64,000 bases of DNA from Callaeas wilsoni (Eukaryota > Chordata > Aves > Passeriformes > Callaeidae), in contig VWPU01009386.1 of assembly GCA_013398955.1 (NCBI GenBank), forward strand, positions 59,847-123,846. Direction: 5' to 3'. The translations under genes were made by a program, and so were the position numbers. Below the pieces are notes generated by a model. It had not been told where the DNA came from. It saw nothing but the letters and a program-made list of their open reading frames with translations, and did not search any database. Of this stretch, positions 1-64,000 are shown piece after piece. Each line of letters starts with the position of its first letter. Positions within the stretch are counted from its first letter, which is position 1.

Positions 1-3000
1 TGAGACTTGAACATTAACAGAACTCCTCATGGCTTTAATAGTCATATTTACGGGGGGGTTAATATTCTTTTCAGGAAATTGGATTCTGGGGAGAAAAAGT
101 TAATAAGAAAAAATAGTTGCCCTGCACACTTCTATCAGAAAAAAGAGTAATACCCACCACTTCCATTTTAAGGAAGAGTAATCAGTGAAGAGAGGAGAAA
201 CAAGGGAGCTCATTAGAAAATACTTACAATACTTAGTTTATTCTTCATGGCATATGTTCTGTATTTTGACCCCCAAGTATGCTTCCATGCTCAACTTGGG
301 ATTGCTTGTCCTGCCATTCCTGCACTGGGCATCAGAAAAATATAAAGTAGTTATCTTTTTTATCATCTTTTCTGCACAAGGGTTACTCTATTGGTAGGAT
401 TCTCTCCTACAGATATTTCCCATAAAATGCCTTCCCGATGTACATATTGAAGAGCCTTGCTGATTGGGATCATGTATCTTGCTCCTGTGTGCCTTACTTT
501 TACGCTGTTAATTCCTGCGTTTGCAATCTGTTTTCCCAAAGGTCTCAGTTGTCCATAAAATTGTTTTGGTTGGGTGAATCCTGAAAGTGTGGTTGCTGGG
601 AATGTTCAAGGTTGCTGTTTTGTCATCACTAATCAAAGTAATGTTTAAGGGTTCGCCTGCCTGTTTTAATGGAGAGGGGCGTTTTACTGCAGCTGCTCTG
701 CATGTTTTGCAGATAGTGCATGCCCCAGCAGTTTCTGCCTTTTTGCCTGACACTTTTTTTTTTAAAAGTAATCTTGTTACTTCTGTTAGAAGGATTTGGC
801 AATTTTCCAGGACAGATTTTATAAATAGACTAAATCCATGCCCTGACTTTTTATGTTTATTATAAAAACAAACTAAAATGTTATATTTACATTTGTTTTA
901 TCTTGAGACAGAATTTTTCTCTTCCTATTGCATAATTATTTTTGACCTTTTGAAAGTCAGTCTGACCAATTTTTACCATTTTAAAAACATCCTAATAAAA
1001 TCTGATTTTCTAAGAGAAACACTTGGCTGCAAGCACATATTTTAGTTTTAAGAGTCTCTTTGCAAGATCAGTGTTTAAATTAGAAGTCATTGAATGATCT
1101 CGCCATCATTTTCTGTGTTAACAAAGGGGAAAAATGTGTAGGACAGTAGATTAAATTGGCCTACAGTACTGCTGTATTGACATTTAAGTCATTACACATG
1201 AGCATGTATGGACGGGTAACCTTTTTGACTTGTCCGTGTGATCCACTGCAAAATAACACTTAGATTTAAAGGGGGAAGAATGGTCAGTTTTGGATCCTTA
1301 CAGTGGGGTGTGGGGCTTTTCTTTGTAATCGAATTGCTTGCCATTTATCATTGGAAAGACTAGCTGTTGTTACCAAGTCCCGTGAGGCAAATTTCCGTAG
1401 AATTGGAATATGAGAAGAGAAACAGTAGTTCTTGGACTACAGAAGTTAGGAGAAGGGTTAGTGTTCTTACTGATGGCATGGTTTTATGCCTAGATTTGAT
1501 GATCAAATGCAAAAAGGTAATTTAAAATGCCCCCTACTTAAGTGAATGTCTGTCTGAAGACTAGGTGGAGGAACTGCTGCATTTTACTTGCAATTCAGTG
1601 GCCAAATGACGTCTTTGACTCAGTCTCATCAGGGAGCATCCTGATTCATGATGATGTTGGATTCTATTTGTGCTGCAGTGACTCAGGCCTCCCTGTTAGA
1701 TTATTATTATGAGATTGTTTGTTTTTTCCTTCAGAAGGGAATTCCAGAACTCTTCACTCTTACAGACTAAGTGTTGTCTCAGTATTGAGTCTTCTCTCAG
1801 GCTATTTGATGTGTTTTGCATTAAGCTGGAGGAAGGGGAAGGAGGTGAGGTTGTGCTAACCTGGTGTTACCTTCTGTAGTATTTGCAGCAATAGACATCT
1901 TGGGAAGGGTTAGATTGCAAGATGTCTGCAGGTTACATTGTGTAGTAACTCCGAACAGCAGGGACTTCAAGATGTTCTTCGTCCCCAAAATCCAAAAGAA
2001 AATGAGCCATCTTCTTCCTCACCTCAGGATTTGTCTCTAGGGAATTTGCATGTTTCGACTAACAGAGCCTGTGGCTCTTGCTCTACCCTGACATGCATGC
2101 TTTGTCTCACAAAGGAGATGACCCGTTGGATGATGAGGCAAAGGAAATCTTAACCCAGGCAAAGTTTTATTAAAAAGGTGGTTTGAGATTTTCTCCACCT
2201 CTTGTGCTCTCCCCCAAAAGACCCAAAAACCAGAATCTATATTGTTAACTTATCCACAGTCAGTTTATCATGGCAAAATGTGGAAAATACACTGCAGCTT
2301 AAGGTGTGTTTGTAGCAATCTAAAGCTGTAAAAAAACAATGTCAAATATCTATGTCATGATGTTCTCAAACGTGCAGGAAAAGAAACTTGGATCAAATCC
2401 CAATGTGTTAAGTGGTTTTACAGGACACTGTTCCCGGTTTGCAAGCCCTCTGAGCACAATATTGAATCTCATTCAATTTCTACCTCGTTGGAACTCTTGA
2501 CTGAAGTGATATTAAGTCTTTTCATTAGAGCAGGCTCTGATAGCTTGTTTCTCTAACAAAGCTACATTTTCTATTTGTAGTTTCTGAGCTTCCTGTACTG
2601 AGATGCAGTACTATACTTGTAGTTTAGGTGGATAATCTAATACTATTTATTTGCTCCATAAGGCTTGTAAGTAGTAATGCTCTTCACTGACTATCAGAAG
2701 TCCATCCCATGGTAAACTTTTGTGTATATTGTGCTGATGTCTGCTAAATAGTCATCTCACCAAATTCTGTATATTGAGTCCTTGTGCTGCTGTTTTGTTG
2801 CTGTTGACAGAAACATTTGTCACTGTTGGTGCCTGGAGAAGAGTGGAGTTAGTTATTAAGTTTTGTCTGTGTTTTGAAATCTGTATTAGGGGATAGAGTA
2901 AGGAGTAATCTGTATAGTGTATCATTGAGATAGAAAAGAAGTATTGAGCTTTGTAACTCTTATGATTACATGAAAGTATTCCTGCAGATGAAGCCTTTTT

Positions 3001-3130
3001 ACAGTTCTGATTTAGGATCTGCAGAAATGGTAAAGCCCAATTGCAATTACACTGTCATGAATATGTACTGCTTTAAAAGAAATGTCTTGTAGCCAGGGTT
3101 CCTAATTTGTCTTTTTATATGCTTCTACAG
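1..3130 (+). other. KIF13A intron upstream of first window exon (partial)
   Basis: Intronic, cut by the window edge. No match to the missing N-terminal KIF13A exons was found here. It is AT-rich and carries no recognised repeat. A coding-like but frame-broken patch around 1944-2170 is described among the findings. The acceptor at the right end is a T-rich tract followed by ttctacag. Confidence 0.85.
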
Positions 3131-3191
3131 GTGTTTGCCTTTGATCACTGCTTCTGGTCCATGGATGAATCAAACACCACAAAATATGCAG
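3131..3191 (+). CDS. KIF13A: KIF13A window exon 1 (motor)
   Basis: Residues 1-20 of the window translation, [20 protein letters not shown] plus one base. It is flanked by ttctacag and gtaaac. This is the conserved motor strand just before the region leading to the P-loop; the NTTKYAG spelling is KIF13A-specific. Probably exon 3 of the gene. Entry phase 0, exit phase 1. Confidence 0.95.
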
Positions 3192-6100
3192 GTAAACTAT
3201 TTTCTATACATTGGACAGTAAATAATTTGAGAACATATGTGAGTTTGGGCTTTTGTTTTGTGGAGCTGGTTTGGGGTTGGTTTATTTTTTGCATTTTGCA
3301 CTGTGCTGTTCAAGTGACTTCTTCACAGAGGCAGATTTATCATTTTTACAGGGATTGAGTCATCTGAGTGCTAGCCCCTCAGCTGAGAAGGAATGCAAGT
3401 TTTAAGGTGCCTGGGGCACTGTTCAGGAAGGATGCTTTTACATCTAAGCTAGAGCATTTGTTTTTTTTCATCACCTGGAAGTGCCTTTCTGTCACTTAAA
3501 ATTTCATTTCTGCATCAGCAAGACTTCTGACTGATACTAGTGGTGAACCTGTGTGTTTTCAGTGCTCTGCATCTCTGTGCATGAGAGGGGAATAAAGCAT
3601 GTTCTCCTCAAACGGTGTGGTTATCTCAGGTCTTTCAAGTGATTCATAGTTTGACTGTTCAGATCCCTAATGTGTTTTGAGTGATCAGCTTTGTGACTCC
3701 TTCCTTCCAAAAGCTGGATAATCCATGCAAGATTGTAATCCTAGCAGTTTTCTCATAACTGGATTTGTCTATTAGTATATTCATATTTTATAAGAGGACT
3801 TGTTTTGCTAGAGAGAGCTCTGAACCCTGGGATTTCAAGGCTGTGGTCCACGGAAAGGAAAAAAACCCAAGCATTCAGTTTAGGTATTCATATTATGAAG
3901 TTTTGTGGCCCATAAGAAATCTTGAAGGGTGACAAGGTTCATTACCTCAAAGTTTAAGATCAGTGATCTCATAAATGAACTGCCATATACATGTGTTAAA
4001 AATGTGTCTGACTACTGTAGGCTCTGATAAGAAATCCCAAATCTTCAAGACTGCACTTGGTCATAGGTTGTGCTATATTTCTTAATTGCCTGAGCAAAGA
4101 GAGGCTTCTTCAGGAAAAAAAGTTTTTCAGTGGTTCAGCTGTCAAGAGCTGTGTTTGCACTGAACAGATGCACTGCACAGTATTTGTCCAGGCTGGGAGA
4201 GCCTTTGGAGCCCACAGTACCTTCTTACATGCCTGCACACCCCTGTTTCCTTTAAAAGGAAGGAGATGATGGTGTGCACCCATATCTTGGCCCCGTGTGC
4301 CTCCAGCGTGCACGTGGGATGGGAGCTACACCTGTTGAGTACACCATGGCACTAACCCACTGCAGAGAAGGGATAGACCCAAGAAACACTCCTAACCGGT
4401 TAAGCTTGTTTCTGTCTCAGTTTAACCCATCTCCAGGTGGAGTCAGTGGGGTTCTAGAACTATTTATTTTTCATTTCAGTCAAAGCTAGATCTCTCTAAC
4501 ATGTTTCAGAAATTGTGATTGGATTTGTCTTACCTGAGAACCGAAGTTTTACTATCTGTATGTAGATTAACCTCTTGTTAAACTGGTTTCTAGTAAACGA
4601 TGCCTCGCATCTCTTCCATTTTTTTACTGGCCAGAAAGTTATGAGGTGTTTTTTTGCCTATTCCATTTAATATTCCTGCCTGGGAAAAAAGAAAATGAAA
4701 ACTGTTTTTTATGTTGGCTTTGGGTTCTTTTCTTCGTTTGTTGGAAGGGATTTGTGTTGTTTGTTGGGGTTTTTTCTTAGTGGAAGGCTGTGTGGGAGGC
4801 TTTGGTGGTGCTTTTTTTTTCTTTTCAGAAATATGCTAAGAATGTGACCTTAGACTTGCATACAAAAAACAATGGCTTCACTGATTTTGTTGTTGTGTTT
4901 GTTGTATGGTCTTGATGCTATCTTGTGACTGCCAGCCCTTATGTTCTAGAACATAGTGAATTTGATACAGTATCAAAATAAAAGTAATTAAAAACCAAAC
5001 CCAAACTGTTTCAGGCCTAATTTACTGGACTGTTGGCTTGTTCACCTGCTTGGTCATGAACCGATGCTATCTTATACAACAGTAGCATTTCTTGGTTTGG
5101 GTCCAACAAACCAAATGCTGATATGGCAATATTTCAGTTTTTATATATTGTTAATCTTAAGGCTCCTTAAGTCTGTTTTCACAGCTTGGCCTAAATGTGC
5201 TTATTTGTTAACAAAAAAAAATTGTGGTAACTGGATTTGGTTGGGGTTTCTGATAACTTCTTTGCCTCATGGAACAAACCTCCATTGTCCTAGGCACCTT
5301 GCAAATATCCATCTTGTCTTACATCCAGAGACTGTTAATGCTGTAACAGTCTTTGGAACAATCTTAAGAGTCCAAACAAGCCATCTGACCACCTGACTCT
5401 TTGAGCTAAACTGGTATCTCCTGGATGCTGGACTGCAGAAGGAGTGCTGATCTGGAAGCTGGGTGCATTAAACACTCCCTGCCCAAAGTAGCTCTCTCTG
5501 GATGCCTAAGTTTAATGTCATTGCCAAGAGCAGGGACGAGTTGCGCAATTAAAAGGAAATATGTGTAAAGCTTGAAAGCTAAGTCCAGAGTGCTTGAAAA
5601 AGTAAGTGGTGTATGAGCTTTAGGCTGAAGTAAAATTCTTAGAAAAGGCATGTGCAGCAAATTTAGTTCCTTGAAAAACCCTTTTACCTGTATCACAGAA
5701 ATACAGTGAAAGGTTTAACAAGTACTAGGCTACCCTATCAGTCATCGCTCTCTGTGCAAAACCAAAATGTGCTCGTCTTGCATTATGTTGAATGGATATA
5801 CAGTTGTGTATATCACACTGTATTAAAGATTTTGCTGATTGACAGGTGGGACGTGAGAGCACACAGAATGGTGTGCACCACAGACAACAGATGTGGATAA
5901 CTCTTCCTTGTTGTTATTTTTTTTAATGCCCACAAACCCAAAGTTCGTCCACTCCTGGAAATGCACATTTGTTACAGGATCTTGAAAACTATCAGACATT
6001 ATCAGACTGGCTTTATTTCTCACTTTATTGATTAATCTGTGGTACTACCAGCACTTTTTAATATTGTTCGCTCAAGAGCGAGATTGCTGTTTGGACAAAC

Positions 6101-9100
6101 TTAATTGCATGGGTAATTGGAAACAATTCTCAGGCTCTGGGGGTGCAGGGCTGACCCTGAAATGGTATTAGACAACTCTTTCTTTTATGAGAGATCTTCA
6201 ACTTATTTGGCTGAACATCAGGGTTATTTTCTTCATACTAATTTTCTTTCTGTACTCATGTTTGGGAAGTACCTACCTTATCTTTCCAGCACTTGAAAAC
6301 ATGAGTATTGTTGCTGTTGGCAGCAGAATTGCTTTTTTAGCAATTTTTTTTTCTGTTAAAATGGAAACTTCATTCTAAAATTCTAAATGATCCAGTGATA
6401 CCACCAACAGAAATAGTGAAGATAACCTTCATGTGATGAAAAAACTTCTAGAGGGCATCTTTGCAGCTGTCGTTACAGGACTATCTCTCATTAAAGACAG
6501 CAGAGAGTCTGGAGTACAGAAGAGAAGTAAACTCTTTACAAGATTTTGCGGAACTGATGCTCTGATCTTTGTCCCCCAAGATAAAGGGGCTCTTAACAAT
6601 ATGATATCCTGTGTTAGAGAGAGCCCTGTCCAGCCTGTCCTGGAACACGTCCAGGGATGGAGCCTCCACAGCTTCTCTGGGCTGCTTGTGCCAGTGCCTT
6701 GTCACCATTGCAGTAAAGAATTTATTCCATATATCCCATCTAAACTTAGACTCTTTCAGTGTGGGGGGCTTTTTGTTTGGTTTTGTTTGTTTTTTACACT
6801 GAATATTGATGCTATGCATTTCTGAACAGTTTGTGTCTGTGTCATTCTAAGCAAGGAATGGTTTGTGATCATCACATGCTAGCTCCTGCACCTTTTTTCT
6901 GAAAGACGTAGTTGGGTATTTGGTGAAAATATGGATCTCTCATTGGAAAGGGGTGAAAAATAAGTCAATGAAGTAGTTCTTGAGGAGGAAGGGGAATTTG
7001 GTTGTAGGACAGAACGAGTTAGCCTTGATCTGGAACAGGGATGAGCTTTATCTATGGGCTGAAGTAGAGGTGTTTTGAGAGTGAGCAAAATAGCTTATTA
7101 CCATTCGTTCTTGACTTGAATGGATCAAGAGTCAGTTCATGGATAAAGGACGCACCTGCTTGCCTTGAAAAGTTCACAGAGACAAATAACTGCTTGGCAT
7201 TTTGGTGAAGAGGAGGATATTGAGAAATTCTCAGAGATGAGAACAAAGGATTCTTTTTACAAGCCTGGACAACAGTAAGAGCCTATTGAAGTCTGCAATG
7301 AAGTGGATTTTTAAAAGGAAGAAAAGAAACCCTTCAGTTTGGATTCAAGAGATGGCATAAATAACTACTGCAGCACTTAGGCAGGTCCATTCCTAGGACT
7401 CCATGCTGTATTGACTTGCCCGTGGATATTTCATAAACTCCCTAGCCTGCATCATGATTGGCCTGAAGTCTCATCTCTCTGTTTCTACAGGCTGTGTTGT
7501 CCTCAAAGGCCATACACCTGACTTTGAGCTAAGCTGTAATTTTATAGGAAATATGTATGCTGACTGCAGCACTTCCCTTTTAAAAAGGGAGCAAACCAGG
7601 CAATTGGCTTAAAGAACTCTGCCCTTCTACCCTCATGAGAGACAGTGAGTTGTGGATTTTGAGCACACACAATTGTCTTGTATTTTGTAGTTTGACTTAA
7701 CATTGAAGTTGTTCCTGATCTGCAAGAAAAATTCACCAGACTTTGCTTCCCTGTCCTCAAAAAGATGAGCAGAGGAGAGATCCTAGCCTGTGAGAACTGG
7801 CAGCTCATTTGCTTATCCTGGGCTCCCTGGCAGCCTTGGGCATGCTGTCCCCCGCTTGCCCCTGTTGTGAGCAGAAGGTGGGAGAGGGGATGGATGTTTC
7901 TAGTCTTTAGTTGCCTCTGTAAGATGCTATATTGTCTTAGCCAGCTGGAAGATTGGGAATTCCCATCTTAAAGATGGTAAGGGTTAGTGTAGGGGAAATC
8001 CTCATGTTAAGCAATTTAAAAAAAAAATAATTGTCTCATTTGCTGAAAATTAAGTCGTAAGTTAAAACCTCTGCTTACCTCTTTAAATGCTAGGCATCTG
8101 TGGAAGAAAAGTTCTGCAAATAAGAAAAAGTATGAATTGCAGGCAGTATAGATTTATTTAGCAAAACAGAAATGCAGCAGTGTAGACACTGGGTCTGCAT
8201 TATTTCTTTTGACTGGAAGGGCACATGGACATAATTTGTGTAATACAGAGTTTGTAATCAATTTGCAGACCTACTAATAAAATTCATGGGGGAAGCTGTG
8301 AGGTTTCTTAATGAAAAATAGAAAAATACTATGGATGATATACTGCTACCCTCAGTGCCCTGCATTTGCAACTTAATAAAATATCATAATTGAAGTTCAG
8401 CATTTTGTGTTCTTTTCTATGAGTGCACTTAAAACCAAATATTATTTTATCCCATGATCATTTGACTAGTTACTATAAGCAACACTCTTTAATGACCCAT
8501 TTGTCTATGTTAGTATTGCTAAGCTCTTAAAATATGTAATAAAAATATAAATTTAGAGTTATATATCAGTGTCTGATTGATTTTCTGTTTGAAAATTAAC
8601 TATCTCCTGAAAAATAAATCCAGCTTTGCCAGTGAGATTTAAAGTGGATTCATTCCCTGATATTTAGCAGTAAAGGAACCTCTAGGACATCCTATGGTCA
8701 TTATGACCACGCACAGTTTTAAAACACTTTGGTATTTGATTTGTTTTTCCTTATGAAACATGGAGGAGGTTACTGGTTTCTTGCTTGTCAGAAGTGAGTT
8801 ATAAATTTTTTTCCTCTTCTGACAAATGGCTTTATCCTCCACTCACGATCACTGTGTAATGCATATATACTTTAGTTTTCTTTTACTCAGCTTCAGTCTT
8901 TGCTGGATTTTGTGTTCTTGCTCAGCAGGATAGTAAGTGACTCCCTCAGGAGCTGGTTAGAAAGCAAATTTTTGTTTATTCTACATTCTTAGTAAAATCT
9001 TCTGCTGATGTATTTCATTCATCAGTAGTTGAACATTCTCTATTTCCAGATTTTTGAACAGTGCTCTCTCAGCATAGATATTATAAAATGACCAAATAAC

Positions 9101-12100
9101 CCTTAGTTGAATGGAAAGTGACTGAATGTGCATGGTGAAGGAAATGGAGGTACTCTAGAATACAGTGGATTTTCCTCTGACTTTAGTTCCTATATTCAGC
9201 ATTTCTGAACTGTGTTAATCCAAGTCCAGTGACACTTTGGAATTCTAGAAATTCAGCTAGAAAGATAAACAAAGACCGTTTGATAGTGCATTGCTGCACT
9301 AGTTTTACCTTTACAGGAGAAAAGAAGTTAGGTTATAATTAAAGGAAAATAAAAGTAATGTACTTTCTTGTCCTATTCACATGCCTCTAAAATATTCTGC
9401 AGTCATTCCAGAGGTGGTTCTGCAGGAATTTTCTGGGCTATGGAATGTAAATGTTCTCATAAATAATTGTGTGGCTAGATTATTTTTTATGCTAGTATAT
9501 GCCATTTTGAGAGTACAGAGGTCACTACTGCATCCACTGTAAGAAATAATTTCTCCTAACTGACAATTGCTGAAACTCCCATTATCAAGATCAGAGAGGC
9601 AGTGATCACAGCCGTTCAGAAAGTCACCAGGCAGAGAATGTAAGTTTAAAACCATACACCAGAACAAATACTGTCCTTAGCTCAGCTCTTCTTGTTTTGG
9701 GTGTACACACAGCTGGTGTAATTGTCTGATCAGAACTCAAAGCAGACAACACATTTGACCCTCTTTGCGGTGTGCAAATTCTGGGCTTTCCTATTAAAAA
9801 AAAAAAAAAGGCAAACAAAACCAACCACTATGACTGTTTTCATCTTCTACATCTGAAAGATTGAAGTGCATCTAAAATCTGCCTGGATCACAGAGACAAT
9901 TTTCAGACTATGAAATTCTGCAGCTGATGTTTCAAATTATGGGTTTGGCAGAATATGTCCTCAAACAGCTCTGTTGAAGTCTCACGTCCTCCTAATATGT
10001 ACTTTCTCCCTGAATGTCATTGGAATGCTTTTATCTTGGTTCCAACATCACCTTGCCACAGGGTAAATTGTAATAGCTTATGGTGAAACTTGAGGCCAGT
10101 TCCCAAGAGAACAATTACTTGTATTCCCGTGTGCCCCTAATGTTTCAGTTTACCAATGAGTTTCATTGAAATTTTGTTATAGAACTCTTTTGGGTAGTTT
10201 GTGCTTAAATAATGCATATTAGTTGCAGAAACTACACTGAAATAATAAAAAATTTAGACTTCTGTGTTATTTTCTAAGCATTCAGCTTCTATGACCTTTT
10301 GAAGAACTGCTCACCTCACAGGATAATCAGCAATATATTTAAACATGGATAGTAACAGTTTACATCTTATCACTCAGTTGTATCTGAATCATATGTTCAT
10401 TCATCAGCGCTCTTAATCGTAAAAAAAGTAATGCGCAAACCTTTTTTATTCTTGTTTTTCAGTCAATTTTAGTATGTTATACAATTTAAATTAAACAAAC
10501 CCAATTATTTTCTAGGTCAAGAAGTGGTGTTCAAGTGCCTTGGAGAAGGAATTCTTGAAAAGGCCTTTCAGGGATATAACGCTTGTATTTTTGCCTATGG
10601 ACAGACAGGTGAGTGCCCTAAAGGGGAAGAACACTTTGTGCACGTGGGAAGTGAGAACAACAAAGCATAAATATTAAGGTAGATAACATTTAAAAATTGT
10701 ATTTTGAAATATCATGATATTACGTATACATTTAGCACAAGCAGTGACAAGTGAATTTCTTAAAAGCAGCTCTGTCAGTACGATCTTGGTTGTTACCTGT
10801 TGGGGCCTCTTTCAGGCACTGAAAGGAGTAGTTCCTACTGGAGGCTCATTCAGTTTTTAGTGTTTAAGTGTGTTCCAAGGGGTCCCAAGTAATGTCCCTG
10901 CTGGAAGAAACCTTCAGGGTAATTTCTCTTTTTGTTTACCTCTGCCTGGTAATCCAAGCAAATCTGGCATAGCATGTCATGTTCTTCTGATATATGCTCC
11001 TGGAGCATTAAAAAGAGAATTAAAATGTGATTCTTGAACAAAGGAGTAATTCAGAAATTATATTCTAAAGCATTTTCTTCTCCTTTTTTTCCTTTTAGGT
11101 TCAGGAAAATCCTTTTCCATGATGGGCAATGCAGAGCAGCTGGGTCTGATCCCACGGCTCTGTTGTGCTTTATTTCAGAGAATCTCTGTAGAAGAAAATG
11201 AATCTCACACTTTTAAAGTTGAAGTGTCCTATATGGAAATCTACAATGAGAAAGTCAGAGATCTGCTTGACCCAAAAGGGTGAGTAGCTTCACTTTGCCC
11301 AACAGCCTTCTATATTTTTGTCTAAAACTCTAAAAATAGGAATTGATTTTGGAAGTCTCTGAGAAGGCTTTTTCAGAATGTATGTTTGTATGACTTCTTT
11401 AGAGAGGATTAGATACCAAACACCAGAAAGAAGAGAATATTCATGTGAAGCTTCTATGTGAGATAGTAGCTGGTGTGATTAATTTAAGCATTAGGTTACC
11501 ATCCTACTGATGCAAACAAATACTGTATGAAGTACTTTACCACCAGAAAGCAAGACCACGTACAAGTAAATTCGGGGGTATTTTTGCCAGATAATCCAGG
11601 CAGTATTTGTGTAGGATTTTCATCAGCTAGAAGAAATTTGAAGCTTATTTACAGCTTGGTCCTTATGGTTTAGATGTTGAACTTTTTGAACTTGGAAGGG
11701 TGACACCTTAGAATATACTTAGGAATTCTTTTTTCTGTTTTGTCTGTGCAGAAATACTGGTTAGGTGCTCTGGCTTGGAGATGTGTATACAGGAAGTAGT
11801 TTGATAGGACTTTTTCAGCTGAGCATTGATATATGTTGTTTATATTTCAATTCTCGAACATAATTGCTGGAAGTGTTGCATGCAAGTTAGTTAAAAAGGT
11901 AGATTTGAGACTTACTCGGTACGTGTCAATGAAGTATAGAAAATGTGAGAAGAATTGAAGCTTTAGCAAATTGCTGTGGGGAGCATTTTTAGTTTCCTTT
12001 TTTTTTTGCTCAGCATTCTTTCTGCCAGTTAAAGCATTTCAGGTTTTGTTCCAGCCACAAATACTGGGGTGGGAGGATGCATTAAAAATAATTTATGTGT

Positions 12101-15100
12101 ATAGATCAAAACTAGTTAGATTGGTTTGAGTCTTTAATGTTTGGGTTACAAATTCTGGAATACTTTCTTCTTCCTGTTACAATTTTAAAAAGACATAAAT
12201 TGACTTCTGCATGTAAAAGGTACTTGTTTCATGTTACGATAATCTTTGGATATCCATGATAATTAGTAAATTGTGCATGAGTTGTACTTTATTTTGTAGG
12301 AGTCGACAGTCCCTCAAGGTTCGAGAGCACAAGGTGTTGGGTCCATATGTCGATGGCCTGTCTCAGCTGGCTGTTACAAACTTTGAGGTAAATCTAAACC
12401 AGGGACAAGTCTGTAAATAACACCTATGTACAGGAGCAGTAGGAATCTCGGAAGAGGTAAACTAATGTCTGTCCAGATATTTTGGTTCTTGAGTGATCAT
12501 GGTCTCTGGCAATTGAAAAGATCTTCTCTAATTCTTCAGGATTATTTATTTCATGTGGAAGCACTCAGTTTGCCCTTATGTTAGTTACAAATATAGTAGT
12601 GGTACCTCATTAATTTGCAGTTTCACTGCATACAGTATATGCCATGAACACAATGTTTGCTTGAAACAGGAAATATGAGGATTCTAAAATAAGGATATTA
12701 GTCTTCCAGCATGAATTTCTTTGATATTGTTGAATACTACTTTCTGTTTTACATAGGTGTCTATATAGGTAATTTGTAACTTAAATCACAACAGCATCTA
12801 AGCCCACTTGATTTACCAAAACATGTTAAAATAAATTAGTATTGTGGAAACCAATCAACTACTATAGGCACAATGGAAACAATTAAAGCAGTGCAGTGTT
12901 ATGAACTGTGTAGGACTTTCTTTTTATGAGAAAACTGATTTGGAAATCCGATTTGGAAGAAAAAATGTTAATTCGTTGTGTTATGTTTTGCTTTTTGGTT
13001 TGGTTTTTTTTTATTTTTCTGCAGCATCTGTGCATATTATGCAGTTACAAAAACTGTTTTTGCAGCTTTTATGGTGAATTGCTTACCTTGAAAGCATATC
13101 TCCTTTGTGCAAATTCTAGGAAGTGTTCTTCATGCTTAGGTTTTGGCTGATGAGTTCTGAAACTGTTTTGGAAGACTCAGCAAACACATATATCAGGCTC
13201 TGCATAGTCATCTTTGTTTTACACATGTGGGAAAGTACAGGTTGAAGTGAGGTAACTATTTCAGCCAATTAAGTGAAGATAGCATTAGTGCAGTTCAGTA
13301 AAGAGATGTCCTGTGTTCACTTGTGTAAGTGAATCTGTGCTGGCCTGATTCCTGGCATTAAACAATATGAGTTGTAATGTGGATGTCACCAACATATTTC
13401 AGCAGCAGATAAGGAGAAGATGCATCGACTGTAGTTGCTGGGCTTTTAAATGCAGCACTTAAAACACAGATATGATTTAACATTATTCTGTGGACTTATA
13501 TGCCTCTGTAGCAATACATCTCAAAACGTGCAAAGAATTTTCTCATTAGTTCTATCTTCCCTTCTTCCTCTCTCCCACATGTACACACCCTTCCACCTAG
13601 GCAGGGATTTTGTTCAGCAAGCACAATACTTTGCTTTTATCCTAGCATCCCTTTTTACTCTTTCTGCCCTAGGATATTGAGTCACTGATGTCAGAGGGAA
13701 ACAAATCACGAACAGTTGCTGCGACCAACATGAATGAAGAAAGCAGCCGCTCTCATGCTGTCTTCAATATTATAGTGACTCAGACACTCTATGACCCGCA
13801 TTCTGGTGTACGTATTTCTGTCGATGAATTTATGAAAGTTGTGGTGGATTCTTCTTCTTCCTTCCTCTTCCACATACATCACCTGTTTGGCTGTGCTTTG
13901 ACTTTTGATGCCATGGGGTCCAGTAATCAAGATTGAGAAAACCCTGGAAGAGTGAGGAAGCACACCAGATAAAACCAACAGTTGGATCACTTTTTAAGAT
14001 TATGTTGGCACCATGAAACCTTCTTAGGTCTTAACTGTTGCTGGAGTTAATGTTTTTTAATGGCCTACTCTACCATAAGGTGATTGATGTTACCACATGT
14101 CTGGTTCTGGTTCCTTAGTGCTTCAGGCTTTTACTAGAAAATATATAGGTGAGTTTTAAAAAGCTGTAAGACCTCTGACAATTCCTTCTTCTTTCATGTC
14201 TGGAATGTGATACTTTAACCCACTTTATTATGAAGAACGGTGTTTCATGGTGCCAGTGTCAGGCGTGTTGGTGCTTCATGCCAGTGTTTCTTAGCTTGTT
14301 GTTCTCTCATGTCCCATCTATGCAGAATTCTGGAGAGAAAGTCAGCAAGGTCAGCCTGGTGGATTTGGCTGGGAGCGAGAGAGTGTCCAAAACGGGAGCT
14401 GCAGGAGAGCGCCTGAAGGAAGGCAGCAACATAAACAAGTACGACATCGGCATACACAGGCTGCAAAGCCTAATCTTGAAGGAATCACTGTTTGTTGCCT
14501 GGCCTCTTGGTGTGCTTGTCACTAGTCAGCTCAAATGAGCTTCATCAGAAGCAGTTCAATATGGTTCTTGCAGCTGCTCTGTGCTGAGCAACATGTGTTT
14601 CCTGACATTGGCATAGGGATCCTGATTCATACTTGACTCAGATGAGGGCTATATGAATTTTATCTGGAAAAAGTGACAGCAGTGCTCTTTAATTAAGCAT
14701 AAGCATATACCTTTTGTGATTCATTTATACACCCTGTCCCCAGGCTCATGTGTTTGTCTCATCATCTGCTCAAGGAAGAATGCAAAGTTGCAGAGTCGAA
14801 TGGCTTTGTTCCAACATGAATTAAAATATGTAAGGGTATAATGCACAGTTTAAGAAAATCGGATCAGAATGAAGCCGTATTGGTTTAGCATTGCCTTGGG
14901 CATTTGCGCTCAAGCAATGACAAGTTTAAAAGCACGTTTTTAGCCATAATTACTGCATTACTGTCCAAAAGCACACTATTACTGCTCTCTTAAATATACT
15001 AATTTTCTGGGAAAGAAAGAGTCTAACTGTTACATTAAAAGCTACTGCTTTTTCAGTTTATTCTAAAATGTTACAAAATGTTTTGGTATTTAAGTAACAA

Positions 15101-18100
15101 TGACAGCACAATGTGTGTGTGAACAGCATACATACAATAATTCAAATTTACCTCTTGTTGAGTTTGAACATGTCTGCTCTTTCTAGCTTAGGTTCTAATC
15201 TACTTTGTGTTTAATTCATCATATTGACAGCCACATTGGCATAGTTCTTATGAAACAAAATGATGTGGCTGTCTTTGCCTAATGACAGATACTGTAACCT
15301 TACCCCACAGGTTCCTAGTTAAATTGAGATTGGTTTTACTAGAAACTATATTTGTATTTTGCATAAACAGAGGTGAAATGAAATGTTTCTTTCTAATTTT
15401 TGGGAAAGAATTCAAATGCCGACTCTCTCAACAGCTATTAACAAATTACAAATATAACTATAGATAGAGAAAGACTTCAATTTTTTTTTTCCTTTTAGGA
15501 TATTTGTTCAGTGTTAAACTTGTGTGGTTTGAGTGCAGTAGGAGAGGGTCGTTTTGCCCATGCTGAGCCTCTTTGACCCTACAGAACTTCAAATAAAAGC
15601 ACTAAACATTTCTCTAAAAGGTATTTTAAATAGAAAACTGGACAGCTCTGTATTTTCCATTCAATTAAATTCTTTTATGATATAAATCTGTATTATTTAG
15701 TCCATTTATTTAACATTCTCTATTTGAAATCTCTTTTGGAACTGATAGGTGAAAGAGAATTCTTAGTGCTGTGCTTGGTGACTTCTGTTAGAGTTTTGCT
15801 GTTGGAGCTTTAATGAAGTCTGACTTCAAGCCTCAAAATTGATGTGCATGTTTAATCAGACTAGTTCTTTGGAGAACATTGTGTGCAATATTCTTTAGGA
15901 TGTGATGCAACTTACTCATTAGGGAAAGGTAATAATTTTTAAAGGAGTGATACAGTATATTTAAACTGTATACCTTACTATGTCAGCTCCTTATTATATT
16001 TCTTTTATAAAACCCCAGTAACATGTACTGGTAGCACGTGTTATGTTTAATGAGATAGAAAATGGAGCTGCTGGCAAGTAAACTCGCTGCTTGTTTTATT
16101 GCCTTGAAGAGGAATGTGGAAATTATATGCCAGTTTATTTAGTGTCTGTACCGTTTGTTTCTCATGAAAACTGACTAGAGCTGTGGTAGATGGCACCTTG
16201 GTCCCACAGCTTTTCCTGTTGAAAACATTCTTTCCTGTTTTGGGGACAGCATCTTGCAGAGGGGGACTGCTCTCCCACTTACTGAAGTAACTGAGAGTGG
16301 TGTCATTTTGTGTCAACACCATCTTTAAGTTGTAATAGAGGTTACTTCTGTGTTTTTCTCAGAGGTGATGTAGAGTTGCCTTGGTAAAGGAGGTTTTTGG
16401 GAGATTTGCCATAGCTCATAGGAAAGCTGGATGTGCTTGTTCCTCCCCAGGATGTGCTAGTTCCCATACCAAGTGTAGAAAAGGAGGTGCTTAATAACTC
16501 TTTGTAGTGTAGTCCAAGAACTTCTAGAACATAGTAGTAGAAGGAAGCAGAATAAACAATCTGTCAATTAGTGGCTACCAAAAAAAAACTTTCTGTGAGC
16601 AGTCTGCAATTTTACTGCTAATTAGTAAAATCATAGCTGTTGTCATTTTAACTTTAGAATGCAAAAAGAAGATGTAGGCGGGGGCAAGGAATGGGTTGGG
16701 ACAGGTCTGGCTCCAAGCTGATTTGAGGGAGGGTTTTAGTATTCAGAGTTAATTAACAGAAAAGTGGGTTCTGTTCTTTGAAGAATTTGGTTCTAAATTG
16801 TACAGAAGTAGCTTGAATGGGTGTCACTTAGAGACAGAGTTGTTTCCATGTAATGGGGAAGTGCCATTTCCTTTTGAATGCTGCTGGCTCAGGCCCATGG
16901 TGGGAGTGTGCCCACTAGCAAGGACAGCCTGGTCGTGCCTGAGAAACAGGGACAAGGACAGCAGACAGTGTGCAGAAATGGCACTTTGCTGCAACCTTGC
17001 AGCAAGTCCGCTCTACTTCTTGTGGACTGGCTCAGTCTGCTGTGTGCTGTGGGCTTAGGCCTTCTGGTTGATTCATTATATAAGTACCGTGAGACAGGAT
17101 CGGAGTAATGACAGATCTCTGATGCATCATTCAGCATGAAGCAAAGCAGCTGATGAGTCCTGTAATTATACTGTTGGGCATTCCTTTTGCTGCTTCCCTT
17201 CAAGTCTTTAAACAACTTTGTGTTATGAAATCTCAAGCAAACTACATAGATGATTCCAATTTGGCTTTTAGTGCAGATGTTAACAGTTACTCTTAAAATA
17301 AGATCAGTATTTATAAGGAGCAGTAATATTATCACATTTTTTAATCCCATCTTAATAAACTGTACCTTAATTTCCTGTTCATTAAAATGCAGTACCCGTA
17401 ACTCAAATTGGTGTTGCAGCCCAGTTGGGAAATAGTTTTCAGTCACGGGTCTTTTTGAATCCCTATTCTTCCTACTTCCCTTCTGACTGTCCATTTCTTC
17501 CCCCTCCCTCAGGGTTTGACTTTGGTTTTCACATTTCCCCTCATTTAAAGAGGGAAAGAGGAATCAGAGGAAAGTAGTCCAGGGTAGTTTTTTAGCTTTA
17601 TGCTCCTTGGGCTCCATTGAGAGTGTGCTGGTGGTGCTTTTCAGCTGTGCTGGGGGAGGTTGCTATAGAGCAGCATGGAGCATCCTACTGTTTGCTCTTG
17701 CATGTTTAGCATGCTGTCATCTCTCTTTGTGGAGATCAGAGACTGGAGGCAAGAACTAGTTCTCCTTTTTCTATTCTCCCCTCGCAAACATTCAGAGGTT
17801 ATTAGGCTTTTCTTTAGGCCACAAAACTAAACTTAACTGTCTATTTTTGCTGTCAATTTTTCAGAGGTGAATTAGAAAGTTATCCTACAGGCAAACTACA
17901 AAACACAGTGCTCTCTTAGGAGTTCAGATTACCTCGCCTCTCCTTACATTTATTTTGCTCCCAGGTCTATGCTATCTTTATATGCAGAATGGGACACCTT
18001 TTGTGGCACATGTAATGGTTCTTGTTAACTTACCCTTGGATATCTTCCTTGAAATACTCTTCTGCAACATTTTTGTCATTTTCTAAGTGTTATTTCTGAA

Positions 18101-21100
18101 CCATGGCAGTTTGAAGCAGCACTGATGCTCTGTTATAAATACTGTGCAAATGCTGCCTATAAACCAAAACAGTATTACTTCTTTGAAAAGAAAACTCAGG
18201 AGGGTGGAGTGGAACAGTACAGTTAAAGATTTGACTATCTAATTGCAATGATGCTGAAGCTTTTTCCTCTGTACTTAGAGAGAGTAGCTGGATATTTGAG
18301 CGTGAGTGTGACAGACTCAGACTTCTCTTGGGCTTCAGCGATGTCTGTTTTAAAACTCTTTAGGCATCTGTTTAATGTTCTCAGGCTCCTCAACAAGCTC
18401 ATTATCTTAAACATACTCACCCCGAGAGCCCTAATGTCACTTAAAATTTACACAGGGTTGTGTAAGAATTGCATGATATAGCACGCATACGCTTTGCCTG
18501 GACTGTTGACACAGTTACTCCTGTTTGTAGAAGTTGTACATGTACCAAAATGCGTGAGTTGGCTATTTTCTTCACAATTCTAGAGTGTTGATTGGGATGC
18601 AGCTGTCTGCTAAGCAATTTGGGGGCTTTTCTCTTTCACACTTGTGCAGCACTTTTGTAACTGGGAGATCGTTTGGTCTATGCCCCTCAGAAGAAACTGC
18701 TGAGGTTCTTCCTCAATTATAACTCAACCTATTTGTCAAGGGACCTCCTAATCTGCCTCTTCTGATCAGCAGCCTTCTATGACTTTGTGATGGCTGGCTG
18801 GTCACTGGTTCACCAGGCAGATGAGTTCTCCTGGGCCCTAGCTGGATTTGTTCTGAGGATGCCTCCTTATGGCTGGAGAGCTGTTCCATTTCAGTTGGCA
18901 TTTGAGTCAGCGTTCTTAAAACATTGTTCCCAGAGACAGGGGTTCTTGCTGTGCTGCCAAGGCTGACTTGTAACACTGTCATGAGACAGTGTCCGTGAAG
19001 TGTCAGCAGGATTTTTATCCTCTGAGAAAAGGTAGATGTCTAATCAAGGGCAGTGATTTTTCATATATTGAAGCAGTCTATTTTACACTTTTCAAACTAT
19101 TCTAAATATTTCAACATAGTCTGAATTCCAGTCTTTCTGAAATATGGTCTTAGTACCAACTGAGATGAAACATTGTTGATACCAATTCTTTCTCCCCAAC
19201 TATATAACGTTAAAGAAATACACTGCCTTGTTTGGAGCAGGGCAGTGGGCTAGCTGATCTCTGGTAGTCATTTCCAACTTAAATTATTCTATGATATTTT
19301 AAAAATTGGATGTGAAGTTCTGCAGAGCAATCCCTTTTTCTGTGTTTTATTAAATCTGCATTTGGAATATGTGTTAAAGCTGTTCTGCTGTTTTGCAATT
19401 ATAGATCACTTTCAACACTGGGCTTGGTTATATCATCACTTGCTGACCAAGCAGCAGGGAAGGGGAAAAACAAGTTTGTGCCTTACAGAGACTCTGTACT
19501 CACTTGGCTTCTCAAGGTAATTTATATTTTCTGATCGCCATGTTCACAAGATGTCAGCTTACTCATTTGTAGGATCACTGTAGTATGCCTCTACACTGCT
19601 ATTACACTACGTAGTGTACATGGACTTCTCATCTTTTTTTAAAGAAGTGAGTGAAAGAACTCTCATAGCTATGGTATTCCAAGTAATATGGACAGCTAAG
19701 GGTATCTTGTGTTAATTCTATGTAAAATCCTCCTTGACTATTTTCAGTTGTAATGGAATCAAAGGTGGTAGAGGTTGCTAGAAATGTTTATGGAACATGC
19801 AGATTAGTTAATATCCAGAGTACCTATTTCAGTGCCTAAATAGTACTTTCAGTGCCTTTATTAAGTATTTTAAGACTGTTTGTGAAGACATTGTATAGTC
19901 TCAGAACAACTTTTAACTCTTGAACTTTCTGTGGCTGCACTACAGGACAACTTGGGAGGAAACAGCCAAACTGCCATGATAGCCACAATTAGTCCAGCAG
20001 CAGACAACTACGAAGAAACACTCTCAACTCTGAGATACGCAGATAGAGCCAAAAGGATAGTTAATCATGCTGTGGTGAATGAAGATCCAAATGCTAGGGT
20101 CATCAGAGAATTGCGTGAAGAAGTTGAAAAACTGAAAGAACAGCTCTCACAAGCTGAGGTAACATTATTCGCAGTACAATGTAAAATGAGTTTCCCAAGA
20201 AAGTGTCACATTCAGTGTGGAAGACTAGTTTTCTTAGAAAATTTGGAAAGGAAGAGTCTTGCACTCGTTCTTTTTTCTTTCTTTCCTTTTTTAAAAAAAT
20301 AATTAACCTTTTTTCCTGAATCCAACATAATGTATGTTTATCTTTAAGAATTTTTCAATGAGGACAACTTTGTACTGATGGTGACCCTTTTCAGTTCTTG
20401 TGGAACTTCAGGCCAAGGAATACTTGATGCAGCACAGATAAGGGCTAGATTACATCTTCATTGTGTAGACTCACTTATTAGCAGAATTTTTTTTTTTTTC
20501 ATTGGTGAAGTATATGTAATGTCAAATGGAAAAGTGTGAAAAGTCATAAATCTGTTATTGGATGACAAAATTTAGAAGACCTTTCTATCTGACATTTGTG
20601 AAAATCTATTAAAAATTGTCAGAAATGCAACACTGAAAACCGTCAACAATTTGTTTCACTGCCTTAATAGTTAACACTGCGTGATTGATGCTTATCTTAG
20701 ATAAATACTTCTTACTGAAGAATAAAGTATCCAGGCAGGATAGTTTATTTGGTATCCAGGATATCTGGATAAATTACGTACTTAACAGATAGGAAAATAT
20801 TTTTGATCTTTTCGGGGAAGACACAAAATACTAGTGGAAAAGGAACAGAAATGTGTTTGAAGGTAAATTTGTGTGGTGTTTAAATTTCATCTTCATTTAA
20901 GGAATTATGTTACTCATGTGAACACTTCCTTATAGACTGAAATGGGAAAATCTTTAAGGAAAAGGAGCCATTCACTTTTTTCAGACATAAAAACCTGTTC
21001 TAAGCCCTTATGTTAATTTGGAAAGTATTTTGTAGCGTGTTGTTAATTATGTTGGCAGGCTGTGGCCTACCGAACACAATCAGTAGGAAGGTGTCCAAAG

Positions 21101-24100
21101 TCTTACTAATTATTTTGTTAAGTGTTTTCTCTTCTACTTTCTGTTAAAAACAGTTGTGTAGGGTTACAGGCCGGCCTATTCAATTGTTACTTGGCACTGG
21201 ACGTATTCAAGCCCTTTGCTTTTGTTTCCTTTTGTGAAATGAGGAGCCGGTGTTAGGTCCAGAACATGCCTTCCTTTGAAGGTAATCAACAGGGTCAGTC
21301 TGAAAACTTTCATGCAACTCTCGGGAACACTTACTCAAAACCAAGATAGAATGGAAGGCTAAATGTCTAGAGGAATTTGTGTTTGAAACTACTGTTGGAA
21401 AAAAGACTGTGCACTTGAACTTCAGACAGCTAGGAATTAAAAGTGTTAAAATACGTATTTTTATACAGACAGTGACATTTGAGTGGCCAGGCCCAGAGAT
21501 TTTTGTTCTTTCCATTACCTTTGGAGCTATGTCAATCTTCAGCTATTTCAGATCTGGATCCAATAGAGGTCGTTTCTGTCCTCCTCCTTTGCAAGTGACC
21601 TATTTCTTCAATTTCTACCATGAAAAACCTGGGGACATAGTAGAAATCTATACTTGTTGCATTTGATATTACGTTGCTGTGTTCAGTTTCCTTGTGCAAG
21701 CAGATGTTGCAGTGGTAGGAGTAGCTGAGGGTTTTTGCTAATTTCTGCCTTTTAGGCCATGAAGGCACCAGAACTGAAGGAAAAATTGGAAGAATCTGAA
21801 AAATTAATAAAAGAGCTAACAGTCACCTGGGAAGAAAAGCTAAGGAAAACAGAAGAAATTGCACAGGTAATTCAGAAATTTTTAAGAGGAAAGCCAGATA
21901 CTCATATAGTACTAGTCAGCTGAACTTCATGAGCTTTAATGGACTGTGCTGTTTTCCCCGCCAGCTATTTGAAGTGTCTCTGAATTTTTGTCTTTTCCCC
22001 TTGTTTCTTGTTTTGGGGTGGGTTGGTTTGTTTGTTTGTTTGTTTGTTGGTGGGTTTTTTTAAAGTCTAGTTTCTAGTAGCATAAATCTAGCTGTGTCGT
22101 GATTACCGTTGATAAAAGCCAATATTTGATTTTAAAATAAATCATCAAAATATGTTTGGGCAGCTCATTTATTTGTAAGACCACAGTGGGACCTTGGACA
22201 TGTTTCCCTTGAAGTGACTAAGAAAGTGAAGAATTACAAAAAGGATCAGAATTGTGGGTGGTATTTGTTGCTTTTGCTTTTAATGATTTCTAACCAGAAA
22301 AGGAAAATGTGTACATGTAGTCACTAATGTTTGTTTATTATTATTTTTGTACATGAAAAAACCCCCTTCTGGATTCTAGTGTACTTTTCCATCATTTCCT
22401 CCATCCATAGCTTGAAGAATTAGTGGTGTTGGTTTCCCTTTCTAGTCCTAGTGTTCCAGAAGCATGTTTTGGTGCAACCACTGTTTAAATAAATGAAAAA
22501 AAAAAAAAAAAAGGAAGGCAAAGGTAAAACCCAAACCTAACCAGCCAAACAAAAAACCCCCCAACACCTAAACTGTAGCAAAACAAAAGATGCATGTGAT
22601 CAAGTAAGTGCTTTAGCTGAATTAATAAGAAAACTGCAAAAGAATAAGCATAAACCATGTCATGCTATTTTCTAAATCATCTACTACTGCAATAATCTTT
22701 GAAGTAATTGGAACTGAGGTTCATTTTCTACTAACATAAAGACTCAAAGCCACATTGTTACTTACAAGTAGGTTTAAGGAACTCAACAGAGCTGTGTAAG
22801 TAAGTCTAATAAATTTAATAGGACTGCTTAAGTAAGCTCCACTTTGGGGAGGCAAATGTTTGAGGATTACATCTAACTTTTTGTGGTTGGTGTGTAAAAA
22901 TAAATTCTATTGACCGTATGGTACCTGACCAGTGTCTGGTGATGATGTACAGAATGCATACTCAGCATGTGCATCTTCAGCTTTAGTTGCTCTCTGCTTG
23001 TCCCAATGTGTTGCAGCAGGCAAGATTAAGCTATTTTTGTGCTTGCAGGAGAGGCAAAGACAGCTGGAGAGCATGGGAATCTCCCTCGAGTCTTCAGGTA
23101 TCAAGGTTGGGGATGACAAGTGTTATCTGGTGAACCTGAATGCGGACCCTGCGCTCAATGAGCTGTTGGTTTACTATTTAAAGGTGAGGATGTGAAAAGG
23201 ATATTTACACAGAATGGAAGGACACTAGTTTTGAATTTCTGGCTCTGATTTGTTACTCAGAGGGGATGTAGATTTTTTTGCTGCAGCAAAATAGGATAGG
23301 CCTCCTCCTACTGTTTAGGCTTTTGTTCTCACTTTGCAGTTCAGCTTCACTGTTTTCCTAATTGATCTCCTGATTGCCAACTGTGGGAGAAATGCTCAGT
23401 GTGTGCCAGTGTTGAGATCAATTCTAGCTTTTCCAGGCAGGATGTGCATAGGGTTGCCTTCTGGCCTGAACTTGAAGCAAGAGCTTCATGTTATATCCTT
23501 CTTTTTGTTAGGGAGCTGAGGATTGCTTTAAATCTGCAAAGAGTTAATCATAAAGAGATGATGTTTAGTAGTAATCAGTAAAAGTCACAGTCTTCAATGA
23601 CAGGGAAGCTTATGAATGGGGCTTAAGAAAAGCACTGGTAAAAATTTACAGGAATGTATTTTCCCAGTGTCGTTAGCTTTCATACCATTCTGTTTAGCAT
23701 TTCTCATGTCAGAGTGAAGTAGTGTCAAATACAAACCTAGTAAGTTTGTAGGGAAATGTGAGCTGTTTGTCAATAATATATGAAAGACTATTCTGTCTAT
23801 TTTTATAGCTGCTCTTCTGCTTTGGTAGCTAAAGGAGGGCTTCTGTATTTGAACAGTAGCAAATAAAACACAACCTCTTAAACACCAACAAAATTAACTC
23901 TTTCAGCAGAACTTAAAATATGACTTTGAATTATGTAGAGAATAGTATGTTTAGTTGAGTTGCTGTATAGCTGTTTTCTGAAAAGCAGAGAACTCTGCGC
24001 CTTGTTTAACTATCCATGCTGTTCTCTTAATTATTCCTTTATGACATGGCTGGTTTTTCTTCTGGTTTTTGTGGTTAATGTATGTATGCAGGCATAGTAT

Positions 24101-26764
24101 GAGAATACTTTTATATCAGAATTTGTGTGTCAGCTGCTTTATTTTGCTTTAGCTAAAACAATATGAAGTTCAGGGCAGAACAACAGTTTGCGTGTGACTC
24201 TTACACTCTACAGATCTGCTGTGGCACCATTTCTGCTCGACAGACACACAAACTGTGTAGTCTCAGCACTTCAGCTAATATTTTCTTAGTTGTGTCAACA
24301 GTGGTAGCTTGCTTGTCTCCTAGTAACAGCTTGTTTTTTAGGATCACACAAGAGTTGGTGCAGATACCTCTCAGGATATACAGCTCTTTGGTATAGGAAT
24401 CCAACCAGAACACTGTGAGATTGATATTGCTTTAGATGGAGAAGTTACACTCACACCAAAAGAAAATGCAAGGTAAGGAAGATCAGCAGCACTTTCCATT
24501 GAAATGGAAATTTGGTTTTCTTTGACAGAAGATGACTTTCATTCATTTTTATTTTACACAGACAGAAGTATCTTATGTTCTGATCAATGAGTATTTTCAA
24601 TACAGTTGACTTAAACAGATACTTAGAGGGAAATTCAGCGACTGAAACTTAAGATTTCCCTGCACATGTGAACACCCACTCACCCGCCCGCTCTCCAGGG
24701 CAACAGGCTGTCAGTGGTTTGGCTTGGAAGAAGCCATCTAAAGAAGGTATTTGGTAGGAGTGAGGGGCCATTGCCTGTCTGTATCTTGGGTGGTAACAAG
24801 ATCCCTGAGATGCTGCTGGCTGTCCTGGCCTCTGCGGTGGGATAGTAGCCTGTGTCTTGATGGCAGAGGATAAATGGTGCCTCGTGAGTAGTTCCTGTTA
24901 TAAAGTTCAGTATTTTGTGAGGAAGAGGTGCTTTAAAGATCTGAATTCTTTTCTAAATCCTTAATTACTGTTGTGTCTAGTCAATATGCAGTGTAAAGTC
25001 ACGCTTCACCTTTTGTTTCTACTTCTGTATTTTAATCATTTTTCATTCCAGGGGCAATGTGGCTCCTTGGGCGGAATTGTAAATTCTTTGTCACTTGATC
25101 TCCAATGGCACGTGATAAGCAGTACTTTTGTCCTTGTTAATAGTCATGCTGCTTGTATGAAATTTGAGTATCTAAATAATGTACAGATGAGTATCAGAAG
25201 AAGAAACTAAAGTTTGAGAGACACATAAAAAATCCGATTTCTTTCATTCTTCCTTTAGTAAAATGTATTTGTATTTTTCTTCTGCAGCCTACAGTAAAAA
25301 ATTTCAAACAGATGGGATTCAGACTTGTGGTGATAGAGTTACCGTACTGGAAATCAGTCATTTTGACTGGCAGGAGCAAGGGTACATGTCAGTGGAAAAA
25401 ACGTATTTTGTTTTACTCATGGCTGATCTGCAGTGCTTAAGTAACTGTTCTTAAGATAATAGTATCAACAGAAATTTAGCTACCAGAATTTCAATGAAAA
25501 AAGTTAAATAAAGATCTGATTTAAAATTAAGTGCTTACAAGTTTGTGTTGACTTACGTGAGAGAGACAGCTGAAATGAGAACACTGCATCTAAAAAGGCC
25601 TGTTTCATTTTACTGAAGTTTTTCCCCTTTCAAATAAAATGCTCTTTGTGACTCACACATGCAAAAGTTCAACAGCTCAATTTTTCCCATTTTGTGATTG
25701 AAACTTAAATACAAAGAAACCTACAAAGAAATACAGCAGTATACCAGATGTTCACAAAAATAGACCCTTGTTCATAATAGAGACTCCATTTGTTGAAAGA
25801 ATAAAACTTGGATCTAACAATCTTTTCTTATGCTTGAATGCTGAATATGTTAACAGCATGTTTTACAACTCAGAGTTGACTAAGTTGTATCTTGGAGAGC
25901 TCTATCAGTATGATTTGCGTACAATTAAGTTTGGACTTTATAAGTTTATAAGAAGCAGGCAGTGACCCAGTTTGAGAAACAGGCATTTCAAGAAAATTTT
26001 GCAACCAAAATCAACCTTGTCTGTATGTTTACTGAAGGGTTGTACCAGCCAAAGGCAGAAGGGGAAGGTTCTAATTCTGACAATAGAAATCAGACCAGTA
26101 ACTTCCCCACTGATCCTTTCACGAGAACCCAGCAGGTTTGTTACCATATGGTACAAATGACTGTCAGTAGATGGGAGAAACAGCAGCTCTTCAATGTTTT
26201 ACTTTCAGGATTTCACTGGAGTTGTATTTTCTTCTTTCAGATCCTGTGTAAATGGTGCACTGGTATGTTCTGTCACTCAGTTATGGCATGGAGATAGAAT
26301 ATTATGGGGAAACAACCACTTTTTTAGGTAATAGTCGATGTTTATATTCCACCCACTTTACACTCATCTTATTGTTTTTTCTTTTCATTGTTCCACATAA
26401 ACTTTTTTTATAAACTGAATTTCCATTTTTACTCAGAATCAATTTACCAAAGAGAAAACGTCGAGATTGGCTGAAAGACCTTGAGAAGGAAACTTCCTTA
26501 GGAGAGCATGATCTGGATGCAGCTAGTGAAGCTTCCTCAGAACCAGACTACAACTATGAGTTTGCACAAATGGAAGTTATTATGAAGACACTGAATAGTA
26601 ATGGTAAGGCAACTGCCAGATAAAAATGTTCTTTTGGATTGTCTAACAAATTCAGCCTGGAACTCAATTTCTGGGTAAAACAAGCAATACACTTATTCCA
26701 GGGGCCTTTGGAGGATTTTCAGGATAAGATATTTTACAGAAACAATGCTAAGTGTGTGTGTGTA

Positions 26765-26795
<31 letters not shown>

Positions 26796-29700
26796 GAATA
26801 TATAACTACATATACATGTAAAAAAAAAAGTGCACCTATGTATAAATACACAGACAAATTAGTAGTTAGTTTGTGCCCTGACACGATTTTATTTGTAACT
26901 CTGCTCTCTTTTATAGTGCAGCTGAGTTGTAACCATATGCTTGTCAAATCATCATCCAAGTTTACTAAGTTCTTGGTTTTGTGAGTTACTGCAGAAAAAA
27001 GGGGTGCACCATATATGGCTCAGTTATTTTCATCCTTTTTTTTGTATCAAATATTACTGACACCATTTTAACCTTACTAGAAAAACATTGAAATGATAAC
27101 AAACCACAAATGTCAGCTTGTTTTTCAACACTTGATCTCTCTCAATATTTTGTTTCATCTTTGTTAAAACAAATTGTGATGCTCTTTTGGAACAACACAG
27201 TAAGATGTAATATAGATAAAATAATGGTATGGTGTATATAAAACAATATGGCTTTTTCATGATTTCCCGAAGGCAGGTCATAGTTCATATGATACAATTG
27301 AGTATAAAGAAATGCTGAAAAACTTGGTAAACTGCTGAATGCTTTGTACAGGTGTTTCAATACACAAAATCAGAGAGGCAAATACCTTGGGGTTTGGTCT
27401 CTGACCAAGAAGACACAGTAGATGATGTTTCATTGCTTTCTGTTCTCCTTTTGTCATGTCTTCACAGTATTTCCATTTTGCATTTCACAGTTTGCTGTGG
27501 TTTGCATGTTGAAATACAGCATTTACTTTTTATTTCATCTCCTCTTTTTCTTTTACTTTGTTCTGCCGTTGAGTACAGCATGATGGTTTCATATGTTCAG
27601 TGCAGCAATACTCTGCAAGTTTTTTACAGTTTTATTTTTAATGAGATTGCTGGTGTGAGTTAGAGGGTCAGGTCACTTAAATTGATATGAAATTGCTGTT
27701 TGATAACAGGAATATTCTCATTGTGGTTCACTCATACCAGGAGATGAATTTCAGATGAATCTGCCGTCCTGGTGGTCTTCAGTGTTGTCATCCCTCGTGA
27801 AGATTCTGTTGCCTGTTTTAAGGCCTCAAACCATCCCATATCTGTGCCAAAACTGGGACAAAGGTTTTGAACTCAATTGGCTCGTGCATGAGGCTGCTGG
27901 AAAAGTCTGAAAGCATTAATTGATGCTTGATCTGCTTGTTACTAACTGGAGATTTGACTGAAGTGTATCAGTCTATAATGAGTCAGTGTTCTTTGAACAG
28001 GGGGTCACATTTTTTGGTTTTCATGTGTTGTTATCCAGCTGATTGAAACAATTCTTCTCAACATTCCTAGTGTCTTTACATTTTATTTCAGTAAGCTTTT
28101 CTGATTGTGGTCCAGGCCAGTTGTGGTTGATTACTTTCTGTATCTTGGTTAAGAACAGTTCAGACCTTGCTGTTCCTTAAAGCTCTTTCTTCCCTACTGC
28201 AGAGCAAATGTTTGCAGTCATACACGTCACACTGTTTCAGAAGCGTCATATCCCAGTTTCTGCTGCTTCTGCTCACTCCCACATAGGTGTTGCTTAACTA
28301 AATTGGAGTAGTAAGTGATAATAAAATGCTGACAAAACAAGTGACTGTGAGGATCATAGCCTGCTCTTTTGATTTGAAGTTAGATAAACACAACCTAGCA
28401 GCACTTTCTCAATGGTATAGCTAAAATGCCTTTTTTCTGGCAGGCTTCCAGTTTGTTGTGTAAGAAGTAAAGCAGCTTTGTTACAGTATCATTTATTTAT
28501 TCTTCCTCAAAATGAAAAATAAGTATGGGCAAGGAAGAAGAAATAACTAAATGACTGAAGACTGTTAATTTGGTTTTACGTATTCTCTGGAGAAGTCCTA
28601 AGAGAGGAATGAAGAGGTATTTTAAAAATTTGATTAGATAATTATTTTATAAGCTTGTATAGATACAGCCCAAAGCAAGAGAGTTTGGTTTTCCTTTCTT
28701 TTGGTTTTTGGGTTCCCCCCTCTCCCGGGATTTGTTTGAGAATTATAATCCTCTTTAAATAAATATCCTGGCTTCTCCAGGGTGCAAACACATTTGTTTT
28801 TATGGCATGGAACCAGTACAACAGTGTCACAGACTCCATCCGGCTCCAAAGAACCTCTGAGGAAAATGTGTAACTTTGAAAACTGCTGCAAAGAAAACAT
28901 CCAGATTCTTTCCTTCCTTCAACATGTTAACTTTCTTTGTGGGATTCTGTCAGATCAGCTTTGTACTGCTAATTTGTGATGCTGGTCAAACACAGAATGC
29001 ATCAAAGAAGTTTACTTTATTCTTGTATACTGTGCAGTGGTTAAGTAAACAATGTGATTAGGTTAGGCAGCTTCTCATTTTAGCAAACAAAACTGTTACA
29101 GCTCAGGGAGAGGATTTTCATAAAACTTAGCAAAGCAGCCTGTGTCATAACCCTCTTCTAGCTTGCTTAGAAAAATATACTTGCAAGAAATCTTAGGGAA
29201 TTTATTCAGCATCAGTGTGACTGGATTAACAGATTCCAGATGTGAATTAAGTGACATTGTAGCAGGGTAATAAATGCTCTTCATCCTATGAAGAAAATAC
29301 ATCTTTGTGCTCTGTGTTACTAGTCTGTAATTTTGCAGAGGATTAACTGCATATGAATATTTTTTTCAGGGTCGTTGAAGTCTTGTCACATAAATATGTA
29401 AAGGATTGGAACTTGGAACTTTTAACACTGTATGGAATTTGCTGTGTACTTGTCAGGCACTGGGTAGAATCTTCCTTAATTTATTTGACTTTGCATGAGG
29501 AATCCAAAATTGTAGAACATAGTATTTAAATTTAATTTAAACACTATTGTAGTTCTTTTGAATTGTAAAAAAACTTGACTGTTTATTTCTTCAAATTCAA
29601 CCTAGATAGTTTATAACTCACACCATATTTTACTTTATTCCTGTGACAGGCTTAGGGTTTTCTTTGTAAACCCTTTCAAAAGCTAAATTAAAAAGTTTTC

Positions 29701-32700
29701 TAAAACTGTGAATTTACCTTTTGCATTACAATACAAGCATGACCCACCTTTTTTTCCCAAGCAGTACAGGATTATGTTGCAATTGGAAAGTTTTATACTA
29801 GATTCTTGCATCTTGTTCCAAATATTTATCATGGTGTAATTTGATCCTGTGTTTGTTGTGATCCTGTAAATCTAGGTGGCTGAAAAGACCACTTTTATTA
29901 AAGAAATCTGCTTCTTGAACTCATAGCTGTTCTCTGAGCATTTTAGGAAAGTCTCATCTTAATGAGTCAGCCTTAGATTCATTTCCTGTGTTTGCAAACA
30001 CAATGGAGGGATTTTAATTTCTTCCATGTCTCTTCTCTATCATCTGTGTAATACCTGATTTTCTCAAACATTCTTATATAGAACTAAAACTGGTTTGGGG
30101 ATTATGCAGCAAAGCCTATGTATTTTAAGGTGGTTCTGGTATTATCTGGAGGAGTTAGGAGGATAATGATGGTGCAGATGAACATTAATAACTTGGTTTG
30201 TAGTCCAGAATTTTAGAACTTGGTTCAGTCAGGGATTTTTGTTGCACTCTCTGTTTAAAAGCTAATAATAGCTAACTTCTTTCTGAGAATGTCATGTACT
30301 AAAAAGTAATATTTCTGGTTATTTTAAGACACTTTTATGCATCAGTAGTTTGCTATTTGGTTGCTATTTATACTGACTGATTTTTAACTTTGTGCTTTAT
30401 AATTACTGTTGTGGTGGTATTTATGATGCCTTTGTGTGAAGCCAGTGATTTCTTCCACAAATAAGGCCAGGGCCATGGAAGCAACTTGCAGAAGTGTTTG
30501 CAAAAAGCAAAGGGAAGATGGTATATAAGTAAATCACACAGAAGCGTTTTTTGGTTTTGTGGGTTTTTTTGAGTGGAACACCTCTAGTTCCAAAATGGGA
30601 CAGTGTAGTTAAATCTAGGTTTATTTTTCTCCCTCCTTTGTGGCAGACTGGCATCCTTAAAAGTTGCAGAAGCTCTTTTTTTTTTTTTTTTTTGGTAGAT
30701 TAATGGAATGGAAGAGGTATCTCAAACAGTTGTTTTAGAGCTGAAGGTTTTTACATTTGAAAATCCTGGCATATTTTAGAGCTGCAATATTGCTTCCCCT
30801 TACGGTCCACCACTCCAACTTCGGAACTCCTCTCCCTTCCTCTTGTGGTGTACAGAATCAGCAATATGCTGGGTGAGATGTGCTGTCAGTCAGTTGTCTA
30901 GATTGGTCCTCTTACAAACCACTTTTTTTGCTGTATTTGAGCTTTCAGAGATGTGTGCATGAAGCAGGTATGTACTGGTAGTACATAGAGCTTACTCTAT
31001 TAAATGGCTCTATTCAGAGGCACAGGCTGGCATTGGACCTAACCCCGGGAACAGACACAGTAATGTTTCACTAATTTGAATGCACTTCAGATTTATCCCC
31101 AGCTGATTGACACAAGCAGTTTTTTCATGATAGAATATCGAAACAGCTATTTGTTCTGTGTTGATACCGAGATGAAATGTGGTTTGTAAAGCTAAATGCA
31201 GAAGTTCCCCCCCGCCCCCAGACATATTTTGTCTGCCTCAGTGCAGTGCAGCACATTAGTGCAGTGTGATGTGTCACCAGTCAGACCATTTGTTTGTCTC
31301 AGTTTTCATCTGCAGCTCTCCAAGGTGTTTCATTCTCTGCCAAAATAGAGAAAGTAAATTGCTTTTTACTTCCTTAAGTCGTTTCCTCCTCTGGTTAGCA
31401 TCATCTTCCCTTGTGTTTTGCTTTGTTTTCTTACTAATTTATTTCCTTTTCCATCTATTCTTTTTTTCCTACTGGGATTCTGGAATATATTATAAGTACA
31501 GAGCACTTAAATACGCAATAGATAAGGGTCTTAACCATCGTTCTAGCCTTTTGCATGCCATTTGGGTTTTAAATTTTTGTTTGGATTTATCTATTTAATG
31601 CAATATTTATTAATTCGGCTTTTGTTTTGGGAATTTGGCAATTTGTGTTTGCAAAGACTCTGGGGTATGTTGATTGCTGCTACCAACTAAATAGTGGGTG
31701 TCCTGTAATGCTGAAATGGCATTTTCTCATGTTTTCTGGATTTTTTTTCTCTTTTTTTTTCCTTCCCTTCTTTTTAGACCCGGTACAAAATGTGGTCCAG
31801 ATCTTGGAGAAGCAGTACTTGGAGGAGAAGCGGAGCGCTCTGGAGGAGCAGCGGGTGATGTACGAGCGTGAGTTGGAGCTGCTGCGGCAGCAGCTGTCCC
31901 CAGAAAGGCAGCACCAGCACGGCAGCAACAGGCTCTCCTACACTGCTCAGGCTGCACAGCAGAAAGTGAATCTCTGGACAGAGGAGAGGTGAGAATACGG
32001 GAGTTAAAACAAATGAATTAGTAGGAACTACGGAGGGTGAGAGATGGGGCTTGAACCTCACATCCAAAATCAGTAACACTTTTTGTGGAGTTGATGTGCA
32101 GAACAAGATCTGCGCTTCCACCGAAGCGTTAGCGTTTTGGTTACGGCTGAGTTTTGGTGTTTAACATGTGCAAGATTTAACTCACATAAAAATTTAGCGC
32201 TTTTTTTGAGCAATATTATAGGTCAGTTTTCTGTGGTGTTTTTTTTGGTTTTTTCTTGTTTGTACTTTTTAAACTTGAAAACTGCATATGAAATGTTTGA
32301 TTTAGCAATTATTGTTTTAGTGCTTGAAAGCAAGGAGAGAACAGTGCAGAAAGGTAAATTTGTCAGCTAAGACTAAAGAGTCCAGTAAAGGAGTCTTATG
32401 TTTTGCAAGTATACAATGAGAGGAGTAATATTTTTCAATCAAAAACCCATGAAAAATACAGAGAATGGAGATCCATATATGTTATATGTGTGTGTTTCTA
32501 ATCGTAAGCCCAGCTTTAGAAGAGAATTGCTCTGGTTGTGCTGCTTAGGAAGTTAAAGGCTTGCCATGAGGTGAACTGGCCTCTTTGCCAAGGAATAGCA
32601 TGGTGCCTGAATGCAGCCTTGGTGAAAGACCATCATGGGGTTTGTGGGGACAATTAAAATGCAGTCTAGGAAGATGTGAGCAGAGTGTTTGCATTTTGAC

Positions 32701-35700
32701 AATGAGAGAAGCTTGCTCTTGGTATCGTTGAGGAGAGAAGGATGCCAGCTCTGTGGAGAGAAGTTCAAGGGGCAGCAACCAAGATGATTTAAGTTTTCTG
32801 AATACCAGTGAGTATTCTGTCATGGGGCTAATTCAGCAGGAAGAATGCCTAGATGTTCTAACAGGTTTCTCGTAAATTTATTTCATCTGTTTCTTTTAAA
32901 ACAGCAACTTCTTTATTCACTCAATGTTTTTTTTCTATATGTAGTGAGTTTGAGTGCTCTTTTTTATGCAATCATTTTTGTTTTATTCTTCACCATTAAA
33001 AAATCAAATCCATTTACAAGAGGGATCTAAACCAAGATAATCAAGATTGTTTTGCAGCTTTCAAGTTGAGAGTGTTAGAAATAGAACAGAACAGATCTTG
33101 GTTTAGATCTTGTGCAAGATTTTGTTCTGTGATTTCTGCCCAGTTTAGCCTGGGAAAAAAAACCTAAACAAATAGCTAACCGTTGACCAGTGATGACTAG
33201 AATGTTTTTCATGGCAAGTGTAGGGAGAAGTAGTTCTATGATTCAACATTAATTAAAATAATCGTTTGTCCCTGTAAAAGCTAAAAACAGAATCATTGGG
33301 AACTGAATGTAAAATGTCGCAGAGTCATGGTTGGGATTTGCAGGCTCTTTTAGAGCTGCACAAGGAGTGCAGAATGAGAAACGTGTTAGCTGGAGCCCCT
33401 TCTATTCAGAACTGCTTTGAGCACAGCAAGGCCATAAAGAAATCATTGATAACACACTGCAGTAGCAGGAAAGAGAACTGGGCTTACTGGCAAGGGAGGC
33501 AGTACCTCTAAAAAGATGCAGCAGAAGGGAAAAGGAGTAGCAAAAAACTTGCCTGTCCTAGAGAGCTGAGAAGAAAAAATGGTAATTGATTTGCTTAAAA
33601 TGAACCACCATAACCGTGTAATCACAAAAAAGAGAATCTGGAGTGATATCAAGGCTAAGTGTTCTGTCATCTTTCACTTCTCAGTAGCTGTTAGATGTTT
33701 CTGAGGAGGAACTGTGCTTTGAACAAGAAGTTTTGCCTCTGAATTTCATGGGTGAATGCTTTACTCTGTGTAACTGTCGAACTGCTTGAAGCCTATACTT
33801 TACTGCACTGTAAAAAAGAGGAGAATGGATTCTCTTTGGAGCGATCCATGAGGAGTTTGATAATGTTTTGGTGGCACTGGCATTGAATAAGCAGTTTTCT
33901 GGAAGAACTCATTATCAGTTTCCTGTCCTCCAGAAGATCCTCTTAGGTACACTTTTTATTTATCTGTAGTTCAAGAAGAGGTTTCAGCTGCTGAAAAAAG
34001 GGGGAAAAAATGAATCATCTTAAATAAGAAACCAGAAAAAAAAATCTTTGAGTGGTTTCTGCTGTAAAAGCATGGCAACATGTTGCTGAGAGGATGTTTA
34101 CCAGCCATCTGGCCAGAGGGCAAGAAATCCTGGGAAGAACGGGAAGACTGGATGTGAAAAATGTGCAAAAGTTCCAACAGTCTAGATTGCAGGGGATTTG
34201 ATTGGTGCAGTTTTAGCTGTCTCTCTGTTGCTGTTTCAAATGAAGCTGAGCTCTACTGGATCAACCAGCAAAATTAATTTGATAGATATCAGATGTGGGC
34301 ATGTGGCTGTATCTGTCAGATCAGCTGGAACACATTGCATAGAGGTTATTCCCGCTTTCTGCAGACTGTGGAAGGACAGATGATACCTGGCCTGGTGTTG
34401 AATCCTGTTGGCATAAAGTTAACGCATTGTAACTTTGAACAAATTTTATTTGTTGGGGTGGTGGTGTACTGGACCAGGAGTTTAGTCCAGCATATCCTGT
34501 ATCTGGCATTGGGAATCCCAGAGACTTGCAGTGATACCTTGTGAGTGTCAATTGTTTCTCCTTGTCTGGCTTAAACAATTGTTTCAGGACTTCATGTTCA
34601 ATGAGTATTTGCTCCAGTTAATACCCTAGTGGAGCTTGTCATATGTTTCATGTAGTAAGAACTAAGAAATCCTATCTGAAACTTTTATTTTTTTCCTTAA
34701 CTTTCTGGAAAGGTTCTGGCACAGCTGTATCCGGAAAAACACAGCTGTTGTAAGAACTGCCCATAATAATTGGTTGAGTTACTTGTAAGTTCTCCTTTAA
34801 ACCATTCATTTCTTAAACCATTCATAATCATGATCTCTAGCTAAGATTGGTGTGGGAGCCTCCCAAAAAGCATTCCAGATGCTGGTGTCCCAGATTAAGG
34901 AAGTGACTGGCTGTAGCTGGATCCAATGGCTCTTACAGCATTTACATACAGAAAAGCTGCCTTCTGTTTCTCAGGTTAGGCAGTTGTCTTGCAGTGGCTG
35001 TAGGTGTAGTGCAGTCTCAGTATCAAATACTTTCTTGTGATTAATTCTTGACTACCTTAATTTTCTGTGTGAATCCAGTATTATAGCTGTCTGTGGAATG
35101 TGTCACTCACATGGTCTGGAATTGCTTATTTAATTTCAATAGCCTGGATAACAGAATCAAGAGGCAGAGGGAAAGGAATTTTCCATCTAATGCTGGGAGG
35201 AGATATGGAGGAAGTTACTAAAAATCCACTGATAGCAGCAGCTATTTAAGATCCAACCAAACCCACCACTGTTGCAAACCTAGGCCAGATAGGGGAAAGA
35301 GACACAGCTGCATGTTTTAGCATGTTGACGGCACTAAAATTCAGGGCTGCTTGCTAATACTGCTGGTTGTTTACCACTTTGGTTGTGGTATCAGGGGACT
35401 GTCAGAGTGCAATTTGAATTAGCCATTCTTCGGGATTTTTTGGAAAAAGATAACCACTCAAGTAGAATTCTGTTGGTGAATGAGAGGCATGTTAGCAGCA
35501 GGCAAACTTTGCCTGTATTCATAGGAAGGCCCTGGTTCCTCCTACAATTGTGTATAATTTAAGGTGTTTTGTAGAAATGAGCAGTGTATGTGCTCAACAT
35601 GTGCCATGTTTCAGCAGGACTTTGCATAGAAATGCTGAAAAAATCATACAGGGGAGAGCTCATGACTGAAATATTCAAAGTTTGATTCTGAGTTTTATAA

Positions 35701-38700
35701 AGGTGATGAGACAGAGTAAGTGCTGTTGAGATTACAAAGAAAGACAGAATGAACTTGGCTGAGAGGATAATCATGATCATTTTTAAAGGTAATTTAAAGA
35801 TGAGAATCCCAGGTGAGGGCATGTCTTAGTACACAGGTGTATGTATAGTATGTGTCATAGAAGGTTTGCCAGGTGTTGCATTAGAGTAGATTTGCTCAGA
35901 CAGGCCTGAGAAACTTCTTTGGAATTTGTCCAGAAAGTGAGTGCACAGGCTTAAACCTGTGCTCATTTGTCTGTTACTTAGGTACCTTGGGTAAATAGGA
36001 TTTAAGATTTTTTTATTTATATTTTTTTAATGTGTACGCTTGAGTAAGTGAGAGGGAGATCTGTGGTCTGTAGCACTGCAAAGCCTTTGGAGTGATACAA
36101 AGCTGTGGCCTGCAGTGATTGCAGGTTCTAACATCATGATCTGAGGAAGAGCAGGTTTTATCAAGATGAAGTTTCACATGTTGAGACTGGTAGATTCTGT
36201 GGAACAGGACTCCAGATTAAAGACAAAGACAGCTGCAATTATTTCATTTCTTGAAAATTTGAAATGTCCTGAGGGCTTTAAACAAATCATCACTGTACCA
36301 GCTCCCATATTACTGTGTCCTTTTATTTGGGCATCACCGTACTAGACGTGCCTCAACACTAATTTGTTTGTTTAATATGTGATCACTGCTTTTCCTCAAT
36401 AAAATTGTCTGAGTGTTTTATGTTCACTGACACAGTGCTACACAGCATTTCCTCTTAAACTTGTTTCAGAAAAGTCTTTGTTAGCACCTCTATTTGCAGC
36501 TTTCCAATAATAGAAATAGGTTTCTGTGTATTTTTCATGTTACCTACTGCACCACAGGGATGAATTGTTTCGACAGAGCCTGGCTAAACTTCGAGAGCAA
36601 ATAGTAAAGGCAAATACTCTGGTGAGAGAAGCAAACTTCTTAGCAGAAGAAATGAGTAAGCTAACAGATTATCAAGTAACACTTCAGATCCCTGCTGAAA
36701 ACCTCAGTGCCAACAAAAAGGTAATGATAACAAAGAATGCTGGAAAACGTAGCTTTGTGACTAAACTATGTAGACGTGCATAATATTCATCCAGTTTGAG
36801 CCCATAAAATATTGCTTTTGTTAGATTATGCATAGGCAAAATAGAAGTACTACCTGACTAATATACTGAAAGTGAGTAATTAAGTAAAAATGGCAACAGA
36901 GCATTAAGTATGGCTCTTGCTGTTTTCAAGTGTCTGATCACCATACGTGCGTGCAGATTGTGAACAGACATTTGTGTTCTGTTGCTGCAGAGCCTGCATT
37001 TTAGTTATGTCTGCAGAATTAATGAGTTTTGTTACAGTTTCCTACAATTTTGTGTCTTAAAGGGTTTTCCAGTGCTGCTGTAAATATAATAGCAATTAGG
37101 ATAATATGCTTGTCCTAAGGGCTTTGATTGAATGTGTTAATGTTCCTGTGGGAATGGTTATTTTTTGAGAAGGATAAAGAGATCTGGATCCTCAGAGATG
37201 TATAGGCCATGCTGTGTCTGAGGACAGAAGTAGCATGACTGGCATGCAGAGAGAAACTGCATGTTCTGTATTTTATTCCTTTCTAGGAATGCAGTTTGTG
37301 TGAAGAATTAAACTACTTACATCCACCTTTCCTGCACTGATTGTTTTTTCTTCTGATTTAGAGGGGTGCAATAGTAAGCGAGCCTGCAATTCAAGTGAGA
37401 AGAAAAGGAAAAGGTACTCAAGTGTGGACTATTGAGAAACTAGAGAACAAATTGATTGACATGAGAGACCTCTATCAAGAATGGAAGGAGAAAATTCCTG
37501 AGGTAATTTATATATTTTCAAAATGGATCAAAGATTAAGTTTGTTTTCTTTAAAGCCCTTTTAATATGTTGTAGAGAACAAGTACAGTGACTTTGTATAT
37601 GAAAGGTTAGGGTACTATGTTTTATTTTTAAGAACCAAAACAAACAAACAAAAAAAAAAACCAAGAAAACCTGGAACAAAACAGTATGACTAATACTAAA
37701 TGTTCAAAATGCCCATGCATAATAAAACACAGGTATGTCCTATCTCACTTGTGTTCTCAGATGTTAAGTGTGCAGAGGTCAAATATAATTGTGCCGAGGT
37801 AGTGACTCACAGTGCCATCAAGAGCATGTTTACTTGGCATGCAGATGACCACCAGCTCCAAATGGAAGCAGCAAGCTGCCTTAGAAATAAAATTGTTAAA
37901 TTGCAGTCAGTGTCAAAGCTAACAAGGATGCTGCTTAGATACACTCAAGGTGCAGAACATACTGGTGGGATTAAACTTGAATATTATTTAATTTCATTTG
38001 TATATTCCCCAACCTTAAAGCAGTGAAGAAATCAATTGAAGATACTTAGACTACATCAGTATTTCCATCCAAACCAAGTGGTGTTTTGTGAAAATTTAAG
38101 TAGCACATTAGCCTTGGCAGATAAGCATGAGATTTGTCAAAAGCTTGCTTGTTTACCGGAAGGAGATGTGATATTTGGTATTCCAGAAGACATCATCTAA
38201 GTATCCAGGTAGAAGTGCATAGGAAGTGTATCTTACTCTGTTGTGGCTGATAGGAAGCACCTAAATTACTTGTATCAAGAATCATTCTCAAATATGTTTG
38301 AACAACTCTTGTGCCTTTGTTACATGCTTTGGACGGGACAATGGGAATCTCTAAAATCATAACACAGGGGAGGTCAAGCACTTCATCTGTGCCCATTGAA
38401 GACAACGATGATTTTGCTGCTGACTTTAGTAAGAACTGATAGCACATATTTGAATACATTATGTCTGCCTGAGCCAGGATCATCCTTTCCATGACCTATG
38501 TCGTCCATAATGCATGTGTTCTATGTGCTACATAGAAACACGTAGGGCAAATGCATGTGTTTGAAGACAAAAGAGAAGAAGGGAAGGAACTAACAAATTC
38601 ACTGAGGAGTGCATATTGTGCTAGGAATATGCATGAATTCTTTGTGGCTGTATGGGGAATGCTGCAGGTGTGATCTCAGCTCTATGGGAGTCATAAGAAC

Positions 38701-41700
38701 ACTTGTAGGCTTAAGTAGGAGTCATGCTGCACCTTCGCTTCGCCCATACAGTGGTAGCCAGCAGCCAGACCAGCACGACCTGAGGATGGTTTGACCTCTC
38801 ATTTAAGAAGTATAAGCAGAGCAGAAAAGGTGAAACATCTTGAAATCAATGGCTACTGTGATTGCTCATGGTAAAGTCTGCTTTGCCTTGACATTGCTAA
38901 AATACACAGGTCATCATATTATTATATCCCTTAGTAAAAAAAGGATTGAATAATGTCTCATCTCAAAGATGTCATTTCAAATTTTTAATACGATTCTAGT
39001 CTCTTTCTGCTTGTGTAACAGGAAGGAACAGAAAAGATGGGTAGCAAAGTCATTTTTCTGCCGCAATCCTTCAATACTGTGAGGTTATTTGATCTCCTAT
39101 TCCCGTGCTGGTGGTTTTGTGACATCTCTTTCATTATCTTCAAACAGATAAGGAAGCTGATTGGCAAGAGAGGTGATCCTTTCTACGAAGCGCAGGAGAA
39201 CCACAACTTGATTGGCGTCGCCAATGTGTTTCTGGAGTGCCTTTTCTACGACGTGAAGCTGCAGTACGCCGTGCCCATCATCAGCCAGCAGGGCGAGGTA
39301 GGGCCAGGCTGGGCACGCTGAGCGCTCCCACAGGACTCTGTGCTGGGGGGATCCTTGTGCACCGGGGGTTTAACAAGCAAATGGTGCCTGCTGTCTTGTT
39401 TCCCAGTGAATAAGTGTTTTTCAAATGGCCGTGTATGTTCTCTGTGTAATTGCCTTCAGGTTGCAGGGCGGCTGCATGTTGAAGTAATGCGTGTCACTGG
39501 GTCTGTCCCAGAACGTGTGGCAGAAGGAGATGACTCGTCTGAGAACTCCAGTGAGAGTGGGAGTCTGGAAGTCATGGATAACAACGGAGAAATTATTCAC
39601 AGAGCAAAAAAGCTCTCCTGCAGAGTGAGTGAGAACACCTGATGAAGATGACAGTTTCAGGCCTCTATAACTATGTAGTCAGTCTGATGTAAAGTACCAA
39701 GCTATGTAGACTATTGCTTGCTGAAAAGCCTCTGAAAGAACTTCTCTTGTTCCAGTTCAGGGTAGGCCAGTCAGTGGTTGCCAGCGGCTGATTTAGTTTG
39801 TATTAGTTTCTAGTAGATGCACATCTGCACCATAAATACTGGTGTTACAAGGACAGTCCTTTACAGACAGAAGGGGAAACAGTTTTTCCCTGTTAATATC
39901 TCCTGTAATTTGATCACCTAATGTAGTATCTATGGTGGTGTGTGGATTTAATTTCTTCTGTGATAAAGCATTTAATTCTCCACTCGAGCTTATCAGCTTC
40001 CTCAAATGGAACGTGTACGTGGGTGAGTCCTTACATCTATGTTTCTGTATATGCAAAATGAGATCTCCTAAATGGGAGCATCCTCACTGTCCTTTAAAAC
40101 TTTTTCTTGGCTGTTGGTCTTCAATTTGCAGTTGAAGTAGAAATAATCGTATTCATGACAACATCTGTTTTGTCTCCTCAGGTAAAAATAAAAGAAGCAA
40201 CTGGACTGCCACCTAATCTCTCCAACTTTGTCTTTTGTCAATACACATTTTGGGATCAATGCGAGTCAACAGTAGCAGCACCAGTGGTAGATCCAGATGT
40301 GCCTTCACCTCAGAGCAAAGATGCTCATTTTACAGTGACCTTCTCTCACTGTAAGGTAAATATTTTTATTATGAAGTAGTGTTACCAGGAGGATCATATG
40401 TTTGAGAGAAACTGTTTAGACTTTGAGCCTTTTGCTGGGGGAGGAAGAAGGAGGGAGTTGAGTCTTATAACTGATGACTTTTGACTATGCTTAAGAATGC
40501 CATAATATTTCACTTTATCACTTCTTCAAAATGTAGCAAAAAATATTTTAATTAGTGGTCTTTTAAATTCAGATGTCATCTTTAATGTGTGGAGAAAGCT
40601 ATCGTTTTCCAGGACAACTGGTTATATACTTGTTTGGTAAGCTCAGTAGCTTAAAAGAGATCACTGGAGCTGTGACATCACTTTTATGGAAAAGTATGAA
40701 ATGTGGTGTGCAGAAGCATGAATTGATGAGATGATAAGGTTTCTGTCCTCATGTCAAAGTATGTCCTCAACTTTCATGTCCAGAGTCAAGCTTTATGATG
40801 CAAACTATATGGTTTTATCAGGCAGGAAGTTAGTTGTTTAGTGTGTCCTTACAAGCAAGTTGAGGAGATACAATTACTTAATATGGTTGAATGTGATTTG
40901 TTTTTCTCATTGCCAGGACTATGTGGTGAATGTTACAGAGGAGTTTTTGGAGTTCATTTCAGAAGGAGCTCTTGCTATTGAGGTGTGGGGTCACAGATGT
41001 ACTGGCAATGGCAGCTCTGTTTGGGAAGTTGATTCTCTTCATGCAAAAACTAGGACACTGAGAGACAGGTACAAATAAATTACAAATAAGTTCTTCCATC
41101 AACTTTCTAAAAGTTTTTTAATACCTGTGGTGCCAAAATACTTTGAGGCAACCGTGAATTTTCATGGAGATGTCTTTTTAGATGGAATGAAGTAACTCGA
41201 AGAATAGAAATGTGGCTTTCCATACAAGAATTGAATGAGATGGGTGAATACACTGCAGTTGAACTCCATCAGGCAAAAGATGTAAACACAGGGGGAATTT
41301 TCCAGCTGAGGCAGGTATGTATCTTTTCCTTGACATCTTATTCATGCTTAAATTGATTTTTAAATTTTATTCTTAGTTTCTCTTTACCTCTCAATTTCCT
41401 GCTTAGGGTCATTCTCGCAGAGTTCAGGTGACAGTGAAACCTGTGCAGCATTCAGGAACGTTGCCTCTCATGGTAGAAGCAATTCTTTCAGTCTCTGTAG
41501 GTGGGGTGACTGCCAGATCAACCAAACTGCAAAGGGGCTTGGACAGCTACCAGGTAAGGCAGTTAATTTCTCAATTTGGTGTGGTTCTGCTGTTCTAGAC
41601 TCAGCCCAACATAATTCCAAAAGGGAGCTTAGCACACTGGTACATGATCTGCAGCTTTACACGTGTTTGAGGTTAGTACATGTAACGTGAGCCTGTGGTG

Positions 41701-44700
41701 CTGCTTCTTTTTTTGCTTATAACTCAATGTATGACTGACAAAGTACCTAGTGTGGTAGGACAGAGGGAATATGGAAATTGTTTTTACCTTTGTGTATAGA
41801 GGTGATTAATACTAGATTCCTAGTGCTATTAGTTTCCCTCCTTTCTAGGGATGGTGAAAGCTGAGGAGGGGAAAAGTGAAAGGAAAGAAAAGAAATTTAG
41901 TAGAAAAAATGCAGAGATACTATTTAGATTTTCAAAAAGCACCAAGTTGTTATTTGATAAGAATCAAAAACAGTCATCACTGAATGTGAAGGGGCTATTC
42001 CACATAGCCAAGAAAGTCCTTAAGAAGCATAAATTATTTCAACTGATACTGGATAAATTCAGATTGGAAATAGAACGTGATTTTAACAGTGATGGCAAAG
42101 GACAAGTGGAATGGGCCGCCCTGGGAAGCAAGGTGCCTTTTGTCAGAGAGCTGGCATTCAGTACCACAAGTAATCCTAACCTTAGATACAGATGAAAGTG
42201 TAAAACTTGAGATTAGTGATCTGCTTGCTCAGTCCTTTTTCTGACGCTGGATTCTGTGGGGATTTTTTTTTTTTATTTTAAATAAACATATTCACTAATA
42301 CTCAAATCATGGCTGAGCTGCTACAGTCTGTAATGAAACAAAAGTCTTTCTACCTATTAATAAGACTAGTTATTTGATTGTTGTGATTTTAACATTTTAC
42401 AAGTTTATGGCAGAAATGTTTGTATTCATGTTTTGGGTTATTACTGGGAATTTCTGTTGAGCGAAATGCATGGGTTTTTGTGTTTTACAAAATGTATTTT
42501 CTCCTACCAGAAGGAGGATGATGATGGTGGTGATATGGATAGTTACCAGGTATTGCTGCTGTTGCTGTCAATCCTGCGGCATGGGGCACAGCTAATGCTA
42601 ATGGCCAGCAACTGTCAAATGAACGAGCAAAAGCGGCTTTGAAATACACATGCTGTGCATTTTAGAGGCTACTTGGGCTATAAAACACTGCTATTTCAGT
42701 TTACCTTGTGACTTTATACTCTTAGTGTCCTCTCTTCTCTAGTACTCTGCAGTCAGCTCTCCTAACTGGCTATGTGAATTGCTGTGGTAATAAAAGCTTT
42801 GGAAATTTAATTTAGATGAAAGCAGTTTCTGGTGACTATCACACGGAAAAGAACCAGCAGCTACAGGCATCTTTTCCAGGCAAATTATGCAGCGTAGGAT
42901 ATTTTGTTTGTTTTCTAAAGAAAGTATCGTAACTTTTTATGTTGTGCTGTCTTCTGAAACACTTGAGTGAGAGAGAGGGGAGGATGTGAATGGGAGTAGA
43001 TCTAGAAGCTTCAGTGAAGCAGTTTTCTTTTATCTGCACAAAACCCAACCTTGACCCTGTGTTTCTGTGTGATAAGTCCCAATTTAGACAGTATAAAAGA
43101 AGACTCATTTTAAAAGGTGACCAAGAGCAGAAGAGGGAATCCCCCCAAAGTAAAATAAATTTCAGATTTCTGCATAGAAGACTTTTTTCTAATAGGCAGT
43201 CTTACAGAAGTAAAACCAGTTAGGTGAGAATGCTGACATCCCTTAAAATGATGTGTTAAGTTTCCTAGCAATCTCAAAAATATGATTTAAGGTACTAACT
43301 TCTTGTGGGCTGTTTATGCGCTTCCTGACATATCACAGAGAAGAACCAACCAGATTTTCTGTGATACCACAAAGCATGATTGCATGATGGGTTTTGTTTG
43401 CATGAAAAATCTTTTTAATTGCACTGACAGCAGCTGCTAGCAATGGAATTTTGTGCAGGTTTGAGGGCATACTGACCTGTCTAATCTTCAGGAGAACTTA
43501 TGATCAACAGATGATACCGGGTTTTCCTCTTCCATATATGCTATTCAAAAGTTTGATTGCCATTTCTGTGAGTAATTAGCCCGTGGTGTGTAATCTGTTC
43601 AGCAGCAGAGGCAGTCACATTTTCTTTTCTCCTGTTGAAATCTGAGACTTGAAAGGAAATAAACTTCCCTTCATGGGTAATGAGGTACTTAATCAGTGTG
43701 CATGTCATTCGGGGGAAAAAAATTTTTCTGCGTTGCGCAAGCCATTTAATATAAATTCTGATTAAATTACCACAAAAATTCATTGCCCTTTATTCCTACC
43801 CACATAGTCTAGTGACTTTCTTCTCTATTTCCATGTTAGGAAGAAGATTTAAATTGTGTACGAGAAAGGTGGTCTGATGCATTAATAAAACGCAGAGAAT
43901 ACTTAGATGAGCAGATCCAAAAGATCAGCAACAAACAAGGTTTGCAGCTTGAAGTCTCTATCGTACTTTATGCCCTATATCACCAAAGGTGTGTCTCATG
44001 TGTAATCCTAATCTCTTCCACTGTAGAAAAATCTGAGGATGATATAGAACGAGAAGCCCGGCTGGTGGAACAGTGGGTAGGGCTGACGGAAGAGAGGAAT
44101 GCAGTGTTTGTTCCAGCACCAGGCAGTGGAATTCCTGGTGCCCCTGCAAATTGGTATGTTCAGAAAACCCACTGGAGTTGTCAGCTTTTTGTACATAAAC
44201 TTCGCGTGCTGCAAGGTACAAATCTAAGGATGTTTTGGAGCTTCCTGTGTTCTCCTGTGCTACTGCAAACTGCATTCAGCTGGCAGAAGGCCTAGAAGGT
44301 CAGGTGCTGTTCTGAATGTAAGCAAGATTTGCTTAGCTAAGATATTACATAAAGTAGCTTTGAAATATCTTTCAAGGTTTGAAAATCACCTTTGAATATA
44401 ATGTAGTGTTTTGCAACTTTACACAACTGAGAAAATTATCCAGTAGTTTGATTCCTTTCAGAAAAAGAGTGATTGAAAGACGAGTGGTAGAACACATGAT
44501 AATGTCATTGATAAAGGATGGAGAGGGAAGAAACTCTGATCTCAAAGGATGTGTTCTCTGTTTCATCTGAATTTGTAATATATTTCTCTTTAGTTTCATT
44601 TAAATCTGTGTTTTAACTAAGATCTTTGGAGCTAACGTGCAAAAATGAGGAATGCAACATGTTAGGTTTGGGAAAGTATGGACAAGAAATACTCCTCTAA

Positions 44701-47700
44701 TCAAATGCACGCTAATGCCTCCAATAGTTTTCAGGCAGTAATGTAGCAATACTCTTTTCTCGCTGTTATTCCTCTTATCTGCCTGAAGTGTGCTGTGGTC
44801 ATATAGCTAAAAGTGTGTTTATAGGTATAAAGACTGCCAGTAGTTACATAGCTAGTTGTTTGGAGGGTTGCTGACCTTTATATATGAGATGACTACAACC
44901 AGTGAACTTCATAAGGAACAGAACAGGATGTTTAAAACTCTGGTCCTCACAGCAACTGCCGCGTGCTGTGTGGTGTGAATTGAGTTTTGACAACGCTCTG
45001 CATTTAGCTCTGTATGTTGAATGCTGTCTGTGCCACACAGGCATTCAGAGTAGCCATCAAAATGCCGACAGCTTTAGCCAGTGGTTGTAGTGAATGAATA
45101 TTGCATGGAGATCTGTTTGCCCAAATTAGCTTAGGTATGAATGTGCCTTCTTTGTTGCCAGCAGTTTGTTTTGTTTCAGGATTCCACCTGCAGGAATGGA
45201 AACACATATACCTGTCCTCTTCCTCGATCTGAATGGTATGTTGTAAAAACAGATTAAGAAACTTGTGGAGGGGGAAATGGGGGATTAGTTTGAGTAAATA
45301 AATTGTTAAATGGAAGAATGAACCTGAAAGGTGTAAGAACTCAAACAAGTCCTGGCAATGACAGTCTGATATGGCTTGTAAAGTGCTTTTTCTTCTGGTT
45401 GTGTATGTCGGCATAATTAAGCACAACTGTTTTAGAATAAAGATAAAAGTCAGGGGACACAGGAGTACAGTGATAGGCTGTACAACAGAAAATAGAATAA
45501 GAAAGAAAGCTTGGTTTGAATTAAACAGCAGATGAGGAAGCATTTTGATGTACAAATTCCCATGTCATTAAAGCACTGATGGAGAATCTCTCAATGCTTT
45601 CATAGCTCCTTCCACTGGCATATCTGCAGAGTCTTAAACAGCTCATTTAATGACGACTGTGTCAGGGCTATCATGAGCATTTTTTAGGGAATCTAAGAGT
45701 CCTCCCTTTGAAGGTGTTTAGTTCTAAATGTGAGAAGAATATTGATTTATATTCTTAAGACATAGATACACACTGTAAGTAACAAGAGACTAGAGGCAGT
45801 TCCACATTTAAGGATTGTTTAGGAAGCAAGTCTAATTACAAACCTAAACATAAAGCACAAGAGGATCCACAGGCTGTATCACATCCACCACTGAAGTGGG
45901 CTACTACACATATTTATATAGGCAATGCATCGATACCTGCTTTAGCAGATGCTTTTGGAAAGTGAAATACTGTCTTCCTTCATCTGTGCTCACAAGGAAT
46001 GTTTTTATTTGGGTTTTTTTTTTTGCTATCTGTAGGGATTAGCAGTCGAAAGATCAAATACGGTATTTAAACAGGTTGATTGTGTCATTGCACACCTTTT
46101 TTTTGTTTGTTTACCTAAAAGCCTAATGTAACCAGAACTGCTGTTCTAAATTTCTTTTGTATGCTGAAATCATCTTCAAAATGCTGCATAGTAATAAGAT
46201 TAAGTAGGATTAAATGTATTATGAAATTTGGGTAGGTCTTTATTACAACTTTGTATTACAACTTTGCCTCTAGATATTCATATCCTTTGGTATAAAACTA
46301 TTTCATTCTTTGCATATTTGTTTCATTAGCTGATGACCTCAGTGCCAATGAACAACTTATAGGTCCCCATGCATCAGGAGTTAACTCAATACTACCAAAG
46401 GAGCATGGGAGCCCATTCTTTTATCTGCCGATCATAAAACACAGTGATGATGAGGTAAATTGTGAGCAAGCCTCCTTCTTGACAGCTGCAGCTTGTGTTA
46501 ATGCTTTCTTCTTATGTTTTATGTCCTACTTCCATGTATTTAATCATTATTATTATGATGACCTTTTTGCCTTAGAAGTACCATCTGTATCTAGTGCTGC
46601 CTTGATTTTCTGGCCTATTTATTTAGAATTTAAGAGGATATGACTTGTTAGCTCTTTTGCCTTAATTCAGAGATGACAAGCTCTTGGCAAAAGAATAATT
46701 CAACTGCCTGACTCAAAATCCCTTTTCCTGCTTTCCTCACCCCTTCATCATTCCTCTTGCAGACTTTTTTCTTCAGAAAAAAACTACTTGGTTTATTGTG
46801 CACACTAGGCAAAGCTTAATACTTAAATAAAACCTTTTTCATTTGTAGCACAGAATTACTGTTTCTTAGATATATGGCTTGAGAATTGCTGGAAATTAAT
46901 GGTTCTGAATCCATTTTGGAATTTCTTAACCGATTCCTTCCATGTTCTGTGCCTACTCAGGCCATTGTTTGAGACCATTGCCAGAATAAATGGGACGGCA
47001 AAGTTGGGGAGAAGGCAGACAGAAGGAAAAAAAGCATTCTGCAGAACGAGTGCAAGTTTATTCTGTGGGGGATGTTATAACCTAATCCAACATAGATAGA
47101 AGATTTTACATTGAAATTAATAGACTTTTAATACAGTAGCAGTAGGATTTGTATTCCTTCATCCAGTCTTGCTTCTGCTTTCCTTTCCGTTTCCAGCCAT
47201 GTGAAGACTTCCTTTTGAGGCAGGGTTTGCACAGTGCAGGGATCGTGGTCATGATTATTTCCCCCAGTATCTTAACACCTCTTTTTCGCTTCTACTGATA
47301 AATTCCTTACTATGAAAAGGAGATTTGACTCCACTTTGTTCAATCATGCTGATTTTTCTCTCATTAAGAAATTGTTTTACTTCATTACAAATTATACCTG
47401 TTGTTAGAGTAATAGAATCTTTGATTTCCCTTTCCTTCCTCCACTTAATTTGTCTGCATAGGTTTCAGCCACTGCTGCCTGGGACTCTTCTGTCCACGAT
47501 TCAGTGCACCTGAATAGGGTAACTCCTCAAAATGAGAGAATTTACTTAATAGTGAAGACTACTGTGCAGCTCAGTCACCCTGCTGCAATGGAACTGGTAT
47601 TACGCAAAAGGATCGCAGCCAACATTTATAACAAGCAGGTAATAAGTTTATATATTCTTTTATTCCTTGTTTTGTTTCATAATCTTAATTTAATGAATGT

Positions 47701-50700
47701 GTTTCCTTAGCTGCTTGCTTCATTTTGTAAGTCTTACGAGAGAGAAATGAAAACTAGGTTTTTATAGGTTGCAGTGAAGCTGTGTACTGGTATATTTCTT
47801 TGAACTGTCCATTTTTCAACTGATTGAACTTAGTAGCGTTGTATACTGAGCATAGTGCTGTGAAGAGCACTTAAAATATCATAAATGCTAAAAAAAGTAA
47901 TTTAATAAATTATGGTTCTGATTGCCTTCATAATCAGATTTTGTGTTGCACCTTTTAATTTCTTAGAATGTTGTAAATAATAGTTATCGAAACAGTAACT
48001 GAAAATTACTTTCTTTCTAGAGTTTTACCCAGAGCCTGAAAAGGAGAATATCCTTGAAAAATATATATTATGCCTGTGGAGTGACTTATGAAATAGTATC
48101 CAATATACCAAAGGTAAATTATACTTTATTTCTCTGGCAAATTCACAGAAAACAACAGAATTGACCTACTGCAGTGGGTGATACTGATTAGAAAGTAAAT
48201 GTCCTGCTTTGCTGATATGAGACAGCTTGCCAAAGTGGATATATTGAAGTTCTGTGTGAGATTGTGTTTATCTTTAAACAGTTGAAAACTTTGGGGATTT
48301 TATTTTCTCTTCTACTATGTTTAACTGAGTTTCTGTAGCAGAGCTATTTTTGAAAGCTCATTAGTGTCTACAGGGAAAATATAGAGGGTACTCAGAGGAA
48401 TGTTCCAGGTCTGTGAAAACAGAATAGCTGGGAAGATGAGTTCACAGGAATATGAATTACTTTTTATGGAAAAAGCTCATACAAGTTGTAAATGTACTCT
48501 AAGATTTATTTTAAAGGAAAACAAACTGGACAAATGAAAACATAAATAGTCTCATCACTATGTAATTGTCACTTTGTTGCAGTACTCCTTAAATTTTAAA
48601 CTCTAGGGAAATCATGTCATATTTTAAGATTTGGGAAGGAAATTACATTTCCTTGCCTAGGAAGTTGTCATTAGTTGAGCCTTAACATACACAATTTCAG
48701 GTTATGTATGCATTATTTCTAGAATTGCATTTATCATAGCAAACGCTCAAAACTTCTCCTAAGCTTGATTTCTTCAATATCTTTTGCATCTCTATGGAAC
48801 AGCCCTGGATCATTGACTGTAATTAGGTTTGCTGCTTAAGTTTAAGATGCCCAATTCAAATTAATTTCTGGATTGAACTGGTCTAAAAAAGTGAACTAAA
48901 ACAATTGGCTTTCCTTTTTGAAACCTTCAATGGTGTAACTTCTACTTTAGGCCACAGAAGAAATTGAGGATCGTGAGACCTTAGCGCTGATGGCTGCAAG
49001 GAGTGAGAACGAGGGCACATCCGATGGCGAAACCTACATTGAGAAATACACACGTGGTGTGCTGCAAGTGGAGAACATTCTGAGCCTTGAACGACTAAGA
49101 CAGGCAAGGAACAGGCTTTTCTTGCACCCTTTGCGCTGGATTATGAGAATTCCAGAAGAGATGATTGATCTTTTAAAAATACTGTGTTGCGCTTTTTTCG
49201 GTTGGTTTTTTTTTTTTTTGGAGATTGTTGGACAGATAAAGACTAAGACTGTAAGACTGTAAATTACTGTAAAGACTGTAAGACTAAGTAACTTCTGTGA
49301 AATACAAATTTCCAGTGGCAGTGGATGTAGTAACTAAAGCTGGCAATGGTGTAGTACTCAAGACCTGAAGAGGCAAAGGCCAAAGAATAAATTTCAGACA
49401 GAAGCTTTGGTGGTTGTGTGTGCAAATTAAGATTTGTCAATGCAAGCCTTGATTGCTGCTGTTAGCCACACTGAAAAGAAGTCCCTATGCTTGCTCAGGT
49501 GTCCTGAGGAGACCATGGCGTTGCTGTTAGTGTTTTGTTCTCGTTACACAGGCAGTGACCGTCAAAGAGGCTCTCTCCACCAAAGCCAGGAACATCCGCA
49601 GGAGCATCAGCACTCCCAACGTGCACAACGTAAGGACCCTTCATCGTCCGGGGCGTTAGCACTGATGGGGCAGGGGCCACTGTCTGTGTCTGATGCAATG
49701 CTTGCACAGCGGGATATGCTAATGATTACTCTGTGCTGGGACTAACCAGCCTGGGGGAAAGCGGTCACGAAGTGAAACCCCTCCCCACAATTTTCTGTCC
49801 TAGGAGATAACAAAGTTAACAGGGAAGAGGGAGGGTTGGTTGAAACTCTTCTCCTTTTATAACGATACCCATTTAGGAAGTAGTTTAGGATGACAACTGC
49901 CCTGATTCAGATTACTTTTACCTCCAAGTCCCTTGAACTTTTTTCATAGTGTAAGGGGTATTTTCCATTTTGTGTGCATTTTATCTGTTCTCCTCTCACC
50001 CACTCATACAGTAGAAACATAGATGTCTTTATACATAATCTGGTGTGAAAAGAGAGAGCAAAACAGTTATTAGGACTAAATGATCACAGTTTGTCCTCAA
50101 GGTATTATATCTCACAGATAAAAGGTAGGCATTTTGTCATTCTGTCTGTTGGTGTTCCATAGGTGTCCTGCAGTCGACTGGATCTTTCTGCCTGCGATGA
50201 AGATGACAAGGTATGGAAATGTAGCAACAAACGGCTCACGTTCCTAGATTTCCCACCCCCACCACAAGCTAAATGTGTTTGAGAATTGGGGGGGGAGGAA
50301 GGAAAATAGAAATTGTATTTTCCTTGACGAGTATTTAAAGCAGTTGATTTACATAATATATCTTCAAAGTTCTGCACCAATTACATATTATTTTGCATTA
50401 AACCTTATTGTCCTTCTCTGCTTTTCATATTAGAATTATATAAACTGATATTTAAGAAAGAGAGCAAAACTTTAAATACTTCACTGACCAGTTAATTAGC
50501 TTTTGAACAATCCATTTCTGTGCGACAGGAAAATTGTCTGAAGTCAGTAATTGACGTACCTTTGGTTTCTGGGGTTTGGCTGACTTTAAAAAAAACCAAA
50601 CACCTGAGTTCACCTATTATTTTTTCTTCATTTGCCTGCGTCATCATGCAGATTTATGTGTTTTTGGTTTTTTAGGGTTGGTCTGAAAGTCACCTAGATA

Positions 50701-53700
50701 TATCTGACTGTTGTTCCAGTTATCAAGACGTATCATGCTATGGTACTTTACCCAGGGAGTCACCTCGCAAGAGCAAAGACGGCAGTGGTGAGACTTCATA
50801 TACGTAATGACAGTGCTAGTGGATTCTTATTTACTGCATTAAACTGAACATTAAATTCCCAGTGCTTTTTTCCTACTAAATACGTTATCCAGCTCCTACT
50901 TAAGGAGCTAGGAAATAGGTTTTTTAGCTAGGAAATCCTTTTCAGATAGCTGGCTATCTGGAAATAGGGGAGAAAGGGAGAAATGCATAAGACACCCAGG
51001 AAAGGGTGTAAAGTTGAGAGTATCCAAGAAACCAAGAGGAGGGCAGAAGAACGTGCTAAATATAAATCAAAACTGTAGAAGAAATAAAAAGAAAAAACCC
51101 ACCCAAAACAAAACAAAAAACCACACAGACAGAAAAGAACAAAAACCAGCTGCTGTTATTTTATGAATTTGAAGATGGAGATGCTTTTTTTTAAAGTGGG
51201 AAGTGTCCTCAGACAGGTTCTTTACATCATGTGTGGATATTGGCTGTGCCTCCATCTCAGTGTGTCACAGGTGCCTTGTTTCCTTCAGGTCACATTGACC
51301 AGGCAGTGCAGGTAGAAATACTGCTGCAATAAAGTGGGACTGGGGGTTTATTCATCGCTTCCTTACTTATAATTTCCTTTTTGATCATCTTGGCTGTGCA
51401 GGATGGCTGGCTTGGTTACAGGGCAGATTTGCAGTGTTGTGGGCAGAGGTCAGATGAGGCACAGGAAGCAAAGAGCTTCTCAGTTCCAGTTTCAAGGACA
51501 CTTCCCATCTTGTTTTTATGACCAAGATGAAAAGGAGAAATGTTTGAGCCTCAGAATGGAGGAGGCAGATACTGCTGTTCTCTGCTTTCCTTCTGTTTCC
51601 AGACTTCTCTGAAGATCTCACTGAGCTCTGCATTATTTCATGCCTAGGCCAGTGGTTAAATACCAAAATACTGACATTTTTCTGTAGCCAGCAACTTGCC
51701 AATTGCATGGCTTAACCTTCAGTTGTTTTGAAATATGCTCTTGCAGTCAGGATATGAAGAACTGAAATACACTATTCTTGCTTTTTTACCTAGGTGTTGT
51801 AGCAGAGAATTCCCATGCTTTAATGGCCAGCCCTTTTAAAGCATTTTCTCCCCAGCCACCAAAGTTTTTCAAGCCCTTAATGCCAGTGAAAGAGGAACAT
51901 AAAAGGAAGACCCCACTTGAAAGCCGACCTCTGCTTAGTCAAGAGGTAATCTTTGGAAACCACCTGCTTTTTTTAAAGGAGATGGACTGATTTTGTGTAC
52001 TTGGCAAATCATTTGCATCTGTTGCAACAGAGTTTTGTAATTCTCTGGTAAAATTATTCAGGCCACTCTTTATATGTGGTGGAGTTTTGCTGTTTGTTTT
52101 TTTACCTGAATACTGGGTTTGTGGGTTTTGGTTTTTTTTTTTTTACTTCTTGGTATGTACTCTCCTTTACAGGATACTTCTATTTTAAAGTAGCAGTAAC
52201 CTACTTTTTTTTATATTCCTCAGTAAGATGTTGGTGTGGTTTTTTTCATAGATCAAATGTAATTCTGTGGAAACTATTCTAGGGTGGTTATAATTCTGGC
52301 CTTTCTTCCTCACCCTCAAACTCTGGGAGGAGTGCATGAGTTTCCCTACCCATTAACTTGAATTTTGATATCCGTATGGCCAGCATGGGTGTTTCACCTT
52401 CATCACGTCTTCACACCTTTCTAACTTGGCACCCATTTGGCACCATGGTCAGAGCTGTGGTTTGTGTGATGTGTTGTGTGTCTCAACCTTTGCAGAGCAT
52501 GCCTCCATCTCAGGTGCACTGTGCTGGCTGTGCTGTGCCTGCAGGAAGCAGTGCCAGCAGCATGCCTGAGGAGAAGATTGTAAGTTTTGTACCAGTTTTT
52601 GTCTCGAGGCCTGGTGGTGGGCTCAGGGCCATTTGGTGGTGGGCTTGAGGCACTCACGCTACTGCAGCAGGAGAAAGACGTTGTGAGGTGGATATAACCA
52701 CTTGTGACTGATTGTAGGTTATGGTTATAACAGTTGCTTGCCTGGCTTGCAAAAGCATTCTGTCATTGGAACTAACTCCACTGTGGTTTGGTGTTTTCTT
52801 TTTGTTTTGCTTTGGGTTTTAATGTTTATATGTCATTTATGTTTATATGTCTTGTGGGGTGGGAGGAGAGGGGAGGCTGTAGTGTTTACAGGGCACAAAT
52901 GATCAAGTAGAAGATGGGTTAGTGAGCCATGCTGTTGTCACTCTAATATACCTTGTGTGTTACCTAGATTTTGTGACTATACCCCAGAGTAAATGGAATG
53001 ATCCCATTTGGTGTAAGTAACCGTGCACTTAGGTGTGGGTACACTATAAAAAGCTTATAATTGCCTGACATGGAAGTAATATGACTAAAATAAGATTGCC
53101 GCTCTTAATTAACCTGCAGCCTGTCTTCATCATAATTCAGGTGGAAATTGAGGTGGAGGGCTTTTGTTTTAATCTTCACCTGCTAAATCCTTTTCTCACT
53201 GCTGCTTCAACAAAAGGTGTATCATCATTTCTGCTGTATGATGGTTTTGGGGCTGTGGAACATGCCTGCAAATACTTGCTTTAATTGGAGCTTTAGATTT
53301 AAAATTCAGAACCTTCAAATTATTTCCTGTAAGTCTTATGGGACACTTTTCCACAAAATGCTAGTGTTGGATTCTTCCTATTTAACAGTTATTTTCATTC
53401 CTACTGTATATGCAAGCCATTAAAAAACCTGTTCTGGATTTCTAATGCTATTTTGTAGGTCGTTAGACCCCAAAGTATCCTGAGTGTTCTGGTGTATATA
53501 TTTGAAGCTTGGCTGCTTGGTTTGGGTGGCAGCTGTTTTATTCTTGATCTTGTTAATTTTCCATAAGGTAGCTGACGTGCTGACTCGCGCTGAGTCACTG
53601 ATACAAATAGCATGAAGGTATTTGGAAGAAAAAAATCTAGTGGGTTGAAAAAACATCCCTAGGAAAATAAATTGTTACAAAACTTTCCATAGCAACTTGA

Positions 53701-56700
53701 GGGCAGTTTTAATCCCTTGAGTGAAAACAAAGTCCCACCCCATGCATGCCCTGAATTAACCCAGGCACTTGCCTGTGCTGCTTTCCACAGATATGCAGAA
53801 GCTTTCAGAGCTAGAAAAGGGCAACATCCTGCCACCAGGCTTTTCCAACTAGAAGGAAACTGATTGATTCACTGAACACTGTAAACCTGCTGTAGCAAAC
53901 AGGACCATGGAAAGAGCTGTTCTTTCTGTTCTCAGCTGCTTGCTCCTGCTGTATCAGTGCAGCTTTTTGTTTGGCTGCAAAGGAAGTCAGATCAAGGGAA
54001 CTGATCCACCCAGCTGATGGCTTGACTGCCATGGAGTTATATTTCATTTGGATCTAGTCCTCTGTCTCATGACCTTTTAGACCCTTGAGTGGGTCCTGGG
54101 GAGACAGGCAAGAAGTAGCAGCTGCTAGTGGGGAGGAGGTTGACACAGCTGCTTTGCGTAGCCCTGCCAGCCTATGGTGTTGTGTTTAGCAAATGATGCT
54201 TCTGGACGGTTTTATTGCTTTAGGAAAGAAGCCTTTGTTGGATGTAGGCTTCCCAGGCTACCCCATTTTTCAGTAAGTCCTATGTTTTAACTAGGCTGGA
54301 GTATTCCAATATTCAAAACACATCTGTCAAAGGAAGGAAAAGAAAAAAAGCAGTTAACAAAAAATATTTTTATTGAGTTGGCCTGAAGTAGGGCATTCAA
54401 CCTGAAATTTCAGAGGGTACTTACATGTGCTTGATAATGCAGCTATATAAAAACAGCATGATATAGGGGCATGTTCTATATAATATAAGAGTACAGTGAC
54501 TTATGTTAAGGTCAGATTAAATGTTTTCATATTAAGTGTCTTTCAATCCTGCCAGTAATTAACATGTTTAAGGGAGGGTTGGCTAAGAGGAAACCCTTCT
54601 AGCAGGCAATAAAAATTGAGGCACCAGTGGTGCAACCACTAGATAAGTATTACTGATTTTTAAATTAGCAAAATGGGAACTAACTTGTTGAGGTTACCTG
54701 AGAGGTGCAATTTAGGGATTTGAAAGCTCAGATGATTTACCTCTTAATGACACAGTATCTTTGTTACGAAGCAGGTGTAGGGAAACTGCTCTGTGCTCTT
54801 GCTTATTTTGCTTCTTTACTGCTAGAATTTGATGTATGGTCTTGTATCCTTAGTTCTTGCTGTCATGGTCTTTCTGTTAGCAGTTCTTAAATCTGCTTTT
54901 CACTATAGTCATTCTGTTGCATCCCAGGGAAGTTGCTGAAGTTTCTTGACCAGTTTTTCAAAGATTTTATCTTTATTTATACCAATAACCTGAGCTGTAC
55001 AGGGCACTTTCTTTTTTTCACCATCTCACACCCACAGAAATTTGAAGAACTCTGAAATTGCTTTGTTTTTGCAATTTCCCAATCAGGAAACTTGAGGAGC
55101 TCTGAAAGGAAACATGTCTTGTTCCCACCAGGGGCATCTTTTGTCTGTCACAAGGTGGTGTCTCATCACCTATTTGCAGCATAGCCCATGTTCTAGTAAG
55201 AAGACTGGTTCTCTGTACCTTAGCATTTGTACTTATGATGACAGATAACTCTGAAATGGCACATGACTGACACTGTGGTTACTTGTTTGACCTTTCCTAA
55301 TCAAGTCACCAATGTCTGTGTGTCTGTAGAGCCATTTCTCAGTTACAGCCTCTTATCCAGTCTGATTCTGAACAGGGACACCACCAAGGGGGGTTTTTTC
55401 AGTCAAATGAGGAATCCTGCAAGTTTCAAAGGAGACACAAAGAACTCTGTTATAAAAATACCTTTTGGTCTCAAGGCGACATTTAGCTAGAATTGACTAG
55501 AAATACTTCCTTCATTAAATGTTTATTAGTTTGGAGTTAATATATAATCTTCAACTTGAGAAAGTATATTTTATAAACTCTTAGTTTTTAATGTTTAAAC
55601 CCCTCCCTCCCCAAACAATAAGGTTCTGCATAGAACAAAACTTAGTTTTGCACAAGTAAAAAGGGCAAAAGGGAAGAAGTAAGCAGAATGATAGAGAAAA
55701 CATCCCTCAGCGATGAGCAACTGGTATCCTGCAATATGCAAAAAAGATGCTTTGCATAAGGCTTTAGTACTTGGAAGGCTATTCTTAGACTCAATAAAGC
55801 GAGTATTAATTTTTTCCTTTGTTTCTAAAGGAACTGTGGATTTCAGATGTAAGTAGCAAGATTTTCAATAGTATAAATAATACCCAATTGTCTTACATGA
55901 CGTTTCATAACACTATTGCTCCTCTTCAGAGAAATAAATAATTGCAAACTAAAGCCTTCATCCACATTCTGTATGAGAAATAAGTCTGAAAGAGTGTTGT
56001 GAAAATTAGTAAGCAAAGCATGCCAAGCCTTTACTTGAGCAAGTATTAATAATCTGAAATGTGGTTGGATTTGTCAGATATACTTAGACAAGCAGAGACA
56101 TCCTGTTCAGATACTGATAGCTGTGCCAACAAAAAATTAATATTATTGAAAATCTTGAGTCATCGTAAGAGGCCATTCTGCATGGGTAATACTGAATTCT
56201 GTTTACTGTGAACTTGAACAGGGTAGAAATGGATGTGCGACCTTATTACAGATAAGGGCCATCTGACATATGGGGAGAGGCTGGAGTATCTGGAGCTGTT
56301 CAGTCTTAAGTAGACCAGTAGTCACAGGGGCGTCTTACAAATGTATAAAAAACTCTGATGGGCCAAGACAGCCTCTTCTCAGCAGTGTCCAGTGACAGGA
56401 CATGAGGCAAATCAAAACACGTAAGATTCCATCTGATCACAAGAGGGAACAAGAAAACACTTTGTCTGCTGTGAGGGGGGTCAAACACTGGAATGAGTTG
56501 TGCAGGAAGGTTATAGAGATCTCAAAACTCACCCAACTGGACACTATCTTGGACAGCCTGCTCTGGCTGACCCAGCTTGAGCAGAGGGAGATTGGGCTAA
56601 TTGACCTCAAGAGGTGCCTTCCAATCCAAACAATTCTGTGATTATTCTGACATGGGCAAATTGAGCAAATCTGTTTCCTGTCTGGGCATTTGAAGTTTTG

Positions 56701-59700
56701 TTATACAAAGTTATTTGAGCAGTCTTGGCTATTATGAAGTGCAGGAAACATTTTCAAGAGGATGTTTATCTTGATGTGTTGGTACTCTGTGCTCATGTGG
56801 TTAACTGTTCTGCTTTTCCTTTTACATTGGTGAATCACAGCAAGTGTCTGAAAGCATCCAGCTACGTCAGATACCACACAGGATCTGCCTTGATTAGTAT
56901 TTGAAGTCTGTGATGCAAATAAAGGAACTGAGAAATAATGGGTGCTTGAGTTTCTCTAAAGGACTTAGCAGTTTTCGTTTTTCCTAAAATACCATTATTT
57001 CTAGTAGGCATTTGCTGTAAACTAACCATTTTTAATATATATATGTGTGTATACATGTACATATGTTTATACCTGCATATATATGTATAAATGAAGACAT
57101 AGATGTATATAGAAAAGGAAGTACTTAGAAAAGCATCTACGTGGAGTCCTGCCTGCAATATTTTATCTTGAGGGAGCAGCCCTACCATGTTGCTGGAGTC
57201 TTTCTTAGATGCATCTTTAGCGAATGAAGTCCTCAGCTTCAGATGGACTCTTGTGAAAGCCACATCTGTGGTCTGGTCATGGTGCATCTCCACGCATCAC
57301 CAAGGGGAAATTCAGGGAGGCACCTCCAAATTCTGCCAGGGTGATTAGTGTCACTTATTTCCCTCCAAACATGTACATGTATGCATACAAATGGTTCCTT
57401 GAAGACTTGCTATAATATTTCATCTTTTTGCTTGTATATTCAAACATCTTGAACATGTTCAGCTGTGATAGCCAGGGGTAACCAAAATTCTTTAGCCTCG
57501 CTGATATCAGGTTAATAGAAAATCCCACTGTGCAAAGTTTTTAATAATCCCAAAGTTTTTAATAACCTGTATTGGAGCAGGGACTCTGTAAGGCCTTTTC
57601 CATTCATATTTATGTTTATCATGTTAAGTGGTGAATTAACTATACAGTACCTTCAGTATTGTATAGTTATATTACAGTAGTTATTGCATAGTTATATACT
57701 ATATATATAGTTACATTGTATTCCCTAAATCATGGGAGAAAAAAGTTTGTGGATGAAAATATTTAGCTTTCCTTTTATTACTTTATATTTTCTGAACTAT
57801 TTAGAATTTATTTTCTAAAAATTTAATAGCTCAGTTTAGATAGGATATGTTCCCAGCAGCTCTTTTCAATGGTGTCTTCCATTCTTCAGTTAAAGAATAT
57901 TAAAGGTACATATTTCTCCATGCTCAGAAAGGAAAAAAATTAAGGATGGTTAGTTTATTTTGAAAACCTCAGTCACAGGTTCCTAATCCTAATTCCTCTC
58001 TTCATTTGCAGGACTCTGAGGAGGAAGACAGTGAGTTGGAGGCCATTAATAAGAAACTGATAAGTCCACAAAGTTTTCAAAATTTCCGGCCTTATGTACC
58101 AGAGGAGTTTGCTGACTTCAGTATTTACAATGCTAGCCTGGAGAACAGGGAGTGGTTTTCCTCTAAATCAGACTTCATGAGCTCACGTGTTCTTGAGAAA
58201 GAGGTATCCCGCAGCCCCACCACTAGCAGCATCACTAGTGGCTACTTTTCCCACAGTGCCTCTAACGTCACCCTGTCTGACATGCTTGTTCCCTGTAGTG
58301 ATAGCACAGACCAGCTAGCCAGTCACACCAAGGAGCTGGACTCTAGTGATCCCTCAGGATCATCCCTTGCACATGATTTAAGATCTTCTTTGAACAAGGA
58401 ATGTCGAGAGTCAGAAAAGGAGTTAGCGAGAGAGAAGTTACCCGTGTTACCACTGAAAGAAAACAGTGCCTTAACAGAGCAAGTACCACTGTCGTTCAGT
58501 GCCACTGACAGAGACTCTCAGCAGTTACCCAGAGCTGGATCCCTCTCAGCTCTAAGTTCCTTGGATGGCAAAAACACCATTGAATTTTCAGCATGTGAGG
58601 TGACAGTCGAGCACATGACGGACGTTCTGGAAGATCACTCCTTTACTGAGTTCATGGGCGTTGAAGACGGGAAGGACTTCGACCATTCAGCAGCTCCACA
58701 GTCGTGTTCCCTTCTGTCCTCTAATGGAGCGAGTGCCTCGGAGTCACCCCGAGGCCTTGGCAAGGGGCAGAGCACATGTAAGGGCCAGCAGAGCTCTGCA
58801 GCAGCAGCAGGCAATGACTGGCTTGTGGATGCTGTGGAAAGCCCTTTTTGTTCTGGACTGGTGAAGGACACTTCAGACCCTGAGACATATCCCAATGCTT
58901 CTGTGGACGATTTTATTACGAAGGACCACTTGGATGGTTCTGATTGTGAAGAAGGTGCTTCTGCAGATCAAGCCCGCGTATTGCCGAGCTGGGTGGCCGT
59001 GGGCGAGCAAGTCTGTGTTGGAAGTAATAAGATGGGTACAGTGAGATACGTTGGAACGGTGGATTTTTCAGCTGGAATCTGGGTTGGAGTTGAACTCAAT
59101 GTTCAGCTGGGTAAGACTAAATGTTGTTCTGGGTTATCTATGCAGCTAGTGTGACCAATTTTTAAAGCCACAGTACAATCATTCCTTCCAGTTCAGTCCT
59201 GGGAAGTACCTCCAGTTTCATGAAGCTTGGTATCTGATATGCCCAGTTCTTGGCTTTCTGGTTATAGGGATGCTCTGATCCCTTTTTAACTGTCTGAAAG
59301 CCCTGCTTTTGCACGTTGTGGTAGTTCCCCATTGGTACTCATCTGGTTTTACAGATCAGAGAAACAAGCAAAGCCTAAAATTGGCAGATTTTTTTAAAAT
59401 CAGTGTGCACGCATTCATGAACAGTGCTAACAGTGTGCATCACTTGTCAGATAGGTTTACTCTCAGTGGCTTTTAGAGATTTATTGCTGTTTTCCACTGG
59501 GGAAAGATGAATTCCAGAGCAAAGGTTTTCTTTAACTTCACTTCAGAGAGGTCAGAAAAAGTCAGTCCTCTGCAAGTGTTAAGAGACTTCTATAGAAATG
59601 CTTCAGGTCACTTAAAAAGATGTTTTAAGTAGTTTAATAGGTAATACCACTTATACCAGAAGTTTGTCTCCTAAATTTTAAGCTTTGTGAGCAATTGGTT

Positions 59701-60266
59701 TTGAGGACAGCTTATTTTGCAAAATAAACACGTGCTTGACTTTTTAAACTGTTAGTTAACAAAGCAATATTTTAGAAAATCATCTTTTTGGTCACATTTC
59801 AAGCCCTCCTTTCCAGATTTTGTTCTCCCTAGTGCATGGTGAGCATCTGGCTCCACCACTCAGCAGGAACAATCTTGAATATTTGACAGATAACCAAAGC
59901 TATTCACACGTCAGTGACTCAATTGTATGTGCTAATGGCAGCACCAGTATTTAAACTTGTGTATTTCTTTCCGTTGAAGGGAAGCACGATGGAATTGTGA
60001 AAGGCAGAGAGTACTTCCACTGCAAACCTCGACACGGTGTTTTTGTTCGTCCTGAGCGCCTCAGCAAAGCACCAGCTCCCACAAGGAAATGGAGTAGCAC
60101 TTCCCGGTCTCAGGCATCTTCCACTTCAGAGAAACGGAAGAGTTCTGCGCTTCAAGGCTCATCAGCCACTCCCAAGACAGGAGGAGACGTCCTCTGCCAT
60201 TCAGGAGATGCAGCGGCTTCTGCTTTTTCTAGGAAACAGGAGAACAGGAAATCTTGGATTAACTAA
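3131..60266 (+). CDS. KIF13A: KIF13A, kinesin-3 family motor (37 exons in window; N-terminus missing)
   Basis: Plus-end-directed microtubule motor of the kinesin-3 family. KIF13A is known to carry mannose-6-phosphate receptor/AP-1 vesicles and recycling-endosome and melanosomal cargo. Joining 37 exons gives an uninterrupted 1930-residue frame ending in TAA at 60264-60266. Seen in order (window-relative residues): P-loop GQTGSGKS 49-56, switch I SSRSH, switch II DLAGSE, neck coiled coil ~320-375, FHA ~385-486, coiled coils ~545-655, KIF1B/DUF3694-like region ~980-1240, serine-rich tail ~1310-1790, CAP-Gly ~1796-1865. Paralogue-diagnostic stretches ([41 protein letters not shown]) match KIF13A, not KIF13B. 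About 53 N-terminal residues are encoded upstream of the window. The CAP-Gly end makes the protein longer than the ~1805-residue human form I recall. Coordinates span introns; exons are listed separately. Confidence 0.96.
3192..10515 (+). other. KIF13A intron (7.3 kb)
   Basis: Longest intron in the window. It contains an antisense CR1 fragment at about 6610-6765 (listed separately) and a poly-A run near 9797-9809. Otherwise no exon, RNA gene or repeat was recognised. Short open frames on both strands show no family resemblance. Confidence 0.9.
6610..6765 (-). repeat. CR1 LINE fragment, antisense
   Basis: The reverse complement reads like the 3' part of chicken repeat 1. It has the recognisable runs cactgg-cacaagcagcccagag and ccatccctgg-acgtgttcc, and a TTTACT-like stretch equivalent to the usual TTCTTCAC motif. 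It is 5'-truncated and also lacks the terminal ATTCTATG repeats. Bounds are approximate. An old, diverged copy that supports a bird or other sauropsid genome. Confidence 0.8.
10516..10608 (+). CDS. KIF13A: KIF13A window exon 2 (motor, first half of P-loop)
   Basis: Encodes [20 protein letters not shown] followed by [10 protein letters not shown], residues 21-51, and ends within the ATP-binding P-loop GQTG|SGKS. Flanks are ttctag and gtgagt. The [10 protein letters not shown] wording distinguishes KIF13A from KIF13B. Confidence 0.97.
10609..11098 (+). other. KIF13A intron (490 bp)
   Basis: Nothing recognised apart from splice signals; the polypyrimidine tract before ccttttag is strong. Confidence 0.9.
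11099..11279 (+). CDS. KIF13A: KIF13A window exon 3 (motor, P-loop to DLLDPKG)
   Basis: Residues 52-112. Completes the P-loop (SGKS) and encodes [20 protein letters not shown] and [20 protein letters not shown], canonical kinesin motor signatures. Flanks ccttttag and gtgagt. Confidence 0.97.
11280..12299 (+). other. KIF13A intron (1.0 kb)
   Basis: AT-rich intron; no gene, RNA or repeat recognised. Confidence 0.9.
12300..12387 (+). CDS. KIF13A: KIF13A window exon 4 (motor)
   Basis: Residues 112-141, [20 protein letters not shown] then SQLAVTNFE. Flanks ttttgtag and gtaaat. This is the motor core segment between DLLDPKG and the switch I exon. Confidence 0.97.
12388..13672 (+). other. KIF13A intron (1.3 kb)
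   Basis: No feature recognised beyond splice signals. Confidence 0.9.
13673..13807 (+). CDS. KIF13A: KIF13A window exon 5 (motor, switch I)
   Basis: Residues 142-186, phase 0 at both ends. Carries [20 protein letters not shown] and the switch I sequence [11 protein letters not shown], which senses the ATP gamma-phosphate. Flanks gccctag and gtacgt. Confidence 0.97.
13808..14325 (+). other. KIF13A intron (518 bp)
   Basis: No feature recognised; the acceptor is catctatgcag. Confidence 0.9.
14326..14438 (+). CDS. KIF13A: KIF13A window exon 6 (motor, switch II)
   Basis: Residues 187-223. Encodes [20 protein letters not shown] with the switch II DLAGSE, then [17 protein letters not shown]. The donor gtacga follows AAC AA; the lysine codon is completed by the next exon. 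Confidence 0.97.
14439..19404 (+). other. KIF13A intron (5.0 kb)
   Basis: Contains a short sense CR1 3' tail at about 19225-19296. A 606-nt stop-free stretch lies on the minus strand at 16889-17494 but has no recognisable family. No RNA genes seen. Confidence 0.9.
19225..19296 (+). repeat. CR1 LINE 3' tail, sense
   Basis: Shows the typical CR1 end: ggagcaggg, then tgatctctgg, then ttccaactta and the terminal attattctatgat motif. Only about 70 bp survive. Identification rests on remembered CR1 consensus. Confidence 0.75.
19405..19516 (+). CDS. KIF13A: KIF13A window exon 7 (motor)
   Basis: Residues 224-261: [20 protein letters not shown] then [17 protein letters not shown], the conserved alpha4-L12-alpha5 microtubule-binding part of kinesin motors. 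Flanks aattatag and gtaatt. Confidence 0.97.
19517..19945 (+). other. KIF13A intron (429 bp)
   Basis: No feature recognised; acceptor gcactacag. Confidence 0.9.
19946..20158 (+). CDS. KIF13A: KIF13A window exon 8 (motor end and neck)
   Basis: Residues 262-332. Encodes [20 protein letters not shown] and [20 protein letters not shown], ending the catalytic core, then the neck helix [19 protein letters not shown], which has heptad spacing typical of the kinesin-3 neck coil. Flanks cactacag and gtaaca. Confidence 0.97.
20159..21755 (+). other. KIF13A intron (1.6 kb)
   Basis: AT-rich; a T-run near 20488. No gene or repeat recognised. Confidence 0.9.
21756..21866 (+). CDS. KIF13A: KIF13A window exon 9 (coiled coil)
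   Basis: Residues 333-369, [20 protein letters not shown] followed by [18 protein letters not shown] charged helical stretch forming CC1, which in kinesin-3 motors can fold back to inhibit the neck. Phase 0 at both ends. Confidence 0.97.
22024..22050. repeat. (TTTG)n microsatellite
   Basis: About five tandem TTTG units in intron between the coiled-coil and FHA exons. Simple sequence. Confidence 0.8.
22495..22513. repeat. poly-A tract
   Basis: Run of adenines in an A-rich intronic context. No retroposed sequence recognised 5' of it. Confidence 0.7.
23049..23183 (+). CDS. KIF13A: KIF13A window exon 10 (FHA start)
   Basis: Residues 370-414, [20 protein letters not shown] then [20 protein letters not shown] and VYYLK. 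The [20 protein letters not shown] string is the hallmark entry to the kinesin-3 FHA domain. Phase 0 at both ends. Confidence 0.97.
23184..24341 (+). other. KIF13A intron (1.2 kb)
   Basis: No gene, RNA or repeat recognised. Confidence 0.9.
24342..24472 (+). CDS. KIF13A: KIF13A window exon 11 (FHA core)
   Basis: Residues 415-457, [20 protein letters not shown] then [20 protein letters not shown]. The GIGI-EHCEID part is the FHA phosphopeptide-binding core. Exit inside the codon of NAR. Confidence 0.97.
24473..26240 (+). other. KIF13A intron (1.8 kb)
   Basis: No gene or repeat recognised; acceptor ttctttcag. Confidence 0.9.
26241..26327 (+). CDS. KIF13A: KIF13A window exon 12 (FHA end)
   Basis: Residues 458-486, [20 protein letters not shown] then LWGNNHFFR. 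The VNG and [13 protein letters not shown] motifs are standard FHA landmarks. It is followed by a short 109-bp intron (26328-26436) that contains only splice signals. Confidence 0.97.
26437..26603 (+). CDS. KIF13A: KIF13A window exon 13
   Basis: Residues 487-542. Begins [18 protein letters not shown], a basic patch, then an acidic/serine stretch ([19 protein letters not shown]) and [11 protein letters not shown]. Strongly KIF13A-like. Flanks actcag and gtaagg. Confidence 0.96.
26604..31777 (+). other. KIF13A intron (5.2 kb)
   Basis: Contains a TG/TA microsatellite near 26750-26812 and a T-run near 30677-30694. No coding exon, RNA gene or interspersed repeat was recognised in the remainder. 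It ends in a long polypyrimidine tract before tttttag. Confidence 0.9.
26750..26812. repeat. (TG)n(TA)n compound microsatellite
   Basis: Alternating TGTGTG, then about ten TA units, then TA-rich imperfect sequence. Purine-pyrimidine alternation makes it a likely length-variable locus. Confidence 0.9.
31778..31988 (+). CDS. KIF13A: KIF13A window exon 14 (coiled coil)
   Basis: Residues 543-612. [20 protein letters not shown] and [20 protein letters not shown] form a coiled coil, then [20 protein letters not shown], which is more variable. Base composition is noticeably more GC-rich than the surrounding intron. Confidence 0.96.
31989..36557 (+). other. KIF13A intron (4.6 kb)
   Basis: No exon, RNA gene or recognisable repeat. 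Contains several short T-runs. Unexplained by recognised families. Confidence 0.88.
36558..36720 (+). CDS. KIF13A: KIF13A window exon 15 (coiled coil)
   Basis: Residues 613-667, [20 protein letters not shown] then [20 protein letters not shown] and [14 protein letters not shown]. Helical stalk element highly conserved in KIF13A. Flanks ccacag and gtaatg. Confidence 0.97.
36721..37361 (+). other. KIF13A intron (641 bp)
   Basis: Nothing recognised beyond splice signals. Confidence 0.9.
37362..37502 (+). CDS. KIF13A: KIF13A window exon 16
   Basis: Residues 668-714, [20 protein letters not shown] then [20 protein letters not shown] and WKEKIPE. Phase 0 at both ends. Conserved post-coiled-coil segment of the KIF13 stalk. 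Confidence 0.97.
37503..39147 (+). other. KIF13A intron (1.6 kb)
   Basis: No gene, RNA or repeat recognised; a run of A interrupted by C around 37645-37662. Confidence 0.9.
39148..39297 (+). CDS. KIF13A: KIF13A window exon 17
   Basis: Residues 715-764, [20 protein letters not shown] then [20 protein letters not shown] and [10 protein letters not shown]. The [16 protein letters not shown] string is the KIF1/KIF13 family signature at the start of the KIF1B-type domain. GC-rich. Followed by a 162-bp intron (39298-39459) with no content of its own. Confidence 0.97.
39460..39624 (+). CDS. KIF13A: KIF13A window exon 18
   Basis: Residues 765-819, [20 protein letters not shown], then an acidic/serine run ([15 protein letters not shown]) and HRAKKLSCR. 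The serine cluster is a KIF13A feature. Donor gtgagt. Confidence 0.97.
39625..40181 (+). other. KIF13A intron (557 bp)
   Basis: No feature recognised. Confidence 0.9.
40182..40355 (+). CDS. KIF13A: KIF13A window exon 19 (C2-like segment)
   Basis: Residues 820-877, [20 protein letters not shown] then [20 protein letters not shown] and [18 protein letters not shown]. The beta-strand pattern [10 protein letters not shown]...VFCQYTFW resembles a C2-type fold in kinesin-3 stalks. Confidence 0.97.
40356..40916 (+). other. KIF13A intron (561 bp)
   Basis: No feature recognised. Confidence 0.9.
40917..41068 (+). CDS. KIF13A: KIF13A window exon 20
   Basis: Residues 878-927, [20 protein letters not shown] then [20 protein letters not shown] and [10 protein letters not shown]. 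Conserved KIF13 stalk. Followed by a 113-bp intron holding only splice signals. Confidence 0.97.
41182..41314 (+). CDS. KIF13A: KIF13A window exon 21
   Basis: Residues 928-972, [20 protein letters not shown] then [20 protein letters not shown] and QLRQ, the start of the DUF3694/KIF1B-like module. Followed by a 92-bp intron with no content of its own. Confidence 0.97.
41407..41553 (+). CDS. KIF13A: KIF13A window exon 22
   Basis: Residues 973-1021, [20 protein letters not shown] then [20 protein letters not shown] and LQRGLDSYQ. Part of DUF3694. It ends in DSYQ, as does the next small exon. Confidence 0.97.
41554..42510 (+). other. KIF13A intron (957 bp)
   Basis: Contains a 345-nt stop-free stretch at 41851-42195 without recognisable family (see findings). 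A T-run lies near 42262. No repeat identified with confidence. Confidence 0.88.
42511..42549 (+). CDS. KIF13A: KIF13A window exon 23 (39-nt cassette-type exon)
   Basis: Residues 1022-1034, [13 protein letters not shown], phase 0 at both ends, so its omission leaves the frame intact. Flanks cctaccag and gtattg; the donor is not a strong consensus. Human KIF13A has a counterpart (acidic, ending MDSYQ), and human isoforms I recall differ by 13 residues, consistent with alternative use. Confidence 0.93.
42550..43839 (+). other. KIF13A intron (1.3 kb)
   Basis: No gene, RNA or repeat recognised. Confidence 0.9.
43840..43939 (+). CDS. KIF13A: KIF13A window exon 24
   Basis: Residues 1035-1067, [20 protein letters not shown] then [13 protein letters not shown]. 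The donor is the weak gtttgc, followed by an 87-nt intron that is open in frame. Confidence 0.95.
44027..44153 (+). CDS. KIF13A: KIF13A window exon 25
   Basis: Residues 1068-1109, [20 protein letters not shown] then [20 protein letters not shown] and ANW (last codon split). Acceptor tccactgtag, donor gtatgt. Confidence 0.97.
44154..45179 (+). other. KIF13A intron (1.0 kb)
   Basis: No feature recognised. Confidence 0.9.
45180..45235 (+). CDS. KIF13A: KIF13A window exon 26
   Basis: Residues 1110-1128, [18 protein letters not shown], a 56-nt exon. The [16 protein letters not shown] string is shared by KIF13A and KIF13B. Flanks ttgtttcag and gtatgt. Confidence 0.96.
45236..46329 (+). other. KIF13A intron (1.1 kb)
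   Basis: No feature recognised; the long minus-strand open frame across 45004-45555 overlaps exon 26 and looks like chance. Confidence 0.9.
46330..46454 (+). CDS. KIF13A: KIF13A window exon 27
   Basis: Residues 1129-1170, [20 protein letters not shown] then [20 protein letters not shown] and DE. The [10 protein letters not shown] wording is KIF13A-specific. Flanks ttcattag and gtaaat. Confidence 0.97.
46455..47461 (+). other. KIF13A intron (1.0 kb)
   Basis: No feature recognised. Confidence 0.9.
47462..47638 (+). CDS. KIF13A: KIF13A window exon 28
   Basis: Residues 1171-1229, [20 protein letters not shown] then [20 protein letters not shown] and [19 protein letters not shown]. Phase 0 at both ends; conserved KIF1B-type domain. 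Confidence 0.97.
47639..48020 (+). other. KIF13A intron (382 bp)
   Basis: No feature recognised; acceptor tttctttctag. Confidence 0.9.
48021..48113 (+). CDS. KIF13A: KIF13A window exon 29
   Basis: Residues 1230-1260, [20 protein letters not shown] then [11 protein letters not shown]. End of the conserved stalk. Phase 0 at both ends. Confidence 0.97.
48114..48950 (+). other. KIF13A intron (837 bp)
   Basis: No feature recognised. Confidence 0.9.
48951..49103 (+). CDS. KIF13A: KIF13A window exon 30 (GC donor)
   Basis: Residues 1261-1311, [20 protein letters not shown] then [20 protein letters not shown] and [11 protein letters not shown]. The exon ends AGACAG and is followed by gcaagg, so the intron is of GC-AG type. 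Confidence 0.96.
49104..49551 (+). other. KIF13A intron, GC-AG type (448 bp)
   Basis: Starts gcaagg and ends ttacacag. Contains a small imperfect tandem of AAGACTGTAAGACT-like units at about 49238-49290. Otherwise empty. Confidence 0.9.
49238..49290. repeat. short imperfect tandem repeat (AAGACTGT-like)
   Basis: The unit aagactgtaagact recurs three times with small variations over about 50 bp inside an intron. Simple local duplication. Confidence 0.7.
49552..49629 (+). CDS. KIF13A: KIF13A window exon 31
   Basis: Residues 1312-1337, [20 protein letters not shown] then TPNVHN. The [10 protein letters not shown] motif looks like a basophilic kinase/14-3-3-type site; that reading is inference. 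Flanks gttacacag and gtaagg. Confidence 0.97.
49630..50162 (+). other. KIF13A intron (533 bp)
   Basis: No feature recognised. Confidence 0.9.
50163..50210 (+). CDS. KIF13A: KIF13A window exon 32 (48 nt)
   Basis: Residues 1338-1353, [16 protein letters not shown], matching the human VSSSRPDLSGFDEDDK segment as I recall it. Phase 0 at both ends, so skipping would preserve frame. Flanks ttccatag and gtatgg. Confidence 0.94.
50211..50675 (+). other. KIF13A intron (465 bp)
   Basis: No feature recognised; a G-run near 50287. Confidence 0.9.
50676..50787 (+). CDS. KIF13A: KIF13A window exon 33
   Basis: Residues 1354-1390, [20 protein letters not shown] then [17 protein letters not shown]. Disordered serine-rich tail that aligns residue by residue with the human KIF13A tail. 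Flanks tttttag and gtgaga. Confidence 0.95.
50788..51793 (+). other. KIF13A intron (1.0 kb)
   Basis: No feature recognised. Confidence 0.9.
51794..51945 (+). CDS. KIF13A: KIF13A window exon 34
   Basis: Residues 1391-1441, including [20 protein letters not shown] and [19 protein letters not shown], a proline-rich stretch nearly identical to human KIF13A. Flanks acctag and gtaatc. Confidence 0.97.
51946..52495 (+). other. KIF13A intron (550 bp)
   Basis: No feature recognised; T-runs near 52133. Confidence 0.9.
52496..52579 (+). CDS. KIF13A: KIF13A window exon 35
   Basis: Residues 1442-1469, [20 protein letters not shown] then SSMPEEKI. Aligns with human SMPPPQAH...GSSMPVE. Human carries a short insertion before IDSEEE that is absent here in the simplest joining. 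Flanks ctttgcag and gtaagt. Confidence 0.92.
55831..55848 (+). CDS. KIF13A: candidate in-frame KIF13A microexon (18 nt)
   Basis: GAACTGTGGATTTCAGAT would add ELWISD between exons 35 and 36, both phase 0 at this junction. It has a TATTAAT branch-point-like sequence at 55804-55810, a pyrimidine tract, acceptor ctaaag and a perfect donor gtaagt. The splice context is seen; use as an exon is inferred. Confidence 0.4.
56222..56650 (+). repeat. CR1 LINE 3' fragment, sense
   Basis: Diverged copy of chicken repeat 1. Recognisable pieces are ggggagaggctggagtatc, ccagtgacaggacatgagg, cactggaatgagttgtgca and ggttatagagatctc. The typical 3' end has gagattgggctaattgacctc, ccttccaatcc and an attctgtgattattctg end. 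It is 5'-truncated, as usual for CR1, and encodes no intact frame. Confidence 0.88.
57035..57115. repeat. TA/TG-rich simple sequence
   Basis: Imperfect alternating TATATA, TGTGTATACATG and related units; low-complexity DNA rather than a transposon. Confidence 0.65.
58012..59110 (+). CDS. KIF13A: KIF13A window exon 36 (large tail exon, start of CAP-Gly)
   Basis: 1099 nt, residues 1470-1835, by far the longest exon. Starts [20 protein letters not shown], contains the KIF13A-specific [33 protein letters not shown] and [11 protein letters not shown] segments of a disordered tail, then changes at about residue 1796 to [20 protein letters not shown] and [19 protein letters not shown], the N-terminal half of a CAP-Gly domain. 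The known KIF13A tail and the CAP-Gly are in one continuous frame in one exon, so this is not an assembly join. Flanks ttcatttgcag and gtaaga. Confidence 0.96.
59111..59979 (+). other. KIF13A last intron (869 bp)
   Basis: Splits the CAP-Gly domain at the first glycine of the GKHDG motif. Holds an AATAAA at 59723-59728. Reading through the donor gives 14 further residues and a TGA at 59152-59154. No repeat recognised. Confidence 0.9.
59980..60266 (+). CDS. KIF13A: KIF13A window exon 37 (last coding exon, CAP-Gly end and stop)
   Basis: Residues 1836-1930. [20 protein letters not shown] then [10 protein letters not shown] completes the CAP-Gly domain (GKHDG in place of the commoner GKNDG; YFHC and G-FVRP are standard). 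A serine-rich, basic end follows and terminates [12 protein letters not shown], close to the KIF13B ending ENRKSWAS. CAP-Gly domains bind EEY/F tails of tubulin and end-binding proteins. Confidence 0.96.
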
Positions 60267-60971
60267 ACTGCAGTATTTTTTGCACTTACTACACGCATCA
60301 CTGTGTAGAAAACTTTACGGATTTTTGAAGCTATTGTACATTTTAACCTGTCCATACGGAATGTGTATTCTCTAGAGTCCTTGACTTAATTCTCTAATTT
60401 TTTATAAATAATATATATATTATATATATATGAATGTGTATCTATAGTTTGTCTGCCAGTGGGCAGATACGGCTGCACACTAAAACACAGTTAAAGCTGA
60501 TTGTAGATAACTGAGGTACTGGACTATTTGTTACACAACAACTTGGGAGATATATTTTAAACAACAAAAGATATTTTATTGAGGAAAAACCAGGATATAA
60601 ATCCATATTTGGAAAAAAACCCCCAACTGCTACGGTTTGCTGTTCTTAATTACCAAAGAACTTGTTTTAGACTGACATATTTGCTGTTTATATCTTTCTA
60701 TTGTAAATGTTTTAACTGGTAACTTGGTGCCATGTTTCTTTCAGTCACTGGGCACCGTGCAGCCTTATGTTCCGTGTTTAAGCACACTGAAATATCCAAC
60801 TGCTTCGTATGTTTTGTCTTCCTAGAGGCCTGCCACTGTGCTGACTTGGCATTGGAATGACTGACGATGCCTGAAGCTATGAGTCTGGCATTTCACATGT
60901 TAGCATAAGCCAGCCAGGCAGTTTGACTGCAGAAACAGTATTACTGCAAGGGTGTGAGAGGACAACATTTT

Positions 60972-61014
60972 GGGTTTTTTAGGGGGTTTTGGGATTTTTG
61001 GGTGCGGGGTGGGG
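60972..61014 (+). promoter_or_regulatory. G-quadruplex motif in 3' UTR
   Basis: Six runs of three to five G separated by loops of 7, 4, 6, 3 and 1 nt, meeting the usual G3+N1-7 rule, ending about 10 nt before AATAAA on the coding strand. Confidence 0.6.
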
Positions 61015-61024
61015 AGAAATGGGA

Positions 61025-61030
61025 AATAAA
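61025..61030 (+). terminator. candidate poly(A) signal AATAAA
   Basis: Canonical hexamer about 760 nt after the stop codon, followed within 30-55 nt by a GT/T-rich stretch (ttgcacttgttacttgctgg) suitable as a downstream element. Confidence 0.6.
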
Positions 61031-61050
61031 GAAGCAGTAAATGGATCGTG

Positions 61051-63780
61051 ACTGCAAACTTTGCACTTGTTACTTGCTGGTTATTATCAAGATGAAATAG
61101 AACCTGCTAAAGTAATTTTAATCTGTAAAGTTTATTTTAATAATGGGAATGATGGAGGGATTTATGTCTGGTGCTCATGAATTCCTAAGAAGGTTGTTCC
61201 ACATGTAGATACTGTAGATGCCTGTATAAGCGTTATGGATATTTGTAAAGCAACATGGTAAAAAATGAGTGAAGTGAATGGCCTGCTGTATCTTTTCTCT
61301 GTTCCTTAGCCAAGTGAATGATTGAGATACCTGGGACCTTACTGAAAAGCTGCTGTTCTTTCTTTGATTGTTGTGTACAGTAAGCGGACTCTCGTATTTT
61401 ACTATTTACTGTAAAGAACTGTAATTTATATACTGCCATACTGTATTTAATTGGTGCAGACCTATTGTGTGTTAGAATACAGACTGTTTACTTGGGATTT
61501 AAAAAAAAAAGTTTTGCTTGTGTTTGGTACAATTAGGCTTCATGCTCAAAGAGGGAGCTGTTTCTATCTGGTGCTGCTCACATGCAAAGGACTTGGTAAA
61601 AACGCTGAAAGAGAGTGTGGTTGGAGTGGAAGACTCGATGGTATGAACCCATCTTACCACTGATCCTCAGAGGAGAATAGCAGCCCCCGTGGATACAAAT
61701 TCCTCTCCCAGGAGGGGGAGTGGAGCCGGGCAGTGCCTGCCAGAGAAGAGCGTCATGTGGGTCAAGGGGAGATGGGACAAGTTCCTGGAAGACAGACAAG
61801 AGCGGATCATTGTTAAATATGTAAAGGCCTCAGCTGCCTCAGCACGGTTGGCAGCTGGGAGGGCAGTGAAAGGAGGGGCTGTGAAGTGCAGTGCACTTGC
61901 CCTTGCCATGGCTTTTGTCCCTTCCAAGGCAGGATTGTTATGTGTTAATTGATTTTGGTGAAACACGTATCTTTACAGAACAGTTCATGCTTCTGGTGTC
62001 CACCTAGAGTTGCTCTCACTGCATTAATGACACTGCTGCTGGAGGGAAGTACTGTAATAGAAAAAAATTTATGCAGAATTATTAGGCACAGATGATTCAA
62101 GAACACTGCCAGGTATCAACACCAAACACCCCACTGTCTTGAAGTTAAGTTTAGATGTCGCTTTAATTTTAATCTTTTTATAAATCTTTTAGCGAATCCA
62201 CTTACGCATTTGCATTAACATATTTGTCCAGGACCACTACAAACAATTTCGAAAATCCATGTGGCCATTTTTTTATGGCACACATTCAGTATTTACATCA
62301 GGTTAGCATCAGCCAGCATCAGCTGGGCTCTTCATTGTTTCAGACCGCTGAAAATACAGAATACATGATTGATTGCTTCAGAAACACTGGGATAATTGTG
62401 CTCTTGGAGTAGGCAATCTGTACATGCCAAAGAGACCAAAGCAAGCCAGCCTCGTGTCCTTCTGTACCCGTTTCACGTAACCTGTGCTACGTGGGTTCCG
62501 TTTCATTAAAAGACCTGTACTTTTGCAAACCTTGCATGTTAACATGGACCTGTCCTGGGTTGATGTAAATTTAGAAGGAGCACATCTAACGAGTGCAACA
62601 ACGTGATAGGAAAATGAAGGCTCTTCGGTTCATGTGCACCTCGAAACTCTAGTACGTGAAGAGAATAATTTTTTTTCCTGTTAGCAATGTTAGACTAGGA
62701 TTTTGCTATCTTGAACTTTGGAATCAAAGTGGAAGAAAATTATGATGATAGTGCAACTGCGAATTGCTTTTTTCCCCCAGTATTAACTAGCAGCTAAAAT
62801 ACACTGCCTAATAAGCACAGTGTACAGTCTGTAGCAAGATCTCATTTAAAAAAAAAACCCTAACACCAATCGTGATACTGAATAACATTATGCAGAGCCA
62901 ATCCCTCATCCAACAAACCTGCCATCCTGTTTGTTTCCCCAATCTGCACAGAATTAGTGCATTTTGACCATCAGGGTGGTTAGAATGCTAAGTAAGACCA
63001 GGCTAGCCCTCAACCTTGTTTTCTGAGTTTATGATGTGCTGTTTTTCCGAGCATGCATGCCTTTATGGAGACACGGCGTGCTCAGGGAACAGCTGTCCCA
63101 GCCCAGCAAGCACCAGCACAAGCGTTTAGTCAGCACCGCTCGCTGTGTCAACATTCCTCCACCAAAGGTTTCCTTCGAGTTTGCAGCTGGAGGCAGAGTA
63201 GGAAGTGTTGGTACTCTGTAAACAATAACAAGTGCCATGGAACAGTGTAATGAGAGAAACGTCGGCCGGCAGCCCCTGGGAGCAGCCTCGGGGTGTTCCC
63301 TCCCCTGCCCTCAGGTGAACTCGCTCAGGTAACACGTCCTGTGCCAACAGGAGTGGGAGACAGCAGCTGCTGTCGAAAGAGCACGGTGGGTACTTGCCTT
63401 TCAGACTTTCCCCTCTTTGGGTACATGTTCTGGGGGCTCTTCATCTGCTTAGCTGGTAATTAAAATACAGAATCCCAAGGGAGGGAGAAAAATGTGTCAA
63501 AATCTCTGACTGATAAAGGACGGTAACGATTTAAGGTTGTTGCGGAAGGGTGGAGAGGAGGCGGCTGGATGAAAGCAGGCGCTGCCTTCTTTCTGCATCA
63601 AAACATGCTAAGAACAGCTTTTCTCATTAAAAAAAAAAAAAAAGGAATTTGTGTGCTGTCCAAGTGCAGCGGAGTTTTCATCCGTGAACCCGTAAACAGC
63701 GAACGCCTGAGGGTGGACCGCAGAGAGGGATGACGCTGGAAAGCCATCCAGCTTTCCGGACCTATTTGTGTACCATTCCA
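61051..63780. other. intergenic or extended 3' UTR, no gene recognised
   Basis: About 2.7 kb without convincing exons, repeats or RNA genes. ATTAAA at 62505-62510 could end a longer KIF13A transcript. Small open frames on both strands at 61451-61966 and 63029-63347 show no family features. Confidence 0.75.
62505..62510 (+). terminator. possible distal poly(A) signal ATTAAA
   Basis: Common variant hexamer 2.2 kb after the stop; downstream GT-richness is modest. Confidence 0.3.
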
Positions 63781-64000
63781 GCTAATACGTGCGCGCTCCG
63801 GCACGACGCAGGGACAGCGCAACGCGGGGAAGCGGCCCGCGGATGCCTCCAATGCCTCCCTCCACCCATGCACGCATCCATACCGCCTTAGCACCGCGGC
63901 CCCTGCCCCGTGGGAGGGCGGAGCGGCGCCGAGGGCCGGCCCCCGCCGGCAGCGCGGGGCGGGACGTGCGGAGCCGCACGGCTCGGCCTCAGCCGCCGCC
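63781..64000 (+). promoter_or_regulatory. CpG island, probable promoter of the next gene (NUP153 expected)
   Basis: CpG density jumps from about base 63785 to the window end, in sharp contrast with the AT-rich upstream DNA. It includes a GC box GGGGCGGG (63956-63963) and many CG dinucleotides. From remembered human synteny at 6p22.3, NUP153 lies just downstream of KIF13A in the same orientation, so its promoter and exon 1 would fall here or just beyond. No NUP153 coding sequence is visible in the window. Strand is inferred. Confidence 0.6.

What the first reader, a model, noticed from the sequence alone, without database searches (positions are those of the whole stretch)
58012..60266. A KIF13A gene that ends in a CAP-Gly domain
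Seen: an unbroken frame runs from unmistakable KIF13A tail sequence (VSRSPTTSSITSGYFSHSAS) through the same exon into a CAP-Gly domain (SWVAVGEQVCVGSNKMGTVR ... GKHDG ... YFHC ... GVFVRP) and ends ENRKSWIN. Established: among the vertebrate pair, the CAP-Gly is the hallmark of KIF13B; the human KIF13A protein I recall (~1805 aa) ends in unrelated sequence. Inference: the CAP-Gly is ancestral to KIF13A and KIF13B and was lost or replaced in mammalian KIF13A, so in this lineage KIF13A may also bind tyrosinated tubulin or end-binding tails, changing cargo-motor or track selectivity.
Basis: partly seen in the sequence, partly recalled or inferred. Interest (0 to 1): 0.75.

Follow-up and report, generated by a model that had tools for sequence, protein, structure and literature searches.

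The report
Bird KIF13A motor keeps CAP-Gly tail
This bird gene encodes the transport motor KIF13A with a microtubule-gripping CAP-Gly domain at its tail, a feature usually credited only to its sister KIF13B; relatives from fish to marsupials have it too, and the placental mammals examined appear to have lost it.

Summary
Exon 58012-59110 ends inside a CAP-Gly domain, which exon 59980-60266 completes in frame; the protein ends ENRKSWIN. Motor and stalk trees place the gene with KIF13A, not KIF13B. The same genome also has KIF13B, whose CAP-Gly is split by an intron in the same glycine codon and phase.

The domain is not peculiar to this lineage. Database proteins named KIF13A carry motor and CAP-Gly in birds, an alligator, turtles, lizards, amphibians and marsupials, and fish KIF13A tails have it too. 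Placental sequences that reach this point end without it. Of 26 placental-type read-through ORFs from unnamed sources, five are long enough to reach the old domain and two of these still hold an eroded CAP-Gly half.

Function is inferred: the domain should bind tyrosinated tubulin or EB-type tails, as that of KIF13B does (PMC10404244). Annotated CAP-Gly KIF13A proteins already exist in databases, but two papers I saw in passages say KIF13A lacks the domain. Ordinary as a gene; useful as a correction and a natural experiment.

The parts
3131..51945 (+). KIF13A motor, FHA, stalk and DUF3694 exons (34 of the 36 coding exons placed in the window; the first 53 residues, by starling KIF13A numbering, lie upstream)
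   Evidence: tblastn with Acridotheres KIF13A P0122; joined 36-exon frame has no internal stop and is 1862 of 1903 identical to P0122 (exon 17 should start at 39148, not 39145)
58012..59110 (+). Penultimate coding exon: KIF13A tail and first half of the CAP-Gly domain
   Evidence: GCAG acceptor, GTAAGA donor
58999..59110 (+). CAP-Gly domain, first part (Pfam profile 1-34 ends at 59100)
   Evidence: Pfam E 1.1e-8
59111..59979 (+). Intron, phase 1, inside the first Gly codon of the GKHDG motif
   Evidence: gtaag...gaag; same codon and phase in KIF13B of the same genome
59980..60266 (+). Last coding exon: second part of CAP-Gly (to 60062), basic/serine-rich linker, ENRKSWIN, stop TAA
   Evidence: Pfam E 1.7e-9
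60240..60263 (+). C-terminal motif ENRKSWIN, shared with KIF13B (ENRKSWA[NST])
52977..53012 (+). Candidate alternative upstream exon end (LYPRVNGMIPFG) before a GTAAGT donor, matched by MIPFG at the start of P0001

Best explanation
The window carries the KIF13A gene of a bird in its ancestral vertebrate form, with a complete C-terminal CAP-Gly inherited from before the KIF13A/KIF13B duplication. The likely mechanism: the motor walks toward plus ends on endosomal cargo while the tail CAP-Gly grips EEY/F tails of tyrosinated alpha-tubulin (or EB/CLIP proteins), helping landing and rebinding as shown for KIF13B. In placental mammals the ancestral exon gained an internal 5' splice site after ...ENDQ, a new terminal exon replaced the old end, and the CAP-Gly exon decayed. 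Shown: gene identity, intact domain, distribution among listed hits, shared intron, eroded remnant in two placental-type ORFs. Inferred: tubulin binding, effect on motility, the splice-site route (read from proteins, no placental DNA seen) and its order.
For: Motor tree (24 rows) and stalk tree (31 rows), quick method, split KIF13A from KIF13B at SH-aLRT 100 with the window in KIF13A. Named KIF13A proteins with PF00225, PF12473 and PF01302 in birds, Alligator, turtles, lizards, salamander, caecilian and marsupials; fish KIF13A tails with PF01302 (sequences). KIF13B of the same genome has the same phase-1 intron in the same Gly codon. Mean pairwise identity of the CAP-Gly is 0.953 among 10 birds and 0.818 among 25 rows, against 0.64-0.81 and 0.42-0.62 in the linkers. 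AlphaFold model of relative P0001: CAP-Gly blocks pLDDT 85-94 (whole chain mean 47), best Foldseek matches are CAP-Gly structures including EB1-bound p150Glued and KIF13B 2COW. Eroded CAP-Gly in P0041 (42.1 bits) and P0040 (18.9 bits) against at most 9.5 bits in 10,000 shuffles; both fall in the placental clade, 99/99. KIF13B CAP-Gly affects landing and run length on tyrosinated microtubules (PMC10404244: abstract and model section).
Against: No transcript of this species was seen. The motif is GKHDG, not GKNDG (H also in CLIPR-59 1WHH). Nine UniProt models of birds, a crocodile, a turtle and a monitor lizard end before the CAP-Gly; their ends differ and three read the last exon out of frame, so I take them as artefacts. 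By the same token five of the seven named placental models (P0036, P0060, P0061, P0062, P0066) stop short with odd ends and say nothing; only P0034 and P0035 reach ...DQG. 24 of 26 read-through ORFs show no remnant: 21 end before the expected place, and three long enough (P0027, P0038, P0059) have none in frame. Teleost KIF13A rows lack the RKSW end (only the sturgeon P0022 of 13 fish rows has it; P0067 is cut at the exon end). Monotremes were not seen among the listed hits.
Confidence: 0.9

Rival explanations
1. The gene is really KIF13B, or a chimera of KIF13A and KIF13B.
For: The CAP-Gly is the published hallmark of KIF13B, and its best solved match is KIF13B.
Against: Both trees put the motor and the stalk in KIF13A; whole-protein identity is 97.8% to starling KIF13A against 57% to KIF13B of Passer and Rhea; a separate KIF13B locus exists in the same genome; the CAP-Gly shares 72 of 74 residues with starling KIF13A and 38 of 74 with Passer KIF13B.
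Confidence: 0.01
2. KIF13A acquired its CAP-Gly secondarily, by conversion or exon capture from KIF13B, rather than by descent from the common ancestor.
For: Same intron position and same C-terminal motif could also come from copying; the stickleback domain (42 of 74) is little closer to the window than KIF13B (37-39 of 74).
Against: Present from fish to marsupials, with identity to the window falling roughly with species distance (72 of 74 starling, 66 alligator, 54-55 marsupials, 42 stickleback). Recalled, not tested: Drosophila Khc-73, the single pre-duplication gene, has a CAP-Gly. No CAP-Gly tree was built.
Confidence: 0.05
3. The domain is present and folded but no longer binds EEY/F tails, serving instead as a fold for motor autoinhibition or another partner.
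For: GKHDG replaces GKNDG in the KIF13A rows; some birds and fish have GKHNG; CAP-Gly domains of CYLD bind ubiquitin (PMC8511506, title and abstract start in the listing; structures).
Against: Strong conservation of the domain and the match to EB1- and tubulin-tail-bound CAP-Gly structures.
Confidence: 0.15

Closest known systems
KIF13B / GAKIN (kinesin-3), CAP-Gly 2COW; Fan and McKenney 2023, PMC10404244
   Same: Motor, FHA, DUF3694 and C-terminal CAP-Gly; intron in the same Gly codon and phase in this genome; ends ENRKSWA[NST]
   Different: Separate paralogue: 57% identical over the protein; GKHDG here instead of GKNDG; KIF13A-type tail between stalk and CAP-Gly
Human KIF13A isoform a (1805 aa), PMC9081326 (table seen in passages)
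   Same: Same family and, by the named placental relatives, orthologous motor, stalk and tail up to ...ENDQ
   Different: No CAP-Gly; its end from 1792 is VIIPEA plus eight residues, 14 in all, and the primate-type read-through ORF P0050 (unnamed source) runs ENDQ + VIIPEAAFWVLCCQ, also 14; isoform d has GGTTSR there, as P0031 and P0032 do
Vertebrate KIF13A predictions with CAP-Gly in NCBI/UniProt (e.g. P0122 Acridotheres, P0174 Alligator, P0222 Monodelphis)
   Same: Same domain order; orthologous
   Different: Only sequence divergence; this window is one more member

Membership tests
KIF13A orthologue | Motor and stalk group with KIF13A, apart from KIF13B | tested here: met
   SH-aLRT 100 in both trees, 24 and 31 rows
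KIF13A orthologue | KIF13A tail EEFADFS...SRSPTTSSITSGYFSHSASN | tested here: met
   Shared, with small changes, with named KIF13A of birds, reptiles, mammals and fish
KIF13A as described in PMC8576264 and PMC9081326 | Absence of a CAP-Gly | tested here: not met
   CAP-Gly present here and in non-placental KIF13A; I read this as a fault of the criterion, since the orthology test is met
KIF13B | Motor and stalk group with KIF13B | tested here: not met
   KIF13B lies elsewhere in the genome
CAP-Gly domain (PF01302) | Profile score over the curated cut-off, GKxDG motif, CAP-Gly fold | tested here: met
   35.2 and 37.9 bits against 26.5; GKHDG; fold match on relative P0001, not on the window's own chain
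CAP-Gly domain (PF01302) | Binds EEY/F C-terminal tails | not testable with these tools
   needs purified protein

The most novel reading that the evidence does not exclude
The textbook KIF13A, known from human and mouse, is the exception: placental mammals, on their stem or early after it, lost a CAP-Gly through a new 5' splice site inside the penultimate exon, leaving a fossil exon in the genome. In other vertebrates both KIF13 motors would sense microtubule tyrosination, and KIF13A may also be made as a short motorless CAP-Gly protein from an internal first exon.
Probability: 0.6. Interest if true: 0.6.

Novelty: new member of a known kind. Interest (0 to 1): 0.48.

Why it matters
KIF13A function (recycling endosomes, AMPA and serotonin receptor transport) is described from placental systems in the papers I saw. 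If non-placental KIF13A carries a working CAP-Gly, track choice of KIF13A cargo may differ between placentals and other vertebrates, results may not transfer between mouse and chick or zebrafish, and the CAP-Gly should not be used to tell KIF13B from KIF13A. The loss is a ready-made test of what a kinesin tail CAP-Gly does.

Tried and rejected
Considered and rejected: KIF13B identity; a chance or frame artefact; bird and reptile annotations without CAP-Gly as real isoforms (nine models with mutually different ends). A synteny check downstream failed because the contig ends at the window's end. The first 53 residues were not found with confidence in the 19.8 kb upstream. The 35-residue alternative exon known from human and present in Anser, Struthio, Alligator and others was not found in the window's intron by a four-motif search, which is weak. 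Literature: searches; of the 14 papers holding both KIF13A and CAP-Gly I looked at passages of 13 (more of one), not PMC7230609; none of those passages reports a CAP-Gly in KIF13A of non-placentals. Two of 26 KIF13A rows (P0188, P0195) were dropped from the conservation count because an anchor pattern missed them.

Full report
Observation. The frame that starts after the acceptor at 58012 stays open to the donor at 59110 and continues in the exon 59980-60266. The split glycine codon G|GG restores LGKHDG, the core of a CAP-Gly. Each half scores over the Pfam cut-off alone, and the joined tail finds 34 distinct PDB sequences, KIF13B 2COW first.

Which gene. Exons from 3131 to 60266 give 36 coding pieces and one open frame of about 1,900 residues, 1862 of 1903 identical to KIF13A of the starling Acridotheres. 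In that check 33 introns were GT-AG, one GC-AG, and one non-canonical only because I set exon 17 three bases early. Trees of the motor (24 rows: 12 KIF13A, 11 KIF13B, window) and of the stalk (31 rows: 19, 11, window) separate the paralogues with SH-aLRT 100 and place the window in KIF13A; both were quick trees without bootstrap. The same genome holds a second locus on contig C5190 that matches Passer KIF13B at about 90% and has its own CAP-Gly.

Origin of the domain. In that KIF13B gene the CAP-Gly is cut by an intron in the same glycine codon after its first base (KIF13A CTG G|GG AAG, KIF13B TCA G|GT AAG). All 11 KIF13B rows end ENRKSWA[NST]; the KIF13A tetrapod rows end ENRKSWI[NK] or close variants such as EIRKSWIN in lizards, and a sturgeon ends DNRKSWVS. 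The teleost KIF13A rows end soon after the CAP-Gly without this motif, so the end motif was lost or replaced there while the domain stayed.

Distribution. One search (145 hits, 120 listed) found fish and amphibian-like tails with PF01302, and seven named placental proteins without it (elephant, bat, sheep, colobus, lemur, dingo, pig). Five of these seven stop early with odd ends and are not evidence; the elephant and bat ones reach ...DQG. One search (867 hits, 120 listed, sized to full-length proteins) listed KIF13A with motor and CAP-Gly in many birds and in Alligator, turtles, lizards, Pleurodeles, Rhinatrema and marsupials (Petaurus, Phascolarctos, Trichosurus, Notamacropus, Dromiciops, Vombatus, Monodelphis, Antechinus, Sarcophilus). 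No placental and no monotreme appeared among the 120 listed; the rest was not visible, so absence there is not shown.

Selection. On 25 aligned rows the CAP-Gly (0.818) and the C-terminal motif (0.938) are more conserved than the linkers (0.417-0.620); two other tail stretches, around EEFADF and SFTEFMG, are conserved too (0.905, 0.873). This is protein identity only; no codon test was possible.

Loss in placentals. Transcript-like ORFs of placental type end ...ENDQGGTTSR, ENDQGSTGTR, ENDQGTGAAR (P0031, P0032, P0037, P0039), and the bat protein ends ENDQGSRTSTAR, whereas other ORFs read DQV.. on, as expected of a GT donor placed in the ancestral exon. That is read from proteins; I had no placental DNA. 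The marsupial Petaurus reads ENDQQLNST... through to the CAP-Gly at that place. P0050, which groups with Colobus at 99/96, reads 14 residues past ENDQ, beginning VIIPEA, and stops; the human isoform table gives VIIPEA at 1792-1797 of 1805, against GGTTSR in isoform d (PMC9081326, passages). A profile of the first CAP-Gly half scored 42.1 bits (E 7.6e-14) on P0041 and 18.9 bits (E 1.3e-6) on P0040, of 26 read-through ORFs given; shuffles of the two (10,000) reached 9.5 bits at most. In marsupials and alligator the domain's GEQVC lies 60-70 residues after this place; five of the 26 ORFs run that far, two with the remnant and three (P0027, P0038, P0059) without. P0041 has lost conserved glycines and gained residues, so it is eroded. 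P0040 and P0041 are from unnamed sources but fall with placentals at 99/99.

Mechanism. For KIF13B, the CAP-Gly biases landing to tyrosinated microtubules and is proposed to aid rebinding during runs (PMC10404244, abstract and model section). The modelled CAP-Gly of the relative P0001 (its last 60 residues equal those of the crow model P0161; one residue apart from the window in the 74-residue domain) has block pLDDT of 85-94 and matches p150Glued-EB1 and CLIP-170 structures. I infer the same role for KIF13A here. From recall, groove residues (Phe, Trp, Lys of GKxDG, Phe and Arg of GVFVR) are kept and only Asn to His differs.

What is known. PMC9081326 says that KIF13B differs from KIF13A by its CAP-Gly (passages), and PMC8576264 uses the domain to tell them apart (passages). 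PMC9203973 gives the domain to Kif13B/GAKIN proteins (passages). PMC10404244 does not mention KIF13A in its main text. Database annotation already contains CAP-Gly KIF13A, so the object is not new; I saw no paper passage that draws the conclusion, within the searches.

Verdict. Confirmed, ordinary for a non-placental vertebrate, and informative because placental KIF13A looks like the derived form.

Noticed in passing
window 52977-53012: MIPFG before a GTAAGT donor in the intron 51946-58011; the transcript-like ORF P0001 starts MIPFG then joins the 58012 exon, with an in-frame stop just upstream in the window: a possible internal first exon for a motorless tail and CAP-Gly isoform. No other of the 240 proteins then held has IPFG.
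   Followed up: partly
window 60240-60263 and KIF13B rows: KIF13A and KIF13B share a deeply conserved last motif ENRKSWx, of unknown role; the teleost KIF13A rows seen lack it.
   Followed up: partly
public KIF13A models P0017, P0024, P0025, P0068, P0211, P0226, P0229, P0232, P0235: UniProt gene models of birds and reptiles drop the CAP-Gly, apparently through invented introns, read-on into introns or wrong frames in the last exons.
   Followed up: partly
proteins P0151, P0194, P0220: Gene models of a swallow, a quail and a turtle join a sirtuin domain (PF02146, SIRT5 in two names) with KIF13A, perhaps neighbouring genes run together.
   Followed up: no
window 61025-61030: AATAAA about 760 bases after the stop, a candidate polyadenylation signal.
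   Followed up: no
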